DNA from: a virus | DNA length: 37,581 nucleotides | Strand: one strand, 5' to 3' | Virus record (IMG/VR): IMGVR_UViG_3300047668_001127 | Location: 1 to 37,581 of that record | Shown: one piece after another, positions 1 through 37,581 of the stretch | Layout of the letters: each line of letters opens with the position of its first letter | Position numbering within the stretch: position 1 is the stretch's first letter | The notes under the pieces: model-generated | What the model saw: the letters and a program-made list of their open reading frames with translations, nothing else | Databases searched by the model: none | Told to the model about the DNA's origin: nothing | Made by a program: the position numbers and the translations under genes

Positions 1-174
1 TTTATAATATGTTTGGTGTTCTTATTAGTCATTATAGCTCTAATGAGTATAGGCCTCCTAAGAGGCCGTCGTGTAAGCGGGAGTTGCGGTGGTGCTACAG
101 GCGTCTGCTCTGTATGTGGCAAAGACAATGCAAACGACCGCCTAACACAGATGAAGAAAGATCCTAACAAATAG
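1..174 (+). CDS. NqrM-like protein (Na+-NQR maturation factor), 5' end cut off by the window
   Basis: The gene enters from the left edge in frame 1 and stops with TAG at 172-174, leaving 57 residues. The visible part starts inside a hydrophobic helix (about 20 residues of I/L/V/F), followed by a basic RGRR stretch, the motif SGSCGG and a second cysteine pair in GVCSVCGKD. One N-terminal helix followed by SGSCGG and a Cys-x-x-Cys-type cluster is the pattern of the NqrM/DUF539 family, which helps put iron into the NqrD/NqrE site of the Na+-pumping NADH:quinone reductase. The tail is short and polar. The stop is 13 bases from the next ATG, so it is probably co-transcribed with the ammonium transporter. 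The assignment rests on motif memory only. It could be another small membrane protein with a Cys cluster. The true start is outside the window. Confidence 0.58.
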   Translation, partial: FIICLVFLLVIIALMSIGLLRGRRVSGSCGGATGVCSVCGKDNANDRLTQMKKDPNK

Positions 175-187
175 AAAAGGTTAAATT

Positions 188-1378
188 ATGAACGAATTAG
201 GCTATGCATTAAACACGGTATTCTTTTTGATATCGGGTGCAATGGTAATGTGGATGGCGGCAGGATTTACTGCTCTTGAAGCAGGTTCAGTACGAACCAA
301 AAACGTTACAGAAATACTAACCAAGAACGTGGCATTGTTTTCAGTAGCAAGTATTGCATTCTTGTTATTTGGTTATGACATTATGTATGGATGGAATGAA
401 CCAGAGACACATTCTATGTATGCTGATTTCTTTTTCCAAATGGTATTTGTTGCAACTGCAATGTCTGTTGTTTCGGGAGCAGTAGCAGAACGTAAGAAGT
501 TATGGTCATTCTTGATATTCTCAGCAGTATTTGCGGCAGTGATTTATCCACTCGAAGGTCAATGGACTTGGGGAGGTGGATTTTTAAGTGGACTAGGATT
601 TGTTGATTTTGCTGGTTCTGGCATTGTTCACATGGCTGGTGCAAGTGCGGCACTTGCGGCTGTATTATTAATTGGACCACGTGATGGCAAGTATGATAAA
701 AATGGCAGGCCAAAGAACATTCCTGGAAACAATATGCCATTAGTTGCACTAGGTACGTTAATTCTATGGCTTGGTTGGTTCTTCTTTAATGGAGGATCGC
801 AATTAAAATTTGATACTATGTCTGATGCACAGGCATTAGGTAAAATCTTTGTCAACACTAATATGGCGGCGGCAGGTGGTTTGTTAGGTGCAATGATTGT
901 ATCTAAACTCTGGACAAAACGAGTTGTGCTTAATGTTACATTAAATGGCGCACTAGCAGGACTAGTTGTTATTACTGCTGATCCATTATCACCAAGTCCA
1001 GAGTTTGCTATACTATACGGATTATTAGGCGGAATTGTAATTCCGGGTGCTATGACTTTACTTGAGAAATGGGGAATTGATGATCCAGTTGGTGCTATTT
1101 CTGTACACGGGATTGCAGGTATAATTGGATTACTATTAGTTCCTATCTTTAATCCAGATGCAACAATCTTGATTCAAGTATTAGGAATTGGCGTTATTGG
1201 TGGCTTTGTGTTTACAACATCATATGCAGTGTGGTTTGTACTAGGTAAGACAGTTGGTATTAGGGTAGGCAAAGAAGAAGAACTTGTTGGCTCTGATATG
1301 TATGAAGGTACTGGCAATGCTTATCCAGAGTTTATGAATACGCAACTTAACAAAGTAAGGAGTACTGATGACAATTAG
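188..1378 (+). CDS. amt: Amt-type ammonium transporter
   Basis: This 396-residue, strongly hydrophobic protein is an Amt/Mep/Rh ammonium channel of the inner membrane. Family marks seen: AGFTALEAGSVRTKN near residues 25-39, the Amt signature around D140-FAGSGIVHMAG, and the twin pore histidines H148 and H307 (in VGAISVHGIAG). The length fits bacterial Amt proteins with about 11 membrane helices, and there is no frameshift. The start is supported by AAAAGG 7 bases upstream. The stop overlaps the next gene by 11 bp, so the two are translationally coupled. No GlnB/GlnK partner is present, although most bacterial amt genes have one next door, so the phage copy may escape normal PII control or use the host protein. 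Likely role (inference): more ammonium uptake during infection. Confidence 0.95.
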   Translation: MNELGYALNTVFFLISGAMVMWMAAGFTALEAGSVRTKNVTEILTKNVALFSVASIAFLLFGYDIMYGWNEPETHSMYADFFFQMVFVATAMSVVSGAVAERKKLWSFLIFSAVFAAVIYPLEGQWTWGGGFLSGLGFVDFAGSGIVHMAGASAALAAVLLIGPRDGKYDKNGRPKNIPGNNMPLVALGTLILWLGWFFFNGGSQLKFDTMSDAQALGKIFVNTNMAAAGGLLGAMIVSKLWTKRVVLNVTLNGALAGLVVITADPLSPSPEFAILYGLLGGIVIPGAMTLLEKWGIDDPVGAISVHGIAGIIGLLLVPIFNPDATILIQVLGIGVIGGFVFTTSYAVWFVLGKTVGIRVGKEEELVGSDMYEGTGNAYPEFMNTQLNKVRSTDDN

Positions 1379-2279
1379 ATCCTGGACAGAAGGGCAAATT
1401 GACCTATATAAGAAAACAAAACAAATACCTTTTATTGTAGCAATATGGTTCCCATATCATTTACTTGCTGTAGTATTAATACCGTATTTTATTATCACTG
1501 GATGGAACTGGTGGTATCTAGTTGCCGCTGTTTGTGGATGGATAACACTTGATGGAATTGGCAATAATTTAACATTACATAGATTACTAAGTCATAAGTC
1601 CTGGAACCCTAGAGAATGGATGAAGCCTATATTATACTGGCTTGCTGTTATGGTAGGAGAAGGAAGCCCATTATGGTGGGCATCTTTGCATAGAGGGCAT
1701 CATCATAAAGTAAGTGATCAACCAGGTAAAGATATTCATACTCCAGTCGAAAATGGTTGGTTGCATAGTTATATGGGATGGCAATTTGGTATAACACAAA
1801 ATAGTGTTAGTTTTCGTTATGCAGTTGACTTAATGAGAGACAAGAAAATTATATGGATTCATAATCATTACAATAAAATTATATTTGGAACGTTGTTGCT
1901 TAGTACACTAATAGTTGGATGGGAATTCACATTTTGGTTTTGGATTGTTGGATCATTGTCTAGTTTACATATGGATGGTTTAGTTAATACATTTGGACAC
2001 GTTCCTGGCGCCGGCTATTCAAACTTTGACAATAAAGATAAAAGTACAAACTGCTGGCCAATTGGGTATTTCCATTTTGGAAGTGGATGGCATAATAACC
2101 ATCATAGAGATGCAAGTAGTTTCGATTTTGGTGCTAGTGTTAGTGGAAGATGGCATGAATTTGATGCTTGTTTACTTGTAATGTTGCCATTTGCTCCACT
2201 TTCGGAAATAAAAAGGTTGTGGGGAAACAGAAAACGTGCTATAATAGAAAGACAAACAGAAGTAAAGGAAACAGTATGA
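1368..2279 (+). CDS. membrane fatty acid desaturase (acyl-CoA delta-9 type)
   Basis: This 303-residue membrane di-iron enzyme has the three histidine boxes of the desaturase family: HRLLSH (H71-H76), HRGHH (H108, H111, H112) and HNNHH (H242, H245, H246). It also has the extra NTFGH motif (N207-H211) found in SCD-like delta-9 enzymes. Hydrophobic segments at about 22-65, 85-100 and 172-200 fit the usual four-helix fold. The family inserts a cis double bond in an acyl chain and needs O2 and an electron donor. The FdxA-type ferredoxin at 19295-19621 could be such a donor, but that is a guess. The start has AAGGAG 5 bases upstream. The gene overlaps amt by 11 bp and thyX by 4 bp (ATGA). Possible role: adjusting membrane lipids for virus production. 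Confidence 0.92.
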   Translation: MTIRSWTEGQIDLYKKTKQIPFIVAIWFPYHLLAVVLIPYFIITGWNWWYLVAAVCGWITLDGIGNNLTLHRLLSHKSWNPREWMKPILYWLAVMVGEGSPLWWASLHRGHHHKVSDQPGKDIHTPVENGWLHSYMGWQFGITQNSVSFRYAVDLMRDKKIIWIHNHYNKIIFGTLLLSTLIVGWEFTFWFWIVGSLSSLHMDGLVNTFGHVPGAGYSNFDNKDKSTNCWPIGYFHFGSGWHNNHHRDASSFDFGASVSGRWHEFDACLLVMLPFAPLSEIKRLWGNRKRAIIERQTEVKETV

Positions 2280-3145
2280 CATTATGTTCGGAGATAGATT
2301 TTGATAAAGATCCGGATTACAAACAAGTATTAGATAAAGGATTTATTGGCCTAGTTGACTATATGGGCACAGATAACTCTATTGTACAAGCCGCCCGGGT
2401 AAGTTACGGAGATGGTACTAAAAAGGCTAGTAGTGATAGAGCATTAATACGTTATCTAATGCGACATGAACACACTACGCCATTCGAGATGTGCGAAGTA
2501 AAGTTTCACATTAAACTGCCTATTTTTGTAATGAGGCAATTAGTCAGACATAGGACGGCATCATTAAATGAATATTCGGCTCGCTACTCGGTACTTACAG
2601 ACGAAGTATATGTACCCAACTCAGAGAACATCAAGCCACAAAGTGCAACCAATAAGCAAGGTAGAGAAGGAGAGCTTGACGAAGAAACAAAAAGACGAAT
2701 CAGTGACGATATTAACGAGTCATGGGATCGTGATTACTCCCTCTACACAGAGCATTCCGACAACCTTAACTTGGCTAGAGAGACTGCGAGACAAGTTCTT
2801 CCGGTAGGTGGATATACAGAATGTTACTGGAAATCTAATCTTAAAAACTTTTTACATTTTGCTAGACTAAGAATGGATAGTCATGCTCAATGGGAAATAC
2901 AAGAATATGCTAGAGCAATGTATGATATGGTAAAGTTAAAGTTTCCTGTTGCATGTGAGGCTTTTGAAGATTATCAAGAACAATCTGTAAAGCTCAGTAA
3001 ACAAGAACTTGTATTTGTTAAATCTCTTATGTTTAGAGAAATTGATATTAAAAGGATTGATGAGATAGGCAATAACTTTGGTATTAGTAAACGAGAGATG
3101 CAAGAGATTGTAGAAAAATTTGGTCTGAATGATATACAAAATTAA
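2276..3145 (+). CDS. thyX: flavin-dependent thymidylate synthase ThyX
   Basis: The protein makes dTMP from dUMP using methylene-tetrahydrofolate and FAD/NADPH. The ThyX signature RHRTASLNEYSAR spans residues 91-103, preceded by the FEMCEVKFHIKLPIFVMRQ block. An open frame extends upstream to 2168, but I start at ATG 2276, which overlaps the desaturase stop as ATGA and has AAAGGA 6 bases upstream. This gives 289 residues, normal for the family. An internal polar segment at about 119-150 (rich in E, K, R) is an insertion relative to the most compact ThyX proteins. ThyX is common in phages with AT-rich DNA, where it secures the thymidine supply. The next gene overlaps its end by 17 bp. Confidence 0.96.
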   Translation: MTLCSEIDFDKDPDYKQVLDKGFIGLVDYMGTDNSIVQAARVSYGDGTKKASSDRALIRYLMRHEHTTPFEMCEVKFHIKLPIFVMRQLVRHRTASLNEYSARYSVLTDEVYVPNSENIKPQSATNKQGREGELDEETKRRISDDINESWDRDYSLYTEHSDNLNLARETARQVLPVGGYTECYWKSNLKNFLHFARLRMDSHAQWEIQEYARAMYDMVKLKFPVACEAFEDYQEQSVKLSKQELVFVKSLMFREIDIKRIDEIGNNFGISKREMQEIVEKFGLNDIQN

Positions 3146-3935
3146 TGGAAAGCCTTACGTTAACTTAGACAAACACATTGATATTGAAGGGCTTAATAAA
3201 TTAAAAATAAAACTATGTAAGGCTTTCGCTGACTCATGGTTAGGATTAAAAGTAGGTTGTCAAGTACTTCCGGCTGTAGCCGGTGCTGGACTAAACTGGC
3301 CAGAAGAGAATCCAGGAGAGGAACTATCTACTGCATTAAAAAGAATTTCTGAAGATAATACTGCACCTGGACATGAGCAAGTGCATGAATACCTAGCAAC
3401 AGGTAAACCTAGTTATGCATTAACATTTGTAAAGTTAGTAACTGAAGCACAAGGCATTGGTTACAATATGTTTATAAAGCAACCTATTACAAAAGACTAT
3501 GCAGATAAGCACTTAGCAAAAAACAATAAAGAAGGACCCTTTTATGAAAACTTTAAGTTTTTTATGGATTGGGTAGATGAACAGAATATCTTTAGCGAGA
3601 TTGGTAGAACTTTAATATTCTATAATGATCAGGACCAGCAATGTATAACACATAGAGATCACAATCCTTTAAATAGGGTTACAGATCCAGATGAGTTTAT
3701 TTGGATTAATATGTTTATGGATCGTAAGTCTTTCTTTGTAGAAGATAAAGAAAGTAGTACTAAGCATTACTTTGATGCACAAGTAGCCTGGTTTGATACC
3801 GCTAATTGGCATGGAAGTAATTCAAGTAAATATGCTTCGTTTAGTTTAAGGGTTGATGGTATTTTTACAAATAAATTTAGAGAAAAGATTAGTTTTAAGA
3901 AATCATCAAGAAAATCAATCTTTGGTAACAGTTAG
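3129..3935 (+). CDS. 2OG-Fe(II) oxygenase-like protein
   Basis: This 268-residue protein has a plausible double-stranded beta-helix core. H175-R-D177 is the HxD part of the iron triad, H228 (in FDTANWHGSN) is the distal histidine, and R241 (in FSLRVDG) is placed where the 2-oxoglutarate-binding arginine usually sits. The first 140 residues are not recognised. The gene overlaps the end of thyX by 17 bp and its own end overlaps the opposite-strand PP-loop gene by 21 bp, with no terminator between them. The start codon has no clear ribosome site and may depend on coupling to thyX. The substrate is unknown: nucleic acid, protein or small-molecule hydroxylation are all possible. It is one of three HxD...H...R proteins in the window. 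Confidence 0.6.
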   Translation: MIYKINGKPYVNLDKHIDIEGLNKLKIKLCKAFADSWLGLKVGCQVLPAVAGAGLNWPEENPGEELSTALKRISEDNTAPGHEQVHEYLATGKPSYALTFVKLVTEAQGIGYNMFIKQPITKDYADKHLAKNNKEGPFYENFKFFMDWVDEQNIFSEIGRTLIFYNDQDQQCITHRDHNPLNRVTDPDEFIWINMFMDRKSFFVEDKESSTKHYFDAQVAWFDTANWHGSNSSKYASFSLRVDGIFTNKFREKISFKKSSRKSIFGNS

Positions 3936-4970
3936 TGTGTTGTCTTCTTCCCACAAATAACCCCAAGCTGTATTATAACGTGTAATAGTTGGTAAACTAG
4001 GCCATTTGGTCTTATATATTAAGTATTGTTTATTATTCCATACATCGTTAATAAGTTGTTTAGCTGGCAACTTGTAACTAGCCCAAGTATCGCCTACTTT
4101 CTTCTCATCTGTGTATAATGCCCATTCCTGGAATTGTACTGTATCAAAGAAATTAATAACATTAGAAGCCATTGCTACTGCTTGTTCAGTGTTTGGAGCA
4201 TGCATAGACATACGATATTTAACTGCCTGCCATTTCATAGTATAGTTAATCCACCATAAAAAATCATGATTAGAAACAATATCAATTGGGCTTGCATTTA
4301 CCAAGTCATACAACATTTGTTCTCGTTCATCACGATTATCTTTAACTTTGTCTAGTAGCCAGTCTAAACAACCTGATTCCCATTCGTCATGTAAGCAATC
4401 AAAATTACCAGTAGAATCCATATAACTTTTAACTGTTAAGCTACCAAATAGATTATCTGCACATTCTCCGGTAACCACCGAGTAACACGGATTACTAGCA
4501 ATCTCATAAAAATTGTTACTACTTATTAAACAATGTCCAAACTGAGGAAGAATCACATCTCTAAAAAATTTAGGATTCTCAACTTGACTATCTTCGTTAA
4601 ATGCCAATAGTACGTTGTCTTTAATATCATTCCAGTACGGACTAGATATTAAAAGGCAAACAATTAATGTACTATCAATACCACCGGAGTACATAATAAC
4701 TAACTTTTCTTTATTTTTGTTGTTTTGGAAAGATTTAATAATTTCAGTTATTCTACTAACTGAACAACTTTCAAAACTGTTGGCAGTTTTCTTTTCTGGA
4801 ATTGGACTATTATTAAAAACATGTTCTCCTAAGTCAAGTGTACCTGTTCTATCGCTTAAACTAATCCAAGGATTAAACATACCATAGAAGCTACGTTGCA
4901 CTTCTGTTAAATGTTTACTTCTATCAGAATTTAAAAATTTATAAGGAATATAATATAATAGATTTTTCAT
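3915..4970 (-). CDS. PP-loop ATPase, asparagine-synthetase-like synthetase domain without a glutaminase domain
   Basis: The 351-residue protein has the PP-loop SGGIDS (95-100) and a TGECADNLFGS stretch (167-177) that matches the GEGADELFGG block of asparagine synthetase B. Such domains adenylate a carboxylate with ATP and transfer an amine. AsnB usually has an N-terminal class-II amidotransferase domain with Cys2. Here the first 85 residues lack that start, so free ammonia would be the likely nitrogen source. QueC also has an SGG-DS loop, but its C-terminal zinc cysteine cluster is not seen, so I do not call QueC. The start overlaps the upstream gene by one base (TAATG). Function could be amidation of a sugar, amino acid or base precursor. 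Confidence 0.68.
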   Translation of the reverse strand: MKNLLYYIPYKFLNSDRSKHLTEVQRSFYGMFNPWISLSDRTGTLDLGEHVFNNSPIPEKKTANSFESCSVSRITEIIKSFQNNKNKEKLVIMYSGGIDSTLIVCLLISSPYWNDIKDNVLLAFNEDSQVENPKFFRDVILPQFGHCLISSNNFYEIASNPCYSVVTGECADNLFGSLTVKSYMDSTGNFDCLHDEWESGCLDWLLDKVKDNRDEREQMLYDLVNASPIDIVSNHDFLWWINYTMKWQAVKYRMSMHAPNTEQAVAMASNVINFFDTVQFQEWALYTDEKKVGDTWASYKLPAKQLINDVWNNKQYLIYKTKWPSLPTITRYNTAWGYLWEEDNTLTVTKD

Positions 4971-5596
4971 TACATTAACATACTCAAAAATGTTTCTTCA
5001 GTTAATTTACTTTTAATTTCCATAAATTGTTCTCTGTCTCGAGCAAATCTTATTTCTTCTTGCATACTAATACGCAATCTTTCTAGTTTTCTTATTTGAT
5101 ACTTCATATTATCTGCTTTCGCTTTAACTAGGTTAGCAACTGTCTTTGGGTCTATTTTCCTAATGTTGGCTTCATCTACTATAAGTCCAATGTCACCTGG
5201 TTGGTCCTCAATTACTCTTATTGCTTGTTCTTCTTTAATTTTATAAGAATCCCATTGCCAAGGAACTACCTGGGCAAATCGTTTGTAACCATGTTCTAAT
5301 CGTTGATGTAATTCTAATAACAATGCTAATCTTGCTTGAATTATACTACTTAACATATCAAGTTTACTATCACGGTCGTCTGTATTTGTAAATACAGTAG
5401 TTCTAGGATCTAAGTATGTTAATTTGAATTTATGATTACCAAGATTTAATTGTTCCATTTCATCATCAGTAATACCATAAATTTTTGATATGACACGGAA
5501 GTCTCCTCCGCATGCTGATTCTAAAACACTTAAACTTTCATGATGTGCTAATACATCGTTTTCTGCTGTAGTTGCTATTGCTACCCAATGTGACAT
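4970..5596 (-). CDS. conserved phage hypothetical protein, helical C-terminal half
   Basis: I do not recognise this protein. An upstream in-frame ATG at 5626 exists, but ATG 5596 (MSHWVAIATT) has AAGGA 7 bases upstream and is the better start, giving 208 residues. The N-terminal half is mixed (WVAIATT, FKLTYLDP, VVPWQWDSYK). From about residue 140 it becomes charged and helical (KAKADNMKYQIRKLERLR, then EEIRFARDREQFMEIKSKL), consistent with a coiled coil. There are no enzyme motifs. It overlaps the next gene by one base and probably shares a transcript with the 2OG oxygenase upstream. A structural or assembly role is possible but not shown. Confidence 0.7.
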   Translation of the reverse strand: MSHWVAIATTAENDVLAHHESLSVLESACGGDFRVISKIYGITDDEMEQLNLGNHKFKLTYLDPRTTVFTNTDDRDSKLDMLSSIIQARLALLLELHQRLEHGYKRFAQVVPWQWDSYKIKEEQAIRVIEDQPGDIGLIVDEANIRKIDPKTVANLVKAKADNMKYQIRKLERLRISMQEEIRFARDREQFMEIKSKLTEETFLSMLM

Positions 5597-5656
5597 TATA
5601 TGTTCCTTAGTACTTCTATTTAACAAAGGTAATAGATGGCTGTATTACCATCTTTA

Positions 5657-6226
5657 CTAATATAACCATTCTATATCAGGTGTAAAACGTAAAGATAACA
5701 TAACTCTCCTATTTTCGCTGTTGTTAACTACTTGATGCGGAATGTTAATTCTAACTAACATAGGACAGTTAATAACTACGTGATCTAATAACATAGGATC
5801 ACCTTTCCAGGAAAGTTCTAAATATTTGGTCCTAGGCCCATTTGTCGCCAAATTTAGCGGCGGCTTCGAATTTTCAATAGCTGTGTATTCTCCATCATAC
5901 CACTCCATGCGGCTGTCGGTACAATTTTCAATTGGAATATTTAATGCAATGTCAGCAGCCTTTCGTCTATCTAATCTAAATCCATCTATATGTAATCCTT
6001 GATGCTTTTTACCTTTTAGAAAGAAGAACATAGCAGATTTGAGTTTTTTATCTTTCCACACTTCACAAGGATTAGAATTTATAAAATCAGTTATATATTT
6101 CCAGGCGGGGCCGGTCCGGCCGATCAACAAGATGCCCTCGGCTTGTTTTTCAAAAAAATCTTCTTGAAACTTGCTAATCATTCTATCAATATTAGGAATT
6201 TTTACTTCTTCATAATTCTTTACCAT
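5657..6226 (-). CDS. 2OG-Fe(II) oxygenase-like protein
   Basis: The protein has the pattern of a 2-oxoglutarate/Fe(II) dioxygenase: H79-I-D81 in QGLHIDGF, distal H164 in NIPHQVVNN, and arginines R173/R180 in ENRRVMLSLRF. I start at ATG 6226 (MVKNYEEVK, 189 residues). The frame is open to 6286, but that would run through the divergent promoter region and into the opposite gene. The ATG lies only 5 bases beyond an ATAAATA box on the same strand, so the transcript may be nearly leaderless. A short very GC-rich patch lies inside the coding region at about 6105-6125, unlike the AT-rich surroundings. The substrate is unknown. The fold is widespread in marine phages. Confidence 0.66.
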   Translation of the reverse strand: MVKNYEEVKIPNIDRMISKFQEDFFEKQAEGILLIGRTGPAWKYITDFINSNPCEVWKDKKLKSAMFFFLKGKKHQGLHIDGFRLDRRKAADIALNIPIENCTDSRMEWYDGEYTAIENSKPPLNLATNGPRTKYLELSWKGDPMLLDHVVINCPMLVRINIPHQVVNNSENRRVMLSLRFTPDIEWLY

Positions 6227-6231
6227 ACACT

Positions 6232-6238
6232 TATTTAT
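6232..6238 (-). promoter_or_regulatory. T4-late-like box (ATAAATA) upstream of the 2OG oxygenase
   Basis: On the minus strand, ATAAATA ends 5 bases before the ATG at 6226. If it works like a T4 late promoter, transcription would begin at about the start codon. It can also be read as the -10 of a TTGACA-17-ATAAAT promoter. Confidence 0.5.
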
Positions 6239-6264
6239 CGGTTTAGGTATAACAGTGTCAACCG

Positions 6265-6271
6265 ATAAATA
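6265..6271 (+). promoter_or_regulatory. T4-late-like box (ATAAATA) upstream of the fatty acid hydroxylase-like gene
   Basis: The plus-strand mirror copy of the box ends 6 bases before ATG 6278. Position and symmetry suggest a promoter with a very short or no leader. Function is inferred from sequence only. Confidence 0.5.
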
Positions 6272-6277
6272 AAGTTG

Positions 6278-6739
6278 ATGATGCATTTACTTTTTACATT
6301 TCTATTATGGACGTTCTTGTTGTATGTTATACATAGGACATTACATGTATGCGGTCAGAAATATTTTCCATTTGCATATAATGCACATAACGATCATCAC
6401 AAGTATATTAATATTACTGGTGGAACAAAATGGCATTGGAATAATATGTTTCTATTTAACGATACATGGTTAAGCACTTTAGATCTATGGATAACAGAAG
6501 TAGTGCCTACATTACTGTTTAGTTGGATAACAGGTGCTTGGTGGATTTCTATTGTTTATTACTTTTGGGCCGCTTTTATACAAGAAGTAATTGAACACAA
6601 TCCTAACTTCAGTTGGTATCCAGCCCTAACATCAGGCAAATGGCATTTAGTGCATCATGTAGATACTTACAAGAACTATGGATTAATTATTCCATTGTGG
6701 GATATAGTTTTTGGTAGCTATAAAATGTACTCTAAATAG
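6278..6739 (+). CDS. fatty acid hydroxylase / sterol desaturase family membrane protein
   Basis: This short (153 residues) di-iron membrane protein has three histidine boxes: HRTLH near residue 19, HNDHH near 37-41 and HLVHH near 123-127, the last followed by a conserved-looking stretch through IPLWDIVFG. That is the pattern of the PF04116 superfamily, which includes fatty acid, sterol and carotenoid hydroxylases. It is compact, like beta-carotene hydroxylase-type members, and has about four hydrophobic segments. The frame is open from a TTG at 6275; ATG 6278 or 6281 is more likely. It diverges from the 2OG oxygenase and its end overlaps the opposite-strand gene by 8 bp. Its presence, with the desaturase at 1368, points to changes in lipids or pigments. 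The substrate is unknown. Confidence 0.8.
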   Translation: MMHLLFTFLLWTFLLYVIHRTLHVCGQKYFPFAYNAHNDHHKYINITGGTKWHWNNMFLFNDTWLSTLDLWITEVVPTLLFSWITGAWWISIVYYFWAAFIQEVIEHNPNFSWYPALTSGKWHLVHHVDTYKNYGLIIPLWDIVFGSYKMYSK

Positions 6740-7364
6740 ATGTTTTTTCAATCCAAGATTTAAATGCAAATAAACTTTCATCTGGACTTGTTCTTAGAGT
6801 AATTACAGTAGGCCATATAGTAATCCAATGTCTGTTTACAATATTTTTACTAACAATGTAAGCCATGTCAATTGGATGTAATTTAAACTTAACAGAATTA
6901 TCAGGGTGTATATAAGTTTGTACAGGACCTGACAATCCTCGTTTTTCTATTTCAGCTATAGCTAATTCTTTATACTTGTCTTTGTCGTTATTTAAATCAG
7001 CATTTCGTTGCAATGACCAAGCACCATTTTCTCTAAACCATTGGCTAGTTACAGCATAGTGACGTTGATGGCAGAGCATATCAAGTAAAACAACTCCATT
7101 AGGTACAGAATTGTTCCGATATTCATCTAGATCAAATTCTAATGAATGATAGTTAGTTTGTAATTCAACGCCTGACTTATCCCATGCAATGCTTTTAAAT
7201 GCTCCATTAAATGTATTGTCAAGATGAGGAAGATTATTTACTACTAACTTGTCGTAAGGAATAACATAATCTTCAGTTTGTTTAACTCCAAATGTTAAAT
7301 TCCTTTCAAATAAAGGAAAAAATCTAGTTGCTATTTCACTTGGGTTAATAAATACGAAATCCAT
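6732..7364 (-). CDS. hypothetical protein, 210 aa
   Basis: Not recognised. The protein is soluble, with no signal peptide and no membrane segment. Features include a mid-region with LLDMLCHQRHY, an AELEI-like helical stretch at about 133-142 and a C-terminal WITIWPTVITLR segment. I looked for an HxD...H iron site: PHLD at about 46-49 is the only candidate and has no matching distal pair, so I do not call an oxygenase. Its end overlaps the opposite fatty acid hydroxylase gene by 8 bp. The gene below it starts only after a 3-base gap and runs in the same direction, so it probably follows 7368-7670 in the same transcript. Confidence 0.65.
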   Translation of the reverse strand: MDFVFINPSEIATRFFPLFERNLTFGVKQTEDYVIPYDKLVVNNLPHLDNTFNGAFKSIAWDKSGVELQTNYHSLEFDLDEYRNNSVPNGVVLLDMLCHQRHYAVTSQWFRENGAWSLQRNADLNNDKDKYKELAIAEIEKRGLSGPVQTYIHPDNSVKFKLHPIDMAYIVSKNIVNRHWITIWPTVITLRTSPDESLFAFKSWIEKTSI

Positions 7365-7367
7365 TAA

Positions 7368-7670
7368 TTACTCCTGTGAGAAATGTGTTGCTAGTAATGC
7401 ACCTACAAATCTAGTTACTTTAGACTTAACAAGATCTGAATTCATCATTACTTCAAAGTCAACAATACGGTCAATACATTCCTGCAATTTAGCCAATTCA
7501 AGTATGTCTCCGCTATTCTTCATACCAATTAATTCATTTTGACGGAAGATTATTTCTGAACCATCGTCTAAATAGACTTTAATAAAGTCGATATATTCAA
7601 CTGGCACTTCGTCAACTTGTATCTCCCGTAACATTTCTTCAAAGCTACGATCTTTTTTACGAATAGGCAT
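7368..7670 (-). CDS. small conserved-looking phage protein, 100 aa
   Basis: The frame is open to 7775 inside the preceding gene, but that part is a low-quality arginine/proline-rich read-through. ATG 7670 (MPIRKKDRSF) lies 25 bases after the upstream stop and is the likely start. The 100-residue product begins with a basic stretch, then an acidic helix (FEEMLREIQVDEVP), a beta-like YIDFIKVYLDDGSEIIF, and a C-terminal helix. I suspected a T4 gp33-like or gp51-like small protein from size and position but can support neither. It sits between the AT-hook protein and the 210-residue hypothetical. Confidence 0.6.
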   Translation of the reverse strand: MPIRKKDRSFEEMLREIQVDEVPVEYIDFIKVYLDDGSEIIFRQNELIGMKNSGDILELAKLQECIDRIVDFEVMMNSDLVKSKVTRFVGALLATHFSQE

Positions 7671-7695
7671 ACTATGTAACTTCTTTACAGATAAA

Positions 7696-8352
7696 TTAGG
7701 CGGACGCTTCTGCGGCCTTTTTAGTTGGCCGCCCCCTCTTAGGTTTATTAGAAACATCACTAACAGGTTGTTCAACTTTTGTTAAAACTGGTGCAGTTGT
7801 CGGAACAAGTTCCTCTGCCTCGGCCCTAAGCCTAGTTGCCTCTGCTTCAAATGTCATTGCTTGATTACGCAATTTACTAGCAATAGCATCATCATCTAAA
7901 ATACCTGGATTAGTTGATGCATTAGTTCCTTCGTTAGCAATGTCACCCGAACGTGTAGCAACACCTGGTTGCCCTGGAACACCAGGAAGTTTAGCACGAG
8001 CAATCTGCTTTAACTCTCTATTTAAATCCGATAAGTTAATAGACTGTCCAGGTGTTGGGACCATCATAATTGATTTAGTTGAAACCTTAGTAAGCCAGCC
8101 CTTTGCATGGATCGTTGCTAACATATCAGATCCATCATTAAACTTCTGCCTATGCAAGAAATCCCCAATATCGTCTGCCGCTTGTCCTTGTGAACTTTCA
8201 ACAGCCTTAATAAGATCTGCATGATGAAGTTCTGGCAAATCAGCAGTTCTCACTACCAATGCACTTTCTCCGTCACCTGGAACTTCGCGGAATACAACAA
8301 CTAACTTCTTGCCTTTTCCATCCTGTCCAACGTGTTTAATAAATCTAGCCAT
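7696..8352 (-). CDS. phage protein with C-terminal AT-hook
   Basis: The 218-residue protein starts with a compact domain (ARFIKHVGQDGKGKKLVVVF). A linker rich in Gly/Pro follows (KLPGVPGQPGV), then a charged helix rich in Ala/Glu (about 165-185), and a basic tail with KPKRGRPTKK (203-212). GRP flanked by basic residues is the AT-hook core that binds the minor groove of AT-rich DNA, which suits an AT-rich genome. The start has GGAG 6 bases upstream. It lies 9 bases after the upstream small acidic gene and both probably share one transcript. Possible roles are genome organisation or regulation. Apart from the AT-hook, no domain is recognised. Confidence 0.7.
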   Translation of the reverse strand: MARFIKHVGQDGKGKKLVVVFREVPGDGESALVVRTADLPELHHADLIKAVESSQGQAADDIGDFLHRQKFNDGSDMLATIHAKGWLTKVSTKSIMMVPTPGQSINLSDLNRELKQIARAKLPGVPGQPGVATRSGDIANEGTNASTNPGILDDDAIASKLRNQAMTFEAEATRLRAEAEELVPTTAPVLTKVEQPVSDVSNKPKRGRPTKKAAEASA

Positions 8353-8361
8353 TTTTTACTC

Positions 8362-8679
8362 CTAGCCTTGTGTCGCAGAGTCTTCGGTAACTACTGGTTC
8401 AGCATTAACCGGTTCTACGTTAACACCATCTGCTTGAGGTGCTTCTCCATTTGCTTTAGCTACCATAGGCTCTGTTGCCTTAATAAATGCAGTAACTCTT
8501 TCCCACACTTCGCCAATTACCTTAAATTCGTTAGGGCGATATGCACCTCTATTTGCTCCAATTTCGATTGCTCCGCAGACTACTTTTAAGTCTTCTAAGT
8601 TAAGTCCAACTGGTGCAGGTGGTGCTGTATCTTCTGTTGGTGGTGCAACAACTTCTTCTGTATTTGCTTCATCAGCCAT
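8362..8679 (-). CDS. small acidic phage protein, 105 aa
   Basis: The ends are low-complexity and rich in Ala, Pro, Glu, Val and Thr (MADEANTEEVVAPPTEDT at the start, NVEPVNAEPVVTEDSATQG at the end). The core at about 27-75 is ordered-looking (GLNLEDLKVVCGAIEIGANRG) with a helix containing VWERVTAFIKA. From memory, similar small proteins with this core are common in marine T4-like phages, but no function is known to me. GGAG lies 9 bases before the ATG. The 93 bases upstream, between it and the transporter gene, hold a weak stem and a TATAAGTA one base off a T4 late box. Confidence 0.68.
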   Translation of the reverse strand: MADEANTEEVVAPPTEDTAPPAPVGLNLEDLKVVCGAIEIGANRGAYRPNEFKVIGEVWERVTAFIKATEPMVAKANGEAPQADGVNVEPVNAEPVVTEDSATQG

Positions 8680-8772
8680 TTAAATATTCTCCGTTATAAA
8701 ATAAATTAGTGGACACATTCTTTCTGCCCACTGATACTTATAGCTATTTTAACTGGTGTGTGTAACCGTTAT

Positions 8773-9738
8773 TTAAAATCCATTAGGAACAAGAACATAA
8801 TGTATTAGTAATACAATACCCAATGATGCTCCTAAACCTACCATCATCTTCATAAAATCTCTTCCTACTATAGGAAACACATTTTTTAATCTGTATGATC
8901 CGTCGCTTAGTGTTCCTATTGCAAGTTCACGTCCACATAGTATTCCAACAAATACCCATGTCGTTGACATTGGAATATTGTTTAGTTCTTTAAAGAAAAG
9001 TAAACATACAAAGTAAGCGGCATTAATAATTGTTGCACTTCTAACGTATCTAGTATGTTGTTTCTCTAATACAATCTGTTGAATCTTACCGCCACCTTCT
9101 CGGAACATAAACCCAAGACCTATAATAAACACTAGGCTAACTAGTACCATCATATCCCATGGAACTTGGCGTGGTAGAAATACTGCTATGTTTGCAATAT
9201 CATGTGCTAGCCAAGTCCACCATAAGAAACCAGCAGTTATCCATTGTGCTACTCTCCAATAAGGTTTACGAGATTCTGTTACGGGATTATTACGTTCATC
9301 TAACCATTTTGCAATTAGTATCCATAATACATATGCAAATACTGCGGCAACTGCATATCCCATTATGCTTTTTACTAGCATCTTCTCTAATACAAATGTA
9401 CTTGCAAATGCACTTAAAACTAAAAAAGACGTACTAACTGGTACGCCTATTCTTGTTAGTAATAACAGTACAAGTGGAGCCATTGCATGATACCATTTAA
9501 CTTCCTGGAATGGTATTTTATCTAATCTACCATAACTAATATCACCACCATTTACAGTCCAACCATACCAAAGTGCCCAAAGTAAAACTGCACTAGCAGA
9601 GCACCACATAGTTGTCCAATGGAATCTTTGACTGTTACTTGCAATCCATGTACCTAGTGTTTGTACACTGTCGTTTGCAATAACTGAGTATCCAGCAAAT
9701 AGAAATCCTACGGCCATCCAAACTGTTAACTGATCCAT
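8773..9738 (-). CDS. PiT-family inorganic phosphate transporter
   Basis: This 321-residue integral membrane protein has the two inverted half-repeats of the PF01384 (PHO4/PiT) family. AND at 21-23 in the first half and AHDIAN at 178-183 in the second match the repeated ND/AN signature. PVSTS (100-104) and PMSTTW (256-261) are the second motif of each half. PiT proteins import phosphate with Na+ or H+. It is shorter than many bacterial PiT proteins (about 400-500 residues), mainly through a small central loop, but both halves are present. AGAGGA lies just upstream of the ATG. There is no phoU-like neighbour. With amt it suggests that this phage raises nutrient import. Substrate specificity is inferred from family. 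Confidence 0.88.
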   Translation of the reverse strand: MDQLTVWMAVGFLFAGYSVIANDSVQTLGTWIASNSQRFHWTTMWCSASAVLLWALWYGWTVNGGDISYGRLDKIPFQEVKWYHAMAPLVLLLLTRIGVPVSTSFLVLSAFASTFVLEKMLVKSIMGYAVAAVFAYVLWILIAKWLDERNNPVTESRKPYWRVAQWITAGFLWWTWLAHDIANIAVFLPRQVPWDMMVLVSLVFIIGLGFMFREGGGKIQQIVLEKQHTRYVRSATIINAAYFVCLLFFKELNNIPMSTTWVFVGILCGRELAIGTLSDGSYRLKNVFPIVGRDFMKMMVGLGASLGIVLLIHYVLVPNGF

Positions 9739-9755
9739 TAAATCCTCTTCTGTTA

Positions 9756-10952
9756 TTATTTCTTTGGCATATAATTAGCAGTAATACCAAATGGTGCTTT
9801 AATTTCCTCATTACCGTGAATTACAAATAATGTATCACAGTAATTTTCATCTCCCCAAGATCCCCAAGGATAACCATCAGTAAGTACAACTAATTGATGA
9901 GGAGTAATGTCATTGTATTTTAGATGATCCCATATACAATCAAAGTCTGTTCCGCCGCCACCTTGTATTGTATATTCAGACATATCACGGCCATCGTCTG
10001 ACGTAAAATTATCTTCATTATATACTTTAGTATCAAATGTAATAATTTTAACATTATAAGAATCAAACTGATCTAATGAACCTTGCACAATACCTAAGAA
10101 ATCTGATAATGTAGTATCCCATATACTACCTGATGCATCAAGTGCAATAACAACATCTAACATCTCACCTGGCAATGTACCAGGAAGAATAGCACCAGTA
10201 TGCCAACCTTTTCTATTAGGACGCATCCAAGTGTAATCTGATTTTAATGAACTACTAAATTGAATTTGAAATAGTTCACGTAGATCTAAAACAGGCTCAG
10301 TAATTGATTTTACAAGACGTTTAATATCACCAGGCACATTATCAGCACCAGCTTTATTTACTGCATCAATAACTGCTTCTTTCCATTCGTTTTTAAGAGC
10401 TTTCTTTTCTTCTGCACTAAGTTTCTTAAATTTAGGTTTGTTATTGTTAGTAGATTTACCTTGAGGATCATCTGAACTAGCAGAACCTTCACCATCTAAA
10501 TCAAGATGTTCGTCAAGTGTATTTTGAATAGCTTCACCACGTTCATATAGTTTGTCATACACTTCATCAGCAGTATGTTTTTCATATTGCTTATCAAGTA
10601 AAATAGGAACAGTAGTAATAGCACGGCCAACATTCTCACGAACTAGCATGTTATTAATAATATAGTCACCAGCCATATTCCAAAGATCTGGATTACGACT
10701 ACCTCGTCTAGTCATGTGTTCAAATATAATATGACCAATTTCATGAGCAAAGCCAAATACCATTTCCTGGTCATCTAGCTTTTGAATAAAATCTGAATTG
10801 TAATAAAATTTACGACCATCAGTAGCAATGGTAGAACACCAATCTACTTCTTCTAAAACCAATCTAGCTGACAAAGGTCCCCAAAAAGGATACTTTAGTA
10901 GCATAGAAATTCTTGCTTTAATTAACTTATCTTTTGAACTTATATTGGACAT
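9756..10952 (-). CDS. VWA-domain metallopeptidase-like protein (DUF2201 type)
   Basis: The protein combines a zincin-like N-terminal half, with HEIGH at residues 70-74 followed by an acidic helix, and a C-terminal von Willebrand A domain with the MIDAS motif DASGS (272-276), T335-D336 and LTDG (357-360). This is the layout of the DUF2201/VWA-like family, often paired with MoxR AAA+ ATPases. Between the halves lies a Ser/Asp/Asn-rich linker (about 150-172). The frame is open to 10991, but that part covers the promoter. ATG 10952 with GGAG 6 bases upstream gives 398 residues. The strong TTGACA/TATACT promoter lies directly upstream. Likely partner: the MoxR ATPase at 11367-12476. The target is unknown. 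Confidence 0.85.
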   Translation of the reverse strand: MSNISSKDKLIKARISMLLKYPFWGPLSARLVLEEVDWCSTIATDGRKFYYNSDFIQKLDDQEMVFGFAHEIGHIIFEHMTRRGSRNPDLWNMAGDYIINNMLVRENVGRAITTVPILLDKQYEKHTADEVYDKLYERGEAIQNTLDEHLDLDGEGSASSDDPQGKSTNNNKPKFKKLSAEEKKALKNEWKEAVIDAVNKAGADNVPGDIKRLVKSITEPVLDLRELFQIQFSSSLKSDYTWMRPNRKGWHTGAILPGTLPGEMLDVVIALDASGSIWDTTLSDFLGIVQGSLDQFDSYNVKIITFDTKVYNEDNFTSDDGRDMSEYTIQGGGGTDFDCIWDHLKYNDITPHQLVVLTDGYPWGSWGDENYCDTLFVIHGNEEIKAPFGITANYMPKK

Positions 10953-10981
10953 GTGTGGCTCCATTTCCTTATTGTTTATAC

Positions 10982-11010
10982 AGTATAGCACCTAATGTAT
11001 GTAATGTCAA
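10982..11010 (-). promoter_or_regulatory. sigma70-type promoter of the VWA gene
   Basis: Minus strand: -35 TTGACA (11005-11010), 17-base spacer, -10 TATACT (10982-10987) with a TG one base upstream (extended -10). It belongs to the set of eight with the shared TTGACWTTA element. Confidence 0.85.
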
Positions 11011-11038
11011 CCTATTTCTACCATTATTTTATATTTTT

Positions 11039-11374
11039 TTAATGGCCTCTAATTTGTCCGTCCCTGTTATGGTAAACAGGTTCTATTGTATCTGGCTTAG
11101 ATAAATCCCATAACATAGCATCTTCTTCTTTTCTAAACCATATAGTAAGTTTAGTGTAATCATAATCTAATTGTTTTAAATTGTTATCCTTGCACCAGAC
11201 TTTTAACTTCCATCTAGGTATGTGTTCGGTAGGTCGGTTGGACCAACCCTTTCGTTGTTCGCAGAGCCACTCGCTAACTTCCGAAGATTCAGGGGGTTGA
11301 TCCAACCATATTGTACGAGCATCTGGGCCATATAACTTATCTGATATAGCCCAGTCTCGAATCCTTTTAGTCAT
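11039..11374 (-). CDS. small phage protein with EEDAMLW motif, 111 aa
   Basis: Not assigned to a known family. It is rich in Trp (WAISDKLYGPDARTIWLD, SEWLCEQRKGWSNRP) and ends with a beta strand plus helix, LTIWFRKEEDAMLWDLSKP. The same C-terminal pattern, hydrophobic strand then (E)EDAML(F/W)xL, occurs in the proteins at 35350-35634 and more weakly at 21387-21644, suggesting related small folds. It overlaps the end of the MoxR gene by 8 bp, so it is translationally coupled to it. That linkage places it in the MoxR/VWA module. Confidence 0.66.
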   Translation of the reverse strand: MTKRIRDWAISDKLYGPDARTIWLDQPPESSEVSEWLCEQRKGWSNRPTEHIPRWKLKVWCKDNNLKQLDYDYTKLTIWFRKEEDAMLWDLSKPDTIEPVYHNRDGQIRGH

Positions 11375-12476
11375 CAGTTAGAAGATGTGCATAACGTTTA
11401 AAGAAATCCGGAAAGTTAGACATCTTCTTACGATCAAACACTACTTTATAGTTTTTAAGAACTGTATGGGCACCCATAATCACCATTTCTGGCTCAAAGT
11501 TTTCCATACAAAATCCTAACCAATTGTCTGCCGCCTTGTTAAAGGCATCTGATTTACCAGAACGTTTTGCATCTTGGTAACTAGTCCTCAATTCGTAACA
11601 TAATGAAACTACTAATGCATATGTAGCAGATACTTCTTTGCTTTCAAACTTAGTAACTTTACCACTAAGCACATCTGCTGGATCAGGAAGATCAGCGGCG
11701 TGTTTACGGTGAGACATAAATTTAATAGCAAGTCCTTCGCTAACAAGTCCGGAAACCATATCAGTATTAGCTGAATCTGACATTGTGTCATCTAGCATTT
11801 CTGATACAAACGTCCAGGTACGAGGAGTAGCAAATGCACGATCATGCATTGTAGGATCAAAGTTATAAAGATCACTTTTAAACTGCTTCAGGTATCCAAC
11901 TACTTGTGGATGGACTTCATTATCAATAGCCCAAATCTCCCAGTCATCAAAATCAACTCTCAATTCAACATGTAAAAATCTATTAGCCAACGGACTTGGC
12001 ATACGATAAGTTACACCTTTATCACCAAGTCTATTACCTGCGGCGAGAATAACAACATTCTCAGGAAGAATATAATTACCAACTTTTCGGTTAAGAACTA
12101 ATTGATAAGCCGCCGCTTGTACTGCTGGAGGAGCACTATTAAGTTCGTCCAAGAATAAAAATACAATATCGTATTCTGCGGCAAGTTCTTTACTTGGAAG
12201 TTCGGATGGAGGTGCCCATTTCATTGTATTATCGGTAGATGAATAATACGGGACACCTTTAATATCTGTTGGATCCATTAATGCCATTCGCATATCAATA
12301 ACTAATGATTTTTCTACTTCACTAGCAACCTGATCTACCATATCAGATTTACCAACACCCGGAGGACCCCATATAAAGATTGGACGTCTTTTTTGGATAG
12401 CCCTACGAATAATAGGCTTGCACTCGCTAATTTTTAGAGTGTTTGGTTCATTAACTGTTTGTTCTGCTTGTCCCAT
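11367..12476 (-). CDS. MoxR-type AAA+ ATPase
   Basis: The 369-residue protein has Walker A GPPGVGKS (37-44), Walker B LFLDE with D110-E111, sensor-1 N148 (AAGNRL) and an arginine finger candidate R166 (SPLANRF). The MoxR branch is indicated by these motifs and by the VWA gene two genes downstream, the classic partner. MoxR/VWA pairs act as chaperone-like systems that mature or remodel protein complexes or insert metal cofactors. GGAG lies 7 bases before the ATG, and a TTGACA/TATAGT promoter lies at 12516-12544. In this phage the pair might help assemble virions or alter a host complex; nothing in the sequence fixes the target. Confidence 0.9.
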   Translation of the reverse strand: MGQAEQTVNEPNTLKISECKPIIRRAIQKRRPIFIWGPPGVGKSDMVDQVASEVEKSLVIDMRMALMDPTDIKGVPYYSSTDNTMKWAPPSELPSKELAAEYDIVFLFLDELNSAPPAVQAAAYQLVLNRKVGNYILPENVVILAAGNRLGDKGVTYRMPSPLANRFLHVELRVDFDDWEIWAIDNEVHPQVVGYLKQFKSDLYNFDPTMHDRAFATPRTWTFVSEMLDDTMSDSANTDMVSGLVSEGLAIKFMSHRKHAADLPDPADVLSGKVTKFESKEVSATYALVVSLCYELRTSYQDAKRSGKSDAFNKAADNWLGFCMENFEPEMVIMGAHTVLKNYKVVFDRKKMSNFPDFFKRYAHLLTDD

Positions 12477-12515
12477 TTGGTGGCTCCTCTTTGGGTTAGT
12501 TCTAATTATGTTACT

Positions 12516-12544
12516 ACTATAACACCCTTACTGACTAATGTCAA
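12516..12544 (-). promoter_or_regulatory. sigma70-type promoter of the MoxR gene
   Basis: Minus strand: TTGACA (12539-12544), 17-base spacer, TATAGT (12516-12521) preceded by TGT (extended -10). The -35 overlaps the end of the upstream gene. Confidence 0.82.
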
Positions 12545-12839
12545 CCTCTTTCTGCATATTTTCTGAAATAATTTCTTCTTGTGCAACAACTGGCATAACC
12601 ATATTAGCCCACATACTTCCAATAATCTCTTGCTTAGACATTGGATTTGGAAGTTCAACAAACTTAACATCTGTCATACCTGCACGAACCAAACTACGAG
12701 TTCGTCGCTTGTCATTAGTAAATCGAAGTTTACCGTTACCTTTTTTGCTAGTTGCAAAACCAACAAATTTAAATGTTTCGCCCATAGCAACTTCTTCAAT
12801 TGCCGCTTCAAGTACCGCTTCAGTAATAAGTTCGTTCAT
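12528..12839 (-). CDS. hypothetical protein, 103 aa
   Basis: Not recognised. An acidic N-terminal helix (LITEAVLEAAIEEVAMGE) is followed by a basic stretch (SKKGNGKLRFTNDKRRTRSL) and a short beta-like VKFVELPNPMSKQE. This mix of acidic and basic halves without cysteines or enzyme motifs could suit a small DNA- or protein-binding factor. GGAG lies 6 bases before the ATG. It has its own TTGACA/TATTAT promoter (12895-12923) and lies upstream of the MoxR gene, whose promoter is inside its 3' end. Confidence 0.65.
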   Translation of the reverse strand: MNELITEAVLEAAIEEVAMGETFKFVGFATSKKGNGKLRFTNDKRRTRSLVRAGMTDVKFVELPNPMSKQEIIGSMWANMVMPVVAQEEIISENMQKEVDISQ

Positions 12840-12894
12840 AATAAGCTCCGTTTTAAGTAACCAGTTGAGCCATCCTCAACTGCATTATGTTTAT

Positions 12895-12923
12895 ATAATA
12901 ACACAACGGTCCAGTAATGTCAA
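12895..12923 (-). promoter_or_regulatory. sigma70-type promoter of gene 12528-12839
   Basis: Minus strand: TTGACA (12918-12923), 17-base spacer, TATTAT (12895-12900) with TGT before it. The rest of the 239-base gap 12840-13078 holds this promoter, an unassigned AT-rich leader and the terminator at 12987-13018. Confidence 0.8.
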
Positions 12924-12986
12924 CCTTTTTCTGACTCTTTTTTAATTTTTCTTTTGCAATAAAATCAATGACTTAGCAAAATCCAC

Positions 12987-13018
12987 AAAAAAACCCGCAA
13001 GTTTTATATACTTGCGGG
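12987..13018 (-). terminator. Rho-independent terminator of the acidic-protein gene
   Basis: A perfect 9-bp stem (12994-13002 with 13010-13018, CCCGCAAGT/ACTTGCGGG) and a 7-base loop is followed on the minus strand by seven T (12987-12993). It lies 60 bases past the stop of 13079-13504 and just before the next promoter, so it separates two transcription units. Confidence 0.92.
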
Positions 13019-13078
13019 CCTATTTAAGTTGCTAAATCAGGAGGTAAAAACTATAACCCCTAATAAAACTAAGGGTAA

Positions 13079-13504
13079 TTATGTAGCAGGGTCTTCTTTA
13101 GGTGGTTCGATATCACCTTCTGGTCCCATATCTTCAATGTCATATTCCCAGGTATATTCATTTGACCAATCTGGCTCATCTGATTGTATCCACTCTGCAC
13201 TATCGCCATCATAGCAATAATCTGTTGCACAGTTACCATACATATTGTACTCGTCCCACTCCCATTGAGTAGGTTCCATCCAAACTTGCATACCGGCATC
13301 CCAATAAGACTCATCACCGAATCCTTCTGGTTTTGCATGAGTTGGTGTATCTGGATGCATATAATCACCTTCCATTGGTCCTACGAAGTTCATATCATAT
13401 TCTTCAATTCCGTGAGGTATTTCTTGTAACTTCATTGTTAAATCATTTAATTTACAACTGATTTCGTAAATCATGTCATATACTTCAATTCTTGGATCTA
13501 TCAT
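13079..13504 (-). CDS. very acidic, aromatic-rich protein (possible DNA mimic)
   Basis: The 141-residue protein contains 37 Asp/Glu and only 5 Lys/Arg by my count, with many Trp, Tyr and Met residues (QVWMEPTQWEWDEYNMY and later WSNEYTWEYDIEDMG). No family is recognised. Strong negative charge spread over a small protein is typical of DNA-mimic proteins such as Ocr or ArdA that block restriction enzymes. Charge alone does not prove this, and an acidic scaffold or tail-associated protein is an alternative. GGAG lies 9 bases before the ATG, a late-type ATAAATA box at 13560-13566, and a strong terminator follows, so it may be transcribed alone. Expression under a late-type box argues somewhat against an early anti-restriction role. 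Confidence 0.7.
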   Translation of the reverse strand: MIDPRIEVYDMIYEISCKLNDLTMKLQEIPHGIEEYDMNFVGPMEGDYMHPDTPTHAKPEGFGDESYWDAGMQVWMEPTQWEWDEYNMYGNCATDYCYDGDSAEWIQSDEPDWSNEYTWEYDIEDMGPEGDIEPPKEDPAT

Positions 13505-13559
13505 AGTTTTAATCTCCTTTAACTACCTTTATCATAACGATTCTATATCATTATACCTA

Positions 13560-13566
13560 TATTTAT
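13560..13566 (-). promoter_or_regulatory. T4-late-like box (ATAAATA)
   Basis: Minus strand, 55 bases upstream of the acidic-protein ATG at 13504. Confidence 0.5.
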
Positions 13567-13595
13567 TGGGATCTAAGAAGTTACCGGAAATTGGA

Positions 13596-14027
13596 CTAGA
13601 ATTTTGCGAGGTCTCTGACAGCTCTAAGTACGTTAGATAGCATGCCAAAGTTGTTGCTTGCTTTTTCTAATAACTCGTTGTTTGGTCTAGTTGATAAAGC
13701 AGATTGCAGAAAAGCTATTTGACCCATTTGACTGTAGTATGTATTAGTTGGCCATTTCTTTTTCTTAATTTCCCAAGCATCAATGAATAGGCATTCCTCA
13801 CCAATAGCTCGGAGTATTGGTTGTCTAGATTTACCTCTAGGTACCGATTGGGCTTCTAATATTTTAATAGCAACGGTTTCTCTGCCAATGTCGGTGCGTT
13901 CAATTGTACGGGCAATAGTAAACACAAGAAAATGTTCTACTTCTGGGTCTAAGTATACAGGAGTAACACTAGTTGCTTCAGTTACTAATTCCCACCCTGC
14001 TCTGATGTAAGGGTTCCAGTCTGTCAT
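13596..14027 (-). CDS. hypothetical protein, 143 aa
   Basis: Not recognised. It looks like a compact helical protein with a Glu/Arg-rich helix (VFTIARTIERTDIGRETVA), a central IGEECLFIDAWEIKKKKWP and a C-terminal amphipathic helix. The ATG stands 5 bases past a CTAAATA box, with no room for a ribosome site, so a leaderless transcript is possible. Otherwise it is read from a longer transcript together with 14040-14441, 12 bases upstream. Confidence 0.62.
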   Translation of the reverse strand: MTDWNPYIRAGWELVTEATSVTPVYLDPEVEHFLVFTIARTIERTDIGRETVAIKILEAQSVPRGKSRQPILRAIGEECLFIDAWEIKKKKWPTNTYYSQMGQIAFLQSALSTRPNNELLEKASNNFGMLSNVLRAVRDLAKF

Positions 14028-14032
14028 ACTAA

Positions 14033-14039
14033 TATTTAG
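14033..14039 (-). promoter_or_regulatory. T4-late-like box (CTAAATA)
   Basis: Minus strand, ends 5 bases before ATG 14027. The spacing resembles the divergent pair at 6232/6265. Confidence 0.42.
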
Positions 14040-14441
14040 TTAAATTTTACCTTGACCTAAGGTGCTTAATCCGTTAAGCCATAGTACAATATCGTTGTTT
14101 ACGAGTCGTACCTCAAGGTAATCAGCTTCTCCAAATAACCTTAGGTAACCAGCACCAATATAATAGGGCCATTCGCAGTGACTTTGTAATCCTATTAAAT
14201 GTCCAGCAGTTAAACGAAATTGTGCAGGTAGTTGAAAAGAATAATGTGTAAAATCATTACGCATCAGATGCCAACCAAAACTAGTAAGCCTTAGTCCCTT
14301 TTGTCTGCCCTCTTGGTAGTTTTTAAACATACTATACGGAGTGACCTCCGTATTATCCCATATGCCTTGTCGTTTTTCTAAACCAGAATAATGGCCAACT
14401 ATTTTATTTGCTAGATCCATGCTCGACAATTTTCCTGCCAT
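14040..14441 (-). CDS. hypothetical phage protein, 133 aa
   Basis: Not recognised. The product has a YSMFKNYQEGRQKGLRLTSF segment followed by GWHLMRNDFTHYSFQLP and a C-terminal YLEVRLVNNDIVLWL. Its frame overlaps the upstream gene by 38 bp if ATG 14441 is used. An ATG at 14420 (MDLANK) would reduce the overlap to 17 bp, but neither has a clear ribosome site. Tyr/Trp/His content suggests a globular protein. It lies in a cluster of three small genes served by the box at 14725-14731. Confidence 0.62.
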   Translation of the reverse strand: MAGKLSSMDLANKIVGHYSGLEKRQGIWDNTEVTPYSMFKNYQEGRQKGLRLTSFGWHLMRNDFTHYSFQLPAQFRLTAGHLIGLQSHCEWPYYIGAGYLRLFGEADYLEVRLVNNDIVLWLNGLSTLGQGKI

Positions 14442-14706
14442 TTTTTAATTCAATAACTGAAAAATCATTAGCTCTAAATAACTTGTTTAATCTATCTGAC
14501 AAATTAAATGCATGTCCTGGATTAGAGAAAGAAACCTTCTTATACTTAGGTCCTGGATACGAAACAAGTGAATTTAAAGTTCGCAAATTAATAGGTTTGT
14601 CTTTATAAAACACTGCATAGATTGCATCGGCAGAAAGCACTTCTTCTGCTTTATAAGTTGTAGGGTTTGTATATGTTAATAATACTGTCGGTTTAGGTCT
14701 GCTCAT
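14404..14706 (-). CDS. hypothetical phage protein, 100 aa
   Basis: Not recognised. It contains VLLTYTNPTTYKAEEVLSAD near the start, then ALYAVFY-like residues (IYAVFYKDKPINLRTL), and KYKKVSFSNPGHAFNLSDRL, a strand-helix arrangement. The last region has a faint likeness to the EEDAMLF small proteins (strand then helix) but lacks their acidic motif. AGAGGA lies 7 bases before the ATG and a CTAAATA box lies 18 bases upstream. It is the first gene of a three-gene run. Confidence 0.65.
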   Translation of the reverse strand: MSRPKPTVLLTYTNPTTYKAEEVLSADAIYAVFYKDKPINLRTLNSLVSYPGPKYKKVSFSNPGHAFNLSDRLNKLFRANDFSVIELKNGRKIVEHGSSK

Positions 14707-14724
14707 AGTTATTTCCTCTAACAG

Positions 14725-14731
14725 TATTTAG
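14725..14731 (-). promoter_or_regulatory. T4-late-like box (CTAAATA)
   Basis: Minus strand, ends 18 bases before ATG 14706, leaving a leader that contains the ribosome site AGAGGA. Confidence 0.52.
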
Positions 14732-14761
14732 CCTATTAATACCGTTAAGTATACTTATAAC

Positions 14762-15745
14762 TTATCCATATACGGAACTTAACCACTCCGAATGATGTTG
14801 AGCCTGATCTACTGCTTTCTGCATATCATGTTTACCGCAGAATTTCATAAAATGTATTCCAACTCCAGACTTCTTAGGTACTTGCACTGCTTCTGCAATA
14901 GTAGCATCAAGCTCTGCAATAATATTATCTGGTTGCTTATGTAAATCAATAATACTAACATTGCGTTCGTAATCATCTCTAACTACATGTTCAACACCTT
15001 CATGATCAGTCCAACGTTGCAACATTAAGTTATTCCACATAAACCCTTTGTTATCTCTATCTGCAAATGCTTCAATAAGACCTACTTTATTTTTAGTACC
15101 TTTTGTACGAACACCAGGATAAGCACTAAAGATGTTATCTGACGTATCACCACGCATACACTTCTCAAATAACATAAAGTCAGGCTGTGGAGCCGCTTTT
15201 ACTTCTTTTGTTTTCTTATCTTTAACTGGCTTACCTCTATCGTCAAAGTATCCTTCGATAGTAGTCTTAATACCAGTTATTCCATTAAACAAATCAACAT
15301 TAGGTGCAATTAATTGTTCAAAATCTTTGTCACTTGATACAATAACATGTTTATCATTAGGATGTAAGTCAATCCAACGTGCAATTAAATCATCTGCTTC
15401 AACACCAGGATTTTGCAATACTGTAACATTAGTACGTTGTGTTAGATATTCTTTAAACGTATCAAAGCTCTCCCAAAAGACCTTTTCGTCTTCTTGTTCA
15501 CGAACTGTAAGTTTATCCCTAGCGACTTTACGTTGTGCTTTGTAAGGTTTATAAACTTCTTTACGCCAACTACGTCCTTCGAAGCAACAAACTACATGAG
15601 TTGCTTTTTGTTCACGCCATTGCTTTAAGATACTAGCAAATATAATATGATAGCTCATTGCAACTCGTTCTTCTGATGTTCCGTGACGTATTACATGCCT
15701 GGCACGAAAAAACAAGTTCGCCGCATCAACTAGTAAAAAAGACAT
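14762..15745 (-). CDS. 5'-3' exonuclease / T4 RNase H-like FEN nuclease
   Basis: This 327-residue nuclease has the acidic metal-site residues of the FEN/T4 RNase H family: D7 (LLVDAANLFFRAR), GVEADDL with E116, D118, D119, VSSDKDFEQL with D139 and D141, and GDTSDN with D200 and D203. The FEGRSWRKEVYKPYKAQR stretch (55-72) is the positively charged DNA-binding part. In T4-like phages this enzyme removes RNA primers and degrades 5' flaps during lagging-strand synthesis. GGAG lies 6 bases before the ATG and a sigma70-type promoter lies at 15776-15804. An insert of charged residues at about 168-190 (GKPVKDKKTKEVKAAP) is a family-variable loop. Confidence 0.9.
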   Translation of the reverse strand: MSFLLVDAANLFFRARHVIRHGTSEERVAMSYHIIFASILKQWREQKATHVVCCFEGRSWRKEVYKPYKAQRKVARDKLTVREQEDEKVFWESFDTFKEYLTQRTNVTVLQNPGVEADDLIARWIDLHPNDKHVIVSSDKDFEQLIAPNVDLFNGITGIKTTIEGYFDDRGKPVKDKKTKEVKAAPQPDFMLFEKCMRGDTSDNIFSAYPGVRTKGTKNKVGLIEAFADRDNKGFMWNNLMLQRWTDHEGVEHVVRDDYERNVSIIDLHKQPDNIIAELDATIAEAVQVPKKSGVGIHFMKFCGKHDMQKAVDQAQHHSEWLSSVYG

Positions 15746-15775
15746 ATGTAACTCCTAAAGTTTTAGTACTTAATT

Positions 15776-15804
15776 AGTATAACATAGCATAAATGTAAAG
15801 TCAA
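15776..15804 (-). promoter_or_regulatory. sigma70-type promoter of the exonuclease gene
   Basis: Minus strand: TTGACT (15799-15804), 17-base spacer, TATACT (15776-15781) with TGT before it. The -35 contains the TGA stop of iscU. Confidence 0.82.
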
Positions 15805-16181
15805 CCTTTATTTCTTTCTTTAAAGTTGATCACTGCTGATTTAATTGCATCTTCGGCTAATACACTACAATGAATTTTAACTGGAGGTAATGCTAATTCA
15901 GATGCTATATCTTTATTTGTAATTGTGTTTGCTTGGTCTAAAGTTTTACCTTTTAACCATTCGGTTACCAAACTTGAACTTGCAATAGCTGATCCACAAC
16001 CAAATGTTTTAAATTTAGCATCTACTATTGTCTCGTTATCTACTTTAATTTGTAATTTCATTACATCACCACAAGCAGGAGCTCCTACTAATCCAGTTCC
16101 TACTGTTGGGTCAGATTTATCAAACGTACCTACATTACGAGGGTTCTCGTAATGATCTAAAACTTTGCTACTATAAGCCAT
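15801..16181 (-). CDS. iscU: IscU-type Fe-S cluster scaffold
   Basis: The 126-residue protein is a full IscU: C37-G-D39 (GAPACGDVM), C62 (FGCGSAIASSS), the HscA-recognition motif LPPVK (98-102), then H104-C105. These are the cluster ligands and the chaperone contact of bacterial IscU, so it should be able to hold a [2Fe-2S] cluster and work with host IscS, HscA and HscB. No iscS or hscA lies nearby. The AT-rich composition matches its neighbours, so it is not a very recent arrival. GAGG lies about 10 bases before the ATG and an ATAAATA box at 16210-16216. A likely client in this genome is QueE (inference). Confidence 0.95.
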   Translation of the reverse strand: MAYSSKVLDHYENPRNVGTFDKSDPTVGTGLVGAPACGDVMKLQIKVDNETIVDAKFKTFGCGSAIASSSLVTEWLKGKTLDQANTITNKDIASELALPPVKIHCSVLAEDAIKSAVINFKERNKG

Positions 16182-16209
16182 AATTTATGGTCCTCTTCTT
16201 TCTAATAGC

Positions 16210-16216
16210 TATTTAT
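16210..16216 (-). promoter_or_regulatory. T4-late-like box (ATAAATA) of iscU
   Basis: Minus strand, context ACATAAATAG, 28 bases upstream of ATG 16181. The same ACATAAATAG context occurs before the lipoprotein gene. Confidence 0.6.
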
Positions 16217-16224
16217 GTATATTT

Positions 16225-16482
16225 TTAGATACCTTGAGTTCGTTTTGGCTTAGTTGTTGCCCTAAGTGTTAAGTACTCTCTTAGACGTTCTTCATTAAAG
16301 CAATATGTTTTGCCAGGGCCATTGAATTGTTCTTTGTATAATTGTTCTATCCTAGTAAGGTTTGCTCTGGCTGACGTTTGGCAATGTTCTAGGCTTGTAA
16401 AGTTTGGTTCAGTTAGTATAAAATGTTCCGATGTGCCGTCAGGGGCTACATGCATTGCTACTAACACTATTAACCATTTCAT
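16225..16482 (-). CDS. small protein with hydrophobic N-terminus, 85 aa
   Basis: Not recognised. The N-terminus MKWLIVLVAMHVAPDG resembles a short signal peptide or strand. Two cysteines (CQTSARAN at about 34 and TYCFNEERL at about 61) could form a disulfide outside the cytoplasm. The C-terminus is basic. The start overlaps the upstream gene by 4 bp (ATGA-type), so it is translated from the same message. A small exported phage protein is one possibility; confidence in export is low because the hydrophobic stretch is short. Confidence 0.6.
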   Translation of the reverse strand: MKWLIVLVAMHVAPDGTSEHFILTEPNFTSLEHCQTSARANLTRIEQLYKEQFNGPGKTYCFNEERLREYLTLRATTKPKRTQGI

Positions 16483-16820
16483 AATTGGTTCTGTGTTTTC
16501 TCGTTAGTACGAATTCTGTTACCATCTGCAATAGCCGAATCTTGTGCGGCTCCATCCATACTAACGTTTGTACAAAGGTCTGTAAACCATTGATCGACTA
16601 CTGACTCTGGAGTAGGACCATAATAGTTTGCCTTAATTAGGTGTTTAACAAATGCAGGATTCCATTCTAGTTCAAAATAACCTTCTTTTGGATTATCCTT
16701 ATTAATATCACAAGTAATAACATTAACCCAGGGTTCCTTGCTGTCTTTCATTTTCTCAGACATTGGTGTAACTACTGCCGCCGGAGTCTTCTTAAGTTTT
16801 TCTTTAATCCAGTTAATCAT
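16479..16820 (-). CDS. hypothetical phage protein, 113 aa
   Basis: No known family. The product begins with a basic amphipathic helix (MINWIKEKLKKTPAAVVTP), then MKDSKEPWVNVITCDI, an acidic beta-like FELEWNPAFVKHLIKANYYG, and VVDQWFTDLCTNVSMDG. A start two codons earlier (16826) is possible. Both lie in the 14-bp overlap with the upstream DUF1289 gene. It is probably co-translated with its neighbours. Confidence 0.63.
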   Translation of the reverse strand: MINWIKEKLKKTPAAVVTPMSEKMKDSKEPWVNVITCDINKDNPKEGYFELEWNPAFVKHLIKANYYGPTPESVVDQWFTDLCTNVSMDGAAQDSAIADGNRIRTNEKTQNQL

Positions 16821-17001
16821 TGTCATCTCTTTCTCGTGCTTCCAGTTGTGTTATAATAGAGTTTCTTTCTTCATCAGTATACTTTCGCCAACCAATTCTT
16901 TCTTCGTCGGTGCGATAGCAACCGATACAATATTCTCCATTAGGACCATACCCTGCTACGCATATACCCTGGCATGGGTTAGTATCAATTGAATGTGACA
17001 T
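16813..17001 (-). CDS. DUF1289-family small cysteine protein
   Basis: The 62-residue protein fits the DUF1289 pattern: NPCQGIC (C10, C14), a short loop, CIGCYRT (C25, C28), then RTDEERIGWRKYTDEER and an acidic tail. The four cysteines and the conserved C-x-G-C-x-R-T stretch suggest a metal or Fe-S site, but the function of the family is unknown. Bacterial DUF1289 genes often lie beside metabolic genes; here it sits two genes upstream of the iscU unit, which fits a link to iron or Fe-S handling only loosely. Assignment is by motif. Confidence 0.75.
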   Translation of the reverse strand: MSHSIDTNPCQGICVAGYGPNGEYCIGCYRTDEERIGWRKYTDEERNSIITQLEARERDDND

Positions 17002-17020
17002 TTTACTCCTTGTAAGAAGT

Positions 17021-17042
17021 ACCAGACCCCTAAGGGCCTGGT
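17021..17042. terminator. hairpin, possible terminator without T-run
   Basis: ACCAG/CTGGT and CCC/GGG pair around one A-C mismatch with a CTAA loop. It lies 7 bases past the stop of 17050-17241 on the minus strand, but no T-run follows, so it may be a transcript-stabilising hairpin instead. Confidence 0.5.
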
Positions 17043-17049
17043 TCTTGCT

Positions 17050-17241
17050 TTAGTGCAGGACTGCTCCGTCCTCATATAAATTTATACCCATTACTCGAAG
17101 TAGATTCTCCATTTCGATTGGTACATCTGATTCTTGTTTACCTTGAGGAATAAAAATTCCTTTAACATGGCCATCATCTCCAAAGATTAATGCCCAGTCA
17201 TTGTCTTCCATTATGTCGTCTAGTCTACCTTTTACTTGCAT
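17050..17241 (-). CDS. hypothetical protein, 63 aa
   Basis: Not recognised. The small acidic product contains DNDWALIFGDDGHVKGIFIP, two beta-strand-like pieces around a DDGH turn, and a C-terminal helix MENLLRVMGI. Its composition and strand-turn-strand-helix order resemble small phage regulatory proteins in general only. It lies 24 bases after the lipoprotein gene on the same strand, before the hairpin at 17021-17042. Confidence 0.6.
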   Translation of the reverse strand: MQVKGRLDDIMEDNDWALIFGDDGHVKGIFIPQGKQESDVPIEMENLLRVMGINLYEDGAVLH

Positions 17242-17265
17242 TTTACTATCTCCCTTTTAAAAGTT

Positions 17266-17544
17266 TTAGTCTTTGCAAGGTACTCCAGCTGTAACCGGAC
17301 CAACAGATCCATCATCTTTGATCTGTTTGAAATAAAACTTATCTCCGTTTTTTAGTAATAGCTGATCAATTGGACGGAACGCCTGAGAACCATCTGAACC
17401 TGGGTTGTTAACTACTTCGTGACAACCTACCCAATCCCATGAAGCTACATCTGCTTTTGATGTAATAACTGCATAATTGGGTCCAGTACAAGCGGATACG
17501 AGAATTATCGAAGTTAAAACTGTCATTACCTTAATTGTATTCAT
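17266..17544 (-). CDS. small lipoprotein
   Basis: The 92-residue protein has a textbook lipoprotein signal: Met-Asn-Thr-Ile-Lys, a hydrophobic core, and lipobox VSAC with C19 as the lipidated residue. The mature part is about 73 residues with a second and third cysteine (GCHEVV and GVPCKD) that could bond. Phage lipoproteins of this size often block superinfection or act in lysis (Rz1-like), but Rz1 is Pro-rich and this is not, so exclusion or an outer-membrane role is more likely. A late-type box lies at 17597-17603. AAAGGA lies 10 bases before the ATG. Confidence 0.8.
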   Translation of the reverse strand: MNTIKVMTVLTSIILVSACTGPNYAVITSKADVASWDWVGCHEVVNNPGSDGSQAFRPIDQLLLKNGDKFYFKQIKDDGSVGPVTAGVPCKD

Positions 17545-17596
17545 CTATTAGAAATCCTTTTCTACATTAGTTTTAATTGCTTTAAGCAAGCAACAC

Positions 17597-17603
17597 TATT
17601 TAT
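17597..17603 (-). promoter_or_regulatory. T4-late-like box (ATAAATA) of the lipoprotein gene
   Basis: Minus strand, context ACATAAATAG, overlapping the stop codon of queE and 52 bases upstream of ATG 17544. Confidence 0.6.
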
Positions 17604-18487
17604 GTTCCGATAGCATTACCAAACAAGTAAACATGAACCCTTGCGGCAACATTGTATCCTCGTTTAAATGCTTTTTCTGCAACCGCACCTGCTGTTGCAT
17701 GTTGTTCTTCTTCTCTAGCTCCTACGGGCATAACCCATACAGGCCACATAACGCCAGCTTTCCTAAACTGACTAATAACCCCTTCCATTTCTTCCCAATG
17801 TTCTTCTTTATGGCCTACTACAAACTTTAGTTGACCTGTTTTTGATAAATTATAATACTCTGCAACTGTCTCAGGTTTAATTGCCTTTGAAGCTTTTTCT
17901 CCTGCTACAGACCAAAGTTTAGGACTACAAGAAAAGAATATTTCAGTATCTATTGATTCTACCCAATTCTTAAAGTCGTTGCTTAATTCCTGTGTACCAT
18001 TAGTTTCAAATGTCATACTACCTGGCAAATTATTTTGCTTTAGTAATTCATTATATATTCCAATAACTGCACGTTGTCCGGTAATCATAAGTGGCTCACC
18101 GCCTGTAACACATAAATGTTGCTTATATTGTGAAACAGGATGTAAGAACAAACCTTCTGGATTACTATCTGTTCTGATAATGTCAATAATTTTGTTTGCT
18201 AATACTTCAGGCTCTTCATGTCCCATTAGGCTCTTAAATTTCTTTGCCCAGGTATAACTGCTATCACAACCTTTGTCCCAAACAGGTAAGTCCTCAACTC
18301 TACTTACACTTGATACATCAAAATCTTCAAATGGTAGTTCGTATGTGCTAGGATCAGTTGGATCTATTTGCCCAAAGCCATTACATTGCAAGTTACATAA
18401 AAAGAAACGTATCCATGCAGTAGGTACACCAGTATAATGCCCTTCTCCTTGGATACTGTGAAATATTTCACTATAATAGTATTTCAT
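17600..18487 (-). CDS. queE: QueE-like 7-carboxy-7-deazaguanine synthase (radical SAM), with an insertion in the cluster region
   Basis: QueE converts 6-carboxytetrahydropterin to CDG using a [4Fe-4S] cluster and SAM. The sequence shows the QueE start SEIFHSIQGEG (6-16), FFLCNLQCN with C31 and C35, a third cysteine C74 in GCDSSYTW, and TGGEP at about 128-132 for SAM binding. The 38 residues between C35 and C74, rich in Asp and Pro, replace the two-residue spacing of the normal CX3CX2C motif. The length, 295, is greater than that of most bacterial QueE (about 210-240). A sigma70-type promoter lies at 18509-18537. With FolE, QueD-like and DpdA it points to 7-deazaguanine in phage DNA or tRNA. 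A different radical SAM activity is possible but less likely. Confidence 0.88.
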   Translation of the reverse strand: MKYYYSEIFHSIQGEGHYTGVPTAWIRFFLCNLQCNGFGQIDPTDPSTYELPFEDFDVSSVSRVEDLPVWDKGCDSSYTWAKKFKSLMGHEEPEVLANKIIDIIRTDSNPEGLFLHPVSQYKQHLCVTGGEPLMITGQRAVIGIYNELLKQNNLPGSMTFETNGTQELSNDFKNWVESIDTEIFFSCSPKLWSVAGEKASKAIKPETVAEYYNLSKTGQLKFVVGHKEEHWEEMEGVISQFRKAGVMWPVWVMPVGAREEEQHATAGAVAEKAFKRGYNVAARVHVYLFGNAIGT

Positions 18488-18508
18488 ATTCTCTCCTCAT
18501 TATAACGT

Positions 18509-18537
18509 ATTATACTATAGTTCATTTATAAAGTCAA
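18509..18537 (-). promoter_or_regulatory. sigma70-type promoter of queE
   Basis: Minus strand: TTGACT (18532-18537), 17-base spacer, perfect TATAAT (18509-18514). Confidence 0.88.
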
Positions 18538-18538
18538 C

Positions 18539-19294
18539 CTATATTTTTACCGTAAATTCTTTATATTTTTCAATGCTCTTATCAAGCAATATCTCTAATT
18601 TTGTTAAATCTACCCAACCCTTAATAACTGCTAGTACTTTACGGTTTGTCCCATCAAAGTCTGCACCATGTAAGTAATCTTCGTTGTTCCAGGCAAATGT
18701 ATTAGTACTATCTGGTAATACAATATAATGTTTTTTATCTATTGGTACCTCAGTATTTGGTTTGTGTTCTTTAGCAGATGTAAGCCAAAATGTAGGTTTA
18801 GGATTATCATCTTGTAACATTACACGAATTTCTGTAGGAAAGAACATTTTACCATCTAAACTATCTGGCATGTTACCATCGTAGTGTGCTGGTATTTCTT
18901 TATGTGCTGACCAAAGCCTAATACTTCTTATCCTAACAAATGGTAGTTCGTTAAACATTCGTTGTACCATAATAGGACTTATTGCTCTAGCCTCTTCTGT
19001 AATCTTAGTACCCCAAGATCCATATTCATACAGATCCATGTCCTCATGTAATGCTAACCCATGCCATTGAGTTTTAGTTATATCTGGATTAGTTAAATTA
19101 GCAGAGCCTCTGTCAATATGGTTTCTCCAAACAACATGATTTTCATTTGTCCATAGATCCCAGAAAGCATCTGGATCGTCAAATACAAAAGGTTCTAAAT
19201 CAAGTGGTAAAGAAACTATATCCTTATACTTGTAGTTAAGGTGTGGGCATTTAGTAAGATCTATTAAATCTCTTAGCTCGTTATAATTAGGCAA
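18539..19294 (-). CDS. 2OG-Fe(II) oxygenase-like protein, TTG start
   Basis: The 251-residue protein has H137-Y-D139 (IPAHYDGN), distal H209 (DYLHGADFDG) and R218 (TNRKVLAV), in the order and spacing of an HxD...H...R 2-oxoglutarate oxygenase; it recalls aspartyl/asparaginyl hydroxylase-like proteins. A supporting FFPTEIRVMLQ strand lies between the triad parts. The start is TTG 19294, immediately after the ferredoxin TAG stop, with GGAG 6 bases upstream. No ATG suits better. It is the last gene of the FolE operon (zero-base gap). The substrate is unknown; since it shares an operon with FolE and a PRTase, a nucleotide, pterin or protein substrate is possible. Confidence 0.65.
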   Translation of the reverse strand: MPNYNELRDLIDLTKCPHLNYKYKDIVSLPLDLEPFVFDDPDAFWDLWTNENHVVWRNHIDRGSANLTNPDITKTQWHGLALHEDMDLYEYGSWGTKITEEARAISPIMVQRMFNELPFVRIRSIRLWSAHKEIPAHYDGNMPDSLDGKMFFPTEIRVMLQDDNPKPTFWLTSAKEHKPNTEVPIDKKHYIVLPDSTNTFAWNNEDYLHGADFDGTNRKVLAVIKGWVDLTKLEILLDKSIEKYKEFTVKI

Positions 19295-19621
19295 CTAGTT
19301 CTCCATTAAATGTTTTTTATCTTTAATGTCTTTAAACTTATCTGCTTCTGGCAATGGATCTTTCTGTGTTATGATATTAGGCCAGACTAAAGACTTTTCT
19401 TCGTTGATTTTAATCCAATCCTTGTCAGCAAAATCTTTCATTCCGTAATCATCAATAATTGCATCAACTGGACATTCAGGAATACATACACCACAATCAA
19501 TACATTCATCAGGATTAATTACAAGCATATTTTCACCTTCGTAAAAACAGTCTACTGGACAAACTTCAACACAATCTGTATACTTACATTTAATGCATGC
19601 GTCTACAACATAATGTGGCAT
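19295..19621 (-). CDS. fdxA: FdxA-type 7Fe ferredoxin
   Basis: The 108-residue protein is close to proteobacterial Fdx[19 protein letters not shown] carries C9, C12, C17, C21 and C25, and [17 protein letters not shown] carries C40, C43, C46 and C50, giving one [3Fe-4S] and one [4Fe-4S] cluster. The C-terminal tail of about 50 residues is typical of the family. The frame is open to 19648, but ATG 19621 (MPHYVVDAC) matches the family start and lies one base after the upstream stop. It moves single electrons. Possible acceptors here are QueE (radical SAM), the desaturase, or host enzymes. The close match to bacterial proteins suggests acquisition from a host. Confidence 0.95.
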
Positions 19622-19622
19622 T

Positions 19623-20162
19623 TTATTTCTTCTCCCAAGGGAAGACAATCCATTTATCTTCTTCTTCTTTATTAATTTCTATCGACGAGTAATGAACTTC
19701 AGTATCACTACTTAGATTATCTACAATAGATGCAAATCTAACATTGCCTCCCCAAACAGTATTCCACGATTCTTCATTTGGTAAGCATCCTGCAGGCCAG
19801 TCTTGTTTAATCCAATTAAACGTTGCACCAGTGTCATTAATATCATCTACAATTAGAATTTTTTTACGTCTAGATGGATCCCATCGGCATTTATGAAGTT
19901 CACGTTCTTCTTCTGGAACATAGCCAAATGCATCTTCTGACATCCAATAATTAGATTCTGGCTGGCCAGTTGCATCTCTAAGCCTAACATCTAACGTATG
20001 CATAGACAAACTATATTGATGACTTAGTAATATTGCTGGTAATAAGCCGCCCCTAGTAATACCAACAACGTAATCGGGCCGCCAGTTATCTTTCCACATC
20101 TGACTTGCAATGTCATGAACAGCCTCTTCGACCTGCTCGCCTGTTAAAAACATTTTTTTCAT
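19623..20162 (-). CDS. type I phosphoribosyltransferase (xanthine/hypoxanthine-guanine type)
   Basis: The 179-residue protein has the PRPP-binding motif [14 protein letters not shown] (102-115, D106, D107, D110) and the loop [10 protein letters not shown] (34-43), as in the Gpt/Hpt branch of the type I fold. Such enzymes attach a purine base to PRPP to make a nucleotide. The region between 60 and 95 is an insert with many Glu and Trp residues. It sits between a hypothetical gene and ferredoxin with gaps of 1-2 bases, in the FolE operon. Likely role: purine salvage, or handling of a deazapurine base (inference). Other PRTase substrates such as orotate are less likely on motif spacing. Confidence 0.82.
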
Positions 20163-20164
20163 GT

Positions 20165-20605
20165 CTACTCCTCTTGATAGTTATCGGGTCCAGATAGTAA
20201 TTTTTCCATAGTTTTGTATTCATTATACAGTTGACGCAGTCCTTCAAACTTTTCATTTAACTTTATGTTAGGTTCTAGTATAGCAAGTTGCTTTTTAATC
20301 ATAGCAATATCGTTAGCCATTGCGTGGACGTCAATTATAGGCAAATCAGATTGATAATTAACATGCGGAGAATGAGAAAAATGAGGATCACTAATTGATA
20401 TTGCGCCTGGATCACTAATTGATATTGCTCCTAAATTAGGACCAGTACTACCAACACCTAAGTCTCCGTGTACAGTTATTGTATTTGATTGAGATGAAGA
20501 TGTATTAATAGTTGTTCTCTTACTCATATCTGTTTCACCAATTTCTCTTGCATAAACTGTAGTCCCGCCATCCGGACTTTCATATATGTACTTCTTTTCT
20601 GACAT
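20165..20605 (-). CDS. hypothetical protein with a duplicated GAISISDP motif
   Basis: Not recognised. The N-terminal half is Ser/Thr/Gly-rich and contains GAISISDP twice in direct succession, encoded by a 24-bp tandem duplication (20385-20432). The C-terminal half is a helical region (VHAMANDIAMIKKQLAILEP), then NEYKTMEKLLSG, probably a coiled coil. A short repeat-rich head plus coiled coil suggests an oligomeric or surface-exposed protein. It is the second gene of the FolE operon with 2-base gaps on both sides. Confidence 0.65.
   Translation of the reverse strand: MSEKKYIYESPDGGTTVYAREIGETDMSKRTTINTSSSQSNTITVHGDLGVGSTGPNLGAISISDPGAISISDPHFSHSPHVNYQSDLPIIDVHAMANDIAMIKKQLAILEPNIKLNEKFEGLRQLYNEYKTMEKLLSGPDNYQEE
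20385..20432. repeat. 24-bp tandem duplication in the coding sequence
   Basis: Two copies (20385-20408 and 20409-20432) differ at one base (GCGCCT versus GCTCCT ends). The in-frame repeat encodes GAISISDP twice. Near identity implies a recent duplication by slippage or strong constraint. Confidence 0.95.
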
Positions 20606-20607
20606 TA

Positions 20608-21288
20608 TTAATTTTTAGGCTTATTAACAATATTCATAAATTCTGCCCTTACAGATGAATCAGTTTTAAATACACCACCTAGTTTACTAGTTACTGTAAA
20701 GCTACCTGTATCTTCAACTCCTCGTGACTTAACACAATAATGTTGGGCATCTACTACAACCGCAACATTATCTGTTTCTAAGATAGCTTGTAGTGCATGA
20801 AATACTTGCTCTGTTAAGCGTTCCTGAATTTGAGGACGTTTAGCAAAGTATTCAACAATACGATTAATCTTTGATAATCCTAATACTTTTTGTTTTGGAA
20901 TATAACCTACTGTAGCAAGACCGTCAATAACAACAAAATGATGTTCACAGTTACTTTGAACATTAATATTCCGTTCAATAACCATTTCATCATATTTCAT
21001 TTTATTATCAACTGCGGTGCATTTAGGAAATGCTTCGTAATCGAGACCCCAAAAGATTTCATTTACATACATTTTTGCAACTCGCTTAGGCGTATCAATT
21101 AGACTATCGTCTGACAAATCAAGCCCTAGTGCTTCCATAATATTAATAAAGTTTTTCTCAATAATATCAATCTTATCTGTACGACTTAGATTGTTATCAA
21201 TAGTAGGAGTTTCAACTCCTTGCTTAACTAGATATTCATGGATTGCTTTTCCCAGAATGGGATCGGTTTTAGTTTTATTATATGACAT
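20608..21288 (-). CDS. folE: GTP cyclohydrolase I FolE
   Basis: FolE opens GTP to dihydroneopterin triphosphate, the first step towards folate and 7-deazaguanine. The 226 residues cover the whole E. coli-type enzyme: LETP-like start (QGVETP, 23-28), DDSLIDTPKRVAKMY (60-74), SNCEHHFVVIDG with C114 and H116-H117, GLSKINRIVEYFAKRPQIQE (137-156), and QHYCVKSRG with C185 as the third zinc ligand. Similarity to gammaproteobacterial FolE is striking. A late-type box lies at 21353-21359 and a doubled SD (AAGGAAGGA) precedes the ATG. It heads a five-gene operon with a PRTase and ferredoxin. It feeds QueD-like and QueE, or folate for ThyX. Confidence 0.96.
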   Translation of the reverse strand: MSYNKTKTDPILGKAIHEYLVKQGVETPTIDNNLSRTDKIDIIEKNFINIMEALGLDLSDDSLIDTPKRVAKMYVNEIFWGLDYEAFPKCTAVDNKMKYDEMVIERNINVQSNCEHHFVVIDGLATVGYIPKQKVLGLSKINRIVEYFAKRPQIQERLTEQVFHALQAILETDNVAVVVDAQHYCVKSRGVEDTGSFTVTSKLGGVFKTDSSVRAEFMNIVNKPKN

Positions 21289-21352
21289 TTTCTGTTCCTT
21301 CCTTACACGGATAATGTTAATTTAGTTAGGCTACCTTTGTGTAGCTTGCTTC

Positions 21353-21359
21353 TATTTAT
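21353..21359 (-). promoter_or_regulatory. T4-late-like box (ATAAATA) of the folE operon
   Basis: Minus strand, context TCATAAATAG, 64 bases upstream of the folE ATG. No TTGACW-17-TATAAT element is visible here. Confidence 0.55.
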
Positions 21360-21386
21360 GAGTTTATAAGTTATTATACACTCTTT

Positions 21387-21644
21387 TTACGCACAAAGCA
21401 AGACATCACTTGGCCATAATTCAAGAAATTCCATCATATCTTCCCGTTTAGTAAACGTTATATATGTGGTTGTTGACATGTTATTAACTAATTCCTTGCT
21501 ATTTCTAAGATGATGGATTTTTCTCCAATCAATTGGTTGATTTTTATAATTATTGGCAGTCCATCGTTTACCACAATTAGCATTAAGCCATTTTTTAATT
21601 TTAGCTAACTCTACTACACTTTTATCTAACTTAATGTTGTTCAT
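21387..21644 (-). CDS. small phage protein, 85 aa
   Basis: Not recognised. A basic N-terminal half (AKIKKWLNANCGKRW) is followed by a strand-helix end TYITFTKREDMMEFLELW, a weak relative of the EEDAML(F/W) pattern at 11039-11374 and 35350-35634. It overlaps the glutaredoxin gene by 4 bp and is the last gene of the long transcript that runs from DpdA. Confidence 0.62.
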   Translation of the reverse strand: MNNIKLDKSVVELAKIKKWLNANCGKRWTANNYKNQPIDWRKIHHLRNSKELVNNMSTTTYITFTKREDMMEFLELWPSDVLLCA

Positions 21645-21892
21645 GCTTCTGTGTAGATTTTGTGATTCATTAAATCAGTCCAACCTCCAACTAACTTATC
21701 ATCAACAAAGATTTGAGGAACTGTTTTAGCATTAGGTACTGCTTCAAGTAGCATCTCCTTAGTAAACCCATCTGCTCCAATCTTATGTTCTGTATATGCT
21801 ATGTCTTTTGTTTCAAAGAAGTGTTTAGCCATATCACAGTAACCACATAAATCTCTGCTGTATATTACAACTTTATATCTAGTATTATACAT
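21641..21892 (-). CDS. glutaredoxin
   Basis: An 83-residue thioredoxin-fold protein with the redox site LCGYC (CxxC), then the family motif TVPQIFVDDKLVGGW with cis-Pro in TVP and a GG turn. An upstream in-frame start exists at 21934, but ATG 21892 overlaps the previous stop as TAATG and gives a normal glutaredoxin length. It would reduce disulfides with glutathione; in T4-like phages glutaredoxin commonly supplies electrons to ribonucleotide reductase, though no reductase lies in this window. A role in Fe-S transfer with IscU is possible only for monothiol types, and this is dithiol. Confidence 0.93.
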   Translation of the reverse strand: MYNTRYKVVIYSRDLCGYCDMAKHFFETKDIAYTEHKIGADGFTKEMLLEAVPNAKTVPQIFVDDKLVGGWTDLMNHKIYTEA

Positions 21893-22083
21893 TATACTTT
21901 TTCTAACCTTTCTGTCATAGATCCTATAAAACAACTTCCTTCAGTTGCATTGTAATCATTTATTATATCAGGGAGTTTCTTGTTACACTCCTCTAGTTTA
22001 GTTATGCCATACATCTGTTCTGGATCTATACTCATATTAAATCCACTAAAGGTTAAGTATACTACCAAGATTACCTCATTCAT
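21892..22083 (-). CDS. small protein with hydrophobic N-terminus, 63 aa
   Basis: Not recognised. The product starts MNEVILVVYLTFSGFNMSID, a likely short signal sequence or membrane anchor, then a helix with ITKLEECNKKLPDI and two cysteines. A GTG one codon upstream (22086) is an alternative start. It overlaps the nucleotidyltransferase by 8 bp and glutaredoxin by 1 bp. If exported, a disulfide between the two cysteines is plausible. Confidence 0.55.
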   Translation of the reverse strand: MNEVILVVYLTFSGFNMSIDPEQMYGITKLEECNKKLPDIINDYNATEGSCFIGSMTERLEKV

Positions 22084-22486
22084 CACATACTCGTTTTCTT
22101 AGGTCAGTAGTACTAAATCGGTGATCTCTTTTATTAAAATATAATTCAATATCTCTAGCTTTACAAACATCTCTACCTGTAAAATCTTTTTCTTTATATT
22201 CTACACCCAAGAATCTTACGTCTAATTGAAACAAACTTAGTATGTCTATTACATCTACTTCTGTTTGATAAGGTACAATCTCGTTAACAAATTTTAATGC
22301 ATTTAATTGTGTATAACGTTCTACCATTGTTTGTATTGGTTTGTTTTTTGTGTCCGGTCTATCAATAGTAGGATCGCTTTGTAGACCAACAATAAGATAA
22401 TCGCAATTTGCTTTTGCTTCTCGTAACATACCAACATGTCCTGCATGAAGTAAGTCAAATGTACTAAATGTAATACCTACTCTCAT
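22076..22486 (-). CDS. cytidylyltransferase-like nucleotidyltransferase (TagD/HldE type)
   Basis: The 136-residue protein has the HxGH site in TFDLLHAGHVGM (H14, H17) and the C-terminal HRFSTTDLRKRV motif (RxxST-like), the two catalytic parts of glycerol-3-phosphate cytidylyltransferase and heptose-1-P adenylyltransferase. It would activate a small sugar or polyol phosphate with CTP or ATP. Length is normal for the stand-alone type. It overlaps the dehydrogenase gene by 4 bp and lies in a run with GalE, cupin and a glycosyltransferase, so a sugar-nucleotide pathway is likely. Substrate not determined. Confidence 0.87.
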   Translation of the reverse strand: MRVGITFSTFDLLHAGHVGMLREAKANCDYLIVGLQSDPTIDRPDTKNKPIQTMVERYTQLNALKFVNEIVPYQTEVDVIDILSLFQLDVRFLGVEYKEKDFTGRDVCKARDIELYFNKRDHRFSTTDLRKRVCDE

Positions 22487-23226
22487 GATCGTAATCTTTT
22501 ATTTGTTTTAATTACGCTATCTAATATTGGTAAGTTATATGCATTACTAAATGCTTCTGTATCTTTAGGAAAACATTTACCACCAAATCCTAATCCACCA
22601 TCACTGTTTGGTACATTCATATGTGTAGATCCAATTGTATCAAAAAATGATAGACCTTCAATTAGTTTATCATGATTGTATTCATCTCCACACTTATTAT
22701 ATAAGTCATGAAAGAAAGCAACTTTTGTTGCAAGCCAGCAATTATGAACATACTTAATTATACTTGCAGTAGCTAAATCTGTAACAAAGAATTCTTTTGG
22801 AAATAAACTCTCCGTCCAAACATTTACTTTAGTATATACATCTTTCCAAAACTCGACATCTTGTCCAGCAAGTATTAGAGGAAAATTGTTGTTAGTAGTA
22901 GGGTTAATTTCACTTATAAATTCTGGACTGTATGTACACTCTTTGTACTTAATAATTTGTTTAGGTAAGATTGTACTTTTAATAAGAATTGGAGTATTGT
23001 ATTGTTGTATATTATCATATGCTTCAGCAATTAAGCTATCGTCACACACTCCAAGTACTGTTGGAGTAGGTAAGCAAAGTACCCAAGCATCTGAGTCTGT
23101 ATTCTGTTCTATAGTATTAGAATTAAGTGCTGGATCAATTCTTACAATTTTATTTGTGAGAACTGATTCTAATTCAAAAGCTACTTGTTCGCCAACGTAG
23201 CCACATCCGATAATTGAAATTTTCAT
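22483..23226 (-). CDS. short UDP-glucose/GDP-mannose 6-dehydrogenase-like protein
   Basis: Family marks: NAD-binding GCGYVG (7-12), STILP (84-88), SPEF (100-103), K158/N162/K168 in the central helix, and the catalytic cysteine C218 in GFGGKCFPKD. These enzymes oxidise a UDP-sugar C6 alcohol to an acid. The protein has 247 residues versus about 390-450 for the family: the N-terminal domain is compact and the C-terminal UDP-binding domain is missing, with an intact stop. ATG 23226 overlaps the upstream stop (TAATG). A frameshift is not suspected because the next gene follows in a 4-bp overlap. Activity may be retained in altered form. Confidence 0.82.
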   Translation of the reverse strand: MKISIIGCGYVGEQVAFELESVLTNKIVRIDPALNSNTIEQNTDSDAWVLCLPTPTVLGVCDDSLIAEAYDNIQQYNTPILIKSTILPKQIIKYKECTYSPEFISEINPTTNNNFPLILAGQDVEFWKDVYTKVNVWTESLFPKEFFVTDLATASIIKYVHNCWLATKVAFFHDLYNKCGDEYNHDKLIEGLSFFDTIGSTHMNVPNSDGGLGFGGKCFPKDTEAFSNAYNLPILDSVIKTNKRLRS

Positions 23227-23486
23227 TAGTGTAACGTAAGAGTGCCAATTTTTCTGGCCATCTTCTCCCTGCATTCTGGTATAGTTGCTCTAACAGTTTC
23301 AAGCAATTTTGAGATCTCTTGATCATCTAACATTATAGTATATAGCTCTATAGCAGTAGCTACTAATGTGCCTGCAACCATTAACAGTTGTTGATCGCCT
23401 TCTGGACCGATGCGAGTAGAAACTATGTCCCACAGTTCTTGTTGCAATTCAGTTATATCAGCATCGGTTATTTCATCCTTAGACAT
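23226..23486 (-). CDS. hypothetical helical protein, 86 aa
   Basis: Not recognised. The product is acidic at the start (SKDEITDADITELQQELWD) and appears almost fully helical with a hydrophobic centre (LLMVAGTLVATAIELYTIML). It is too mixed for a clear membrane protein. It overlaps the dehydrogenase gene by one base and abuts the cupin stop with no gap, so it is tightly co-translated in the sugar-nucleotide run. Confidence 0.62.
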   Translation of the reverse strand: MSKDEITDADITELQQELWDIVSTRIGPEGDQQLLMVAGTLVATAIELYTIMLDDQEISKLLETVRATIPECREKMARKIGTLTLH

Positions 23487-23813
23487 TTATTGTGTTCTCC
23501 TTCCATCAAATACACATACAAAATAAACTCCATATGGTCCTGCATGAACTCTATGAAAAACACCGTCTTCGATGAGTACTACATCACCTTCTCTAAACTT
23601 TATAAATTTATCATCAAGTTCTAGTCTACCGCTCCCTTGAACAAAATAATAAACTTCCTCTTGCCCTTCGTGCTTGTGTCCGTTAGTACTTTTCATAGGT
23701 TGCAATTTTGTGCTACTTATTACTAGATTTTTTAATGTGGTATTATCTTTAACAATATACCTGTCATCTTCCTTAGCAACTATGCCACCAATATCTCTAA
23801 TTGATAAAGTCAT
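23487..23813 (-). CDS. cupin-domain protein
   Basis: This 108-residue single cupin has motif 1 as NGHKHEGQEEVYYFVQG (H46, H48, E52/E53) and motif 2 around EDGVFHRV (H87), so a metal site is complete. Small cupins in sugar-nucleotide clusters are epimerases or isomerases, but the fold also serves many other functions. It overlaps the next gene by 4 bp. The position between GalE and the dehydrogenase suggests work on the same sugar. Confidence 0.85.
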   Translation of the reverse strand: MTLSIRDIGGIVAKEDDRYIVKDNTTLKNLVISSTKLQPMKSTNGHKHEGQEEVYYFVQGSGRLELDDKFIKFREGDVVLIEDGVFHRVHAGPYGVYFVCVFDGRRTQ

Positions 23814-24019
23814 GTTATCTTATCTCCTGAGTATACTACTGTAAACTCCTTGCCAATAAAATCAATCCAAGACTCATGAATTTCATTTTGAGGAGTAACA
23901 ACTGCACCTTTATATGATCCGCCAAGTTTTAATTGCATAAACTTGTAACTTGCTTCTTCTGTTCCTAATGTTCGACCTCGTTTTGTTTTAACACTAGTCA
24001 TAGTAATAATTTTATCCAT
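23810..24019 (-). CDS. hypothetical protein, 69 aa
   Basis: Not recognised. The small beta-rich product (TKRGRTLGTEEASYKFMQLK, then a short FTVVYSG end) overlaps the end of galE by 8 bp and the cupin by 4 bp, so it is translated as part of the sugar-nucleotide run. No motif supports a function. Confidence 0.6.
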   Translation of the reverse strand: MDKIITMTSVKTKRGRTLGTEEASYKFMQLKLGGSYKGAVVTPQNEIHESWIDFIGKEFTVVYSGDKIT

Positions 24020-25037
24020 GATCCTTATACCTTTGACAATTATACCATGCCCACGAAGTTCGAATAATATTATCTAACGTCGAGTTACTTGCTTTCCATC
24101 CTGATAACATTTCTAATTTTTTTGGATTAGCTACTAGCCTAGGTGGATCGCCAGGCCTACGTGGCCCATTATGCACTAAAAGAGTTTTATTAGTAAGTCG
24201 TTCAACTGCACTAATAATCTCTTTAATTGAATAGCCTCTTCCGGATCCTAAGTTATAGACCTCAAAAGGCTTATCTGGTTTAAATTGTTTAGATATTTCA
24301 AAAGCGGTTTGATGTCCACGAGCAATATCAGTTACATGCAAGTAATCTCTTACACATGTACCATCTGGTGTATCGTAGTCATTACCGTTAAGGGTAAATA
24401 CATCTTTCTTAATTAATGCTTCCATAATACGAGCAATAAGATGTGTTGCTTGTTTAAGTTGTCCATGTCTAACTTCGTTATCAGCACCACAGGCATTAAA
24501 GTATCGTAAGCAGATTGCTTTAAATCCATATGCAATAGCACAATCTTCAATAACTTTTTCTGCCATTAACTTACTCGTACCATATGGACTAGGAGGAACA
24601 GTTTCTGAATTTTCTTTTAACGAGTCATATTTTAATGCGGCATTTTCTGCATACACTGCGGCTGAACTTGAGAAAATAAAGACTCCTTTAAATTTCATAA
24701 TACCTAATGCTTTAAGTAATTTAGATGTCTGTCCAACATTATTAATATAGTACAAGGCAGGATCTGTAACACTAGGTCCTACTAAACTCTCACCAGCACA
24801 ATGGATTACTGCTACTGGGTTAAGTGTTTGAAGTTGGCGTAAAAAGATCCCGTTTGCATAATCACCTGGTACAAATGAATCAATCATACCATCTCGTAAA
24901 TATTGTCCAGCAGACTGGCTTCTATCAACTCCTAGGATTTTATATCCTAACCCTTTAAAATGTAATACAGTCTGTCCGCCAATGTAACCATTGCATCCTG
25001 TAATAGCAATCCATTCTTCTCGTTCTGCTGATTCCAT
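24012..25037 (-). CDS. galE: UDP-glucose 4-epimerase-like GalE
   Basis: The 341-residue extended SDR has the Rossmann motif TGCNGYIGG (13-21, GxxGxxG), HCAGES near 79-84, FSSSAAVY (122-129) and the catalytic Y152-xxx-K156 (YGTSKLMAEK), plus CVRDYLHVTDIARGH and NLGSGRGYS, all typical of GalE. It would interconvert UDP-glucose and UDP-galactose (or the GlcNAc/GalNAc pair) using bound NAD. The length is normal. It lies 11 bases after the glycosyltransferase. The product could serve the glycosyltransferase at 25049-26233. Confidence 0.93.
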   Translation of the reverse strand: MESAEREEWIAITGCNGYIGGQTVLHFKGLGYKILGVDRSQSAGQYLRDGMIDSFVPGDYANGIFLRQLQTLNPVAVIHCAGESLVGPSVTDPALYYINNVGQTSKLLKALGIMKFKGVFIFSSSAAVYAENAALKYDSLKENSETVPPSPYGTSKLMAEKVIEDCAIAYGFKAICLRYFNACGADNEVRHGQLKQATHLIARIMEALIKKDVFTLNGNDYDTPDGTCVRDYLHVTDIARGHQTAFEISKQFKPDKPFEVYNLGSGRGYSIKEIISAVERLTNKTLLVHNGPRRPGDPPRLVANPKKLEMLSGWKASNSTLDNIIRTSWAWYNCQRYKDHG

Positions 25038-25048
25038 TATTTACACCT

Positions 25049-26233
25049 TTAATATTTTGTAGTTGCTACATGATCTCTATATCTGTTACCAGACCTAGAC
25101 CATTGTTTACCTTCACCTTGCATAATGTCAAGCATACGATCAATAGTACCATCAGTCCAATCACTAATAGGTCCTTGATTAACTGGTCCTTGTAGTAGTT
25201 TTTCTAACTTCATAATTGCATCTTCCTGACTCCAAGGAACATATAAACGTTCATGATCATTATTAAAAGTTTCTGGGAAACTCCTATAAGCTGGATATAA
25301 AACATTGCATCCTAGTGTGTCTGCTTCACTTACAGTATTACTAACCCAATCTTGTAACGCACAATTAAACAAAACTTTACTATCATTAAGTATAGCATAA
25401 TAATCATTCTTTTGCAAGTCATTATATATTGTAAGATGCCCTTTTTCTTGCATTGCTTTTGCACGTTCAATATACTTAGAATTATTAGACCGTAAAGGTC
25501 CGCCACTTAGTACTGCAAATTCAATCCTTTCATTTTCTTTAAAGTGTGTTGAATTGTAAGTATCAATAAGATCCATAAAGAAATCAGGTTGTTTTTCTTG
25601 ATCAAACCTTGCCGCAAATACAACTCGATTTTTTCGTGTATTCCAATCTTGTACATTGCCACCAACACGCCCTAATACTTCTTCTTTACCAAAGCTAAGT
25701 CCACTAATATTATAAATTGGTGCTTTCCAATTAGCAATACGCATATGAGCAACCATTTCCTCATCAGTTGCTAGGATAGAAACATTAGGAATCTCATTAC
25801 ACATTTGTTCGTATAACGACATCCATTTGCTCATTCCCCATACATGAACAAAGTCATCAGGGTCAATTGCTTGTGCTAGGCAACGTAGAAATATTTTAGG
25901 TCGTTGCTCTGCTGGTATCTGACACATGATATAAGGTAGTGACTCCATACCAGGTTGGAACATATCTTCAAAAAAGACAACATCGTCACCTGTACATTCT
26001 CCACTTCGCATCATTTGTACTAAGTTCATCATCTGACTCATACCAAAGTATGAACGTCCGTGAGCATCTAGTACTTGTCCTACACTAATTGCTTTAGTAT
26101 CGTCGATTGTAGTTCCAGGAACAATAGTATAATCAATATTCCTTTTTTGAAATTTAGCAACACTCCACTGTTGAAGCTGAAGTGTATACCTGCCTTCATA
26201 AGGTTCAAGCCCCATGTAGAATAGCCTACGCAT
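25049..26233 (-). CDS. GT-B type glycosyltransferase (GT4-like)
   Basis: The 394-residue protein shows the second half of a GT-B enzyme: RVVFAARFDQEKQPDFFMDL (203-222), then a nucleotide-binding part SNTVSEADTLGCNVLYPAY (298-316) with the E-x-x-x-x-G pattern of GT4 donors. The first half (1-200) is less conserved and would bind the acceptor. Acceptors could be DNA base, virion protein, or a cell-surface glycan. It overlaps the upstream gene by one base and precedes galE, and lies in the same run as the QueD-like and DpdA genes. T4-type DNA glucosyltransferases are also GT-B, but no direct similarity is claimed. Confidence 0.82.
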   Translation of the reverse strand: MRRLFYMGLEPYEGRYTLQLQQWSVAKFQKRNIDYTIVPGTTIDDTKAISVGQVLDAHGRSYFGMSQMMNLVQMMRSGECTGDDVVFFEDMFQPGMESLPYIMCQIPAEQRPKIFLRCLAQAIDPDDFVHVWGMSKWMSLYEQMCNEIPNVSILATDEEMVAHMRIANWKAPIYNISGLSFGKEEVLGRVGGNVQDWNTRKNRVVFAARFDQEKQPDFFMDLIDTYNSTHFKENERIEFAVLSGGPLRSNNSKYIERAKAMQEKGHLTIYNDLQKNDYYAILNDSKVLFNCALQDWVSNTVSEADTLGCNVLYPAYRSFPETFNNDHERLYVPWSQEDAIMKLEKLLQGPVNQGPISDWTDGTIDRMLDIMQGEGKQWSRSGNRYRDHVATTKY

Positions 26234-26652
26234 TATACTACTACAGTTTTACGAGCAGGGAAACAACATGATCCATCTGCTACATGGTCACTATCGTAGA
26301 AATTCTTATAAATTCCTACATGAATCTTTAGTACCTTTGCAGTACGTTCAGCAGTACCTTGCACATGAAATGTATAAGTAAAACTTCGGTTGCCGGTATC
26401 AGTATGAAACCGGCTTGCAGGTTCATCAATAGTATAACTAAAGATTTGATTTGACTTTTTCAAGTCCTCAAGATATGGAACATAAAGTTCCAATGGCAAC
26501 TTTGCCAACTCAGGAGTAAGATAGCCATCATATAGCTCTGAAATCTTTAATAGATCAAACTTAATATGAGCTAAGTTTAAAGACTTCTGCCTACGTGGTT
26601 GACTGAAGCGAATGTGTCGTTGCACATTAATCGAATTGTCGGAAACAACCAT
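26233..26652 (-). CDS. hypothetical protein between QueD-like and glycosyltransferase genes
   Basis: Not recognised. The frame is open to 26733 inside the QueD-like gene; ATG 26652 (MVVSDNSINV) has AGAGGA 8 bases upstream and is chosen over ATG 26658, where the spacing would be 2. The 139-residue protein has FDLLKISELYDGYL, RFHTDTGNRSFTYTFHVQG and KVLKIHVGIYKNF, a mixed alpha/beta look. HVQG and FHTD do not make a complete oxygenase triad. Its fixed place between a deazaguanine enzyme and a glycosyltransferase makes it interesting as a possible pathway part. Confidence 0.6.
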   Translation of the reverse strand: MVVSDNSINVQRHIRFSQPRRQKSLNLAHIKFDLLKISELYDGYLTPELAKLPLELYVPYLEDLKKSNQIFSYTIDEPASRFHTDTGNRSFTYTFHVQGTAERTAKVLKIHVGIYKNFYDSDHVADGSCCFPARKTVVV

Positions 26653-26998
26653 TTTCATTATCCTCTGATACATCGATCCATACAGATCGGTTTGTGTACT
26701 TATTATTAATTTCTTTATATAAATCTTCTGCAATCATTTCGCAACTCTTATAATCAAGTTGTAAAGTTTTGCCTTTGTAAAGATTTATACACCATCGTTT
26801 AAATTGAATAAACTCTACATCTCTATCGTCATGGAATACCTCTAAGTGTACTTTAAAATGAAAAATGTGTCTATGTAAGTCTGCTAGAAAACTTACATCA
26901 TACTCGTCACCTGTAGCCAGTTTAGGGTCTGTTGCCGCGGCTGGGTAACAATGTATACCTTCTAGTTGGAAAGTAATCCAGATCATGTCTTTTGACAT
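26627..26998 (-). CDS. QueD-like 6-carboxytetrahydropterin synthase family protein (divergent)
   Basis: The 123-residue protein fits the PTPS/QueD fold: H16 (EGIHCYPA) and H42, H44 (LHRHIFHFKVHLEV) are the three zinc histidines in the right order, DVEFIQFKRW sits where QueD has VVDFxxLK, SCEMIAEDLY matches the ptsE-la-y helix, and WIDVSEDNENG ends with the acid residues near the active site. The catalytic Cys of QueD (normally about residue 24-27) is not obvious: C17 is the only early candidate. It could make 6-carboxytetrahydropterin, the QueE substrate. A divergent PTPS-like protein with altered activity is the alternative. The preceding region has no promoter, so it is read from the DpdA transcript. 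Confidence 0.66.
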   Translation of the reverse strand: MSKDMIWITFQLEGIHCYPAAATDPKLATGDEYDVSFLADLHRHIFHFKVHLEVFHDDRDVEFIQFKRWCINLYKGKTLQLDYKSCEMIAEDLYKEINNKYTNRSVWIDVSEDNENGCFRQFD

Positions 26999-27025
26999 AT
27001 TCTCTGTCCTTTTTGTTAGTTAATG

Positions 27026-27355
27026 TTAATCGTCAATGTAATTTTCAGCTTTTAAATACAACCACATTTTCCAGTCAATTGCACCAAGGAATTGGTTTGT
27101 ACTTTCTAGCTGATTTTCAATAGCAGTTAGACGTGTTAGAATTTCGTCATTGCTTACTGTTGAAACTGGGGGAACAACACTATTGTCTGTTTGTTCTATA
27201 TTGTCATCTTGTTCTATTGCATCAGATGCAATAAGATCATTATCAGAATTCCTAGATTTTGGTCTAGGCTTTTTAGTAATAGGAATTCGTTTTGCTGGTT
27301 TAGATTCACCATCACCGTGCGTTCCGACATCTCCAAGATCTAATTTTTCTGACAT
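27026..27355 (-). CDS. hypothetical protein, low-complexity head and helical tail, 109 aa
   Basis: Not recognised. The first 65 residues are polar and disordered-looking, with a basic patch (KRIPITKKPRPKSRN) followed by an acidic one (DAIEQDDNIEQTDN). The tail (EILTRLTAIENQLESTNQF) is a heptad-like coiled coil ending in WKMWLYLKAENYIDD. This charge-split layout suggests a nucleic-acid or protein-binding adaptor. It lies between the deazaguanine genes. Confidence 0.62.
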   Translation of the reverse strand: MSEKLDLGDVGTHGDGESKPAKRIPITKKPRPKSRNSDNDLIASDAIEQDDNIEQTDNSVVPPVSTVSNDEILTRLTAIENQLESTNQFLGAIDWKMWLYLKAENYIDD

Positions 27356-27426
27356 ATTATAATCCTTTAACTTGTTTCATGTTGTATATATAGTTACTTA
27401 AATATTCTAGCATCTGTTAGCCGAAA

Positions 27427-27954
27427 CTAATCTAAATAAGAAATAGTCTCGTCTTTTTCGTAATGTTCCCAAGGTGTCATAATTTCATCGGCAGTTAAAT
27501 CTGCAACATTGTGACACCAAACACCATTATTAGATCCTTTAAATTCTGCATCTGCAATCTTAACAATAAGGTTAGGGTTAATAGTTTTAACATCAGGAAT
27601 ATGAACACTTAGCAACGGAATAAACTTTTTAGATTTCCATACTTCTGGTTTAATTATATTTAAAAATGTCTTATGCAAATAAGATTCATAATCAAACGAC
27701 ACCCAAAAGTCTTTAGCTAATAGTTCTGTTATTGTCTTACTCCAATCATTTTTTGGAAATGAAGTAGTGTAAGTGTTAACACTATGATTTGCACCTAAGT
27801 ATATATGAGGAGTTTCGTGTTCCCTTGCTACCTCAATAATTAACTTAGAAGCAGGATGTCCTTGAACAAACAATGTTTTCTTACCAAATGCCGCCGTATG
27901 TTCTACTTCAATTCCTGTAAAGAATTCTGCTAAATCATAATTATCTATTGCCAT
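27427..27954 (-). CDS. hypothetical phage protein, 175 aa
   Basis: Not assigned to a known family. The N-terminal stretch (LAEFFTGIEVEHTAAFGKKT) then LFVQGHPASKLIIEVAREHE, and a later HIYLGANHSVN, look like an alpha/beta domain with a His-rich active-site region. From memory, similar proteins occur in marine T4-like phages without known role. It starts one base before the methyltransferase stop, in the DpdA-QueD stretch. Confidence 0.64.
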   Translation of the reverse strand: MAIDNYDLAEFFTGIEVEHTAAFGKKTLFVQGHPASKLIIEVAREHETPHIYLGANHSVNTYTTSFPKNDWSKTITELLAKDFWVSFDYESYLHKTFLNIIKPEVWKSKKFIPLLSVHIPDVKTINPNLIVKIADAEFKGSNNGVWCHNVADLTADEIMTPWEHYEKDETISYLD

Positions 27955-27955
27955 A

Positions 27956-28699
27956 TTATTTGCCCTTTAGAAGTGTTTCAATTTCATTGAAATCATTGTT
28001 AATTTTATTTACTGAGTTATATAAATCGTATGAAAGAGCACTATATTCTTTTACAATCAAATCAAAATTATCTTCTAATACTGTTGACAAGTTATCTAAG
28101 TTTGTTACAAATCCAAGTCCTGTTGGAAAAGTAGGAATAGTTCTTGCTACAAGATCAGTTCTATACTTGTTAATAATATGCATAAACTTCCAAGTGTCAC
28201 CTGCCCAATAAAATGTATTCCAATCTCTAGTAGCAGTTTCTGGAACTACAGGAAATACATCATGGAATAATACTACAGTATCCTTTGTAGAGTGTTTTTC
28301 AATGTTAATAAAATCTCTAAGTACTTGATCATAATGATGTAATCCATCTACAAAGGCAAGTTGAATTGGACCGTTTAATAATGCCTTTACCTCAAATTTA
28401 TTAAAGAAGTTATCACTTGTTTCAGAATAAACTGTAGTGTTACTTGTAAGTTTAACGTCAATAAGCGGCTCTGGGTCTACTCCAACAGTAAGTGTATCTT
28501 TGCTAACGTACTGCAACGACTTACCAGTATTCACACCAATTTCTAAATAGTTTGATGGTTGCATTGTTTTATGAAACCACTGCAACCAATCAGTATATTG
28601 TACACCTGGCAACAAACGTTCGGTAGTCTCTTCATGTCTTGCTTTTTCTTCAAGATTTTTTCCTGCTTGTTGCGGTTCGTCGATCTTAATACTAGTCAT
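27956..28699 (-). CDS. class I SAM-dependent methyltransferase-like protein
   Basis: SAM-binding motif I is YLEIGVNTGKSL (51-62), an acidic loop at D118-GLHHYD, and VLFHDVFP (143-150). This order matches Methyltransf_24-type enzymes, which often methylate sugars or natural products. ATG 28699 has AGAGG 7 bases upstream; the ATG at 28705 overlaps the DpdA stop and lies too close to that ribosome site. The protein is next to DpdA, so methylation of a modified base is a candidate, and methylation of a sugar from the nearby cassette is another. No DNA-methylase DPPY/NPPY motif is seen. Confidence 0.78.
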   Translation of the reverse strand: MTSIKIDEPQQAGKNLEEKARHEETTERLLPGVQYTDWLQWFHKTMQPSNYLEIGVNTGKSLQYVSKDTLTVGVDPEPLIDVKLTSNTTVYSETSDNFFNKFEVKALLNGPIQLAFVDGLHHYDQVLRDFINIEKHSTKDTVVLFHDVFPVVPETATRDWNTFYWAGDTWKFMHIINKYRTDLVARTIPTFPTGLGFVTNLDNLSTVLEDNFDLIVKEYSALSYDLYNSVNKINNDFNEIETLLKGK

Positions 28700-28701
28700 G
28701 T

Positions 28702-30249
28702 TCATACCTCTGCTCCGACTATTAGTTGTGCCAATGCCTCATCATTAGGATCATCATACATACCTGACTCTGCCATTACTTCTGTAGTACTGCCATCATC
28801 TGTATCAAACAAATCGTTAACTGAATCTGCACCCGTCTTGCGACCTTTTCGACCGGAAAACTCATTCATTAATTGCACACACTGATCTAGTAATGTGTAT
28901 GGTTCTTCACTTTTAAATACCATATCAACTAGTGTCATCATATATAGACAATTCCTAGGTACCCAAAGATCCACTTGACCTTCTTGTGTACGTTGTCTTG
29001 TCTTACGCCATTCTCTTGGATCCGGCTTATTTAAACTCCAGGCAATATCAGCTAAGTTATTAGCTCGTTGTACAGATTGTATATGTTGATCTACATTATG
29101 TGCCATAATCAAACTATAAGAAAATGTATCCCAGCTTGTTTTAGAAACTTTACCATTTTTGTTTGCTTGACCTGGAGCATAAGTGCAAACATCTCCCATA
29201 GTAATTCTATCTCCAACTGCTGACGACCAAGGCCAAGGGGTTTTACTACCACTAAGTTCTCGGCTATCAACAGCCTTTTCCATTACATATGTCATACGTT
29301 CGTTTGTGTGTACATGTTGAGTGTAGGTTAAACCGTATGCCGTGCTAACGAATGGAGATGCACAGTCGTATGTTACTAGTAAGTTAGGATTGACAGTTGC
29401 CTTCAAGGCCCTTTGAATCGCCGTTAAAAAGATTGCCCATTCCAATCGACTTGTTCCAAGCACATGAAGTACATCACGTCCTGGATCAAGCATTCCTTCG
29501 TCACGCATTTGAATTAACCTACGAAGCAATAGGTGGGCATCTTGCATATTGTTACCGCCCATTGCCCAACCTTCAAATGGGAAGTGTTTAACATTATCAT
29601 ACCAAATATCAGCTTCTTCATTCGTACTACCTTGTAATACATTAAGAAACTTAGTCTTATGTTGTCTATTAGATAAGAACCATGCATTGTTATACATTGT
29701 ACCATCTAGACATTGCTGAAAACTTTTTAGTCCAGTACGTTCATTTAGAGGGGGCCTAGCCGCCCAGGTCGGAATATCAAGTACCATAGAATAGTCCGCA
29801 GTATGCTCGAGCCATCCTAAGATTTGGCCTCTAGTTTTATCTGCACTACCAACGTAGCCTTCATCACCTGGTCGTTCTAAAAAGTTCTCCCAATCAAATT
29901 TAATAACACCTTTTGCAATCTGGAAACCACCTGAATCACCTAAGATAAACGTTTTTTCTTTGTCTCGCTTTTGAACCATACTTTCAAACGTGTCACATTT
30001 ATTTAAATCTAACTGAGCATGTCCTGCTGAGTACAATGCATACGGATAATGGAAGTATGCATCTTTCTTATTTAAAAAGTTTAATCCTTCAACTCCAGAT
30101 TCAAATCCTGCTGGTACACGTTCTGCTGGTACACTCTTACCTGGTTCATTCTGGTCTTTACTTACTACTGTAGAATAAAAAGTAGAGATGCTAGGCAGGA
30201 ATACTGCATAGTCCTCATTCTTACTCCATAAATCAATCTTAGGTTGCAT
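28702..30249 (-). CDS. dpdA: DpdA-like transglycosylase (TGT family, 7-deazaguanine insertion)
   Basis: The 515-residue protein has TGT-type active-site landmarks: D105-SGGFQ (105-110) for base recognition, LNVLQGS (202-208), GWAMGG (227-232), HVLGTSRLEW (262-271) and YDCASPF, where D295 corresponds to the TGT nucleophile. Phage DpdA proteins exchange guanine in DNA for preQ0 or related bases. The C-terminal region beyond about 400 is acidic and Gly/Asp-rich and is not part of the TGT core. GAGGG lies about 8 bases before the ATG. Together with FolE, QueD-like and QueE it forms the modification pathway. DNA rather than tRNA as target is inferred from family resemblance, not shown. Confidence 0.87.
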   Translation of the reverse strand: MQPKIDLWSKNEDYAVFLPSISTFYSTVVSKDQNEPGKSVPAERVPAGFESGVEGLNFLNKKDAYFHYPYALYSAGHAQLDLNKCDTFESMVQKRDKEKTFILGDSGGFQIAKGVIKFDWENFLERPGDEGYVGSADKTRGQILGWLEHTADYSMVLDIPTWAARPPLNERTGLKSFQQCLDGTMYNNAWFLSNRQHKTKFLNVLQGSTNEEADIWYDNVKHFPFEGWAMGGNNMQDAHLLLRRLIQMRDEGMLDPGRDVLHVLGTSRLEWAIFLTAIQRALKATVNPNLLVTYDCASPFVSTAYGLTYTQHVHTNERMTYVMEKAVDSRELSGSKTPWPWSSAVGDRITMGDVCTYAPGQANKNGKVSKTSWDTFSYSLIMAHNVDQHIQSVQRANNLADIAWSLNKPDPREWRKTRQRTQEGQVDLWVPRNCLYMMTLVDMVFKSEEPYTLLDQCVQLMNEFSGRKGRKTGADSVNDLFDTDDGSTTEVMAESGMYDDPNDEALAQLIVGAEV

Positions 30250-30275
30250 GCTTGGTGCCCTCTTTATTTTTATTG

Positions 30276-30995
30276 TTAACCTTGAGCCATAATCAAATAT
30301 TCATAAGCAATTACGCCACTATCAAATTCGACCTTAGCAACTTTTTCTGAGATGCTCATAATAGGTGTTCCTTGACTTGCAGTTTTTAGTGCTAGAATTA
30401 ATGCATTAATTGGCAATGTGACTGGCTGAGAAAGTTCTTGCGTAGTATCAGCCATAATAAATTTACCAGTATGTCCTCCACCTGCTTGTCCACCAAGTGT
30501 AAAGATTAGTTTACCGTCTTTTGTAGTTGCAACTAGATTAGGATCAATATTAGTATATAGTCCAGCTCGTGTTGCTAATTCAGAAATCTTATTAGATGCT
30601 GGTTGAAAATTAACTTGCCAAGTAGTACCTTTAAAGTTCCTGGGTTTAGTCTTCATCAAGTTTGTTGGAGTTAAACGATAGTGATCGTTGTTTCCACTCT
30701 TGTCCGAAAGAATGAACCTATCAGTTTCATCTTTACTATTTGTACCAGTTGTTACATCCGAGTCTTCACTTTTATATAGATTAGACAGTCCAACAAAGAA
30801 TGGCAAGTTAAGCATACCAAACTTATCTGGTAACTCTGCATATTCATTTGGAGCTTCCGCAAGTACAGTAATTGTACTGTCTTCTGGATAAGCTGTAAAT
30901 TTAGTTTTACCTGCTTCCTTTTCTACGAGGATCTCCTCGAACGTACCAAGCGAAGCAATATTCTTCGATACATCTAGTGTAATATCTTTAAGCAT
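30276..30995 (-). CDS. T4 gp45-like sliding clamp
   Basis: The 239-residue protein has the size and pattern of a T4-type processivity clamp: PNEYAELPDKFGMLNLPFFV (49-68) resembles the gp45 loop, two similar mixed alpha/beta halves follow, and it ends KVEFDSGVIAYEYLIMAQG, where gp45 has a comparable beta strand. The polymerase gene lies directly upstream of it in map order and downstream in transcription, as in marine T4-like phages. GGAG lies 10 bases before the ATG and a TTGACT/TATACT promoter lies at 31021-31049. Identity to T4 gp45 is low, so the name rests on context and overall pattern. Confidence 0.76.
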   Translation of the reverse strand: MLKDITLDVSKNIASLGTFEEILVEKEAGKTKFTAYPEDSTITVLAEAPNEYAELPDKFGMLNLPFFVGLSNLYKSEDSDVTTGTNSKDETDRFILSDKSGNNDHYRLTPTNLMKTKPRNFKGTTWQVNFQPASNKISELATRAGLYTNIDPNLVATTKDGKLIFTLGGQAGGGHTGKFIMADTTQELSQPVTLPINALILALKTASQGTPIMSISEKVAKVEFDSGVIAYEYLIMAQG

Positions 30996-31020
30996 GTTTC
31001 ATAATCTCCATTGTTTATAT

Positions 31021-31049
31021 AGTATACATGTAATTTAGGTTAAAGTCAA
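31021..31049 (-). promoter_or_regulatory. sigma70-type promoter of the clamp gene
   Basis: Minus strand: TTGACT (31044-31049), 17-base spacer, TATACT (31021-31026). Confidence 0.84.
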
Positions 31050-31066
31050 CTACTTTGTTGTCCGTT

Positions 31067-33712
31067 TTAGCCAAAAAGGTCATCTACAAACCCTTTATCT
31101 TTAGTTTTGTTTAAATCCCAGTTAAGCACACCAAGTAAATTATCAATCTTACTATCAATAATAGTTTGCTCCATTGCTTCATGGTCAAACGGTAGTTCCT
31201 TAAACCAAGCTGGAATGTTTAGCTCGTCAATTGGATATCCAATTGATGTAATCTGCATTGGATTGTTTCGTAATTTACACACAATAGTTTTCTGTCCATC
31301 AGTTAGATCCATGGATTGTTGGTCACCAAATGCTGTTTTTAACCTATTCCAATTTATTGCGGCTAGTGCATGGCCAATCCTGCATTTTCCTGTTTTATTG
31401 TAAACCGCAGTATGTTTAGTTAAGTTATTAACTCGCTTAGGTGTACCCTTTTCCCAACCTGGACGAGATTTAAATTCCTCACGGAAATTCTTTACCCGTT
31501 CCATAACAATATTAGGATCAACTCCTTCTAATGTCATACCAAGTACTTCTTCTAGAAAACGTTGCATAAACTCTGGAGTATCAGCACGTTTCATATCTAG
31601 TCCCATAGCTTTAAGTTTGCCAGGGCTACCATTACCATCTTTACGCACACCCTCTTCGTCATATATCATAACTGCATAACGTTTCTTTGTCATATAAATT
31701 CCACGTGATGCAACTACTTCCCTGCCAGCCTTAATGATTTCACCTAGTACTTGTGGACAATTAAATGCCTCGTTCATAAATCCTGGAAAGGTGTCGTTTA
31801 CTTGTTCTGCTACTGTATCATAAATTTCAATAACTTTATCTTTAGTCCATTCAACTTTACCAGATTCAATTTCATCTTTAAACAATGGATAAGCACTAAA
31901 GTAAACAGAATCAGTATCACCATATATTACTGCATCGCCCATATGATCCTTTTTACCTGTAAAGGATTCATTAACTGCACCTGCCATGTGTCTAGCAATA
32001 CAACGTCCTGTAAGTGTAGTACTTTGTCCTAACCTCATATCAAAGAAGCGACTACCTGCATTAAGTAATGCACCATACAAACTATTCAAGTTAATCTTTT
32101 TAACTAACTGACGCTTATCCCAATACTCTTTGTCTTCTGGAGTTTTAGCATTTCTAAGTTCTGCTTGCATCTCTTTACGTTCAGAATACCAACGTTCAAG
32201 CAATCCAGGAATAACACCTTTCTCAGCATATGAGAATATAGTACCATTGCTAGTAAGTACTAAAGATTGTCCACTAAAGAATACTAACTCATATATTTCA
32301 GCGGCTGACATTTCCTCAGACTGTCCATTTTCCCAGTCTAATATTAACGTAACACCTTTGTCACGCCTCATTACATGTTCATATTCAGGACAAGCAAACT
32401 TGCCCTCCCATGCTTCAGCAACACCTTTATTAGCTTGCAAGAAACTTTCAATCATTTCCTCTGTTTCGGTTTGCCTAATTTGTGCAATAATAGTTTCAGG
32501 GCTCATATTTAATGAACGAATAATACTAGGATATAGACTGTTTAAATCCATACTTCCGATCCATTCATGCATACCTTTTTTAGGAACTGCAACATATGCA
32601 CCAGCCGCCGCATTAGTTGCTTCTTTGCTACGTCTTGCACGATCAGGAACCATCATACCTCTTTGATGTGATTCGTTTACTAGTGCTTGATCAGTAACTG
32701 CAACTGCACCCATTGTAGCTCTTAACGAAACTGTATTTGCATGAGCAATAAGATTTGTTAAATCAATAAACTGTAACTTTTCATCTAACTTTTTTAGAAG
32801 TACTACATCTTGCCTATTATAAGTAATAAACTTTTCAAAGTCATTGTTATATAATTGATCTAACGAACCTTCATACGGAGTTTTCTTTTCGCCAATTTCA
32901 AACTCACCAATAGCATCTAGTCTATAAGTATGTTGTTCATGAAAGTTATATTTTCTATAAAGTTCAAGATAATCTAAATGCACACGACCAATTGTGTCAA
33001 ACGTTTCTTGTGTTCTGCCGTAACGTTCAAATTCTCGCTTATTAGGAAATCTATCCCATAAACAAAAACGTCTAGTTTGTTCCTTGCCTAGAATTTTAGT
33101 AATACGATTAACCATGTAAGGAATATCGTACCCTTCTGAGTTCCAACCACTTAATACATCTGCATCGTCGATAATATCTAAGAAATATTCAAGCAACATA
33201 GCTTCAGTATCACACAATATTGTATCCTCAAATTTAGCAGTAATACTTTCGGCATGTTCTTTCTTCATGCCTTTTGGAGCAACAACAAAAGTTATAGTCC
33301 TATCTAGCCAACCTAAATGACATGTAACCGCAGTAACTGGATTAAAAGGATCACTAGGATCTGAGAATCCTTTTTCTTTGTCGTAATCAACCTCAATATC
33401 AAAGAAACAAATCTGAAGTTTTGGAGCTTCTTGGCCTCCATAGTTTTCTTCTAAACAACGTTGCATAGGTCGATAATCACTTTCCCAAGTTTTACCATGT
33501 CCATGTATACGTTTTTCTTTATCAAATGCTTTAGCATTACCAACCATAATACGACTAAGTTTAGTGCCAGCAATATCTTTATACTTGCCCTTAGCGTCTG
33601 CATAGTACAATACATAACGAGACGGATACACTTTCATGATCCTTTTCCCGTCAACCCGTTCTACTACGTTAACAACTTCTTTTTGCCGATCTTGCCAGGC
33701 GTCTACAAACAA
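31067..33712 (-). CDS. family-B DNA polymerase, T4 gp43-like, TTG start
   Basis: The 881-residue protein has all hallmarks: exo I FFDIEV (D105, E107), exo II NSEGYDIPY (191-199), exo III YNRQD (298-302), pol motif A DLNSLYPSI (389-397), motif B KKINLNSLYGA (538-548) and motif C YGDTDS (597-602). The exonuclease and polymerase sites are both intact, so it should be a proofreading replicase. The C-terminus FVDDLFG resembles a clamp-binding tail. The start is a TTG at 33712, one base past the upstream stop, with GGAG 8 bases upstream; a stop closes the frame above it and no ATG is available before residue 26. Confidence 0.96.
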   Translation of the reverse strand: MFVDAWQDRQKEVVNVVERVDGKRIMKVYPSRYVLYYADAKGKYKDIAGTKLSRIMVGNAKAFDKEKRIHGHGKTWESDYRPMQRCLEENYGGQEAPKLQICFFDIEVDYDKEKGFSDPSDPFNPVTAVTCHLGWLDRTITFVVAPKGMKKEHAESITAKFEDTILCDTEAMLLEYFLDIIDDADVLSGWNSEGYDIPYMVNRITKILGKEQTRRFCLWDRFPNKREFERYGRTQETFDTIGRVHLDYLELYRKYNFHEQHTYRLDAIGEFEIGEKKTPYEGSLDQLYNNDFEKFITYNRQDVVLLKKLDEKLQFIDLTNLIAHANTVSLRATMGAVAVTDQALVNESHQRGMMVPDRARRSKEATNAAAGAYVAVPKKGMHEWIGSMDLNSLYPSIIRSLNMSPETIIAQIRQTETEEMIESFLQANKGVAEAWEGKFACPEYEHVMRRDKGVTLILDWENGQSEEMSAAEIYELVFFSGQSLVLTSNGTIFSYAEKGVIPGLLERWYSERKEMQAELRNAKTPEDKEYWDKRQLVKKINLNSLYGALLNAGSRFFDMRLGQSTTLTGRCIARHMAGAVNESFTGKKDHMGDAVIYGDTDSVYFSAYPLFKDEIESGKVEWTKDKVIEIYDTVAEQVNDTFPGFMNEAFNCPQVLGEIIKAGREVVASRGIYMTKKRYAVMIYDEEGVRKDGNGSPGKLKAMGLDMKRADTPEFMQRFLEEVLGMTLEGVDPNIVMERVKNFREEFKSRPGWEKGTPKRVNNLTKHTAVYNKTGKCRIGHALAAINWNRLKTAFGDQQSMDLTDGQKTIVCKLRNNPMQITSIGYPIDELNIPAWFKELPFDHEAMEQTIIDSKIDNLLGVLNWDLNKTKDKGFVDDLFG

Positions 33713-33713
33713 A

Positions 33714-33917
33714 TTATGTACTCCAAGGTGTTTTGTTTTCTATTGCATCTTGTGCAAATTGGACGTATTCTTTGTCCTCTTCATTCATAATAGACCAAAA
33801 CTTTGACACAGATAGTGTTAGTGCCATTACTTCGTCTGCATGGTCTATATGATAGTTAGTCTCCATCCAATGTTGGAGGGCGTTCATTCTTTGGTCAATT
33901 CGTTCGTTTAGACTCAT
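33714..33917 (-). CDS. small phage protein upstream of the polymerase, 67 aa
   Basis: Not recognised by function. The helical product (MNALQHWMETNYHIDHADEV, then VSKFWSIMNEEDKEYVQFAQ) has an acidic end KTPWST. From memory, short proteins with this pattern accompany the polymerase gene in marine T4-like phages. It ends one base before the polymerase TTG, so the two are coupled, and overlaps the upstream gene by 4 bp. Confidence 0.68.
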   Translation of the reverse strand: MSLNERIDQRMNALQHWMETNYHIDHADEVMALTLSVSKFWSIMNEEDKEYVQFAQDAIENKTPWST

Positions 33918-34252
33918 CTTGAACTCCGTATTAACTTTTCACGACCGTTAAAATTATCATTGTGTTCTTGTACATGTATATAATAACCTTCAATTGGATT
34001 ACTGTCAAGGTATTCTAGTACGGCCAATTTAACAGATTCAGTAATTTCCCAGATATGACATTGCCACAATGGTTCAAACTTAGCATCGTCTCGTCTCAAC
34101 GTGCCACTAAATGATACCACTCCTGTAAATTCAACATGAGGGTCAAAGTCAGATAGATAAGAAAGAAAATAATGTTTAGCCATTCCAGTGTGATTACAAT
34201 CAACCCCTTTTCCTGGCTCAAACATTAAACGTAAATAATTAGTTCGAGACAT
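33914..34252 (-). CDS. hypothetical protein, 112 aa
   Basis: Not recognised. The product is rich in His, Phe and Tyr (MAKHYFLSYLSDFDPHVEFT, GYYIHVQEHNDNF) with mixed strands and helices, and has a basic end. GGAGG lies 6 bases before the ATG, overlapping the GMP reductase stop region, and a 4-bp overlap links it to the next gene. The position between GMP reductase and polymerase suggests early expression with them. Confidence 0.65.
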   Translation of the reverse strand: MSRTNYLRLMFEPGKGVDCNHTGMAKHYFLSYLSDFDPHVEFTGVVSFSGTLRRDDAKFEPLWQCHIWEITESVKLAVLEYLDSNPIEGYYIHVQEHNDNFNGREKLIRSSR

Positions 34253-34254
34253 TT

Positions 34255-35295
34255 TTAACCTCCGTAGATAGTGTTATGTGTATTTAGACAACGAACAAAT
34301 ACTGCACACTTTGGCATATCTTTAATTCGTTTTGCTCCAATGTAGGTACAAGCACTTCTAACCCCGCCTAAGATTTCTGTAATAGTATTATCTACATCTC
34401 CTTTATACGGAATGGTAACTACTTTACCTTCTGCTCCTCGATAACCGTCTTTACGTGAACCGTGTACAATCATAGCTTCGTCTGAACTCATGCCATAAAA
34501 TTTTACCATGCCGTCTTCAATTTGTCCTTCAGATTCATCATGTCCTGCTAACATGCCACCAAGCATTGTAAAATGAGCACCTGCTCCAAATGCTTTAGCA
34601 ACATCTCCTGGATATACACAGCCGCCATCTGCAATAATATGTCCACCAATCCCATTAGCGGCATCTGCACATTCAATAATACCAGACAGTTGGGGAATAC
34701 CAACACCTGTCATTAAACGTGTTGTGCAAACACTACCAGGACCAATGCCACATTTAACAATGTCTGCTCCTCGGACAATGAGTTCTTCAACCATCTCCGC
34801 AGTAATAACATTGCCTGCAATAATAGTTTTATCCGGATAACGATCACGAAGACGTGAAATAAATGCACCATAGTTTTCGTGATAAGCATTAGCCACGTCA
34901 ACTGTGATAAATTTAATATCAGGATAGTTTTCTAACACTGCATTCATTGTTGCAAAGTCTGCCGCATCTGGATCCCAGATGGCGGCTGTTCCAGTACATA
35001 CACTGATGTACTTCATTTTGACACCATTACCAATAGCATGTTTCCAATCTTCTATTGTATAATGTTTTCGCATTACAGTTAGCATCTTATGCTCTTGCAA
35101 TTTCTTTGCCATTGCAAAAGTTCCAACACCATCCATATTAGATGCCAGTATAGGGACTCCGGACCATGTATTACCAGAGTTATGAAACTTAAATGTTCGG
35201 AGCAAGTCTACATCACGCCTAGATTCTAGTTTGCTCCGCTTTGGCTTAAAGAGTACATCTTTAAAATCCAGCTTAATTTCTTCTTCAATACGCAT
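34255..35295 (-). CDS. guaC: GMP reductase GuaC
   Basis: The 346-residue protein resembles E. coli GuaC from end to end: MRIEEEIKLDFKDVL start, SNMDGVGTF (52-60), GNVITAEMVEELI (161-173), GIGPGSVCTTR with catalytic C190, DGGCVYPGDVAKAFGAGA and LGGMLAGHDES. It makes IMP from GMP with NADPH, so it lowers GMP and raises the supply for adenine nucleotides. The lack of a CBS insert and the length separate it from IMP dehydrogenase. AAGGA lies 6 bases before the ATG and a TTGACA/TATAAT promoter lies at 35325-35353. It would help an AT-rich phage rebalance purines, while FolE drains GTP. Confidence 0.94.
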   Translation of the reverse strand: MRIEEEIKLDFKDVLFKPKRSKLESRRDVDLLRTFKFHNSGNTWSGVPILASNMDGVGTFAMAKKLQEHKMLTVMRKHYTIEDWKHAIGNGVKMKYISVCTGTAAIWDPDAADFATMNAVLENYPDIKFITVDVANAYHENYGAFISRLRDRYPDKTIIAGNVITAEMVEELIVRGADIVKCGIGPGSVCTTRLMTGVGIPQLSGIIECADAANGIGGHIIADGGCVYPGDVAKAFGAGAHFTMLGGMLAGHDESEGQIEDGMVKFYGMSSDEAMIVHGSRKDGYRGAEGKVVTIPYKGDVDNTITEILGGVRSACTYIGAKRIKDMPKCAVFVRCLNTHNTIYGG

Positions 35296-35324
35296 TATAA
35301 ATCCTTATATCTTACTTTATATAC

Positions 35325-35353
35325 ATTATAGCATCTCTATACAATAATGTCAA
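35325..35353 (-). promoter_or_regulatory. sigma70-type promoter of guaC
   Basis: Minus strand: TTGACA (35348-35353), 17-base spacer, perfect TATAAT (35325-35330) with TGC before it. The -35 overlaps the end of the upstream gene. Confidence 0.88.
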
Positions 35354-35634
35354 CCTATTTTTTGTAATTTAAATAACATTGCATCTTCTTCAGTTTCAAA
35401 TTCAATAGATAAAACAGTACCATCAAACATCTTATGTTTATCTAAATACCTAGTTGCTCTGCGATATCTAGCAGTTGGATAATTTTCATCTAAGAAATCT
35501 TCTAATATATAGTGTCCTGGATAAGGAGGTATGGATCCTCGAGGAACAAAGTATGCAAATCCATTATACCTCTTACCTTCATCATGTGTTAATTCTACTA
35601 GCCATTGGGCCTCGCGGACAGGAGTTTTAATCAT
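35350..35634 (-). CDS. small phage protein with EEDAMLF motif, 94 aa
   Basis: Not recognised by function. ATG 35634 (MIKTPVREAQWLVEL) overlaps the upstream stop as ATGA and is preferred over ATG 35664. The protein is beta-rich in front (WLVELTHDEGKRYNGFAYF), with a YRRATRYL helix, and ends SIEFETEEDAMLFKLQKIG. The ending is shared with 11039-11374 (EEDAMLW), suggesting a common small fold. It is co-translated with the membrane protein upstream. Confidence 0.68.
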   Translation of the reverse strand: MIKTPVREAQWLVELTHDEGKRYNGFAYFVPRGSIPPYPGHYILEDFLDENYPTARYRRATRYLDKHKMFDGTVLSIEFETEEDAMLFKLQKIG

Positions 35635-35909
35635 TGTAATAGCATTTTTGCTAAGGCTACACAATCTATTGTTATCAACAATGCATAGTTCATAACTAAT
35701 CCTGTACTACCGCGAGACCAACTTGACCAACCAAATATAACACACTGAGTAATAAAAAACGGATATATTAAAATAAGAGGAGGTGTAGGTACAGTTAACA
35801 TCATCCATGTACTGCATGTAATGCTCATAATCCATGCAACTATTTCTAATGCTAATCGTAAAGGGTATTCTTCCCAATCCTTTTTAATATAATTTAAAAC
35901 CGCTCCCAA
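35631..35909 (-). CDS. small membrane protein, 92 aa, TTG start
   Basis: The product has about three hydrophobic segments (IVAWIMSITCSTWMML, LILIYPFFITQCVIFGW, VMNYALLITIDCVAL), so it is an integral membrane protein. The N-terminus (YIKKDWEEYPLRLALE) is cytoplasmic by the positive-inside rule. Its start is TTG 35909 directly after the TAA stop of the previous gene, without a usable ATG before residue 28. A holin-like role is possible by size, but holins have no fixed sequence and no endolysin is seen nearby. From memory, similar proteins occur in marine phages. Confidence 0.62.
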   Translation of the reverse strand: MGAVLNYIKKDWEEYPLRLALEIVAWIMSITCSTWMMLTVPTPPLILIYPFFITQCVIFGWSSWSRGSTGLVMNYALLITIDCVALAKMLLQ

Positions 35910-36161
35910 TTATGGCAACTTATTTCCGGTAACATCAAGGATTTCTTCAACTGCTTCAAGATCAGTTTGATCCCGTTCAAAGTCTCCCTTAAATGCCTTA
36001 GTGATTGCTTTATTAAGCACTGCCGGTTTAATTTCCATCTCCTCAGAAATAGCGGCAACTGTATCTTTGAGTCCACCATTTAGGTCCTCAATTTCACGTT
36101 TAATCTGAACACCTTCTTGAATAATTGACTTCAACTTGGTAATTTGCTCTGGTGTAAACAT
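35910..36161 (-). CDS. DsbA-like small DNA-binding protein (T4 type)
   Basis: The 83-residue helical protein (LTK-like start FTPEQITKLKSIIQEG, coiled part IKREIEDLNGGLKDTVAAIS, and KPAVLNKAITKAFKGDF) resembles the T4 dsDNA-binding protein DsbA, which binds near late promoters and modulates late transcription. The match is by pattern: long first helix, then a short helix-turn-helix with KPAxLNKAI, and an acidic end. GGAG lies 5 bases before the ATG, and a TTGACT/TATACT promoter lies at 36198-36226. Its presence fits the late-type boxes in this window. Similarity is moderate; another small helical protein is possible. Confidence 0.6.
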   Translation of the reverse strand: MFTPEQITKLKSIIQEGVQIKREIEDLNGGLKDTVAAISEEMEIKPAVLNKAITKAFKGDFERDQTDLEAVEEILDVTGNKLP

Positions 36162-36197
36162 TTGATCTCCTTATGTGTTGTATTATTTACAAGTGTA

Positions 36198-36226
36198 AGT
36201 ATACAACACTAATCTTATAAAGTCAA
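36198..36226 (-). promoter_or_regulatory. sigma70-type promoter of the DsbA-like gene
   Basis: Minus strand: TTGACT (36221-36226), 17-base spacer, TATACT (36198-36203). It shares the TTGACWTTA element with the other seven. Confidence 0.84.
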
Positions 36227-36240
36227 GACTTATTTTGGTC

Positions 36241-37122
36241 TTATGGCTGTTTTTGTTTGCCTTCGTGGTCTAATTGCTCTAATGTGCCTTTTAGATAAAG
36301 GTCATCCGATGACATGGAATCAATTATTGATATGGAATCAATCCGTTCTATATCTTCTTCAATGCATTCTTCACCAAATTGTATTTCAATGATCCGTAAT
36401 ACCTCATCAGTATCATTTTGTAACATGTGCCAATCGCCCTTTTCAATAGTAATAATATCATGTGCCTGAAATTTTCCTATAACGTATGCATCAGAAGAAA
36501 CATTAATACCATATAATGTAGCAACACCTTGTGCTACAAACCAATGTTCAGATCTTTTGTCATGTCGTTGCATTGAAAGTCTTCTTCTAGGATCTACTAC
36601 TAATTCTTTTACTTTTGATGTTTCTAGGTCTCTATGTACTGTCCAATACCCCCACGGACGATTCTGTGTTACCATGTTACGCTTCCCCCATTTATCTAAT
36701 AGTTCGCTACTAGAATTCTTTTTATTATCTCCGCCAACTCCCCATGCAAAATTAATATCAATCATTGCAACCTCTGGGACATTTTCATGCTTTCGGTCAC
36801 CCCCGTTGGCAAATGTAATCTTATTATCTGGATAAATTTTACGGACATGATCTAACAGTTTACATGCAGTTCCATCCTTATCATCAAATGCCAAAGCAAT
36901 ATCGACCATTTCCATTGATTGTACTATGTCAATACGTTCTTCAACAGATTGAAAATTTCTACCTTTTTTTAATCCTAACCAATGGTCCGAATTAATTCCT
37001 ACTAATAAATAATCTCCTAATTCTCGAGCTTGCCTAAATAAATCTAGGTGTCCAGAATGTATTGGATCAAACCCTCCTGAAACCACTATAATATGGTCTT
37101 TGGGCTTTGGAAACGAGTGCAA
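36241..37122 (-). CDS. nucleotidyltransferase-cupin fusion, TTG start
   Basis: The 293-residue protein joins two domains. Residues 10-150 form a HxGH nucleotidyltransferase (GGFDPIHSGHLDLF, H22, H25; SSSELLDKWGKRN at the end), similar to heptose-1-phosphate adenylyltransferase or cytidylyltransferase. Residues 154-250 form a type II mannose-6-phosphate isomerase-like cupin (NRPWGYWTV, LSMQRHDKRSEHWFV with H187/H193, GDWHML with H232). The last 40 residues are acidic. One chain may thus activate a sugar phosphate and isomerise a partner sugar. The start is TTG 37122 with AAGGAG 7 bases upstream. A plus-strand gene diverges 49 bases away. Confidence 0.85.
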   Translation of the reverse strand: MHSFPKPKDHIIVVSGGFDPIHSGHLDLFRQARELGDYLLVGINSDHWLGLKKGRNFQSVEERIDIVQSMEMVDIALAFDDKDGTACKLLDHVRKIYPDNKITFANGGDRKHENVPEVAMIDINFAWGVGGDNKKNSSSELLDKWGKRNMVTQNRPWGYWTVHRDLETSKVKELVVDPRRRLSMQRHDKRSEHWFVAQGVATLYGINVSSDAYVIGKFQAHDIITIEKGDWHMLQNDTDEVLRIIEIQFGEECIEEDIERIDSISIIDSMSSDDLYLKGTLEQLDHEGKQKQP

Positions 37123-37139
37123 TACGGTTCTCCTTATTA

Positions 37140-37146
37140 CTAAATA
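37140..37146 (+). promoter_or_regulatory. T4-late-like box (CTAAATA) of the last gene
   Basis: Plus strand, 25 bases upstream of ATG 37172, leaving a leader with the ribosome site CGGAG 6 bases before the ATG. Confidence 0.5.
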
Positions 37147-37171
37147 TCACTAATACTTATCGGAGTTATAT

Positions 37172-37581
37172 ATGTTATTCAGTTCTAAATATCCTATCGT
37201 AGCAATGGCAATGAACAGAGTGTCTGATGCTGGGCTTGCAATAGCTACACATAATGCAGGAGCAGTACCAAGTATTAGTGCATTTAATTATTTTAGCGGA
37301 CCTGGAATCTATAATTATAGATTATTAAGAGAAGCTATACAACAATATCATTCAGCTTGTCTAAATGGTGAAATAATCATAAGCATTGATACACAATTTA
37401 TGATTCATGAACTTTCAGAGATGTGCGATATGCTTATTGAAGAAAAAGTTAGCCATGTAGAACTTATACAAGTTGATAAACTATATAGGAATCACGAAAC
37501 TAATGTTCTTAATAATCAAGATCGATTACAAGATGCAGGAATTAAACTTATATTAAAAGTAGTAAATGTACCTTCTGATTT
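37172..37581 (+). CDS. nitronate monooxygenase/FabK-like TIM-barrel protein, 3' end cut off
   Basis: The first 136 codons are open to the window edge. The start YPIVAMAMNRVSDAGLAIAT, then HNAGAVPSISAFNY, resembles the N-terminus of nitronate monooxygenase and enoyl-ACP reductase FabK, where PI(I/V)xxxMxxVSxxxLAxAVSNAGxxGxI forms the first FMN-contact strands. A later ISIDTQFMIHELSEMCDMLI and VSHVELIQVDKL fit alternating barrel strands and helices. FMN use is likely by family but the FMN-phosphate site is beyond the window. GGAG lies 6 bases before the ATG. A host metabolic gene carried by the phage is one explanation; IMPDH-like barrels are the main alternative. Confidence 0.58.
   Translation, partial: MLFSSKYPIVAMAMNRVSDAGLAIATHNAGAVPSISAFNYFSGPGIYNYRLLREAIQQYHSACLNGEIIISIDTQFMIHELSEMCDMLIEEKVSHVELIQVDKLYRNHETNVLNNQDRLQDAGIKLILKVVNVPSD

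Follow-up and report, generated by a model that had tools for sequence, protein, structure and literature searches.

The gene content of a marine phage fragment of 37.6 kb (the window, that is, the whole stretch of DNA analysed) raises the question of what acceptor a glycosyltransferase (GT) serves when it is encoded next to enzymes of 7-deazaguanine metabolism. An earlier note had placed the GT, GalE, a UDP-sugar dehydrogenase, a cupin, a cytidylyltransferase and a methyltransferase beside the transglycosylase DpdA, and all of them are indeed present there on the minus strand. The relevant features are listed below.

3915-4970, PP-loop protein
17600..18487, minus strand, QueE, makes 7-carboxy-7-deazaguanine (phrog_2076, 4e-53)
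19623..20162, minus strand, purine phosphoribosyltransferase (Pribosyltran, 4e-11)
20608..21288, minus strand, FolE, GTP cyclohydrolase I, first step to the base (GTP_cyclohydroI, 9e-63)
21641-21934, glutaredoxin
22076..22486, minus strand, cytidylyltransferase of glycerol-3-P/ethanolamine-P type, accessory (CTP_transf_like, 1.5e-11)
22483..23274, minus strand, short UDP-sugar 6-dehydrogenase-like protein, accessory (UDPG_MGDP_dh central domain, 1e-11)
23487..23813, minus strand, cupin, accessory (Cupin_2, 5e-11)
24012..25037, minus strand, GalE, UDP-glucose 4-epimerase, accessory donor gene (Epimerase, 1.1e-42)
25049..26233, minus strand, GT of 394 aa, GT-B fold, GT4-like, apparent core (Pfam Glycos_transf_1, 5e-6)
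26627..26998, minus strand, o123, QueD/PTPS T-fold paralog of 123 aa, apparent core (AF2 model, Foldseek)
27427..27954, minus strand, o175, conserved protein, near-core (20/21 GT clusters)
27956..28705, minus strand, methyltransferase, accessory (Methyltransf_24, 7e-14)
28702..30249, minus strand, DpdA, putative DNA-guanine transglycosylase of 515 aa, TGT superfamily, apparent core (profile comparison, invariant Asp)
34255..35295, minus strand, IMPDH/GMP reductase-type enzyme (IMPDH, 1e-66)
36241-37122, second nucleotidyltransferase-cupin protein

From the IMPDH-type gene (35295) to QueE (17600), neighbouring genes overlap or are separated by at most 98 bp, the overlap between the methyltransferase and DpdA being 4 bp. 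The compact run described earlier is borne out by these distances, and the shared transcript claimed with it is suggested by gene spacing; promoter- and terminator-like sites in the window showed no excess over shuffles. Because FolE and QueE lie just downstream, the sugar genes sit inside a deazaguanine run, and the segment 21387-28699 also holds non-sugar genes (glutaredoxin, o175, o109, o166 and small ORFs). Megablast against phages gave no match, and a plasmid search found nothing. The reading that we favour, with a probability of roughly 60%, is that a DpdA-coupled GT4-type enzyme glycosylates a DNA base derived from carboxy-deazaguanine, with swappable donor modules.

The window DpdA had no match in PHROG or Pfam. 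It is related to gp168 of Pseudomonas phage PA5oct (36.7%) and weakly matches a Vibrio phage protein named 'TGT domain-containing protein'. Its profile (A5) aligned with a DpdA2 profile (A7) at an hhalign probability of 95.8% (E 8e-9), and A7 in turn with E. coli Tgt at 86.7%; the direct comparison of A5 with Tgt was weak (18.8%). PF01702 detected none of these DpdA families (0/9), and PDB sequence searches with the A3, A4 and A5 profiles yielded no convincing relative. Nevertheless, D105-SGG-x-Q, D158 and D295 are invariant among 16 sequences, and D295-C-A-S-P falls in register with the FDCVMP motif of Tgt, in the same alignment of weak pairwise score (18.8%). We take D105, D158 and D295 to be the catalytic aspartates, by analogy with their roles in TGT. 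The protein can thus be assigned to the TGT superfamily, with a putative function in inserting deazaguanine into DNA.

Membership of the tRNA-guanine transglycosylase superfamily would also suit a tRNA target, in which case DpdA and the GT would make a glycosylated queuosine-like base. There is biochemical precedent in the queuosine mannosyl- and galactosyltransferases of animals, which act on a deazaguanine base in tRNA at its cyclopentenediol hydroxyls. Those hydroxyls are not made by the pathway encoded here, the window has no tRNA gene, and the module is accompanied in most loci by DNA polymerase and clamp. Moreover, phage 9g DpdA and, by inference, nt-1 DpdA2 are described as modifying DNA (PMC6884629), so that a tRNA target seems improbable and a base in DNA is the preferred acceptor.

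When GT relatives were clustered at 70% identity, DpdA and o123 occurred in all 21 clusters, o175 relatives (aligned from ACP17 gp122 and X1; no match in Pfam or PHROG) being nearly as constant. The following locus sets overlap in contigs and lineages: from o123 as seed, both DpdA and GT were found in 38/38 loci with full flanks; from GT as seed, DpdA was found in 74/80 and 77/80 loci of two sets, and in all nine loci missing it the contig breaks off 0.2-4.2 kb on the upstream side of the GT; from DpdA as seed, GT was found in 39 of 40 loci whose downstream flank was 5.5 kb or longer. The exception in the last set is Sinorhizobium phage Phosso, which has its GT at another place, next to FolE and QueE. 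The GT also belongs to the deazaguanine clusters of Pseudomonas phage PA5oct, Acidovorax phage ACP17, Xanthomonas phage X1 and Synechococcus phage BUCT-ZZ01. In PA5oct, DpdA, GT, o123, the phosphoribosyltransferase and QueE are together, with FolE and QueD about 55 kb away.

Several divergent DpdA types accompany the GT, two of them in named phages; ACP17, X1 and BUCT-ZZ01 carry DpdA2-type enzymes. One locus (L252) once thought to lack DpdA proved to have a third type, phrog_887, together with QueE. Likewise, the GT seemed to be missing from L023 and L026-L029 when the window GT was the only query, but clustering revealed a divergent GT in L023, L026, L028 and L029, while L027 ends too early to judge. 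In six loci, DNA polymerase (at least 65%) and a window-type GT were kept although DpdA was below 45%. The DpdA/GT slot therefore stays filled though its genes swap, and GT, o123 and DpdA apparently form an obligate core. A GT-only viral scan gave more than 500 confirmed matches among the matches listed, and one locus (L251) has a partial GT with no DpdA within 8 kb.

The other sugar genes behave differently. GalE accompanied 8/21 GT clusters, the dehydrogenase 6/21, the cytidylyltransferase 5/21, the cupin 3/21 and the methyltransferase 2/21, and these patchy counts reject the idea that all the sugar genes form one pathway tied to DpdA. Co-occurrence with DpdA, proposed as a check in the earlier note, thus holds for the GT but fails for the other sugar genes, which come and go as interchangeable accessories. 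GalE has UDP-glucose 4-epimerase 4twr as its best solved relative (1.8e-63), and the cytidylyltransferase and the dehydrogenase match structures 3elb (2e-23) and 7kws (2e-11). The dehydrogenase had no Pfam match to the C-terminal UDP-binding domain, and since its relatives are also short (258-261 aa), it represents a short family rather than a broken gene. A PDB sequence search found no relative of the methyltransferase.

GalE, UDP-sugar dehydrogenases, cytidylyltransferases and cupins are common in surface-glycan loci, and the second nucleotidyltransferase-cupin protein (36241-37122) would fit such a locus as well. The target of the GT and sugar genes might accordingly be a protein of the capsid or tail, or else a sugar on the host surface, the adjacency to DpdA being syntenic inheritance. 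This is quite unlikely, given that the GT keeps DpdA and o123 as partners across unrelated genomes, in all full-flank loci and after DpdA swaps, and that GalE, like the other donor genes, can be dispensed with. Linkage to structural genes and independence from DNA-modification genes, as expected of a virion-glycan cassette, were not found; PHROG and Pfam scans of the window proteins tried named no structural gene. The earlier note had held that linkage alone cannot decide between deazaguanine and a virion or surface glycan. Comparative linkage across unrelated phages and bacterial islands goes a long way towards deazaguanine as the predicted acceptor.

With regard to these islands, Aurantimonas (L254) and Devosia (L256) chromosomes carry a recombinase, DpdA, a YhhQ-like transporter and the GT among chromosomal neighbours, with o123 also seen in the Aurantimonas island. 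Neither island has recognised virion genes, which again disfavours a virion glycan, and no pyrimidine gene was recognised among the island proteins scanned. A search over the Aurantimonas order matched 1 of 397 genomes, the source itself. The bacterial dpd island (dpdA-K), as described in PMC11888242, similarly places DpdA in a mobile island, sometimes with YhhQ. What distinguishes L254 and L256 from that description is the combination of DpdA, YhhQ-like transporter and GT; four L254 proteins and one L256 protein had no PADLOC match.

The GT model (AF2 pLDDT 77.9) resembles retaining GT4 enzymes with VIA Z of 19-23 among the matches listed, including 6kih (Z 23.1, rmsd 3.6, 330 aligned), BshA 3mbo (Z 21.8) and the tetrahydrobiopterin glucosyltransferase 5zes (Z 21.6, rmsd 3.3, 304 aligned). 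R209, K214 and E303 are invariant in 37/37 relatives, and position 295 is D or E in 37/37. By the roles of these motifs in PimA and MshA, these residues presumably correspond to the phosphate-binding Arg-x4-Lys and the E-x7-E carboxylates. The protein is thus predicted to be a GT-B, GT4-like retaining glycosyltransferase, its donor and acceptor being predictions as well. The fold is a generic one, with pterin, malate and glycan enzymes tied in the structure list, and so does not itself point to DNA; T4 AGT and BGT were not among the best 50 structural matches listed.

The 'QueD-like' gene of the earlier note, o123, does have a QueD fold. Its model (AF2 pLDDT 93.7, beta-beta-alpha-alpha-beta-beta) has E. 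coli QueD 4ntk as the best Foldseek match (5e-5; VIA Z 10.9, rmsd 2.7, 108 aligned). H16, H42, H44 and E112 are invariant in 21 sequences; mapped by eye, we take them to correspond to H16, H31, H33 and E110 of E. coli QueD, the zinc histidine triad and ring-binding Glu. Neither a Cys ahead of H42 nor an Asp-His following helix 1 is conserved in the same 21 sequences, with an invariant S85-C86-E87 in place of the Cys and the Asp-His pair. Since QueD/PTPS catalysis depends on these residues, o123 is not filed as QueD, and a separate PF01242 QueD in 13 of the 16 records searched likewise rejects o123 as the phage's ordinary QueD.

The PTPS fold of o123, together with two tetrahydrobiopterin glucosyltransferases (5zes and 9v0l) among the tied structural neighbours of the GT, would suit a cyanobacteria-style pterin glycoside made from FolE and o123 products. 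Such a role is quite unlikely, as it leaves unexplained both the constant presence of DpdA and why a YhhQ-like transporter adjoins DpdA in two islands, and o123 lacks the catalytic Cys of PTPS/QueD. BGluT (5zes) shares the GT4-type fold, and its pterin acceptor is chemically related to deazaguanine precursors, but the side-chain acceptor hydroxyl is absent here and identity to the GT is about 10%.

Several other genes of the run are widespread: FolE occurs in 20/21 GT clusters, the purine phosphoribosyltransferase (1vdm as structural relative, 2.7e-11) in 19/21 and QueE in 18/21. QueC exceeded the cut-off in 0/5 GT-bearing named phages (the window itself being a 37.6 kb fragment) and in 5/5 named DpdA phages without GT; X1 has a single sub-cut-off match at 107 kb. 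Among 17 large contigs, one passed, with a match covering the PP-loop only (positions 2-61). The absence of QueC from the named relatives suggests that the base is not converted to preQ0. The PP-loop protein at 3915-4970 was rejected as a general QueC substitute, having relatives in just 3/12 records. In PhiXhv-12, a weak GT relative adjoins a Gat-QueC-like gene, so that, taken over the wider family, GT does not strictly exclude QueC.

Based on these data, the run may be viewed as a DNA-hypermodification module with DpdA, the GT4-type GT and the catalytically altered QueD paralog o123 as its core. Briefly, FolE, QueE and a QueD encoded elsewhere in the genome would yield 7-carboxy-7-deazaguanine; DpdA would exchange guanine in DNA for this base or a derivative, which is probably bound or reworked by o123; and the GT would add a sugar before or after insertion. 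Carboxy-deazaguanine lacks a hydroxyl, so attachment of the sugar would have to be through an ester, amide, amine or C-link, or by way of an intermediate not yet seen. Accessory genes would choose the sugar, here UDP-galactose via GalE, with other donors in loci where GalE is accompanied or replaced by dehydrogenases, cytidylyltransferases or methyltransferases. GTP flow could be kept up by the phosphoribosyltransferase and the IMPDH-type enzyme, the latter a possible guanine-nucleotide supply, and guanine released by DpdA is perhaps recycled by the former.

The first two steps recall the systems of phage 9g and Vibrio phage nt-1, for which FolE, QueD, QueE and a DpdA-type transglycosylase are described (Hutinet et al. 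2019, PMC6884629); the five GT-bearing named phages differ from that description in having no QueC above the cut-off, and the present loci in having GT and o123 as constant partners. In T-even phages, hydroxymethylcytosine is glycosylated, and RB69 depends on donor-sugar genes that lie close to its DNA polymerase (PMC6024577). A phage GT decorating phage DNA, with donor-sugar genes near DNA polymerase, is predicted here too, but the acceptor would be 7-deazaguanine and the base would be placed by DpdA rather than by a nucleotide pathway. The same precedent could support a GT working in parallel to DpdA on a hydroxymethyl pyrimidine or other base. We consider this the least probable alternative, because DpdA and o123 are the obligate partners found, a pyrimidine hydroxymethylase (not searched for by name) was not recognised among them, and the scanned island proteins contain no recognised pyrimidine gene.

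Since the GT accompanies DpdA in many unrelated phages, glycosylation of a look-alike base in DNA is the probable outcome. A more detailed version, which we advance tentatively and at slightly less than even odds, is that the three proteins, starting from carboxy-deazaguanine and needing no QueC, produce DNA with glycosylated 7-deazaguanine, that o123, as a new enzyme or carrier, prepares the base for sugar transfer, that exchangeable donor genes give each phage lineage a different sugar, and that the same core serves bacterial islands as a self-marking system. The literature searched yielded no description of a GT coupled to DpdA, though an earlier mention may exist, and no mass spectrum or assay for a GT-bearing phage. 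If correct, guanine would join cytosine and thymine among phage-glycosylated bases, the fate of carboxy-deazaguanine in QueC-lacking phages would be suggested, and o123 would be a new QueD-fold protein to study. A sugar on the guanine edge could protect against host nucleases, including those that a cytosine sugar does not stop. For cultured phages, PA5oct, Paride and ACP17 among them, GT genes now labelled 'hypothetical' would gain a testable role; BUCT-ZZ01 has another GT on the upstream side of its DpdA.

The window, a viral record of 37,581 bases, carries a run of genes from IMPDH (35295) to QueE (17600) on a single strand, with intergenic gaps of at most 98 bp. An earlier note had listed a GT-B glycosyltransferase, GalE, UDP-sugar dehydrogenase, cupin, cytidylyltransferase and methyltransferase beside DpdA and a QueD-like gene; this list was correct, as annotation of the window ORFs found every named gene type in the run, the order of which is as follows:

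IMPDH, two small ORFs, DNA polymerase, clamp
28702-30249, minus strand, DpdA (DNA-guanine transglycosylase)
methyltransferase
27427-27954, minus strand, o175 (conserved protein)
o109
26627-26998, minus strand, o123 (QueD-fold protein, 123 aa)
o166
25049-26233, minus strand, GT (glycosyltransferase, 394 aa)
GalE, o69, cupin, o86
22483-23274, UDP-sugar dehydrogenase
cytidylyltransferase, o64, glutaredoxin, o85, FolE, o146, purine phosphoribosyltransferase (PRT), ferredoxin, 251-aa protein, QueE

The UDP-sugar dehydrogenase (relatives of 258-261 aa) retains the GGKCFPKD motif, and no match to the C-terminal UDP-binding domain was found in its family. Upstream of IMPDH, one protein (36241-37122) joins a nucleotidyltransferase to a cupin of the mannose-6-phosphate isomerase type.

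The GTs fall into a window-like and a PA5oct-like type, which are ~20-24% identical and group as one family when their profiles are compared (98.4%, E 4e-15). With the window GT as query, at least 599 stretches were detected (at least 592 confirmed), and DpdA was present in 74 of the 80 loci kept. In the scan with the PA5oct-like GT (80 kept of 193), DpdA occurred in 77/80 loci, o123 in 80/80 and a QueC relative in 0/80. In all nine DpdA-less loci from both scans, the contig itself starts just 0.2-4.2 kb upstream of GT. An o123-seeded scan (80 kept of at least 585) contained DpdA in 71/80 and GT in 75/80, and both were found in all 38 loci whose flanks extend 6 kb or more upstream and 4 kb or more downstream. 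Because these sets share contigs, the loci were clustered by GT identity, using 202 of 217 loci with a GT match over 250 aa and omitting the other 15. At 95% identity, DpdA was found in 102/108 clusters, the remaining six being single loci truncated by a contig end. The 70% clusters are summarized below.

Gene occurrence in the 21 GT clusters at 70% identity
DpdA, o123: 21/21 each
o175, FolE: 20/21 each
PRT: 19/21
QueE: 18/21
GalE: 8/21
GFO/IDH/MocA plus alcohol-dehydrogenase-like pair: 7/21
UDP-sugar dehydrogenase: 6/21
cytidylyltransferase: 5/21
cupin: 3/21
methyltransferase: 2/21

The GFO/IDH/MocA and alcohol-dehydrogenase-like genes, which are probably another donor-sugar module, lie between DpdA and o175 in 45/80 kept loci of the PA5oct-like GT scan (e.g., L037:11725-12618 and L046:12698-13675). 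In two loci (L023 and L026), beside the GT (family f76), a gene between o123 and GT resembles orotidine-phosphate decarboxylase by eye.

The association was also recovered from the DpdA side, in a sample of 57 IMG/VR DpdA relatives and three named phages, with gene families built by single-linkage clustering. In the 40 loci that extend 5.5 kb or more beyond DpdA on its downstream side, a GT-family gene and o123 were each present in 39, o175, FolE and PRT each in 38, and GalE in 34. The sole locus without a nearby GT was that of Sinorhizobium phage Phosso, whose GT lies ~170 kb off, between clamp and FolE-QueE. The DpdA-GT distance is 1.1-5.7 kb in 193 loci. Among genome contigs, BLAST detected DpdA at 8/10 GT loci; L252 instead carries a phrog_887 queuine-ribosyltransferase-like protein (1.5e-30) and a QueE, and L251 has a partial GT match and no DpdA within 8 kb.

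Such linkage might reflect mere inherited synteny, but gene parts have been exchanged while the slot remains occupied: in 6 of 126 tabulated loci, DNA polymerase is at least 65% identical and GT is of the window type, yet DpdA is below 45%, and each GT type in this table is found with two DpdA classes. Moreover, the link recurs in named phages of different groups (PA5oct, BUCT-ZZ01, X1 and ACP17), the DpdAs of the last three being DpdA2-type (for BUCT-ZZ01 in one of two comparisons only). In PA5oct, the DpdA and GT genes share a single base, and DpdA-GT-o123-PRT-QueE lie at 223-228 kb, apart from FolE and QueD at 168-170 kb. We judge it very likely that GT works together with DpdA. In Synechococcus phage BUCT-ZZ01, DpdA is flanked by two GTs, the additional GT4-like gene (L142:12010-13353) lying immediately upstream of it.

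Compact islands were found in Aurantimonas and Devosia isolate chromosomes, amid ordinary chromosomal genes:

L254:1651-9044 (Aurantimonas) and L256:2788-9038 (Devosia), recombinase, two unknown proteins, DpdA, YhhQ-like transporter (Pfam Vut_1 match, sub-cut-off), GT

o123 was seen only in the Aurantimonas island, and such islands are rare (1/397 genomes of its order, the source genome itself). A GT making a virion glycan is hard to reconcile with DpdA, transporter and GT in this setting. We favor the reading that the sugar ends up on the DNA base, to which we assign a probability of roughly 0.6.

The predicted GT model (pLDDT 77.9) matches retaining GT4 enzymes (Z 19-23), including tetrahydrobiopterin glucosyltransferases, with the top matches nearly tied; R209, K214, E303 and D/E295 are conserved in 37/37. 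For o123, the model shows a T-fold with confidence (pLDDT 93.7), and its His triad and Glu are invariant; it lacks the catalytic Cys and Asp-His pair of QueD, and is therefore a QueD-fold protein with a seemingly altered job, perhaps, at a guess, carboxy-deazaguanine binding or decarboxylation. The window DpdA is related to DpdA2, with conserved catalytic aspartates. PRT resembles purine PRTs and may salvage the guanine released by DpdA, which would account for its constancy.

In the proposed mechanism, GTP would be converted by FolE, QueD and QueE to carboxy-deazaguanine, DpdA would exchange this base into DNA, and GT would attach a sugar whose donor would be determined by the accessory genes. 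In this scheme, gene content, linkage, folds and residues are observed, and the modified nucleoside is a prediction. Chemistry is the weak point of placing the sugar on DNA: carboxy-deazaguanine has no hydroxyl, and therefore a handle would have to be made by o123 or another enzyme, or the link would be an ester, amide or C-glycoside.

DpdA and DpdA2 were described by Hutinet et al. 2019 (PMC6884629), where one phage without QueC is said possibly to carry carboxy-deazaguanine; a term search found 'glycos' absent from that text. In term searches, the Paride paper (PMC10761892) and a jumbo-phage review (PMC13282480) yielded nothing on glycosylated deazaguanine. RB69 (PMC6024577) offers a precedent for donor-sugar genes adjoining DNA polymerase.

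No QueC match was found in PA5oct, BUCT-ZZ01, ACP17 or Phosso, and X1 has a single one (6.6e-4), below cut-off and 35 kb away. In contrast, QueC was above cut-off in all five DpdA phages without a GT match (Vibrio 2.275.O, nt-1, 1.081.O, pf16 and Stenotrophomonas Ps15). This difference (0/5 versus 5/5) gives a two-sided Fisher p of ~0.008, calculated by hand for the ten phages fetched, a subset of DpdA phages in which nt-1 and 1.081.O are kin. Among 17 large GT-bearing contigs, QueC had no match in 12 and a weak one in five, four of them below cut-off. The exclusion is not strict, since Xanthomonas phage PhiXhv-12 (L246:12911-16997) carries, in this order, a Gat-QueC-like fusion (2.7e-51), a PIG-L GlcNAc deacetylase, a GT (24.6% similar across 72% of the query) and a GFO/IDH/MocA gene; counting it as a GT phage, QueC is absent in 5/6. 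In our reading, PhiXhv-12 is a parallel case, in which sugar addition and deacetylation might place an amino-sugar on another deazaguanine. In the window, a PP-loop (SGGIDS) protein (3915-4970), present in 3/12 related genomes, has weak QueC/asparagine-synthase likeness.

Three further window proteins (3129-3935, 5657-6286 and 18539-19294) gave no significant Pfam match and resemble Asp/Asn-hydroxylase-type oxygenases by eye. Consecutive genes for an ammonium transporter, a fatty-acid desaturase and ThyX (188-3145) represent metabolic genes within the phage.
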